Below, piece by piece: positions 1-31,706 of a stretch of DNA of 31,706 nucleotides. Numbering within the stretch: the stretch's first letter is position 1; the number at the start of each line of letters is the position of its first letter. A program made the translations under genes and the position numbers. The notes beneath the pieces were generated by a model that saw only the letters and a program-made list of their open reading frames with translations, did not search any database and was not told the DNA's origin. Source of the DNA: a virus. Location of the stretch: positions 1 to 31,706 of the IMG/VR virus record IMGVR_UViG_3300048582_000239. One strand, 5' to 3'.

Positions 1-156
1 AAATTCAAAAACAGACTTACTGACTTTGAAAATAATTGGAGCAGTATTTTTCCAATTGAAGAAGATAAATTTTATCAAGAAGGTGTTGCTAAATTACAAC
101 GATTAGAATCAGAATTAATTGAACTTCAAAAAAATTATAATCATGAAAACATTTGA
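1..156 (+). CDS. 3' end of an unidentified gene cut by the left window edge
   Basis: Frame 1 is open from the first base to a TGA at 154-156, giving the last 51 residues of a protein whose start lies outside the window. The tail is charged and probably helical, with a Leu/Glu/Lys-rich stretch near the end (KLQRLESELIELQKN) that looks like a short coiled coil. The next gene starts at 143, inside this frame, so the two overlap by 14 bases in the style of the other genes in this block. The visible part shows no catalytic motif and no function can be given. It is supported by the open frame, the overlap and the coding-like composition. Confidence 0.6.
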   Translation, partial: KFKNRLTDFENNWSSIFPIEEDKFYQEGVAKLQRLESELIELQKNYNHENI

Positions 157-460
157 CGAGTTAATGAAAGAAGATCCAACGTATCTAATTGATATGTATT
201 TGGAATATCTACACAGCGGACAATCCATAGAAGAATTTGCTTTTGGATACGACCTCCACCAAGAACATGCTGAAAAAGTTTTGGTTTATTCAAAGAAACT
301 TTACAACGGCAAGATTACTAAAGAAGCTTTGGAAAAAGAACTTCTTAAAGAAGGATACAAGTATGAATTGATTTCAAAATTTTTAGTTCAAGATTTTGAT
401 ATTGATTTAAGCTTTCGACATAACAAAGAATATTTTATGCTTTGGAAAAATGGATTTTAG
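143..460 (+). CDS. Small protein of unknown function (105 aa)
   Basis: I place the start at the ATG at 143, which begins MKTFDELMKEDP; a TTG eight codons upstream (119) is possible but is not needed. The protein is soluble-looking, acidic and helical, with an early Asp/Glu-rich section (about residues 5-35) and a Lys/Glu-rich middle. There is no membrane segment and no recognisable motif. It overlaps the preceding cut-off gene by 14 bases and the following methyltransferase by 11 bases (450-460), so translation of the three is probably coupled. Function unknown. Confidence 0.65.
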   Translation: MKTFDELMKEDPTYLIDMYLEYLHSGQSIEEFAFGYDLHQEHAEKVLVYSKKLYNGKITKEALEKELLKEGYKYELISKFLVQDFDIDLSFRHNKEYFMLWKNGF

Positions 461-1676
461 CGAAGAAATAAAAAGACTTTCCGGAATTGATTTGTTTGAT
501 AACGGAACCCTTGAAATGTATCACGGTGGTTGCTATCCTGATAAAACTTCTTTTTGCGGAGCTTGTTGGCAATACTTAAAACAAAATGATATTCCTGGAC
601 AAAGAATAATTGATTGGAATTTATTTGAAGAAGACATTGAAGATATTTTAAATGCTTTAAATCATAATAAAGCTGATAAAAATCATCCTGATTATATTTT
701 TCTCCAAACAAAACTTTCTTTGGCTAAAGCAAACAAAAGAATTGTCACTATTCCTGATTTAGTTTATACAGACATTGAATTGCTATGCTTAACATTTGAA
801 GCAGTAGGCAATAGATTAAATATACCAAAAGATATTTTCATTCCAAATTACTCTGATGTAAAATTGATAATGAAAAACTTTGATGGTGTTTACAAAAAAA
901 ATGGATTTGAATTTAAATTTCCTGCAGATCAAGTTTTAAATCGAATTCGAAATAAAGAAACTACTAACCTTAAAAAAACATTTCAATATTTTGGCACTCC
1001 AAAAAAGCTTTGCAAAATTATGTGTGAAAAAGCTTTTGATCCATACGAAAATAAAAAGCTTAAAATATTAGAGCCTTCGGCTGGACAAGGAGCAATTATC
1101 GATTCAATTTTAGAATGGTTTGAAGAAGAAGCTGTCAATACTGGATTAGATTCAATAACAGCTATTGAACTTATGGATGAAAATTATCAAGTTTTAATAG
1201 ATAAATATTCAAGTAAAAATCCACTAATCAAAATTCTGAAAATGGATTTTTTAGATTATGACAAATACATTAATCATTTTGATGTTGTAATTGCAAATCC
1301 TCCGTTTTCAAAAGGTCAGGATATGAAGCATTTTTATAAAATGTACGAAGTCTGCAAGCCTGGTGGTATTGTTGTATCAATTATGAGTAACGGATTTTTG
1401 TACAACTCAACAAAACTCTACAAAGAATTTCGTGATTTTTTACAAATACCATACGATTCTCAAACAAGAGCTGCCGCAAAAGGTGGCTCTACTTTTGTCC
1501 GAACATTAAAAAATTCAGGAGAAGAAGTAGTATGTGTTGTTCCTTTCGATTCAGGAGAATTTAAAGAGTCCGGAACTAATGTACATACAGTAATGGTTTC
1601 AATTGTAAAAAACACAATTTCAAGTTTTAAAGAATCTATAGAAATCACAAAAAATGAACAACTTAAATTATTTTAA
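450..1676 (+). CDS. DNA adenine-type (N6) methyltransferase
   Basis: A probable S-adenosylmethionine-dependent DNA methyltransferase acting on adenine. It carries motif I, LEPSAGQG (residues 207-214, SAM binding), followed by an acidic loop end (AIELMDE) and the catalytic motif IV NPPF (283-286). In this family NPPF flips and methylates the exocyclic amine of the target base. Motif I precedes motif IV. The N-terminal 200 residues do not match a catalytic core and probably hold target recognition; an early Cys cluster (YPDKTSFCGACW) could bind metal. The gene overlaps the upstream one by 11 bases and is followed after two bases by the next. A phage would most likely use it to protect its DNA against host restriction. 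The fold is well supported; adenine rather than N4-cytosine specificity rests on NPPF and is less certain. Confidence 0.85.
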   Translation: MDFSEEIKRLSGIDLFDNGTLEMYHGGCYPDKTSFCGACWQYLKQNDIPGQRIIDWNLFEEDIEDILNALNHNKADKNHPDYIFLQTKLSLAKANKRIVTIPDLVYTDIELLCLTFEAVGNRLNIPKDIFIPNYSDVKLIMKNFDGVYKKNGFEFKFPADQVLNRIRNKETTNLKKTFQYFGTPKKLCKIMCEKAFDPYENKKLKILEPSAGQGAIIDSILEWFEEEAVNTGLDSITAIELMDENYQVLIDKYSSKNPLIKILKMDFLDYDKYINHFDVVIANPPFSKGQDMKHFYKMYEVCKPGGIVVSIMSNGFLYNSTKLYKEFRDFLQIPYDSQTRAAAKGGSTFVRTLKNSGEEVVCVVPFDSGEFKESGTNVHTVMVSIVKNTISSFKESIEITKNEQLKLF

Positions 1677-1678
1677 TT

Positions 1679-2107
1679 ATGTCTAGAAAATATTTTAGCA
1701 TTAACGGTTATTGGAAAGATACCAAAGAACCATTTGAAAATTATATCGTAACTAATTACGATGATATGCAAGAAGGAAGCGAACACAATGATGAAGATAT
1801 TTTTCTTTTTGGTTACGACGAAGAAAATTTAAAAGAATCATTGAACAAAACAGATGGTGCTAACGATTTTGTTATAACTTCCTATGAACTTATTGAAAAA
1901 ACAAAAACAAAAGAAAAACTTCAATCTTACAAAGTTACTTTTACAGAAGTTTTTTGTTTTGCTACAAAAATTGTTGATATTGACCTTACTTTGGAAGAAT
2001 CAAAAATTTTCAGATTAGACATGCTTAGTAAAAGAATTGTATACACTAATACTTCAAATAACATTCATCAAAACTGGATTATATCAGAAATAAAAAAAAA
2101 TGTTTAA
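1679..2107 (+). CDS. Phage protein of unknown function (142 aa)
   Basis: It begins two bases after the methyltransferase stop. The N-terminal half (roughly residues 6-70) is rich in aromatic and acidic residues, with a pattern SINGYWKD ... YIVTNYDD ... EDIFLFGY, then a Ser/Thr/Tyr-containing strand (FVITSYE). This resembles a family of small uncharacterised proteins common in Bacteroidota phages, judged from memory of the pattern and not from a search. The C-terminal half is mixed alpha/beta with no catalytic residues I can identify, and there is no signal peptide or membrane segment. The gene is followed by 62 bases of non-coding leader before the secreted protein at 2170. Confidence 0.7.
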   Translation: MSRKYFSINGYWKDTKEPFENYIVTNYDDMQEGSEHNDEDIFLFGYDEENLKESLNKTDGANDFVITSYELIEKTKTKEKLQSYKVTFTEVFCFATKIVDIDLTLEESKIFRLDMLSKRIVYTNTSNNIHQNWIISEIKKNV

Positions 2108-2112
2108 ATTTG
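2105..2112 (+). promoter_or_regulatory. Possible Bacteroidota -7 box (TAAATTTG)
   Basis: TAAATTTG fits the TAnnTTTG -7 element of Bacteroidota promoters and lies about 57 bases before the ATG at 2170. It overlaps the stop codon of the previous gene. No TTG-type -33 element is visible at a suitable distance, and such 8-mers arise easily in AT-rich DNA, so this is a weak call. Confidence 0.25.
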
Positions 2113-2169
2113 AAAAAATAACCGGAAGCCGAAAAGGTTAGAGTAGGCATTAATTAAAATTTATTTACA

Positions 2170-2517
2170 ATGAAAAATTTTAAATCATTATTGTTAGTTT
2201 TCATGTTTTCTTTTGTTGCACTCTCATTCAACGTGAAAGATGCTCCTGATCTTGTAGAAGATAAAATAGAAAACGTTTCATTTGTTGAAACACAAAACGC
2301 CACAGCTGTTCAAACTATCGTTGGAACTGAAATTGTTGCAAGGACACTTTTTTGTCAAGGATTTGAAGATGGTTACAAAGAAGGCTATTGCGATGGAAGG
2401 TTTGGTTGCATTCCTCCAGTCTGTCCAGTCTGTCCAGTAACAACTATCTATGAAAGAACAGACAATTATAAAGATGGCTATAACCGAGGCTTTAAACGGG
2501 GACTGGCCGACAAGTAA
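2170..2517 (+). CDS. Secreted Cys-rich small protein with Gly/Tyr repeats
   Basis: A 115-residue protein with a clear signal peptide: MKNF, then a hydrophobic core (LLLVFMFSFVALSF, about residues 8-21). It is predicted to be exported across the inner membrane. The mature part has a Cys-rich centre (CIPPVCPVCPV, near residues 79-90), flanked by two blocks of the form DGYxxGxxxG (GFEDGYKEGYCDG before, YKDGYNRGFKRG after). The Cys-Pro-Val part is encoded by a 9-base tandem repeat. No enzyme motif is visible. An exported phage protein expressed with replication genes could alter the host envelope, for example to exclude other phages, but that is a guess. It is followed by a strong terminator, so it probably ends a transcript. 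Confidence 0.7.
   Translation: MKNFKSLLLVFMFSFVALSFNVKDAPDLVEDKIENVSFVETQNATAVQTIVGTEIVARTLFCQGFEDGYKEGYCDGRFGCIPPVCPVCPVTTIYERTDNYKDGYNRGFKRGLADK
2416..2438 (+). repeat. 9-bp tandem repeat coding Cys-Pro-Val
   Basis: The unit CCAGTCTGT occurs at 2416 and 2425, and CCAGT begins a third copy at 2434. The repeat is in frame and encodes the PVCPVCPV part of the secreted protein. Slippage here would change the number of Cys residues without shifting the frame. Confidence 0.8.
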
Positions 2518-2540
2518 ATACCATAAAAGAAATGAGAAAT

Positions 2541-2571
2541 AAAATGCTTCTAGAAATAGAAGCATTTTTTT
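2541..2571 (+). terminator. Rho-independent terminator after the secreted-protein gene
   Basis: A perfect 12-base stem (2541-2552 with 2557-2568) closes a GAAA loop and runs into a T tract (2565-2571). It lies 23 bases after the stop of the secreted-protein gene. A matching A run on the other side of the stem could also allow some termination of - strand transcripts. Confidence 0.9.
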
Positions 2572-2577
2572 ATTAAT

Positions 2578-2585
2578 TAAATTTG
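2578..2585 (+). promoter_or_regulatory. Possible -7 box (TAAATTTG) just after the terminator
   Basis: TAAATTTG matches TAnnTTTG and sits between the terminator and the ATG at 2591. Only five bases separate it from the start codon, so a transcript from here would be nearly leaderless. No -33 element is clear. Confidence 0.3.
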
Positions 2586-2590
2586 ACAAA

Positions 2591-2776
2591 ATGAGAAAAC
2601 ATTCAGCAGAACTTTTTCATGTAAAAAAGTTTTATAATTGGTGTAAAAAAAACGGACTAGATTTGTCCAAAATTGACCTTAATAGAATTGTGCCAGAAAA
2701 CATTTCTATGAAAAGCTCTTTTAAAGATAATCCTCAAAAAATAAAAGAGGTTCACAATTACAAATTTAATTCTTAA
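2591..2776 (+). CDS. Small basic protein of unknown function (61 aa)
   Basis: A short, Lys- and Asn-rich, probably soluble protein with a central helix containing KKFYNWCKKNGLDL. It is the first gene after the terminator at 2541-2571, with a possible promoter immediately before it, and is followed 11 bases later by the next small gene. There is no recognisable domain. Support comes from its position in the same-strand gene series and plausible composition. Confidence 0.55.
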   Translation: MRKHSAELFHVKKFYNWCKKNGLDLSKIDLNRIVPENISMKSSFKDNPQKIKEVHNYKFNS

Positions 2777-2787
2777 TTATTCTATCT

Positions 2788-3024
2788 ATGAAAACAAACC
2801 AAAATGTTACAATTAACTTTCGAAACTACGGAGAAATTACAATTCCTAAAGGAACTTTGTTAACCAACAAAACGGCAATGGGTATTTCAACTGAGCACCA
2901 TTTTGTTGATGAATTTGATTGGATCCCGGACGACCAAAAAATATTGCGTTCCGATGCTATTTACTACGGAATAGATATTCCAAAAGAGTATGTTCAACAC
3001 ACAAACGATGTAAGTGATGAATAA
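2788..3024 (+). CDS. Small protein of unknown function (78 aa)
   Basis: Begins MKTNQNVTINFRNYGEI and alternates short strand-like segments, then a section with aromatic and acidic residues (HHFVDEFDWIPDD). It probably forms a small beta-rich domain. There are no catalytic motifs, signal peptide or membrane segment. The last eight bases overlap the start of the next gene (ATGAATAA at 3017-3024), which suggests translational coupling. Confidence 0.6.
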   Translation: MKTNQNVTINFRNYGEITIPKGTLLTNKTAMGISTEHHFVDEFDWIPDDQKILRSDAIYYGIDIPKEYVQHTNDVSDE

Positions 3025-3241
3025 TTGGATTATATTTGACAACAACGGAATTATTGAGCAAGGAGAGCAATCCCATGTACAACTTGTATGGGATTTAACT
3101 ACACGACACATTTCAGATTTACAAAACGAGTACAGAGGAACTTATACTTCTGGTCAACTTAAAGTTAAAAAATCTGATTTGGAAATTAAAGAATGGACTG
3201 GAGATCTTAGACTTGCGGAGATAAACGAACACCATAAGTAA
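3017..3241 (+). CDS. Small protein of unknown function (74 aa)
   Basis: I choose the ATG at 3017 (MNNWIIFDNNGIIEQG) and not the GTG one codon earlier, because it gives the same ATG-in-stop overlap seen at 14780-14787. The protein has a strand-rich beginning and a charged tail (KKSDLEIKEWTGDLRLAEINEHHK). No motif is recognised. A 59-base non-coding leader follows before the helicase gene. Confidence 0.6.
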   Translation: MNNWIIFDNNGIIEQGEQSHVQLVWDLTTRHISDLQNEYRGTYTSGQLKVKKSDLEIKEWTGDLRLAEINEHHK

Positions 3242-3300
3242 ACGAAATAAAAAAAATTTTCTAAATTAATTATTCACTTAAAAACTATCTATATGAAATA

Positions 3301-4713
3301 ATGAAAGTAACAAACTACAATAAGTCTAATAGAGAGGACTTAGAAAAGTACATACTTGGCTGTATACTTATTACTGAAAACAATCATCAAGGAAAACACA
3401 ATTTAAAAAATCTTATGTTTTCTCATGGTTATTATGACACTGATTGTTTCAGTTCTGACTTTCATAAAGATTTGTACGATTGTATTCTCACTTGTTGGGA
3501 AAACGACATAGTTGCAGATATAGTGACTGTTACCGCGATAAAGCCAGTAAAGTACAAGAGCTTAACTACTTCCGAAGTAAACTTTGACCTTACCATTATC
3601 AGTTATACCAATTTGATTTCAAGCAGTGCTCATTTAGAATGGCACTTGTTTATTTTGAAGCAGTACATCTGGATGGATTTTTGGAACAAACTTGCCAACG
3701 ACATTGAAGGGAATTACTGGGAAAACAGAGACGTTGTTATATTCAATCAGAATTTTCTAGACAGATTTAATAATCTTGACAAACGGCTAACTGGAGGATT
3801 AAATTCTAGTTCAGGGCCACAAACGTTAGGAGACAAGATCAAAGAAGATTACGAAAAAATGAAAGCCGGAGGACAAATTGGTTTGCCTTGGGGTATCATT
3901 GAGATTGATTTATGGAACAATGGCTTTCAACCGGGTGAGTTTCACGTTGCTGCAGGTAGGCCAGGTATGGGTAAGACAACAGTTATTTTAGCTGCTTGTT
4001 ATTACTCGGCTAAAAAGTTTCAGAAAAAAGGTATTTTCTTTTCTTTGGAAATGACAGAACTTCAAATTACAGCAAAAATTGCATGCTCTGAATTAGGACT
4101 TGATTTTCAAGATTATCGTACAGGAAGGCTTACGGCTGTTGAAATTATCAACTTAAGTAATTTTGTCAATGATTTTAAAAGAACTTCAAGTTTGGAGATC
4201 GTAGATAACTGCAGAACTATCGGTTCTATTGTTAGATACGTGCAAGAGAAAAATCCTGAATTTATCGTTATTGATTATATTCAAATAGTCAAATTAAGCG
4301 ATGAATCTTATAGTTCCAAAAAGATCGGAAACAGAGAACAAGAAGTTGCTTTTGTTTCAAATGAGCTTAATACGATTTCTAAGACGATGAACATACCGGT
4401 TATTGGATTATCACAACTTTCAAGAGGTGTTGATAGCAGACCAAATAAAAGACCTGTACTGGCTGACTTAAGAGAATCAGGTTCATTGGAACAAGATGCT
4501 GACAACGTTATTTTCTTTTACAGAGATAACTATTATCGTAAGCAACAGAATGAATATGTTCCCGAGATTGAGGAAGGAAATTTAGAAATCAATTATGCCA
4601 AAGGCAGAAATTCAGGAACTAAAAACTTTAAAGCTCATATCAATTTTGCTACATTTGAATTATCAGATGGATTTAGATATCAATCTGATGTTGGACCTCC
4701 AAGACCGCCATAA
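3301..4713 (+). CDS. dnaB: Replicative DNA helicase, DnaB type
   Basis: A hexameric ATP-dependent 5'-3' helicase that unwinds phage DNA at the replication fork. The N-terminal domain (about 1-130) has the helical pattern of DnaB (EKYILGCIL, then SDFHKDLYDCI). The RecA-like C-terminal domain holds Walker A GRPGMGKT (219-226), FFSLEM (motif H1a), Walker B VIDYIQIV (Asp325), the loop SQLSRGVDSR and motif H4 ESGSLEQDADN. At 470 residues it has the usual DnaB length, and all core motifs are intact. A three-codon mini-frame (ATGAAATAA, 3292-3300) directly precedes the ATG. The next gene starts two bases after the stop. No primase or loader is visible in the window. Confidence 0.95.
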   Translation: MKVTNYNKSNREDLEKYILGCILITENNHQGKHNLKNLMFSHGYYDTDCFSSDFHKDLYDCILTCWENDIVADIVTVTAIKPVKYKSLTTSEVNFDLTIISYTNLISSSAHLEWHLFILKQYIWMDFWNKLANDIEGNYWENRDVVIFNQNFLDRFNNLDKRLTGGLNSSSGPQTLGDKIKEDYEKMKAGGQIGLPWGIIEIDLWNNGFQPGEFHVAAGRPGMGKTTVILAACYYSAKKFQKKGIFFSLEMTELQITAKIACSELGLDFQDYRTGRLTAVEIINLSNFVNDFKRTSSLEIVDNCRTIGSIVRYVQEKNPEFIVIDYIQIVKLSDESYSSKKIGNREQEVAFVSNELNTISKTMNIPVIGLSQLSRGVDSRPNKRPVLADLRESGSLEQDADNVIFFYRDNYYRKQQNEYVPEIEEGNLEINYAKGRNSGTKNFKAHINFATFELSDGFRYQSDVGPPRPP

Positions 4714-4715
4714 TC

Positions 4716-4922
4716 ATGTATTACTTAGAATTAAGGTACAGTATCAAAGATTACGAAAAAGCTCTACCTTATATTTTAGAGATAAAAAAACATGAAATAT
4801 TTTCAAGTTGTAACGATTATTATTACTTTTGTTTTGTGCTTCACAATGCCCTTAATACAGAATATATAGATGTGTTAAAGAATTGTGGAGTTTTTTATTT
4901 TGTAATTTATTATAAACAATAG
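4716..4922 (+). CDS. Small aromatic-rich protein of unknown function (68 aa)
   Basis: It fills the gap between the helicase and the HU-like gene, with exactly two bases between stop and start on both sides, the spacing typical of this block. The sequence is rich in Tyr, Phe and Cys (NDYYYFCFVLHNAL ... GVFYFVIYY), with no membrane-length uniform hydrophobic run. No motif is recognised. Position and spacing argue that it is real. Confidence 0.5.
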   Translation: MYYLELRYSIKDYEKALPYILEIKKHEIFSSCNDYYYFCFVLHNALNTEYIDVLKNCGVFYFVIYYKQ

Positions 4923-4924
4923 AT

Positions 4925-5239
4925 ATGACCAAAACAGAATTATTAAAAGGCGTTCATGGCGACCTTAAAGCAAAAAAACTTTCAAACGATTTGCTTAAAT
5001 CTAGAAAGATTTTCAACACAGTAATTGACCACATTGTTAGTCACATTGCTGATGGTAGAACTATCAAAGTAGAAGGATTAGGAACATTCCGTTCTCAGAT
5101 GGAAAAACGAGTAAACAGCTTTGGCGATGAACAAGTGACTTACCCTCGTTTTATCATTCGATTTTCCCCTGCTATAACCCTTAAAAACAGATTAAATGCA
5201 CCTATCAAAGCGACAGAAAAACCATTTAAACGATCTTGA
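4925..5239 (+). CDS. HU/IHF-family DNA-binding protein
   Basis: A 104-residue dimeric DNA-bending protein. The N-terminal half is a helical pair, followed by the family signature TIKVEGLGTFRSQ (GLGTF at 51-55) and a C-terminal RFSPAITLKNRLN (79-91), which corresponds to the 'F.PG..LK..VN' end of HU. The beta-arm between them is short and contains the aromatic/Pro segment TYPRF. It probably organises phage DNA or assists replication-complex assembly. Its 3' end overlaps the next, possibly related, gene by 44 bases. Paired HU/IHF-like genes have been described in crAss-like phages. The family call is firm; the precise role is not. Confidence 0.85.
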   Translation: MTKTELLKGVHGDLKAKKLSNDLLKSRKIFNTVIDHIVSHIADGRTIKVEGLGTFRSQMEKRVNSFGDEQVTYPRFIIRFSPAITLKNRLNAPIKATEKPFKRS

Positions 5240-5462
5240 AAAAGATGTTTTTCAGAACTCTGATTACGATAGGCATATTCAGGAGACAGCAAACAAGTTA
5301 GGACTGTCTACTGAATTGGTTTCCGTTGTAATGAACAATTATTTAACGAATATTGTTTTAACAATGTACACCGACACATTCAAAATGAAAAGAATTATCA
5401 TATATCAATTCATTAAATTTTTTATCAAACCTTTTAAAAAAAGAAATAACACTCAATTTTAA
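5196..5462 (+). CDS. Second, divergent HU/IHF-like protein
   Basis: An 88-residue protein overlapping the HU gene by 44 bases in another frame. From about residue 28 it follows an HU-like helical pattern (IQETANKLGLSTELVSVVMNN), with a helix-turn-helix look, then a strand-like segment and a basic tail (KPFKKRN). It lacks the Gly-x-Gly-x-Phe turn of the classical family. The long overlap is unusual and a later start is possible, but no better ATG exists before residue 46. It may form heterodimers with the upstream HU protein. The relationship is inferred from pattern only. Confidence 0.55.
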   Translation: MHLSKRQKNHLNDLEKDVFQNSDYDRHIQETANKLGLSTELVSVVMNNYLTNIVLTMYTDTFKMKRIIIYQFIKFFIKPFKKRNNTQF

Positions 5463-5466
5463 TATT

Positions 5467-6594
5467 ATGGAAAATCAAATTCAAGGCGGATTTCACGTAC
5501 AATCCGATTTTCAGAAAGAGCGTAGAAACGATATTGCTATGCTTATGCAAGGTTCTAACTTAGGCGTACTTTATGCTTTAGTAGATTTAGGTACACACAT
5601 GGAAGGTTTTAATGGCGGACCACCGGAGCCAAAAAGAAAAGTTCAGGTAATTTTTGAACACCCACAATTAAAACAATTGTTTTATGTGGATGATACAGAG
5701 CCAAGATCAACTACTTCAATGTTTGATAGTACTCATAGTTTAGGAGACAAATCAAAATTGAAACAATTAGTTGATGCTGCTCATGGACGTTGTTTAACTT
5801 TAGAGGAAGCAACAAAATACGATTTATCAAATCTTGTTGGACAGACCTTTAACGTACAGATTGTACACAAACGTTCAAAAACTGATGGAAGTAAAATCTA
5901 TGCAAATATTGCAGGAGTTTATTCTCCACAAGGTTTGATCGTTCCAGTTCCATTCGAGCCTATGCTTGAAAAACATTTATTCTTTATTGACAAAGACAAA
6001 AACGGAAACGTTATAGGTAATAATTTCATGACTAAAAACTATGCAAATTTACCTTTGTTTTTGAAAAAGAAAATTTTGGCCTCAAAAGAAGCTATTGAAT
6101 ATGCTGCTAGAGGAGGACAGTTTGCCGCGGTTGAACAAACCAACGGACAACAACAAGCTCAACAAGTTCAACAGCCTCAACAACAACAAGGCCAGTATGC
6201 TCAACAACCACAGCAAGGTTTTAATCCTCCACAACAGCAAGCTCCTCAAAGAAAGTTAATCTTAAAAGATAACCGATGGACCTTAGACCAATGGCTTGCA
6301 AATAATTGGACTGTTGAAAAAATGATTGCTGACGGACATGCTTATTACGAGGAGCCGGTTGCTTTACCACAAGCTTTGCCACAAGCATTACCTCAAACGC
6401 CTCCTTTACCTACTTCTCCAGGAGCAGCTGCTTTTACCCCAAACAACGGTAATGGTCAATTAAACGAGGCTTTAGGGTTTAATCCTAATCAACAACCTGC
6501 TCAACCTCAGAATGCTTATCCTCAAACACAGCAAGTTAATCCTGCTGTTCCATCTTTTCAACCTGACGAGGAACACGATGATTTGCCATTCTAG
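5467..6594 (+). CDS. ssb: Putative single-stranded DNA-binding protein
   Basis: A 375-residue protein with a beta-rich N-terminal region (about 1-210), a Gln-rich linker (about 224-262) and Pro/Ala-rich linkers (ALPQ repeated near 300). It ends in an acidic tip, EEHDDLPF. An acidic C-terminus ending in DDLPF is the classic SSB tail that recruits replication and repair partners, and the Gln/Pro-rich linker fits too. The N-terminal domain is longer than an ordinary OB-fold SSB and I cannot identify the fold, so this may be a phage-specific ssDNA-binding protein. It lies between HU-like genes and recombination/helicase genes. Start at ATG 5467, four bases after the previous stop. Confidence 0.7.
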   Translation: MENQIQGGFHVQSDFQKERRNDIAMLMQGSNLGVLYALVDLGTHMEGFNGGPPEPKRKVQVIFEHPQLKQLFYVDDTEPRSTTSMFDSTHSLGDKSKLKQLVDAAHGRCLTLEEATKYDLSNLVGQTFNVQIVHKRSKTDGSKIYANIAGVYSPQGLIVPVPFEPMLEKHLFFIDKDKNGNVIGNNFMTKNYANLPLFLKKKILASKEAIEYAARGGQFAAVEQTNGQQQAQQVQQPQQQQGQYAQQPQQGFNPPQQQAPQRKLILKDNRWTLDQWLANNWTVEKMIADGHAYYEEPVALPQALPQALPQTPPLPTSPGAAAFTPNNGNGQLNEALGFNPNQQPAQPQNAYPQTQQVNPAVPSFQPDEEHDDLPF

Positions 6595-6596
6595 AA

Positions 6597-6995
6597 ATGG
6601 TTGAATTTATAATGATTGTAAACTCGGAATTAAAATCTGAGTTTGTTGATAAAGCAGACAGAAAAAAACTAAACAATTTTCTGTCTGCTGTTTATCAAAA
6701 GACTTTGAATAAAAAAATCAAAGTTACTTTTGAGATTTATCAAGAGGGAAAAATCACTGAAAAACAATATGGTTTATATTCTGCAATCATTCGATTAATT
6801 TCAAATGAAAGCGGAAATGAATTCTTAACTGTTGAACAGGAATTTATGCGACTGTATAAAAACAGTTTATTCGAAGTAAAAGACATGGACCATAACCAGT
6901 TTCAAGATTTTTTGGCATTTATACAACAAAAAAGTATTGATATTTTTGGTTACACTTTTACAATTAACGACGAAAGTAAAATTTATTTACACTAG
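6597..6995 (+). CDS. Phage protein of unknown function (132 aa), possibly recombination-related
   Basis: Starts two bases after the SSB-like gene (ATG 6597; a second ATG at 6612 is also possible). It is a charged, mainly helical protein. Residues from about 45 on contain TEKQYGLYSAIIRLISNESGN, then a Gln/Phe-rich helix (HNQFQDFLAFIQQKSIDIFG). The layout resembles small phage proteins of the NinB type, which help recombination by binding ssDNA, but the match is only by eye and weak. Its place between an SSB-like gene and a helicase would suit such a role. Confidence 0.65.
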   Translation: MVEFIMIVNSELKSEFVDKADRKKLNNFLSAVYQKTLNKKIKVTFEIYQEGKITEKQYGLYSAIIRLISNESGNEFLTVEQEFMRLYKNSLFEVKDMDHNQFQDFLAFIQQKSIDIFGYTFTINDESKIYLH

Positions 6996-7002
6996 CCATG
7001 AT

Positions 7003-7164
7003 ATGTATATTTATCCGGTACTTATAGCGATTTCAAAAATTGCTACAATTTGGGTTACTTCCAGAGTAGCCAAAAAAGTTTTGCTTTCATCAACTCAAAT
7101 TTTAGTCCTTATGGTAATAATTAAAATTCATAAAAACAACAGTAAGCCTAATGACAAAACATAG
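7003..7164 (+). CDS. Possible small membrane protein (53 aa)
   Basis: The 155 bases between the flanking genes contain an ATG at 7003 that opens a 53-codon frame overlapping the next gene by 14 bases. The product is hydrophobic from residue 3 to about 45 (VLIAISKIATIWV ... ILVLMVIIKI) and ends in a basic tail, so it could be a one- or two-pass membrane peptide. Hydrophobic frames arise easily in T-rich DNA, so it may equally be chance. No motif. Confidence 0.35.
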   Translation: MYIYPVLIAISKIATIWVTSRVAKKVLLSSTQILVLMVIIKIHKNNSKPNDKT

Positions 7165-8578
7165 TATCGTATTTGATCCATCACAGAAAGAGTGCCTCTC
7201 AAAGTTAGAGGCATTTCTATCTGTACCTGTTACCAAAGATTTAAAAACCCGAATGTTTGTTATTTCGGGTAAAGCGGGAACCGGTAAAACCACTATTATA
7301 AAGTATGCTTTACAGAAGAAAATTAAAGAAGATCAATCCAACATCGATAGAGACGATGCTACTGGAGATTTATTTAGCACTCCTAATGTAGTTGGTATTG
7401 CCATGGCACATAAAGCAAAAAATGTACTGCAGAAGTCAATTCACTATTGCAGTACTTTTGCTTCATGCTTTGGCCTTGTCCAATGTTATAGGGATGATGG
7501 TAGCACATACTTTGAAAGACCTAAAAAAAATCTTTACCAAAAAATTTTGCTTTGCGAAATGTTTGTTGAAGTTTTTGTTCACGACGAATGCTCGATGTAT
7601 GACAAAGAAATGTTTGATTATGTTCAACGTTATACAAACAGCAATTCTAAATTCATTTTTATGGGAGACAGAGGACAGCTTCCTCCGATCAGTTCAGAAG
7701 AAGATAAAGATTCTCCCATATTTGAAATGAAGCTCCCAGAGATTAATTATCACTATTTGGAGGAAAGACACCGACAATCGGAAGATAGTCCAATAGTGCC
7801 TCTCTCAGACATTGTTTATAATGAAATTTTTGGCAAACAAACATTTGAAAAAGTGTTTGAAGCTTTAAACTTCGAAAAAATGATTGATGGCAAAGGATAT
7901 ACTTCTCTTTCTTATCGAAACTTTTTAGAGCATTACAAAAACTCCACCGACGATTACAGAGAATCCAAAGTGATTGCTTACCGTAGAGATAAGGTAAATG
8001 ACTACAATACAATTATTCGAAAGTTTTTATACAAAAATCCAGACTTCGATTACATTGAAGGAGAAATTATTTACATGAACGACACTTACATTCATACCTA
8101 TAAAATGGGTACTGAAACAAGAACTAAATGGCGTTGCTACAATTCAGATGAATACAAAATAATCAGAGTTGAAGATACTGAAATTGATGGTATCCATTGT
8201 CATACATTGTATGTTGACAAAACTGGATACATGCATTTGGCAGAATACAAAGATCCATTTATTCCGGTTGTTTCAAAAAAAGGGTTGAAAGCTTTCAATA
8301 CTAAATTGCATTTTTTAAAACAGAATGCATTGAATGAGCCTTTTAAGAAACAGCAGAAATGGAAAATGTATTATGATTTTAAAAGCAAATTTGCAAACAT
8401 CAGTTATGCATACGCTTATACTGGACATAAAGCACAAGGTTCGGGTTTCAAGAATGTATATGTTGATATTGTTGATATTGTTTCCATCGGACCGATATCT
8501 AACAAAAGAAAACTACAAGCTATTTACACAGCTTTAACTAGGGCCACAGACAAAGTAATTTTTTTAAAAAATAACTAA
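7151..8578 (+). CDS. SF1 DNA helicase, Dda/RecD2 type
   Basis: An ATP-dependent superfamily 1B (5'-3') helicase of 475 residues. Motifs in order: Walker A GKAGTGKT (40-47), Walker B HDECS (Asp145, Glu146), motif III GDRGQLPP (172-179), motif V YTGHKAQGSGF (423-433) and motif VI YTALTRA near residue 465. The middle section (about 250-380) holds a beta-rich insertion of the kind found in domain 2B. T4 Dda, the best-known phage member, helps start replication and displaces proteins from DNA. All motor motifs are intact. Its stop overlaps the ATG of the nuclease gene by one base (TAATG), implying coupled translation. Confidence 0.93.
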   Translation: MTKHSIVFDPSQKECLSKLEAFLSVPVTKDLKTRMFVISGKAGTGKTTIIKYALQKKIKEDQSNIDRDDATGDLFSTPNVVGIAMAHKAKNVLQKSIHYCSTFASCFGLVQCYRDDGSTYFERPKKNLYQKILLCEMFVEVFVHDECSMYDKEMFDYVQRYTNSNSKFIFMGDRGQLPPISSEEDKDSPIFEMKLPEINYHYLEERHRQSEDSPIVPLSDIVYNEIFGKQTFEKVFEALNFEKMIDGKGYTSLSYRNFLEHYKNSTDDYRESKVIAYRRDKVNDYNTIIRKFLYKNPDFDYIEGEIIYMNDTYIHTYKMGTETRTKWRCYNSDEYKIIRVEDTEIDGIHCHTLYVDKTGYMHLAEYKDPFIPVVSKKGLKAFNTKLHFLKQNALNEPFKKQQKWKMYYDFKSKFANISYAYAYTGHKAQGSGFKNVYVDIVDIVSIGPISNKRKLQAIYTALTRATDKVIFLKNN

Positions 8579-9402
8579 TGGAATTTAATTTAGAAAACAA
8601 CGTTGTTCTGCTTAAAACCAATAGGGTTTGTTTGTATGATGCTGATTTTATCAAGTACATAATAACTTCTCGAAAATCAAAAGCTATCAACAATGGACAG
8701 TCTGCAACAATAGAGGAGCTTTGTGAGGAATGGTACGATGTCAATATTCGAAACAAAATTGCAGATTATGTCATATTTTGCTTTTCGGGTAAATCCGTAA
8801 ATACTTTTCGTTCTTATTGTGCGGTTTCCAAAGAATACAAAGGAAACAGAAAAGCAACAGATGAACACTATCCTGGAGAGTTTGACGATCAGTACAAAGT
8901 TGTTTTATGGTTTCAATCCAAAACCATGACATTGCTTTTTAATGATCTTGAAGCTGATGATTTGGTTTCTGCTTTGCAAGACGACAAAAACACTTACATT
9001 GTTTCAAACGATAAAGACATTGCTCAAGTTCCGGGATGGCATTACAGCTTTTCTACAAATACTATCTACGAAATTCCAATTGAACAAGCGGTTTACAATT
9101 TAGCTTATCAATTGATTAAAGGAGATACTACGGACAACATTCCCGGGATTAAAGGTTTTGGAGACGTTAAAGTCAAAAAGTATTTGGAGCAGTTCTCCAC
9201 AAGACCTAAAAGACTTTTAGATGGTGTGATTTATTTATACCAACTAGAGTTTGGACAAATCAAAGGTATTGATGCTTTTGTCGAGTCATGGAACCTAATT
9301 AAACTACGTCTTGATCGAGGCGAATACTTTAAATCAAAGTACATTAAAATGTTTGATTTAAAAGAATATTTGATTAACAGAATAAAAACAGAGGTGAAAT
9401 AA
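8578..9402 (+). CDS. 5'-3' exonuclease / flap endonuclease (FEN, T5 exonuclease type)
   Basis: A structure-specific 5' nuclease of 274 residues that would remove RNA primers and flaps during replication. Metal-binding acidic residues fit the family: YDAD (Asp21, Asp23), DLEADD (Asp123, Glu125, Asp127, Asp128), SNDKD (Asp145, Asp147) and KGDTTDN (Asp183, Asp186). The last runs into the helix-hairpin-helix IPGIKGFGDVKVKKYL (188-203) that grips DNA. It has no polymerase domain, as in T5 exonuclease or T4 RNase H. It is joined to the helicase upstream by a TAATG overlap. The final codons form half of a palindrome beside a promoter-like box for the next gene. Confidence 0.9.
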   Translation: MEFNLENNVVLLKTNRVCLYDADFIKYIITSRKSKAINNGQSATIEELCEEWYDVNIRNKIADYVIFCFSGKSVNTFRSYCAVSKEYKGNRKATDEHYPGEFDDQYKVVLWFQSKTMTLLFNDLEADDLVSALQDDKNTYIVSNDKDIAQVPGWHYSFSTNTIYEIPIEQAVYNLAYQLIKGDTTDNIPGIKGFGDVKVKKYLEQFSTRPKRLLDGVIYLYQLEFGQIKGIDAFVESWNLIKLRLDRGEYFKSKYIKMFDLKEYLINRIKTEVK

Positions 9403-9417
9403 TTTCACTTATATTTG
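9394..9417 (+). promoter_or_regulatory. Palindromic operator-like site beside a -7 box
   Basis: A perfect 15-base palindrome (7-base arms GTGAAAT / ATTTCAC at 9394-9400 and 9402-9408, one-base centre) is followed one base later by TATATTTG (9410-9417), which matches the Bacteroidota -7 consensus TAnnTTTG. The start codon of the coiled-coil gene follows 22 bases after the box. No clear -33 element is seen. The layout would suit a promoter controlled by a dimeric regulator bound across the upstream half. Confidence 0.5.
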
Positions 9418-9439
9418 TATAATTTTAAAACAATTAAAA

Positions 9440-10675
9440 ATGAGTAAGACAGATTCAAAAACAGAAAAACAATTTATTGCTATTGAATATCCTTTTAAGG
9501 ACATTAAGCAATTAGGAGAAAAAGCTGACTGTATTCCGAATTATGATACTAAATCAAATTCGCTGCAGTATGAAATCGTTAAAACCGTTCCAAAGGATTT
9601 TTACGATAAACTAAAAGAACTTGTTCCAAAGTTTGAAGAAGATGATATCATCACTTTCAACCCTTTGGTTAATGCTACTTTGCAATTGCAACAGCATAAG
9701 TTGTATATTGAAACAGAAGATTTTGCTGCTTCGGAACGTACTTATATCGATAGCAACAAAATGATTGGAAGTTTCAATACTGCAATCAAAAATGCTAAAA
9801 GTATATTGAAAGAGCCTCAAATCTCAAAGAATAAAATGATTGATGCTATTTTTGACCTTTTCTCAAAAGAAAGCGACAACACTCGTGAAGCTTTAAAAAA
9901 CAATTTCAAAAAGACTTTACAGAAAAAAGAGGATGAAGCTAAAGCTAAAGAGGCAAAAAAAAATGCAGAAGCTACAGCTAGAATTGCAGAGCTTTCAGAG
10001 CAAGCAACTCAGGCGGAACAAATCATTAGAGAACAAAAAATTGATAATAGATTTTTAGTTTTAAAAAACAACATTTCTAATATTTCTGTAGACTTGATTT
10101 CTAAAATTCCTTCTCTTAATATTTCGGGATTAGAAGAAGAAAAAGCGAAGCTTAATTCAATGAAGTTTGAACATGGTTTTACACAAGAAGATCGTGAGCT
10201 GTTAGGTCCAGATAAAGAAAATGAACTTAGACAGCTTTTTGTTATCAACCACATGAAAGCTGTTGAGGTTGTTTTAGGTGCGATATCTAATATTCAAAAC
10301 CAAGAAAAAGTTAAAGACCTTGCTTCTGAAAACGCGGTGCTAAAAGCTTCTACTCCAGTATTTACTCCGGAAGAAGAAAACAACGATTTACCATTTGCTT
10401 TAATTCCAGAGATAGAAGTTCAAGCGGAAGTTGTTGGCCAAGTAACTGACTTAATGAGATTCAATATCATTAAAGAAATAAGCGACAGAATTCAGTCTGA
10501 ATACGAAAACAAAATTTCTGTCATGACTGAAATGAGATTTGAAGATCCCGGACTTGAAAAGATTAGAACTACTCTAATAGAGCAAGATGCGAAGATGATT
10601 GAGTGGTTAGGCAAAATAACTGCTTACACCACGAAACAACACACAAATTACTTAAATCATTTAAATACTAAATAA
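9440..10675 (+). CDS. Coiled-coil protein of unknown function, possibly recombination-associated
   Basis: A 411-residue, highly charged protein. It has an alpha/beta N-terminal region (about 1-130), a long coiled coil rich in Lys, Glu and Ala (about 140-200), a second helical domain, and a short acidic segment ENNDLPF (313-319) that resembles an SSB tail but lies inside the chain, then a C-terminal helical domain. The outline recalls phage DUF1351-type proteins found with recombination genes, but I cannot confirm this. It has its own promoter-like region and is followed after two bases by the clamp-like gene, so the two may act together in replication or recombination. Confidence 0.7.
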   Translation: MSKTDSKTEKQFIAIEYPFKDIKQLGEKADCIPNYDTKSNSLQYEIVKTVPKDFYDKLKELVPKFEEDDIITFNPLVNATLQLQQHKLYIETEDFAASERTYIDSNKMIGSFNTAIKNAKSILKEPQISKNKMIDAIFDLFSKESDNTREALKNNFKKTLQKKEDEAKAKEAKKNAEATARIAELSEQATQAEQIIREQKIDNRFLVLKNNISNISVDLISKIPSLNISGLEEEKAKLNSMKFEHGFTQEDRELLGPDKENELRQLFVINHMKAVEVVLGAISNIQNQEKVKDLASENAVLKASTPVFTPEEENNDLPFALIPEIEVQAEVVGQVTDLMRFNIIKEISDRIQSEYENKISVMTEMRFEDPGLEKIRTTLIEQDAKMIEWLGKITAYTTKQHTNYLNHLNTK

Positions 10676-10677
10676 AT

Positions 10678-11328
10678 ATGAATTTCAAATTGCCAAACTT
10701 AGGTGCCGTTTTATTTAACGGAAAATTGGATGGAGACGTGAGATCTTTTGTCCATGTTATCGGGAACAAAGCTATTGTTCAAAACGAAGTTATCTTCATT
10801 GTTGATTTACGTGAATACGTAAAAAAAGAATGTGATCTTTCAGATGGAGAAGAATTTGACAAGCTTGACGAAATTTTAGCATGGATGAATGGTAAGATTT
10901 TTTCAAAGCAATACTGGGATGAATTGAAAAAAGAATGTCTTATTGAATTAGTTGGAGATCAACTTAAAGTTGAATACAACTCATACAAAAAGACTTTGGA
11001 GTACGAACACCCAGACGTTGACAACACTTTGTTGTTGAGAAGTATTTACGATAACATAGGCAGACCTTGTGTTACCATTGACCGTATTGCTTTTAAAGGC
11101 GATGTTTTGAAAAAACTAAACAGTGCTTTTGGAGCAGAAATGAAAAACGATGATTACGTTTTTGATTTTACCGGTAAAGAAACTCCAATCAAATTTACTG
11201 GAGTTTTGAAAGATTACTTCTTTGGCCTTATTCCAATCCAGTACAAATCAACTGAAAACATTTTTGTTTTTTCAAACATTAATGAATTCAAAGATGCTTT
11301 GGATCAAGAATTAAATGCTGTTGATTAA
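10678..11328 (+). CDS. Possible sliding-clamp-like protein (216 aa)
   Basis: I see a clamp-like C-terminal pattern: FTGKETPIKFTG followed by YFFGLIPIQY (about 165-190). This resembles the end of bacterial beta clamps, where a 'PI.F' strand leads to a '..LIMP' strand. The N-terminus (FVHVIGNKAIVQNEVIFIVD) also resembles clamp strands in which a protein describes its default state. At 216 residues it would be shorter than DnaN (about 370) and closer to trimeric phage clamps. It sits in the replication block after the coiled-coil gene and ends before a terminator. The call is by pattern only; other beta-rich proteins are possible. Confidence 0.4.
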   Translation: MNFKLPNLGAVLFNGKLDGDVRSFVHVIGNKAIVQNEVIFIVDLREYVKKECDLSDGEEFDKLDEILAWMNGKIFSKQYWDELKKECLIELVGDQLKVEYNSYKKTLEYEHPDVDNTLLLRSIYDNIGRPCVTIDRIAFKGDVLKKLNSAFGAEMKNDDYVFDFTGKETPIKFTGVLKDYFFGLIPIQYKSTENIFVFSNINEFKDALDQELNAVD

Positions 11329-11341
11329 CCATTAAATTTAA

Positions 11342-11366
11342 AAGGGGCAGCAATGCCCCTTCTTTT
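11342..11366 (+). terminator. Terminator hairpin directly before the nuclease gene
   Basis: A 7-base stem (AAGGGGC 11342-11348 with GCCCCTT 11355-11361) around a six-base loop, followed by TCTTTT. It follows the clamp-like gene by 13 bases, and its tail ends four bases before the ATG at 11371. An upstream ATG at 11353 lies in the hairpin itself and is unlikely to be used. Confidence 0.8.
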
Positions 11367-11370
11367 ACTT

Positions 11371-12042
11371 ATGATAAAGAAAACAAAAAAAGAAGGAACT
11401 GGCGACATGTCAGAAGAATACTTTAGATGGTGGTTGCTAGAACTTGAAGAAGTTGGTTTGGTTTCAGACATTAGACACCAACCAAGTAAAATAATTATCA
11501 CAGAAGCAATCACTCTTTATTTTAGTCACAAATACAGTAGTAACAAAAGTGATATTATCAAAAGCAGAACACTGTTTCAGCCTATAACTTACACTCCTGA
11601 CTTTTCTTTTTTGATACACAAAAATCTTTTAAATAAGCTTTTTTGCTATGTTATTAAAAAAGACAATACCAATTACATTCAGGATGATCCTAATTTAGTT
11701 TCAGGAAATGTTTTTGAAAATACTATTTGGTATACAACAGCTCAAATCGACGATAACTGGTTTGAAGTAATTGTGGATATTAAGCCTCCTGCAGCAAACA
11801 CAAGATTTGGAACAACTTCTGCTCCAAACATATTTTCAAATAAACAGAAAATTATTTTTGAAAAGTACTTTCTGTATATCAACAAAGTTGTTCCTGCAGA
11901 TAAAAACGAAGGACTTTTTACAAAAACATTTACACCAAAAAGATATCTGTTTACAGATGTCTCAAAGGTCCCACGAAAGATTGCTTTTAGAGTCCGAACA
12001 CGAAATGAATATTTAACTTCAAAAAACATAGAGCCGGCTTAG
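11371..12042 (+). CDS. PD-(D/E)XK-type nuclease
   Basis: A 223-residue putative metal-dependent nuclease. The active-site pattern is visible as TPDF (Pro76, Asp77) and VDIK (Asp136, Lys138), spaced as in the PD-(D/E)XK fold. A following segment (FSNKQKIIFEKYFLYINKVVP) fits the core helix and strand, and a basic C-terminal region with several Arg follows. It could be a Holliday-junction resolvase or another DNA-processing nuclease; crAss-like phages carry such genes in this region. I choose ATG 11371 because the in-frame ATG at 11353 lies within a terminator hairpin. The stop codon itself is part of the next terminator stem. Confidence 0.7.
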   Translation: MIKKTKKEGTGDMSEEYFRWWLLELEEVGLVSDIRHQPSKIIITEAITLYFSHKYSSNKSDIIKSRTLFQPITYTPDFSFLIHKNLLNKLFCYVIKKDNTNYIQDDPNLVSGNVFENTIWYTTAQIDDNWFEVIVDIKPPAANTRFGTTSAPNIFSNKQKIIFEKYFLYINKVVPADKNEGLFTKTFTPKRYLFTDVSKVPRKIAFRVRTRNEYLTSKNIEPA

Positions 12043-12054
12043 TCCGGTTTTTTT
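12033..12054 (+). terminator. Terminator containing the nuclease stop codon
   Basis: A five-base stem (GCCGG 12033-12037 with CCGGT 12044-12048, one G-T pair) encloses CTTAGT, which contains the TAG stop of the nuclease gene. It is followed by seven T's (12048-12054). The next ATG comes six bases later. A ribosome finishing the nuclease would cover this hairpin, so termination may depend on translation. Confidence 0.7.
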
Positions 12055-12060
12055 ATTATC

Positions 12061-12279
12061 ATGCAAAAATATAACCCAAAAAAATCGAAAGACATTTTAA
12101 AAGTTTTGAATCTTTTAAAAGAAGGAGCTGTTATTATGGTTTTACCATACGACGACGACGAAGAAAACTTTACCGGAGTAACTATTGAAGATTTCGAAGA
12201 TGAAACAGATGAAGAAATTATGAATTATTTTATCGAAAAAGATGAAATAGAATTCTGGGATGAAATGATAAATATTTAA
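12061..12279 (+). CDS. Small very acidic protein of unknown function (72 aa)
   Basis: A basic first 20 residues (QKYNPKKSKDILKVLNLLKEG) precede a strongly acidic remainder (YDDDEEN, EDFEDETDEE, EKDEIEFWDE). Small acidic phage proteins often mimic DNA or bind host factors such as nucleases or restriction enzymes, but nothing here identifies a target. It starts six bases after a terminator T tract and ends two bases before the C5 methyltransferase start. Confidence 0.6.
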   Translation: MQKYNPKKSKDILKVLNLLKEGAVIMVLPYDDDEENFTGVTIEDFEDETDEEIMNYFIEKDEIEFWDEMINI

Positions 12280-12281
12280 TT

Positions 12282-14003
12282 ATGAAAGCTAGAAAAATAT
12301 ACGTTGTAGATTTATTTTCAGGTGCCGGAGGAACTTCAACTGGAGCACACTTGTCTTCTAGAAATGTTGAGGTTATTGCTTGTGCAAATCACGATGAAAA
12401 TGCGATTAAGTCGCACATGCTTAATCATCCAAAATGTAAGCACTTTACCGAAGATATCACAAATTTTAGTCTTGTTCCAAAGATTAAAAAATTGGTTGAT
12501 GCTAAACGAAAAAAAGAGCCTGATTGCATTATTTTACTTTGGGCTTCATTAGAGTGTACAAACTTTTCAAAAGCTAAAGGAGGACTTCCTCGTGATGCTG
12601 ACAGCCGAACTTTGGCCGATCACATGTACATGTACATTGATGCATTAGATCCTGACTACTTTTACGTTGAAAATGTACGCGAGTTTTTGTCATGGGGGCC
12701 GTTAGATGATAAAGGTAAACCTGTTTCAAAAACAGAAGGCAAAGATTTTGTCCGATGGTCGGAGCATATTAAGTCAATGGGTTCCGGTTACTCTATGGAT
12801 AAAAAACTTTTGAATTCTGCAGACTATGATGCCTATCAAGCTAGAGTTCGCTTATTCATAATCTTTTCAAAAAAGAATATGATTACTTGTTGGCCAGTAC
12901 AGACAAATACCAAAGACAAAAATACTAACGAAGGATTATTTCCAATGAAAAAATGGAATCCTGTTAAAGACGTATTGGATCTAGGCGACGAAGGCAACAG
13001 TATTTTTGAACGTAAAAAACCATATTCTGAGAATACTGAAAAACGTATACTAGCAGGATTACTAAAATTTGTTGTTAAAGGACAATCACAATTTAGGTAT
13101 CGATATAACGGCGGCAACCCGGAGCAGAAAGTTGCTTCGCTTGAAGTTCCGATGGGAACTGTTTTGGCGAACAATACTCATGCTCTTGTTTCTACCGACA
13201 AAATCATCAAAATACCTTTTTTAAAAAAATATTTTTCCGGCAGACCGGAAGGTAAAGTGATTTCTGTTTTTGGTCCATGCGGTACTATTAAAACTGTTGA
13301 TGGCCATGCATTGGTAACTTCATCACATATTAACACTTATTACGGAAACAGCGGTATCCACGATGTTGAAAATCCTTCTCCTGTTGTCACAACTAAAGAC
13401 CGTATATCAAAAGTAGATGTTAAATTTATGATTGATTACCAAGGAAAGGAAACCAACCACGATATTGAGAAACCATGTCCAACAGTAATGACTAAGGATA
13501 AATTTTCTTTGGTTGATTTGAATTATATCATGTCACATTATACCAGTGGTGGATTTATTTCAAGCATTGAAAAACCATGTGGTACTATTACCAACAATCC
13601 AAAACAGAATATTGTAACTGCAAATCAATTCTTAGTCAACCCACAATTTAATTCAGAAGGCCGATCGGTGGATCAACCATGTTTTACAATCATTGCTCGC
13701 ATGGATAAGAAGCCGCCTTCTTTGGTTAATGTCCTCCAAGGAGAACTTGTTTGGGTTTTTGTTTATGAACATGATTCTCCAACGATGGTTGAAATTAAAA
13801 GAATTATGGCAGAGCATGGTATCGTTGATATCAAAATGCGTATGCTGTATATTAAAGAACTTAAAAAGATTCAAGGATTTCCGGAAGATTACAAACTTGT
13901 TGGAACACAAACGGAGCAAAAAAAATACATTGGAAATGCCGTTGAAGTTAATACTGCAAAGGCACTTATTGGAGCATTAAATTTAAACTATAACAAAAAT
14001 TAA
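12282..14003 (+). CDS. C5-cytosine DNA methyltransferase with six internal repeats
   Basis: A 573-residue enzyme predicted to transfer a methyl group from SAM to carbon 5 of cytosine. Motif I is DLFSGAGGTS (from residue 10), the catalytic Cys92 lies in SLECTNFSKAKGG, motif VI is VENV (Glu130), motif VIII QARVR (186-190), and motifs IX-X are near the C-terminus (QGFPEDY, YIGNAV). The usual Pro before the catalytic Cys is Glu here, a form I recall from other phage enzymes. Residues about 285-480 hold six repeats of a Pro-x-x-Thr/Val unit (starts near 288, 330, 363, 396, 430 and 464), probably the target-recognition region. It could protect the phage from restriction or modify host DNA. Confidence 0.93.
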   Translation: MKARKIYVVDLFSGAGGTSTGAHLSSRNVEVIACANHDENAIKSHMLNHPKCKHFTEDITNFSLVPKIKKLVDAKRKKEPDCIILLWASLECTNFSKAKGGLPRDADSRTLADHMYMYIDALDPDYFYVENVREFLSWGPLDDKGKPVSKTEGKDFVRWSEHIKSMGSGYSMDKKLLNSADYDAYQARVRLFIIFSKKNMITCWPVQTNTKDKNTNEGLFPMKKWNPVKDVLDLGDEGNSIFERKKPYSENTEKRILAGLLKFVVKGQSQFRYRYNGGNPEQKVASLEVPMGTVLANNTHALVSTDKIIKIPFLKKYFSGRPEGKVISVFGPCGTIKTVDGHALVTSSHINTYYGNSGIHDVENPSPVVTTKDRISKVDVKFMIDYQGKETNHDIEKPCPTVMTKDKFSLVDLNYIMSHYTSGGFISSIEKPCGTITNNPKQNIVTANQFLVNPQFNSEGRSVDQPCFTIIARMDKKPPSLVNVLQGELVWVFVYEHDSPTMVEIKRIMAEHGIVDIKMRMLYIKELKKIQGFPEDYKLVGTQTEQKKYIGNAVEVNTAKALIGALNLNYNKN

Positions 14004-14005
14004 TT

Positions 14006-14353
14006 ATGACTATTACACTTATTACACCCAAAGATCATGCATGGCTTTTATCAATTCAAAAAGATTATACTAAATTAACCTTTCAAAATAATGGTTATCA
14101 ATACATAAAAAAAGATACTCTAAATAAACCAGAACTTGAAAGGATTAAAGAACTTGAAAGCTTTCTTAAAAAACATATTGTGGGTTTTCGTGAATTCAAT
14201 AATTTTAAAGTTAGAGAAAGCGGAGAAATAGTAATTCGTTTTCAGTACAGTTGGACTGCTGACGAAGAAAGCCCGAGAACCAGTTTTACAGGAGTAGGTT
14301 ACCTTGGAGTAGATGAATTGTTAAACGGATTTAAAAAAAAAGAAACCAATTAA
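14006..14353 (+). CDS. Protein of unknown function (115 aa)
   Basis: Follows the methyltransferase by two bases and precedes the next gene by two bases. A mixed alpha/beta protein: an N-terminal strand-helix, a Lys/Glu-rich helix (PELERIKELESFLKKHI), then alternating strands (REFNNFKVRESGEIVIRFQYSW) and a short helical end. There is no catalytic motif, signal peptide or membrane segment. Junction spacing and composition support it being real. Confidence 0.65.
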   Translation: MTITLITPKDHAWLLSIQKDYTKLTFQNNGYQYIKKDTLNKPELERIKELESFLKKHIVGFREFNNFKVRESGEIVIRFQYSWTADEESPRTSFTGVGYLGVDELLNGFKKKETN

Positions 14354-14355
14354 TT

Positions 14356-14787
14356 ATGAAAACACTTAAATTAGAACATTTAAAAATGTACATAGATTGT
14401 GGTTTATATGCTAAAATGTTAGATTATAAAATTGATTATGTTGGTTTAATATTTGATAAAATTGTTGGTTTACATCAATGGGATAAAAACAATGAATATT
14501 TCTGTGTTTTAACAGAAGGAGGATCTAAACCAAGTATAGAAAGAATTTTACCAGTTTTATTTCCACTTTCATATTATACTGACATCAACTCTATTTGGAT
14601 GAAGCAATTAGGATTAGATCTAAATACTCAAATGAATTTGATTGAATTAGCTAAAGGCAAAACAATAGCTAGTAGTTTAAGCTTTGGAGATATACAAGAA
14701 TTATGTAGGGAAAGAATTGATGTATTCAATCTTATTCATCAAAATTTAGCAGTAGCAGTTACTACAAACTTTAATCCTTATGCTTAA
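14356..14787 (+). CDS. Protein of unknown function (143 aa)
   Basis: Begins MKTLKLEHLKMYIDCGLYAK, a start that recalls uncharacterised Bacteroidota phage proteins of the form 'L.LEHL..YLPYGLK'. A region with Trp/His/Asp (GLHQWDKNNEYF) and a Pro-containing stretch (ERILPVLFPLSYY) follow, then a helical C-terminal half. No known motif. Its last eight bases overlap the start of the zinc-ribbon gene. Confidence 0.65.
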   Translation: MKTLKLEHLKMYIDCGLYAKMLDYKIDYVGLIFDKIVGLHQWDKNNEYFCVLTEGGSKPSIERILPVLFPLSYYTDINSIWMKQLGLDLNTQMNLIELAKGKTIASSLSFGDIQELCRERIDVFNLIHQNLAVAVTTNFNPYA

Positions 14788-15211
14788 ACTATCAGACTTA
14801 ACACCGTATCATCAGGATTTAATCCATGGTAAAATTTGTCCTTACTGCAAGTCTGGAACAAAAATTATGACAGAGCAAGAAATCTACGGCCGAACTTTTA
14901 AAGGCCGTACATTGATTGCTTGTGTGAACTTTCCAAAATGTGATTCCTACGTTGGAACTCACGATGATGGAACTTCTTTAGGTAGGCTTTCAAATCATGT
15001 ACACAGAATTAAAAAGAAAAAAACACATGAAGCTTTTGATGCTATTTGGAGAAACGGAGATTTAAGCAGAAATATTGCTTACGAGAAATTAGCGGATTAT
15101 CTTGGCTTACACAGAGAATTATGCCACATAGGATACATGAGCATGGATACATTAGAAAAAGCTTACCAGTGGTCAGGAGAAATGATTTTAAAACTTAATA
15201 AAAAGAAATAA
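14780..15211 (+). CDS. Zinc-binding protein, DUF3268-like
   Basis: A 143-residue protein with a four-Cys zinc site: CPYC (Cys20, Cys23) and, after a Gly/Arg-rich loop (GRTFKGRTLIAC), Cys48 and Cys54. The flanking NFPKCDSYVGTHDDGT is typical of the DUF3268 zinc-finger domain found in phages and prophages and related in outline to topoisomerase-type zinc ribbons. The C-terminal half is helical and basic (RIKKKKTHEAFDAIW). It probably binds nucleic acid. It overlaps the upstream gene by eight bases and ends two bases before the next gene. Confidence 0.75.
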   Translation: MLKLSDLTPYHQDLIHGKICPYCKSGTKIMTEQEIYGRTFKGRTLIACVNFPKCDSYVGTHDDGTSLGRLSNHVHRIKKKKTHEAFDAIWRNGDLSRNIAYEKLADYLGLHRELCHIGYMSMDTLEKAYQWSGEMILKLNKKK

Positions 15212-15213
15212 CC

Positions 15214-15402
15214 ATGAAATATATGGAACTCAAAAAGCTTTTGAAAGCTGCTGCTGTCGAAGCTAAAAAAATATTTAAAAATGACATTCCTGCTATCAAT
15301 ATGACGATCAATGATACCATTGATTTTTTAGCAAAAGAACATAACTTATCAGAAAGACAAAGACACATGTTGGCTTTGTATGGCTGTACATTGCATTGCT
15401 AA
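15214..15402 (+). CDS. Small helical protein whose stop lies in a palindromic repeat (62 aa)
   Basis: A Lys/Ala-rich N-terminal helix (ELKKLLKAAAVEAKKIFKND) is followed by a second helical region (TIDFLAKEHNLSERQRHMLALY). No motif is recognised. The last two codons, TGC TAA, are the first bases of the palindromic element that begins at 15398, so the C-terminus (GCTLHC) and stop may have been supplied by insertion of that element. The gene may be shortened or altered at its end compared with relatives. Confidence 0.55.
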   Translation: MKYMELKKLLKAAAVEAKKIFKNDIPAINMTINDTIDFLAKEHNLSERQRHMLALYGCTLHC

Positions 15403-15527
15403 CGTTAAGACGCTTGGCGAAGAAGCGGATTTGGAAGCACAAACTTTCAGTTTAGCACAAATGCCAATAGAAAGCACGAATGTTCAATTTAGCACTAAAC
15501 CCGCTTTTTTACCAAACGTGTGTTAGC
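15398..15527. repeat. Imperfect palindromic element, attC-like (130 bp)
   Basis: The ends are inverted repeats: GCTAAC (15398-15403) and GTTAGC (15522-15527). Further in, TTGG (15414-15417) pairs with CCAA (15512-15515), and AAGCGG (15423-15428) with CCGCTT (15501-15506). The unpaired centre holds two copies of TTTAGCAC (15451-15458, 15488-15495). This layered, interrupted stem is the layout of integron attC sites, although the end motifs do not meet the strict attC consensus. It also resembles palindromic intergenic repeats common in Bacteroidota. It fills most of the non-coding gap 15403-15576. Confidence 0.55.
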
Positions 15528-15576
15528 AGATGGCACGGGTAATTAAAACGAATTTTAAATTTTAAAACAAATAAAA

Positions 15577-15858
15577 ATGAATGTAAAAAATCAACCAGCG
15601 TTTCCAGTCGAAGTTTCAGTAGATGAAAACGGTAATTTAAGAGGAAGTCAAACGTCAAACTTTTCAGGTTTTGAAATGGGATTGACTAAACGTGAATATT
15701 TCACAGCAAAAGCAATGCAAGGGTTATTGTCAAATCCTGAATGGATGAAAGAATACAAGGGAGAAAAATATCTTATGCAAAGTGATATTATTGCAGATGT
15801 AGCAATCAGAACAGCGGATACAATATTGGCTAAACTTTCAATCGAAGACGGTCAGTAG
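15577..15858 (+). CDS. Small phage-type protein between two palindromic elements (93 aa)
   Basis: The sequence has an N-terminal PAFPVEV segment, a Gly/Ser-rich middle (FSGFEMGLTKREYFTAKAMQGLLSNPEW) and a helical end with IADVAIRTADTILAKL. This matches, from memory, a widespread family of short uncharacterised phage and prophage proteins whose core reads 'G(M/L)T.R.YFAAKAMQGLL'. The leader is AT-rich and the ATG follows AAAACAAATAAAA, a common Bacteroidota initiation context. Both sides carry elements beginning TGCTAACGT, so this gene looks like a self-contained cassette. Confidence 0.7.
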   Translation: MNVKNQPAFPVEVSVDENGNLRGSQTSNFSGFEMGLTKREYFTAKAMQGLLSNPEWMKEYKGEKYLMQSDIIADVAIRTADTILAKLSIEDGQ

Positions 15859-15865
15859 TGCTTTC

Positions 15866-15913
15866 TGCTAACGTCCGGATTGGCGATGGTTTTAATCTCG
15901 CCAATCCAACGTT
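15866..15913. repeat. Hairpin element beginning TGCTAACGT
   Basis: A perfect 10-base stem (GGATTGGCGA 15877-15886 with TCGCCAATCC 15898-15907) has an 11-base loop and an outer AACGT/ACGTT pair (15870-15874 with 15909-15913), separated by an asymmetric bulge. It shares TGCTAACGT and a following TTGGCGA or TGGCGA with the element at 15398. There is no T tract on either strand in the right place, so it is not a standard terminator. Confidence 0.65.
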
Positions 15914-15938
15914 AAAAAAATAATTTAATTACATAAAC

Positions 15939-16133
15939 ATGAAAATTAAAGCAACATTTAGAGGTCGAAAAGATAGCAGAGGTTTTGAGACCGGAAAAGA
16001 ATATGAACTTGAAGTTCTTAAAAATCCTTTTAGTGCAACTACGGCATTAAAAACAAAAGATGGTTTATCATGTGCTTATGGTTCTGCAGCTGCTTTTTTA
16101 ATAAGTTGGGATAACATCAAAATCATTGATTAG
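15939..16133 (+). CDS. Small beta-rich protein of unknown function (64 aa)
   Basis: Begins MKIKATFRGRKDSRGFETGK and continues as alternating strands with a central loop (NPFSATTALKTKDGLSCAYG), suggesting a small barrel-like domain. It is the third small gene of the cassette-like region and follows the second palindromic element by 25 bases. Its 3' end overlaps the end of the opposite-strand gene by 11 bases. No motif is recognised. Confidence 0.6.
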   Translation: MKIKATFRGRKDSRGFETGKEYELEVLKNPFSATTALKTKDGLSCAYGSAAAFLISWDNIKIID

Positions 16134-16392
16134 AATAACCTATTTGCTTGATCAAAGCAATGTCAGAAACAATATACTTGTAGTCAAACTCTTTTGATTT
16201 GGTTAAAGCTTCAACCTTAGCTGCCTCACGAAAAATAATTTTTTGAGATATATCAATTATATTTTGAAAATAAAAACCTTTGACTACAAGTTCTTTTAAA
16301 AGAAATTTTCGTTGTTCAATTTGACTATTGTTTTTAGCAATTTTGACAATTTTAATTTCAACATCAGCTAAATAAATCGGAGTATTATGCAT
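16123..16392 (-). CDS. Opposite-strand small protein of unknown function (89 aa)
   Basis: An open frame on the - strand inside an otherwise + strand block. The product is Lys/Ile-rich with a helical middle (NNSQIEQRKFLLKELVVKGF) and an end (SKEFDYKYIVSDIALIKQIG) that looks like a genuine alpha/beta fold. It starts in the same ATGCAT hexamer as the + strand gene at 16387 and ends overlapping the gene at 15939. The strong terminator at 16582 would cut it off from the right-hand transcripts, so it would need its own promoter, which I could not find. Moderately doubtful. Confidence 0.45.
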   Translation of the reverse strand: MHNTPIYLADVEIKIVKIAKNNSQIEQRKFLLKELVVKGFYFQNIIDISQKIIFREAAKVEALTKSKEFDYKYIVSDIALIKQIGYSNQ

Positions 16393-16581
16393 AAAAAAAA
16401 CGGTAAAAATTCAGGTAAATTAATTCGAATAACCATTGGAACCTACAAAGATGAAACTGGAAAAATCTATAATCACGAATCTCCAGTTAACGGAAAACTG
16501 TTAGTTCATCTTGACAACGGAACAAATATAATAATTGAATCGTATAAATGTCAAATATATGGTTACTTTGATAAAAGATAA
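16387..16581 (+). CDS. Small beta-rich protein of unknown function (64 aa)
   Basis: Begins MHKKNGKNSGKLIRITIGTY and continues with strand-like stretches (GKLLVHLDNGTNIIIES ... CQIYGYF) that read like a small beta barrel. A GGAG at 16380-16383, four bases before the ATG at 16387, gives it a better ribosome-binding site than most genes here. It is the last gene of the + strand block and stops at the base of the convergent terminator (16582). Its start codon shares a palindromic ATGCAT with the opposite-strand gene. Confidence 0.6.
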   Translation: MHKKNGKNSGKLIRITIGTYKDETGKIYNHESPVNGKLLVHLDNGTNIIIESYKCQIYGYFDKR

Positions 16582-16613
16582 AAACCGGTAGCCTAACCCA
16601 AAGCTACCGGTTT
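16582..16613. terminator. Bidirectional terminator between the convergent blocks
   Basis: A perfect 11-base stem (AAACCGGTAGC 16582-16592 with GCTACCGGTTT 16603-16613) around a 10-base loop. On the + strand TTTCTTT follows; on the - strand the stem is followed by a T-rich run (TTTTTATCTTTT). It stops the + strand block after 16581 and the - strand giant gene after 16649. Confidence 0.92.
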
Positions 16614-16648
16614 CTTTCAAAACAATCTAAAACAAACTCAAAGCAAAT

Positions 16649-19600
16649 TTAGAAAATATTTTGTAACATAGCTACCGATGGTGGCGTTGTTTTACTTAAC
16701 ATTTTGTCAGCATCCATTAATGGATTTGCATCTTCAAATAATCCATTGCTTTCTATTCCTCCAATAGAAGTTCCGGCAAACAGAGCCAACATACCAAAAC
16801 CGATCAAGGCTTGGTCTAATCTGTTTCTTTCGTAGGTATCTAAACCACGTCTATGAGCCATGAAATCTTTTGGCTTAACTTCCCCAGTAATAACTTTTTG
16901 TATATGCTTACCAACAACAGTATAGCTTCCAATATGTTTGTTTCCGTAGATATTTAAATCTTCTTTGGCAAACTGGTCATAAAAAACTGTTGGAATATAT
17001 CTTGAAAATTGAAGCATGTTTCTTCCCCAACTGTACATCTGAATCATTCTTTGGTCAGTAGCTTGATAGCCTTTACCGTGATTATTCTTAACTTGATTTT
17101 CATATTTAGCCATTTTTGCAGGATCAATAGTTCCTTGATTGGCCAACGTTTCATATTCTTCATCAGTTAATCTACCGAGAAAATCTACACCTTGAATCCA
17201 TTTCTCAGACCAAATCATAGGAAGCAGTGCTATGTTTGTGAACATATTTCCTAAGCTTTCCTTTTGATCTAAAGCGACATCATCATAAACGTTGATATCC
17301 ATAAATTGAGCATTTTTAAGTATTCGAACACTTTTCTGAATACCTTCAAATGGATTTAAAATATTAAAACCTTTGCCTCCAGTCCAGAATCTTTTTTCTC
17401 CTTTGGCCCAGGTGCCTAAGCCTGCGTTTTTAATATTCATGTACTTACCAACAAGTACATTTCCAATAGCATAAGCTCCTCCTCCTATTACCAACCCTTT
17501 CCATCCTAACCAATAAATCAAAGATGCTTTGGTTAAATAATCAATCACTTTATCAGTACTAAGTCCAACTGCCTCCAAATAACTATTGTTAGAAAAAGAA
17601 CTTTGTTTAGATCCTGACAAGAAGTATTCTCTCCAAACTTTATTTACATATTTGTTTGCATTTTTATCTTTTCTACTATCGGTTAATGCTAAAATTCCAT
17701 CAACTAAAGGCAACATTTTATTCATTCCGGAAAAGTTTTCATTTCCATTATTGAACAAAGTTGAGTGTGTATAATCAGCAAAAGCTTTGTTCAAATCCCA
17801 AGAAGGTAAATCTGTAGAAGCAATAGAACGCGAACTTGAAAATCTAGTCATGAATACGTCTCCCATAGCAGAACCGATTTCAACGTTTGATATCTGCAGA
17901 GCAGAACCATCTTCGTTAATACCTTTTCTAGCTAGAGCAATAGCACGTTGTTTTATTTTGGAAAATTCCATTGCTTTGTCAAAACCACGTTGTTCAGTTT
18001 TTGACAATTGGTTGTACATAGTTTCAATGTTTCCAAAATTTGTGACAACTTCTTTGCCAGTAAAAGGATCTTTGATTTTTAAATTGACATCATAAATTCT
18101 TTCATCAACTGTTTTTGAGGCAACAGCTAAACCTAACATTCCTCTACGAGCTTTAATCTCCAACCATGCCGGTGCAGTATGAGGGATATAGTCGGCACGA
18201 CCTTGTTTCCCTTCTGTCAGTGCAAATGGTTTTAACTCATTGGTTAATTCAGTAGTAACTTTGTAGAACTCATATTGTGCTTTACTTATGGTACCACCTT
18301 TATACTCGCTTTCAATTTGCTCCAACGGTTTATATTTCATGTTGGTTATTGTTTGGCCAGTATTTCCATCAACAATTTCCTCAAACATAATTAAAGGTCC
18401 ATACAGCTTTTTGTATATGTCAACTTTGTTTTCAAAAAGATTTCCAAGAATATTTTTTATTTTATCAATAACACCTGCATTAGAAACAGCATAACCTAAC
18501 TGCTCTCTGTAAAGTGCATCAGTAGCAGCACTAAGTTTGGTCATGTATTTGTTTTTTTCTTTTTTGAATTTAATAAATTCAACTTCCATAGTTCGAACCA
18601 AAGATTGAATCTCCGGTTGATTTGATGGAATATTGTTAGCCATTAAATAGCTTTCAAAGTATCCAATATCTTTGCCTTCGTAACCACTAGATGTATTTCC
18701 GTTTTTAGTTATCAACTCGGCCTGTTCCATTCCTGCACGTTTGGCAATTTCCATAATTATTGGACGCATTACCCGAGCATAAGCAAATTTGTTTCTATGA
18801 GCATAACCAGGCTCTCCGGTAGTTTTTAATTTTTTAGAACTATAAAGTTCCACCAATTCTTCCGAAGTCATTTTACCTACCGTATTTGCGTTTATAGTCA
18901 ACGAATCGGCCATTGCTTTAGCAAAGTCCTTTTTATAAGCATCATACAAAACTTGCTTTCTAACATCAGAAACGTTTTTGTTTAATCCTGTAACAGTAGC
19001 ATATTGCTCAATAGACATCAGCTCTGTATAATTGTAGTAGTCTGCTGCTTCCTCCCTTTTGGAACGACCACCATCATCATCATCGTTTTCACTAGCTTCT
19101 TTTAAAACGTCTCCAATATCATTTGTGATATTTGTGTCCGGAATAGAAACAACTTGTGTTTTATGAGGAGCATTGTTGATATCAATAGTATTCATGTTTT
19201 TGTAAGCAAGCGATGGAATTGAAGCTTTGTAATCATCAGAATTCATTCCTGAAAAACTACTTTGTGGCCAACCTTTAAAATGAATAATTTTTTGTTCATT
19301 TTTTGGAGTTGTTATTTTAAAATAAGTTTCTTGACCTTTTAAAATATTACGCATGATTGCCGGGTTTTCTCTCATAAATTCTGTTGACAAACTAGCTTCT
19401 CCGTTAACAAACTTAAAAGGATAACCTTCTGCTTTTAAAAGCATATTGTTGTTTTGTTGGATAATAGCGTTTTTCAAATCTGCTAGAACATTGCTGTTTA
19501 CTTGTGCGTTTGCAACAACATTTCTGGAAGCTTGTGAAAGTTCTTTTTTAAGTTCCAATGGAAACAAGTGAAACAATGAATCTTTACCGGTCCATCCAGT

Positions 19601-22600
19601 TCTCATTAAATCATATAACATCAAATCATTTTGAAGTTTTTTAGGTAAGTTGGCAAATTCATCCATCATTCTTGCACGTTCCTCAACATTGGCAGTATTG
19701 TTAAAAAAAGAAATGTTCATTGAAATGAATTGATTTTTACCACTGGTTTTGTATCGTAACCCTTTTTTAAATAATAGGTTATTATCGAATTGAGTTGTTT
19801 TGCTTTTTACTCCAGTCATGATATCTACCAAATGAAGCGTGGACATTTGTGCAATTTCATTTTTTAATTGTTGAAATACATTGTCCTCGTTTTTTAGATC
19901 TACAAGACTTTCATATTTTGCTTTTGGAATGTTGTTAAATCCTAACATACGAGAAGTGAAAAAAGCATCAAAATCAGAATAGATTTTTTTGGTATCATAC
20001 TTATTCAAATTTCTGGCCATGGATTCAGTTATGTTTCCAAAAGTATCTGTAATTCTTCTAGCATACACAGGATCAAATTTTCCTTGTATTTTTTCGTTTA
20101 TTTCAAAAGTTCTATAATATTGTTGAACTAATGGATTACTGGCAAACCTTGGAGGAACTTTTATTCCTTTATTGTTTATGTTATTTACGGTTTCATTGAA
20201 TTCATTTTTGATTTTTGACATATTAAAAGGATTTGTTTCAAGGTTATTATGACCTTGAAGCATTCCGGAAATTTTCATGACATCAGCATTGATAACTCCT
20301 AACTGGTTCATTAAATTTAAAACAGCCAAATTGTTTTCAGGAGAATTGATATTATCAAAAGAGACATTGATAGTTTTGTTTTTGCTAAAACCGATTTGAA
20401 AGTTTTTGTCTTTTCTGATCAACTGCTCAATTTCTCTAGCGTTATAATTGTCGCCATAAATGTTTTGAGATTCAGATTGAAGTTCATTGATTCTTTTTAC
20501 AATTGGATGATTTAATACAACTCCAATTTCCTCCAAACTAAAACCTAAATTTCTCAAAATAATTGTATGAGCATCTGTATGTTCATTAATACCTAATTTG
20601 TCAGCAAAGTGATGTTTAACATTATCCATGATGATGTTAAATATTTTTGCGGAATTAATGGTTCTGCTTTCATTTGTGCTGTCTACAAATTTAGTTGCTT
20701 TTTTACCGTTGATAGTAATTGGAGTTACTAAATCAGTTTCATAAGCTGCTAACATACCAACAATAGAATGTAGGTTTGCAGTAGTTCCAATACTGTTTTT
20801 AGTAATAAGAGAATTGTTGAAAGCTTCTCTTTTACCTCTTGGAGAAAACACCATTGCAGGGGTTGTTTCCATGTCATACATGGTTTCAACAAACTTAACA
20901 GCATCTTTGGCTTCTTGCTCAAAATTTAAAGGCATAACAACTTCCGCAGCCATTTCTTTTGATAACCAAAGGTTTGTTAATTGGTCAAAAGCATCATTCC
21001 ATAAAGGCAATCTTGGACCTTTGTGGTTTACAAAAAATGCATCGCCATCAAAATCTCCACCAGTAATAACTCTGGAAAATTCGTTTGGCAACATAATATT
21101 TGAAGCTTGTCCTGATAACTCAATAACTTCAAATACTCCAGTAGATTGTGGGCCGTGTGCCGGAATACGAGTAGCAATAATTGTATCTCCCTCAATGTAG
21201 ATACCAACATCATTACCGTTTTCGTCTTTAATCATACCCGTTTTTTTACCTTCTGATTTTGCAATATTTTTTGCTTTTTCAATCTGAGAGTTTTGATAAT
21301 CTACATCACTAATATTTGTAGTTTGATTTGCTTTGAAAAGGAATGATTTTCTAGGACGTAAGTTTCCGGCCATGAAAGCGGGCAGAACCGCTTCTCCTTT
21401 GTTATGGCTGCCATCTGAATTTTGAGTGTAAAAAGCAAGTTCTTTGCTTCCATTAGTATATCCGTATGGTTTCTCATAAGTTGGGGCTTTAGCTTGTAAT
21501 ACAGAACCAGGAGTTTCAAATTTATTTGAATTTCTACGGATTATATTTGCAATAGTATTTTGTGCAATTTGCTTAACTGCAGGCAAAGTGATATCCAATT
21601 TGTCATTAAGCAACAAAAACTTTTGCGTTGGATCTACATCATCTAATAACATATTTGAAAGCAAAAATTCTCTGATTTCATTTACATCATCTGATTCAAG
21701 TATTTTTTCAAACTTCTCAAAATTCTTTACAATTTGACCTGTAATTTTTCTTTGGATATCTTCTGCAACTTCTAAATTTCCATTGATACCGGCATTGGTT
21801 AAGATTGATCTGAAAGCTTGAATTGCAAAATTAGAGGTAGTCTTTTGCTTATCCATTACTTGCTGTACTACAAAGTTGCCTCCTTGCAATCCTAAAAAAG
21901 TATTGTCAGGATAATACCATTTGTCTAAGTACTGTTCAACGGCTTCTGTATTTTTATTTATATTTTCTAACGTAAAATTATTTCCTTCAAGAGTTGCATT
22001 TTCGTCTTTATCAACTAACTTAACCGGAACCATGCTTGCTTTGTCAGATGAAGTAGGGAACGCATAAATGAATTGAGTTTTATCTCCTCTCAAAATATTT
22101 TTAGACACCGGACCATTGGCCGCTTCATATTTGTCTAAACGTTTTTGCATTAAATCTCTTAATCCTTTTAAAGATGGACTGATACGAATAGCTTCATCAT
22201 CCAATACAGTGAAGTAACCTTTATTAAAAATGTTTCTTCCTGCAAAAGCTTCATTGTTATGCTCTACTCCAGTATGCAATAATTTGTATGAATTGTTCAA
22301 AGGCATAATATTTCCTCCGGCACGTTGAACCATTTCTGCGTGTATCGGTAAAATGTATGCTCCAGAATCATTGCTTGGATCTATGAAAGGAATAGCTTCC
22401 AGTTCTACATTTTCTCCAAAACTAAATCCCGGAGAACGACCTGATTTTGCTCTTTTTAAAAGGTCTTTTGATTTGAAAGAAGGAAAAAATATGTCTGAGA
22501 AATTAATACCATTGTAGATAGTATTTATTACGTATTCAGAAATTATTTCTTTACCGCCATTGTTCAAAACACCGTTGTTATGGAAAGCATCAAAGTTTGA

Positions 22601-25600
22601 AATGTTTTTTAATGAGCTAATGTTTTTTTGGAAAAAATCAATCTCATTATCAATCTCGTTTATAATGTAGTCTTGAAATTCTTTAATAGTCATTTCTCCA
22701 TCAAATCCTTGATAAGCAGAATAGATGTTTTCGAATGAACCTTTGGCTTTATTTGAAAATACAAACTTTCCGTTAATGAACCTTCCTAAATCCATTATTT
22801 TAACTTTAGGAGCTTTCAACAAATAAGAAGTAGGAGAATCGGAGAACCTTCCGGTTTCCATTAAATAGCTTCCTTTTCTTAAATCTCCTAAGTACATAGC
22901 GAATTCAGTAATTGACATTTCTGTTGAGTTTGAATCTCTGATCACATTTGAGTTCTTATTCAAGTTGTTTTGAACACCGCTAAACAAACTTACTTCTAGC
23001 TTATTTCCCTCCTGAACTTCATCATAAAAATAATTTAGCATTTGGTTAGAAAGAGAACCTTTAGGATTTAATTTAGAAAGGTTAGAGTATTTTTTTAAAA
23101 ATTGATTTCTACCTAATTCTTTGGCATCTTTTTCCATGCTTTTTAATTCTCTAGTAACAAAATTATTTATCACTAAAACCGGCTCTTGATTTCCAACGGC
23201 ATTATATACAGTAAAGTCAGCATTGTAACGTCTGTTTGTCGCTACAAGGCTTTTTATGAACTTTCTTATTTCAGGTTTAAATTGGCCTTTGTCATACAAA
23301 TTGTAGTCTAAATAAGTTCCGGATACTGTTGGGAAAGTTTTATTTACAAAGTTAGAAACAACAGTATCTAACGTAAAGTTTTTACCATTTACATTAATTA
23401 TGTTTCCTTTTACAATACTTGCCAAATCCATGTTTGGAGTAGAAAACGGCAATAGTAAATTGTAAACATCATACATGGTATAGTCTCCCGATTTGATACG
23501 ATCAACCGCATCGGTCAACATATTGAAAGCAATAGCGTTATTATCAAATTCTTCTTCTGTTTGTTTATTTTTATTGGCATTAAAGAACGAACCTCCTTTT
23601 TTAAGCAATTGGTCAACAACGTTATCAACCATACTTAATTCTTTTTCGTTTAAATTGTTTTCAACAGAAATAGAACCATCTTCGTTGATTTTAGTTATAA
23701 CGCTATTAAGCTTACTTTGGTTATTGTAAATAAAATACATTGAACTTAAAGCCATGTTTTTATCTGGACGTACTTCTGTCATGTAAAAATTAAAATCTTG
23801 TATCTCCTCAATATTGCTGTTTTCAATTTGATAAATGAAATCAAGATTTGAAGGAGAATTTTGTGCCATATTAATCAAAGCCACTTGAAGTTTGTCTTTA
23901 TCAAACACTGGAATATTACTCCAGTTTGTAGGCTTGTTTTTATTGGCCATGTAAAACTTTCTACGTAAATTCTTTTCGTATAACTTCGCGAAATCACGTA
24001 TGTATTGAGAAGCTTTTTCGCCGTACTTCAATCGGTCATTCTCATACCAGTTCTGTGGATCTTCATCCATAGATTCAATCAACGCATCACTTTCTGCAGC
24101 TTCTTTAATAACTGCTTCGGCATCTTTTACTTTTACTCCTAAATAAAGTTCATTTTCAATAGATAGTTTTTTCTCTATTTCAGAAATGTCATTTAGGTAT
24201 TTTTCATTGTTGGCATCTTCCAACTTACTACGACCGGGACCTGTTATTTCTTTACCATTGATAGTTTCTTTGAACTTAGAAATGATATAGTCTTTTTTAT
24301 TGGTATATTCAATCTGTTCATCGGTAGTCAAAGTTTTTAAGAAAGCGATATCTGAACTTTTACCAAAAGCTTTATCTGCTCGATCTTTGATTTTTCCCCA
24401 CCATTTTTTAGCATAGTGCTGTCTAACTACCTCATCTTTTGGATCAAAATATTTGTTATAAGTTTCCGCTAAATCTCCTTCTAATCCCAAAGCAAAAACT
24501 TCTTCTTTTATGACAGTTTGTTCTTCTATTGGCAATTCTTTTAAGCCAACAAATTCTTCCATTGCTTTAAACTTTTCATCAACAGTCATTGGAGAACCAT
24601 CGTTTTTAACCATATTTTGAAAAGCCTTAGTTCCAATTAAACTTCTTTTTTTATAGACATTTCCTTTGTTGTCTTTATAAAGAAGTTCATCATTGTAGTC
24701 TTTCAAAACTTTATTGACCAATGCTTCATTTTTCATGAAGTATGCAAGAGTAGCTTGTGTTTCTGGCTCACTTTCAAATAGGTTAAAATAGATATGTGAC
24801 ATTTCGTGCATAAACACGTTGTCTTGCTTCCATTTAGTTTTATCGATAAATATAGCACCGGAGATAGTATAACCTATTGATGGAAACCCTAGCACTTTTG
24901 AGAGGTTGTTTACAGCTAATGTATAAACTAAATTGTTCGGGAACATTTCTCTTAGCTTTTCATTAACGGCAACTTGCTGTCCAAGTGTAATGGAATCCAT
25001 ATCGGCAATGTTTCCTAAATTAACTTCGTTATCGAAATCAGTAGCAACATCACTAGCTTTTTGTTTAACGTCAACTAAGAACTTTTTTGCTTTTTGGAGT
25101 AAACCAAGTCCTTTAGTTTTTACTTCTTCGACAGTAACTTTTTTTCTGCCACTATCATCATCGGTATCCGCATCATCAAAAATATTTCCTTTTTTCTTTT
25201 TAGTTGGAACTTTTTGATTTTTCAAGTTATCTAAAAATTCCTGATTGTTATCATCTAACGTTTTGGTTTTACTGCTTGTTTGTCGAGTAGCTTGTTTTTT
25301 TAAGAAAGCTTTTTCGGCATCAGTCAAATCATCATCATTAATAATTTCATCTTGAATTTTTAATTTATCTTGAAGTATAGCTTCAATTTCTGAACCATAC
25401 TCTCCCATAACAGAGACTTCTTCTTTTGTCAACGGAATATCATTTGATATTTTATCAGCAATAGAATTAATTACTCCAGATGGAATATTACCGGTATTGA
25501 CAAACGTTTTAAAAACTTCATCATTGATTTCTGTTTGAGCATCATTATCAACAATAGATGATTTGGCAACAGGAGCTTTTGGTTTTGCTTTGGAAACATT

Positions 25601-28075
25601 CAAAACAGTATTTGTACGATCATCAAAGAAAGTATTGTTCTTTGTCAATCGTGCTGTTTTTTGTCTTGATTTAATTTCTTCATCAGTAGTGTAATCTAAT
25701 TTACTATCTGAATTTAGTTCATAATCAATACTGTCAATACTTCTACCGCCACCAGTATCAATGTTTTCATTAATACTAGTTATAGTTGCTTGTTGGCCAT
25801 CAACATCAATAATGTCTCCAACTTGACTTTGCATAGCAAATTCAGTAGGATCGGTTAACATATCAATAGCACCATCAGTTTGCAGAGTTCCATCGGGAGC
25901 AACCGTTCCGGGAGCAGCTTGTTGTTGAGTAGTATCCGTATCTCCAGTTTTACCTATAAGAGAATTGAAAATGTCTTTTGCTTTTTGTCCAAGATTACGC
26001 AATGAAAACTCTGGAGCTGTTTTAGCTTCCGTGTTTTTATCTGAATTATCAGTCGTTTCAGCTTCATTGTCCGGAATAATAATTTCAGTTCCGTTTTCAT
26101 CAATGACAGTTTTAAAACCAACTTTTTTACCTTTTTTGCCAGTAAGCAAATTAGTTTTGTTAGAATTGAAATCAGCTAATATTTTTGACAAATACATTAA
26201 TTGTGTATCTCTACGTTTTATTTCTTTGTCAATTTCAACTTTGAGTTGGTCCGGTTCTGTCTGTAACTGGTTAGTTAATACTGCTTGAATTTTTTCAGAT
26301 TTAGCTTTTTCAAGTTCAATTTTATTTTGAATATCCATTTGATTGGCAATGTTTACCATCAAAGCTTTTTTACCTGAAATATTTAAGTCAGCAATATCTC
26401 CTTTAACTGCAGACATTTCTTCAAACAAAGTAGTATAGTTGTCTAATTGAGTTTCATCGATAACATTGTTGTCTGCAAGGTTTTTAAGGAAGCCTTCAAA
26501 GTGTGCTTCTTTACCTTCAAAAACAAGTTCGGCCATTTGAGAACGGATATGATGATCTTGCCATGCTCTAGATTCTTTATTCTTTGCCATGGTTTTTAAA
26601 GATTCCTGTCTGTTCATCATTTTGTATGATTCATCTGCAGAGTTATTTACTAATTGTTTGATGTTAAAACCTCCACCAATAGCGGCACCTGCACCAAAAG
26701 CAATAGCTCTTAATGATTCACTATCTTTAGACTGGTAGTAATCCCAAAAACCATCATAGTCTTGCGTAACGCCTTCATATCCTTTCCACGTTCCGGCCAC
26801 ATCTTTGTATGCACGGAATTTTGACCATTCTTCAAATGATTCTTGAATGGTTTCCTCAAAACCTTCGGCAACTGCTTTACCTCCCCATTTAGCTAAATTT
26901 TTATATATTGGAGCTACTTGTTTTGTAAACATACCTCCAGTTATTTTTGCTTGAGCTGCAGGAGAAACAAACTTTGTTCCTTTGGATGCCAATGAACCTA
27001 ATTTTTCCCATCCGCCGCCAAACGTCATTCCCCATGAAAGCATATCAACCGCTAAATATTGCAAGTTATTTGTAAATGCTTGTGAAGCCATTTGACCTAA
27101 TTCTTGCTCGCTAAACATAGCTTCTCCGTTTGGATCTTTGACATCTTTGTATGTATTATAAACTTCGGCAGCGTTGGCCATCGAAACACGTAAGTTCATT
27201 AAAGAACCTGATATTACGTTTTCTGTCATTCCTCCAAAGTTTCTAGTTAAAGTTCCTTTGTCGGTTAACATCTTACCCCAAAGACCGCGACCTTTGCCAA
27301 CTTCAACTGTTCCTTTGGCTCCGGCAAAAACTCCTTGCGTTGTTGCACGTAATCCCATTTTAGCTGTAGCTTCTGCTCCTTCTTGTATGGTTTCTTTCAA
27401 TAATTTTTGTGAAACTTTATTTATCGCAGTAGTAGCTCCTTTGCCGGCTCCTTTAAGAAGTATCATTTCAGCTATTTGAGGAACTGCTTCGGCAACATGT
27501 ATAGACCAAAAATCAGGATTCATAAACGTTTGCCATGTAAATTCAGGATTTAACATTTCTTCCGGAATATATCTTTTGTTCGCTTCTGATATTTCTGTAC
27601 CTACATCTTGAAGTAAGTTGCTGATAAAATTTCCTTCTCTTAAATCTAAACCAGGAATATAAGAACCTAAATATTGTGCTGCATCGCCAAAACCGCCAAT
27701 AGTTTTACCGATACCATTCATTAATGATTTGCCCGATTGTTGAATGAAATTAGCATTAATAGCATCAGGAGACCATGCATCAGGACTAATTACTGTATCT
27801 CTATAATCCATGTAGCCTAACCCGATTTCTTCTTCTTGCTTCATCCTTTTGGCAGATTCTGCATCGTTTACTCCTTTGTTGCGTACATCATCAACGTATG
27901 AGTTATCATATTGTTTAGCCATTTTATCAACTGGCTTTGGATTGATAACATCATTGTACATTTTATCTATATCTGCAGCAGGATCATTTTTTGAAACTGG
28001 AGCAACATTACTGGCTTCTGCTGTTTGTTCTCTCTTGGCTTTAAGCATCGCCAATTTTTGATTATAGTCCGGCAT
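16649..28075 (-). CDS. Giant virion RNA polymerase-type protein with zinc-protease motif (3808 aa)
   Basis: A giant multi-domain protein of the kind crAss-like phages package in the particle. DFDGD (2341-2345) matches the metal-binding loop of the beta'-type double-psi barrel of RNA polymerases. It is preceded at 2303 by RIPAHGPQSTG, which corresponds to the conserved 'R.P.LHR' strand. HEMSH (1090-1094) is an HExxH zinc-protease motif, possibly for processing virion proteins. The first 480 residues are Gly/Ala-rich with amphipathic helices; disordered linkers follow (about 640-1000). Two hydrophobic segments lie near 3520-3542 and 3756-3773, possibly for membrane passage. By analogy with phage phi14:2 it would enter the cell with the DNA and transcribe early genes. 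The 708-residue gene upstream ends in a terminator, so this gene is probably its own unit. RNA synthesis and protease activity are inferred from motifs. Confidence 0.85.
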   Translation of the reverse strand: MPDYNQKLAMLKAKREQTAEASNVAPVSKNDPAADIDKMYNDVINPKPVDKMAKQYDNSYVDDVRNKGVNDAESAKRMKQEEEIGLGYMDYRDTVISPDAWSPDAINANFIQQSGKSLMNGIGKTIGGFGDAAQYLGSYIPGLDLREGNFISNLLQDVGTEISEANKRYIPEEMLNPEFTWQTFMNPDFWSIHVAEAVPQIAEMILLKGAGKGATTAINKVSQKLLKETIQEGAEATAKMGLRATTQGVFAGAKGTVEVGKGRGLWGKMLTDKGTLTRNFGGMTENVISGSLMNLRVSMANAAEVYNTYKDVKDPNGEAMFSEQELGQMASQAFTNNLQYLAVDMLSWGMTFGGGWEKLGSLASKGTKFVSPAAQAKITGGMFTKQVAPIYKNLAKWGGKAVAEGFEETIQESFEEWSKFRAYKDVAGTWKGYEGVTQDYDGFWDYYQSKDSESLRAIAFGAGAAIGGGFNIKQLVNNSADESYKMMNRQESLKTMAKNKESRAWQDHHIRSQMAELVFEGKEAHFEGFLKNLADNNVIDETQLDNYTTLFEEMSAVKGDIADLNISGKKALMVNIANQMDIQNKIELEKAKSEKIQAVLTNQLQTEPDQLKVEIDKEIKRRDTQLMYLSKILADFNSNKTNLLTGKKGKKVGFKTVIDENGTEIIIPDNEAETTDNSDKNTEAKTAPEFSLRNLGQKAKDIFNSLIGKTGDTDTTQQQAAPGTVAPDGTLQTDGAIDMLTDPTEFAMQSQVGDIIDVDGQQATITSINENIDTGGGRSIDSIDYELNSDSKLDYTTDEEIKSRQKTARLTKNNTFFDDRTNTVLNVSKAKPKAPVAKSSIVDNDAQTEINDEVFKTFVNTGNIPSGVINSIADKISNDIPLTKEEVSVMGEYGSEIEAILQDKLKIQDEIINDDDLTDAEKAFLKKQATRQTSSKTKTLDDNNQEFLDNLKNQKVPTKKKKGNIFDDADTDDDSGRKKVTVEEVKTKGLGLLQKAKKFLVDVKQKASDVATDFDNEVNLGNIADMDSITLGQQVAVNEKLREMFPNNLVYTLAVNNLSKVLGFPSIGYTISGAIFIDKTKWKQDNVFMHEMSHIYFNLFESEPETQATLAYFMKNEALVNKVLKDYNDELLYKDNKGNVYKKRSLIGTKAFQNMVKNDGSPMTVDEKFKAMEEFVGLKELPIEEQTVIKEEVFALGLEGDLAETYNKYFDPKDEVVRQHYAKKWWGKIKDRADKAFGKSSDIAFLKTLTTDEQIEYTNKKDYIISKFKETINGKEITGPGRSKLEDANNEKYLNDISEIEKKLSIENELYLGVKVKDAEAVIKEAAESDALIESMDEDPQNWYENDRLKYGEKASQYIRDFAKLYEKNLRRKFYMANKNKPTNWSNIPVFDKDKLQVALINMAQNSPSNLDFIYQIENSNIEEIQDFNFYMTEVRPDKNMALSSMYFIYNNQSKLNSVITKINEDGSISVENNLNEKELSMVDNVVDQLLKKGGSFFNANKNKQTEEEFDNNAIAFNMLTDAVDRIKSGDYTMYDVYNLLLPFSTPNMDLASIVKGNIINVNGKNFTLDTVVSNFVNKTFPTVSGTYLDYNLYDKGQFKPEIRKFIKSLVATNRRYNADFTVYNAVGNQEPVLVINNFVTRELKSMEKDAKELGRNQFLKKYSNLSKLNPKGSLSNQMLNYFYDEVQEGNKLEVSLFSGVQNNLNKNSNVIRDSNSTEMSITEFAMYLGDLRKGSYLMETGRFSDSPTSYLLKAPKVKIMDLGRFINGKFVFSNKAKGSFENIYSAYQGFDGEMTIKEFQDYIINEIDNEIDFFQKNISSLKNISNFDAFHNNGVLNNGGKEIISEYVINTIYNGINFSDIFFPSFKSKDLLKRAKSGRSPGFSFGENVELEAIPFIDPSNDSGAYILPIHAEMVQRAGGNIMPLNNSYKLLHTGVEHNNEAFAGRNIFNKGYFTVLDDEAIRISPSLKGLRDLMQKRLDKYEAANGPVSKNILRGDKTQFIYAFPTSSDKASMVPVKLVDKDENATLEGNNFTLENINKNTEAVEQYLDKWYYPDNTFLGLQGGNFVVQQVMDKQKTTSNFAIQAFRSILTNAGINGNLEVAEDIQRKITGQIVKNFEKFEKILESDDVNEIREFLLSNMLLDDVDPTQKFLLLNDKLDITLPAVKQIAQNTIANIIRRNSNKFETPGSVLQAKAPTYEKPYGYTNGSKELAFYTQNSDGSHNKGEAVLPAFMAGNLRPRKSFLFKANQTTNISDVDYQNSQIEKAKNIAKSEGKKTGMIKDENGNDVGIYIEGDTIIATRIPAHGPQSTGVFEVIELSGQASNIMLPNEFSRVITGGDFDGDAFFVNHKGPRLPLWNDAFDQLTNLWLSKEMAAEVVMPLNFEQEAKDAVKFVETMYDMETTPAMVFSPRGKREAFNNSLITKNSIGTTANLHSIVGMLAAYETDLVTPITINGKKATKFVDSTNESRTINSAKIFNIIMDNVKHHFADKLGINEHTDAHTIILRNLGFSLEEIGVVLNHPIVKRINELQSESQNIYGDNYNAREIEQLIRKDKNFQIGFSKNKTINVSFDNINSPENNLAVLNLMNQLGVINADVMKISGMLQGHNNLETNPFNMSKIKNEFNETVNNINNKGIKVPPRFASNPLVQQYYRTFEINEKIQGKFDPVYARRITDTFGNITESMARNLNKYDTKKIYSDFDAFFTSRMLGFNNIPKAKYESLVDLKNEDNVFQQLKNEIAQMSTLHLVDIMTGVKSKTTQFDNNLLFKKGLRYKTSGKNQFISMNISFFNNTANVEERARMMDEFANLPKKLQNDLMLYDLMRTGWTGKDSLFHLFPLELKKELSQASRNVVANAQVNSNVLADLKNAIIQQNNNMLLKAEGYPFKFVNGEASLSTEFMRENPAIMRNILKGQETYFKITTPKNEQKIIHFKGWPQSSFSGMNSDDYKASIPSLAYKNMNTIDINNAPHKTQVVSIPDTNITNDIGDVLKEASENDDDDGGRSKREEAADYYNYTELMSIEQYATVTGLNKNVSDVRKQVLYDAYKKDFAKAMADSLTINANTVGKMTSEELVELYSSKKLKTTGEPGYAHRNKFAYARVMRPIIMEIAKRAGMEQAELITKNGNTSSGYEGKDIGYFESYLMANNIPSNQPEIQSLVRTMEVEFIKFKKEKNKYMTKLSAATDALYREQLGYAVSNAGVIDKIKNILGNLFENKVDIYKKLYGPLIMFEEIVDGNTGQTITNMKYKPLEQIESEYKGGTISKAQYEFYKVTTELTNELKPFALTEGKQGRADYIPHTAPAWLEIKARRGMLGLAVASKTVDERIYDVNLKIKDPFTGKEVVTNFGNIETMYNQLSKTEQRGFDKAMEFSKIKQRAIALARKGINEDGSALQISNVEIGSAMGDVFMTRFSSSRSIASTDLPSWDLNKAFADYTHSTLFNNGNENFSGMNKMLPLVDGILALTDSRKDKNANKYVNKVWREYFLSGSKQSSFSNNSYLEAVGLSTDKVIDYLTKASLIYWLGWKGLVIGGGAYAIGNVLVGKYMNIKNAGLGTWAKGEKRFWTGGKGFNILNPFEGIQKSVRILKNAQFMDINVYDDVALDQKESLGNMFTNIALLPMIWSEKWIQGVDFLGRLTDEEYETLANQGTIDPAKMAKYENQVKNNHGKGYQATDQRMIQMYSWGRNMLQFSRYIPTVFYDQFAKEDLNIYGNKHIGSYTVVGKHIQKVITGEVKPKDFMAHRRGLDTYERNRLDQALIGFGMLALFAGTSIGGIESNGLFEDANPLMDADKMLSKTTPPSVAMLQNIF

Positions 28076-28097
28076 AATAAGTGAATTTAGATTTAAG

Positions 28098-28105
28098 CAA
28101 ATTTA
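28098..28105 (-). promoter_or_regulatory. Likely -7 box for the giant gene (TAAATTTG)
   Basis: Read on the - strand, TAAATTTG fits TAnnTTTG and lies 22 bases before the ATG of the giant gene, just after the terminator of the preceding gene. A TTTG at 28124-28121 is 15 bases upstream, shorter than the usual -33 spacing. The placement after a terminator makes a real promoter plausible. Confidence 0.5.
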
Positions 28106-28106
28106 T

Positions 28107-28133
28107 AAAAAAAAGCTACTCAAATAAGTAGCT
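28107..28133 (-). terminator. Terminator of the 708-residue gene
   Basis: On the - strand a seven-base stem (28133-28127 with 28120-28114) around a six-base loop leads into eight T's (A run at 28107-28114). The stop codon TAG of the 708-residue gene (28134-28132) overlaps the stem. It separates that gene from the giant gene. Confidence 0.88.
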
Positions 28134-30258
28134 ATTTTACAGAGTTCAGATAATCAACGTTGTTTATCCATTTTGAGACAATTGGAACGTCTTCTGGAGA
28201 GTTTTTTACAGCAAAATTATACATCATAGTAAGTATTTCTTTATCGCTATAACGACCTGATTTTACTATTTCAGTTAAGTTTTGATTATTGTATACAAAT
28301 CCTTTTTCATCGTATTCTCGAATATCACGTTGAATATTCATTTCAGGATCTTTGGTTATATCCATAACAGCGTTAGGAGAGTTGTCTCCAGACAATTGTG
28401 CCAAAGTAGCATAAAATCCTTTAATGAAGTTTGAGTGTTTACCAGTGTACTGTCCGGTGCCTGAAAGAGCAACACCATCATAATAAGTGTTTTCAAAAAC
28501 TCTAGGATTACCATTCATAACACTCCAGAATTCTTCTGCTTCTGCTTTTGAAGCAGCAACTTCTCCGTTTTTCTTTTTTAAACGTTGCTCACGATTATAA
28601 GTATCTTCTTTTAATGAAGTAGCGTTTGCCAAAGGTCCTAAGTCTTGTGTAATTTTATTCATTGTGCTTGAATCTTTAGGATCAATCAATTCATAAAATC
28701 TGTCTCCGTTTTCGCTTTCTAAAACAATAGCCATTTGACTGTTCAAAGTAGAATTTGCAAATTGTTTTTTTAAATTTTCTACTGATTTTTTGCTTGGTTT
28801 TCCATTATCAACTTCATGCATAGCAATCATTTGATTTCCATCTTGGTCTTTACCTACATGTACGGAAACAATATCTTTAACTTCAAATTTTCTTTCAGCA
28901 TAAGCTTCGTAATCAACTTGGCGACCTCCGCTAATTGTTCGAGAACCATCAGCCATAAAAGATTTGTCGCTTGGTCTGTAACCAACATATTTTCCATTGT
29001 TTGTTGCAATAGATTTTGTTTTGTCTTTAATGTTAAAGAAAGAATCTGCCACGTTATCTTTAACTCCTTTAAAGACACGTCTAGCACCAACCGGAGCATA
29101 ATCACTTTGGAAAGCAGCATCAAAATCATTTGATAATTCTCCTTTTACTCCTTGTGAAGCACCTGCATCAAAAAGTCCTCCAAACCATCCTTTTTCACTA
29201 ACGTTATGGAATGTTCCTGCCAACTCTCCTAAAGGAATATCTTCTGATAGTTGGTTTAATGTTGAACTTGTTACTTTTCCTGAAAGTAAATCATCAACAG
29301 AAAACTGACTAGGCATTTCAGAGTAAGCATCTGAAATTTGGCCAGTAATTAAATCAACATATCCTTTTTCGTATGGATCAACTACGCCATCGCCTCCGGC
29401 AATTTCATTTCCATCAGCATCGTAAGTTTTAGAACCACTTTTACCTTTACTGTTAATTCCACCCAGTTTAGCCATAGCTTCAACCATGTCAACTTTTTGT
29501 TGAGCTAACATTTCTTTGTGTCGGTTGGCTTCTTTTTCAATAGTCATTTGTCTTTGCCATTCAGAACCACGACCTTGATACATTTGATCTGTGAAAGCTT
29601 CAAGGGCTTCTCTCGATGGCTCTCCGCTGTCAGGATACATCATTTTGTAGTTACCGTATATCTTAGCATAGTTAGACATTAAAATATCTCTAGCAGGGAT
29701 TTTTTGGCCGTAATCGTAATTTTCAGAAGGTGGCATTTCTATTTCGTTAAACATACCGGAATAAGTAATACGACCTTCTCCAGTTTCTCCATATTTTCTA
29801 AAATTATCTAAATCTATTGGAGAAAGCAAATGTCCTTTACCGGCTTCTTGAACTTTCAAAATAAATTCAGTATTCTTTTTATTTTCAAGGTAAGCATTTG
29901 CTTCTTCTGAATTAATGATTTTGTTTTTGTAATCACTCATAATCGTATGGCCACCGTTGGCAAAAAACTTGGTCATGTCGCCTCCTTGATTTGCAATTTC
30001 TTCTCTCACTCTTTGAGAAAGTAATTTTGCTTTATTGTTAATACGGTTACGATCAGGAGCAAGTAAATTGTCGGCAAACTTCGAAATCTGCTCGTTGTAT
30101 TGTTGTTCTTTAAGCTGTGCAAGTTCTTGGTCAGCTTTTTTTTGTTTCATTACGCCATCAAAAACAACCATTTTTTGCATAGAGGCATCTTCTCTAGCAA
30201 GTTTATTTTGTGTTCCGTATAGTGCGGACAATCCTTGTCCTACTCCCCAGTCGCTCAT
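28132..30258 (-). CDS. Putative internal virion protein (708 aa)
   Basis: Begins MSDWGVGQGLSALYGTQNK and continues with a long charged helical region (about 20-110, rich in Gln, Glu, Lys). A mixed domain with Tyr/Pro-rich strands follows (about 150-230), then a Gly/Ser/Asp linker (about 270-300) and a beta-rich C-terminal half (for example VGYRPSDKSFMADGSRTISGG). There is no enzyme motif and no signal peptide. Its size, helical start and position directly before the giant polymerase gene match the internal 'cargo' proteins of crAss-like particles that leave the capsid with the genome. The start is 11 bases after the upstream gene's stop. Role inferred from context. Confidence 0.7.
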   Translation of the reverse strand: MSDWGVGQGLSALYGTQNKLAREDASMQKMVVFDGVMKQKKADQELAQLKEQQYNEQISKFADNLLAPDRNRINNKAKLLSQRVREEIANQGGDMTKFFANGGHTIMSDYKNKIINSEEANAYLENKKNTEFILKVQEAGKGHLLSPIDLDNFRKYGETGEGRITYSGMFNEIEMPPSENYDYGQKIPARDILMSNYAKIYGNYKMMYPDSGEPSREALEAFTDQMYQGRGSEWQRQMTIEKEANRHKEMLAQQKVDMVEAMAKLGGINSKGKSGSKTYDADGNEIAGGDGVVDPYEKGYVDLITGQISDAYSEMPSQFSVDDLLSGKVTSSTLNQLSEDIPLGELAGTFHNVSEKGWFGGLFDAGASQGVKGELSNDFDAAFQSDYAPVGARRVFKGVKDNVADSFFNIKDKTKSIATNNGKYVGYRPSDKSFMADGSRTISGGRQVDYEAYAERKFEVKDIVSVHVGKDQDGNQMIAMHEVDNGKPSKKSVENLKKQFANSTLNSQMAIVLESENGDRFYELIDPKDSSTMNKITQDLGPLANATSLKEDTYNREQRLKKKNGEVAASKAEAEEFWSVMNGNPRVFENTYYDGVALSGTGQYTGKHSNFIKGFYATLAQLSGDNSPNAVMDITKDPEMNIQRDIREYDEKGFVYNNQNLTEIVKSGRYSDKEILTMMYNFAVKNSPEDVPIVSKWINNVDYLNSVK

Positions 30259-30269
30259 AATACGTAATA

Positions 30270-31706
30270 TTAAAAATTATCAATAGGCCAATTATACTGC
30301 TCTCCAAAGTTAGAGTTTTCAAGTGGATTTTGTGAATTTATATCAGTTGAAATAATTTCAGAATTAGTTGTAGACTGATTTTTCTCAATTTCTTTCATAG
30401 CTTTTGCTTCGCTATAAAGATATGACATATCTCCACTTTCAAAAGCTTTTCCCATATTTTCTGTATTCATAGTTTTTCCTTGAACATCATTGTTTTCAAG
30501 GTAATTTATAAATTTAAACATATCTTCTTTTTTGGTATTAACAGCGGCAAAGTCTCCTATAGCTTGCTGTTTTTCTTTACCTAAACGGAAAAACTTTTCT
30601 TGAAATCCTTTAAACTCATTTGCTTTTTCAATTTGCTTTTGAGTTTCTGCAATTTTATATGACATTGTAAAAGGTTGAGTTCCGGAACCATCATCTTTAA
30701 GTGAAGGATCATAACCAAACCATTCTCTAGAGAAATGTGATTTCATTGTATGGTTAACACTTCCCGGAGCATTTTCTTTTGCCAATTGTACATTTTCTAA
30801 AATACTTTGAAAAGCACTTCCGGCTAATTGTGCTCCGGCTTGTTTTGTCAACATAGCATTTTGATATTTTCTTTCGTTGTTGGCAATGTCACGATTTGCA
30901 TCAAAATCATTTATGTATTTAATAGCTTCTCCGTATTTCATTAAAGCTTCATTTTTAGCTGCCGATTCTGCCAAACCTAATTTTAAAAGTCCTTCTTGCT
31001 TTTGATTTTCAACAGCGGAAAGATTTCCTAAAACTAAATTTCTGTTTCCACCCGAAGCACCAACAATCATAGCTAAATTTGATTGATATGATTCAGACAA
31101 CATTTTTTTGGCATAAGCTTCATCTTCTGGACGTAATCCAATTTCAGAAAGTTTTGCCAGTTCTGCAGTATAATTTCTCAATGCATCTGAAACTTGTTCA
31201 TCACGCATTGGAATTTTTTCTTTGGCCATATTTAAACCAAAAACAGCTCCGGCAATTCCAGAAAGAACTTCCGCGTAAGGAAAGTTATCTTTGAATTCTT
31301 CTTCTTTAAAAGGAGCCGGTGCATTAGCATCAATATTAAAATAATCAGTAATATTGCTTAAGTTTTCACTAGCAATAGCTTTTTGAGCCTGAGCTTCTTT
31401 TTTAGCATCTGCAGCCGCTTCAATTTTTTTAAAATCTTCTTCTGTAAATCTTTCAGGATCAGAAGTAGATAATTCTGCTTCTTCATCGGTAACTTCCAGT
31501 TGAGGTTCTTCGGGTAATGTAATTTCTTTTAATAATGGTTTTACAACAGGCTTAACGTTTCTTGAATTTGGTACAGAACTAAAAGTTCCATAATAGGTTT
31601 CTTTGCCATCAGTTGCGTTAAATAACTTTTCAATAGTATTTGCCGCATTATTGGCACTCCACGTATTTAAGGTAATTGCTGTGTTTTTGTTTCGAACTAA
31701 ATTACC
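30270..31706 (-). CDS. Putative internal virion protein, 5' end outside the window
   Basis: The frame stays open from the stop at 30270 to the right window edge, giving at least 478 residues, and there is no ATG between the edge and 31229, so the real start lies outside. The internal ATG at 31229 (MAKEKIPMRDEQ) is unlikely to be the start because the upstream part looks coding: Thr/Asn-rich, then Pro/Glu-rich (LKEITLPEEPQLE), then a helical Lys/Ala/Glu stretch and a short Gly/Ala hydrophobic segment (SGIAGAVFGLN). The rest is long helices with a GASGGNRNLVLGNL loop. It is probably a capsid-internal protein made with the 708-residue protein, by position and style only. Confidence 0.7.
   Translation of the reverse strand, partial: GNLVRNKNTAITLNTWSANNAANTIEKLFNATDGKETYYGTFSSVPNSRNVKPVVKPLLKEITLPEEPQLEVTDEEAELSTSDPERFTEEDFKKIEAAADAKKEAQAQKAIASENLSNITDYFNIDANAPAPFKEEEFKDNFPYAEVLSGIAGAVFGLNMAKEKIPMRDEQVSDALRNYTAELAKLSEIGLRPEDEAYAKKMLSESYQSNLAMIVGASGGNRNLVLGNLSAVENQKQEGLLKLGLAESAAKNEALMKYGEAIKYINDFDANRDIANNERKYQNAMLTKQAGAQLAGSAFQSILENVQLAKENAPGSVNHTMKSHFSREWFGYDPSLKDDGSGTQPFTMSYKIAETQKQIEKANEFKGFQEKFFRLGKEKQQAIGDFAAVNTKKEDMFKFINYLENNDVQGKTMNTENMGKAFESGDMSYLYSEAKAMKEIEKNQSTTNSEIISTDINSQNPLENSNFGEQYNWPIDNF

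Follow-up and report, generated by a model that had tools for sequence, protein, structure and literature searches.

The virion RNA polymerase of the crAss-like phage phi14:2, gp77 in GenBank and 'gp66' or PDB code 6VR4 in the literature, is encoded in one of three cargo genes whose products have 1,797, 2,180 and 1,421 residues and one or two cysteines each. The gene product gp78 adjoins the polymerase, gp76 carries an HExxH motif (HEIMH, residue 245) 3′ of it, and gp76 to gp80 are annotated as virion proteins by MS/MS. Three genes are also found in crAss001, with gp47 on the strand opposite gp49 and gp50, and all three products occur in virions (PMC10172136). They comprise an N-subunit, gp47, with HExxH at its C-terminus (residue 2157), a polymerase with the sequence GSDFDVD, and a C-subunit.

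Partial fusions are already in the databases. In cr273_1 (Suoliviridae) a 5,794-residue 'virion structural protein' combines a long N-terminal part, HEAWH (2587) and the RNA polymerase (GSDFDVD, 4461); TAG is read as glutamine, 14 cysteines are present and the C-region is a separate protein of 2,043 residues with a second HExxH at 243. This second motif, distinct from the one that precedes the polymerase, lies at about 243–245 near the start of the C-subunit both in cr273_1 (L177:15365-21496) and in phi14:2 gp76; two zincins may be present in some crAss-like phages. In cr8_1 and cr3_1 (Intestiviridae) the polymerase and a long C-terminal part share one ORF (4,422 and 4,245 residues), the N-subunit ending in HExxH is a separate gene preceding the giant, and there are 6–15 cysteines. 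The C-region appears to be joined in these chains, judging from a weak C-terminal match in cr3_1 alone.

Two other phages offer comparisons. The N4 virion RNA polymerase (gp50, 3,500 residues, Schitoviridae) is a giant, cysteine-free, ejected polymerase with a fused HExxH domain (PMC12633501; PMC5512222), and its gene lies downstream of those for two smaller ejection proteins, likewise free of cysteine. P23-45 gp96 (5,002 residues) is a single ejected chain with a DFDGD two-barrel RNA polymerase, a metallopeptidase and membrane domains (PMC10770324), and it also lacks cysteine.

A giant open reading frame and its relatives

The window analysed here is a 31.7 kb virus fragment. An earlier note, made from the letters alone, had described a single 11.4 kb open frame of 3,808 residues joining polymerase and zinc-protease motifs. 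The frame is intact, running on the minus strand from an ATG at 28075 to 16649 with no interruptions, and the three motifs lie where they had been placed, the DFDGD within GGDFDGD at 2339–2345 (Table 1). From the composition of the protein itself 0.003 occurrences of DFDGD would be expected by chance.

Table 1. Features of the giant gene and its surroundings in the window
Feature	Position	Strand	Remarks
Convergent early/replication genes	119..16581	+	DnaB-like helicase, Dda-like helicase, exonuclease, DNA methyltransferases; layout as in phi14:2
Terminator-like 15-pair hairpin between convergent early genes and giant	16580..16615		
Giant protein, no cysteine	16649..28075	-	Complete in L148-L151, L154, L156, L158, L162, L163, L165, L168
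C-region with hydrophobic segments, residues 3508-3775	16751..17554	-	Homologous to phi14:2 gp76 973-1314
Two-barrel RNA polymerase, residues 1690-2931	19283..23008	-	Homologous to phi14:2 gp77 (published as gp66, PDB 6VR4)
DFDGD 2341-2345, predicted Mg-binding catalytic loop	21041..21055	-	D.DGD invariant, 14 sequences
RIPAHGP 2303-2309, R[IV]P strand of catalytic barrel	21149..21169	-	Arg, Pro invariant, 14 sequences; aligns with YRIP of phi14:2 gp77
Zincin-like metallopeptidase segment, residues 1030-1240	24356..24988	-	Present in 12/13 members covering the region; deleted in G001
Glu1192 in EEVFA, candidate third zinc ligand	24500..24502	-	Invariant in 12 members; separate helix in model
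HEMSH 1090-1094, putative zinc-binding motif	24794..24808	-	HExxH or HExxxH in 12 family members
Gly/Ala-rich N-region, residues 123-618	26222..27709	-	Homologous to phi14:2 gp78 95-543; putative ejection/membrane part
708-aa cysteine-free protein, just upstream of giant	28132..30258	-	Putative co-ejected cargo; 650-740 aa cysteine-free counterparts in the same place in relatives
C-terminal part of protein cut by window end	30270..31706	-	Position of relatives' 934-941 aa cargo protein; matched by position only

Sequence searches of Pfam, PHROG and the PDB yielded no usable match to the giant protein, and tblastn against known phages a single weak one, of residues 2429–2531 to a 'putative RNA polymerase' of the crAss-like Kolpuevirus. 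Searches for related loci with single proteins found no relatives, and none is present in the genome collection searched. A degenerate scan for GGDFDGD returned 120 loci, of which just one, L022, was accepted as closely related; two further motif scans added two more relatives, and a scan with a four-sequence alignment returned 21 loci. The set amounts to about 12 non-redundant giants, 20–43% identical overall to the window protein. Every complete relative is a single ORF of 3,645–4,024 residues and no relative has a cysteine, so we take the fusion and the absence of cysteine to be family traits. The same observation rules out an assembly error as the source of the giant frame. Downstream of the giants in L159 (12902-15175), L162 (16952-20251), L164 (19090-20943) and L168 (19899-23309) are open frames of 618–1,137 codons with 33–63 cysteines, possibly antisense.

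The RNA polymerase

Alignment of the family profile with a polymerase profile built from phi14:2, Kolpuevirus and crAss001 gave a probability of 99.5 and an E-value of 2e-22 over 915 columns (hhalign). The alignment spans window residues 1845–2931 on gp77 860–2045, placing RIP over RIP and DFDGD over DFDID; reversed and shuffled decoys scored at background. The crAss-type signature, an R.P strand followed by a G.D.D.D catalytic loop, is present, and all 14 sequences share Arg2303, Pro2305, Asp2341, Asp2343, Gly2344 and Asp2345.

An AlphaFold2 model of residues 1690–2860 (pLDDT 74.6, pTM 0.65) has the phi14:2 crystal structure 6VR4 as its best match (Foldseek E-value 7.8e-18). VIA superposition of the two gives a Z-score of 16.9 over 980 residues at 4.5 Å (model residues 4–1169). 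The next structural matches are plant RDR2, QDE-1 and P74 gp62. The earlier assignment of a polymerase, and the two-barrel fold expected around residue 2341, are both borne out, the latter from the matches of the model. On profile and model comparison together we regard it as settled that the residues around 2341 belong to a crAss-type two-barrel RNA polymerase.

An N4-type polymerase can be set aside, as hhalign finds no match to N4 gp50 and the predicted fold is the two-barrel type rather than the T7-like single-subunit one. The N4 enzyme has a T7-type single-subunit polymerase followed by its zincin and no sequence relationship to the giant; the likeness of the two, which extends to the position downstream of smaller cysteine-free proteins, is one of analogy, not of descent. 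The polymerase of P23-45 gp96 shares the two-barrel architecture but is clamp-less, is placed at the N-terminus of a long-tailed phage's tape measure protein and shows no detectable overall homology.

The terminal regions and a colinear fusion

The N-region aligns with phi14:2 gp78 in hhalign with a probability of 85–90 and E-values of 1.5e-6 to 7e-6. Reversed decoys gave probabilities of 0.5–1.0 and shuffled ones scores of at most 19.5, compared with 65 for the real alignment. It is the weakest of the three region matches to phi14:2. The C-region matches gp76 with a probability of 96 and an E-value of 4e-9 (reversed decoy probability 0.1–0.2). Two compositional features described earlier are also present. 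Residues 201–400 are rich in glycine (14%) and alanine (12%), and there are late hydrophobic segments, weak ones, at about 3519–3545 and 3753–3775.

The regions matching gp78, gp77 and gp76 follow one another in the giant in the order of the genes in phi14:2, which makes the giant a colinear fusion of three neighbouring cargo genes. The proposal of fused functions, which phi14:2 and crAss001 spread over three proteins, is upheld. The rarity that it implied is not, since cr273_1, cr8_1, cr3_1, the N4 virion polymerase and P23-45 gp96 are partly comparable. This is the first family found here with all four parts in one chain; what is new is that every part is contained in a chain no longer than about 4,000 residues, family-wide. 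As judged from sequence comparison, the giant is a cysteine-free chain in which a virion RNA polymerase of the crAss type is joined with a zinc-peptidase-like domain and with two putative ejection-protein regions, a set for which the better-known crAss-like phages mostly use two or three proteins.

The zincin-like segment

Is the HEMSH sequence part of a zinc peptidase? In a comparison of the segment among 12 relatives, which are 16–34% identical to the window protein, the only invariant residues are Gln1084, His1090, Glu1091, His1094, Tyr1127, Gln1186, Glu1192 and Lys1223. Four of these eight (His1090, Glu1091, His1094 and Glu1192) make up a zinc-binding set, and it is on this basis that we read the site as probably that of a gluzincin, with Glu1192 the candidate third ligand. 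In an AlphaFold2 model of the segment HEMSH lies in one helix and Glu1192 in another (model residues 188–198). The earlier note had named a disordered or helical context with no third ligand as a finding against its reading; in the model the context is helical, and an invariant candidate ligand is offered by the other helix, with the caveat that the model is of moderate quality (pLDDT 67.9).

The zinc-protease claim is probably right, as judged from the conserved residues. Foldseek and VIA comparisons of the moderate model with the PDB returned no zincin fold, and Pfam gave no peptidase match to the segment. In the PDB the zincin profile picked up IgG Fc ('MHEALHNHY'), a chance resemblance. 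The HExxH region at the C-terminus of crAss001 gp47 aligns weakly, in register, with the segment (probability 10, E-value 0.003).

The failure to recover either a peptidase family or a fold would fit HEMSH being a chance or structural motif with no zinc peptidase, as would the loss of the motif from one relative, G001, that retains the remaining chain. We consider this quite improbable. Only 0.018 HExxH motifs are expected by chance from the composition of the giant, the constraint on the histidines, the adjacent glutamate and the distal glutamate is that just described, and four relatives have HExxxH in place of HExxH, a variant described for the zincins of ejected polyvalent proteins (PMC5512222).

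The G001 deletion removes some 70–80 residues including the motif and leaves Glu1192 and the remaining chain in frame, as seen in one metagenomic contig. Among ORFs of at least 100 codons in this 33 kb contig there is no other HExxH, and we reject the idea that another gene of the contig supplies the peptidase.

Possible roles of the peptidase

The earlier note had suggested that the protease could mature the polymerase. As a general rule this is not supported, for G001 retains a single full chain while lacking the segment; maturation of the polymerase therefore does not require the peptidase in every case. On this idea, put forward in general for polyvalent proteins as well, the zincin would cleave on both sides of the polymerase after packaging or entry, releasing separate gp78-, gp77- and gp76-like proteins. 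The zincin is placed exactly between the N-region and the polymerase, its catalytic residues are strongly constrained, embedded zincins have been proposed to process multidomain ejected polypeptides (PMC5512222), and the same regions are separate proteins in phi14:2. Set against this, beside G001, are the HExxH motifs of phi14:2 and crAss001, where the proteins are already separate, so that processing is not the only role, and a study of the N4 virion polymerase that describes a full-length enzyme of 383 kDa. Such self-processing is possible but, on balance, doubtful.

The zincin may instead have a different substrate, which could be another cargo protein or a protein of the host, whether of its envelope, a defence factor or a transcription factor. 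Zincins recur in the ejected proteins of unrelated phages, namely the C1 domain of N4 gp50 (PMC12633501), P23-45 gp96 (PMC10770324) and polyvalent proteins (PMC5512222). The motifs in crAss001 gp47 and phi14:2 gp76 indicate that an HExxH occurs with fused and with separate chains alike, and loss in one lineage would suit a host-specific target. We regard a target of this kind as a fair prospect, if somewhat short of probable. A further reading, which we think unlikely, is that of a single-chain infection machine, in which the peptidase, built in between a membrane-channel part and the polymerase, frees the polymerase in the cytoplasm after ejection, and sister lineages without the peptidase transcribe while tethered to the channel.

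Neighbouring genes and absence of cysteine

There is no cysteine among the 3,808 residues of the giant, a feature that the earlier note did not mention. At the cysteine frequency of the other proteins of two related genomes (0.95%) the probability of this is about 10^-16. Cysteine is also absent from the 708-residue protein and from the partial protein at the end of the window. The cysteine content of most early-gene products is normal (seven in the 470 residues of DnaB). N4 gp50 (3,342 residues checked), gp51 and gp52, T7 gp15 and gp16, and P23-45 gp96 likewise contain none, and we note that some structural proteins that are not ejected, such as the N4 MCP, lack it too. All cargo proteins of the giant's family (window; L148-L168) are cysteine-free, a possible signature of ejected proteins.

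In one relative, G006, the 934-residue cysteine-free cargo protein (L145:14432-17236) begins with a Phage_lysozyme2 domain (E-value 3.6e-21); the counterparts in G004 and G001 give no lysozyme domain match. In G004 and G006 the giant gene directly adjoins or overlaps the counterpart of the 708-residue gene. In the window a terminator-like hairpin followed by eight T lies between the two genes on the minus strand (28114–28133), which could reduce the number of copies made of the giant.

The late block of phi14:2, like that of the window, is convergent with the early genes. The plus-strand early genes of the window would be the targets of the virion polymerase. A search of the sequence ahead of the plus-strand genes revealed no common early-promoter word. 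The methyltransferases of this block are an N6-type-like enzyme (450–1676) and a C5-type-like enzyme of 573 residues (12282–14003).

Placement among crAss-like phages

The genes for TerL and portal are absent from the window itself, and placement was tested on G004 and G006. The contigs of two relatives are 73.6 and 77.7 kb long, and their TerL, portal, muzzle-like and C1-like proteins match those of crAss-like phages. The tblastn matches of TerL of G004 and G006 are nearly all to Crassvirales (best E-value 9e-20), and their portal aligns with crAss proteins with a probability of 97.9 over 661 columns. Profile matches to crAss001 or phi14:2 proteins were obtained for TerL (probability 95), muzzle (91–95, over partial stretches) and C1 cargo (86.5); a CrAss_Ring_1 match (E-value 7e-4) was under the cut-off. 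For the presumed MCP (568 residues) tblastn finds no match, nor does hhalign match it to crAss001 gp32, which argues for a deep, divergent branch of, or beside, the Crassvirales.

A model for the giant and its implications

We infer packaging in the virion from the gene neighbourhood and the absence of cysteine. Ejection and early transcription are suggested by the lack of cysteine as in the N4, T7 and P23-45 proteins, by the cargo-like neighbours and by the convergent early genes. The giant would be packed in the capsid together with the cysteine-free cargo proteins encoded beside it, one of which has a lysozyme domain in a relative, and at infection would pass through the tail partly unfolded. 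The N- and C-regions may help to build the ejection channel or bind to it, and the polymerase, with Asp2341, Asp2343 and Asp2345 in its active site, would transcribe the early genes of the opposite strand. The zincin-like domain is probably active, most likely during or just after entry, on the junction of its own N-region and polymerase or on an envelope or host protein. Taken together, it is very probable that the whole cargo set is carried in one virion-packaged, ejected chain that transcribes the early genes, with a zincin that is probably active but not universally required.

The family marks an undescribed group of crAss-like phages of 75–78 kb, in which the crAss transcription cargo is seen in its most compact form. 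It suggests a common order of N-region, zincin, polymerase and C-region, which known families split into one to three genes. Alongside N4 and P23-45 it is another instance of an ejected virion RNA polymerase with a zinc-peptidase-like domain built in and, since G001 is a natural knock-out, the role of such peptidases becomes testable. Finally, the ejected giants examined have no cysteine, or a few in some crAss members, and this offers a simple signature with which to search unannotated genomes for ejected proteins.
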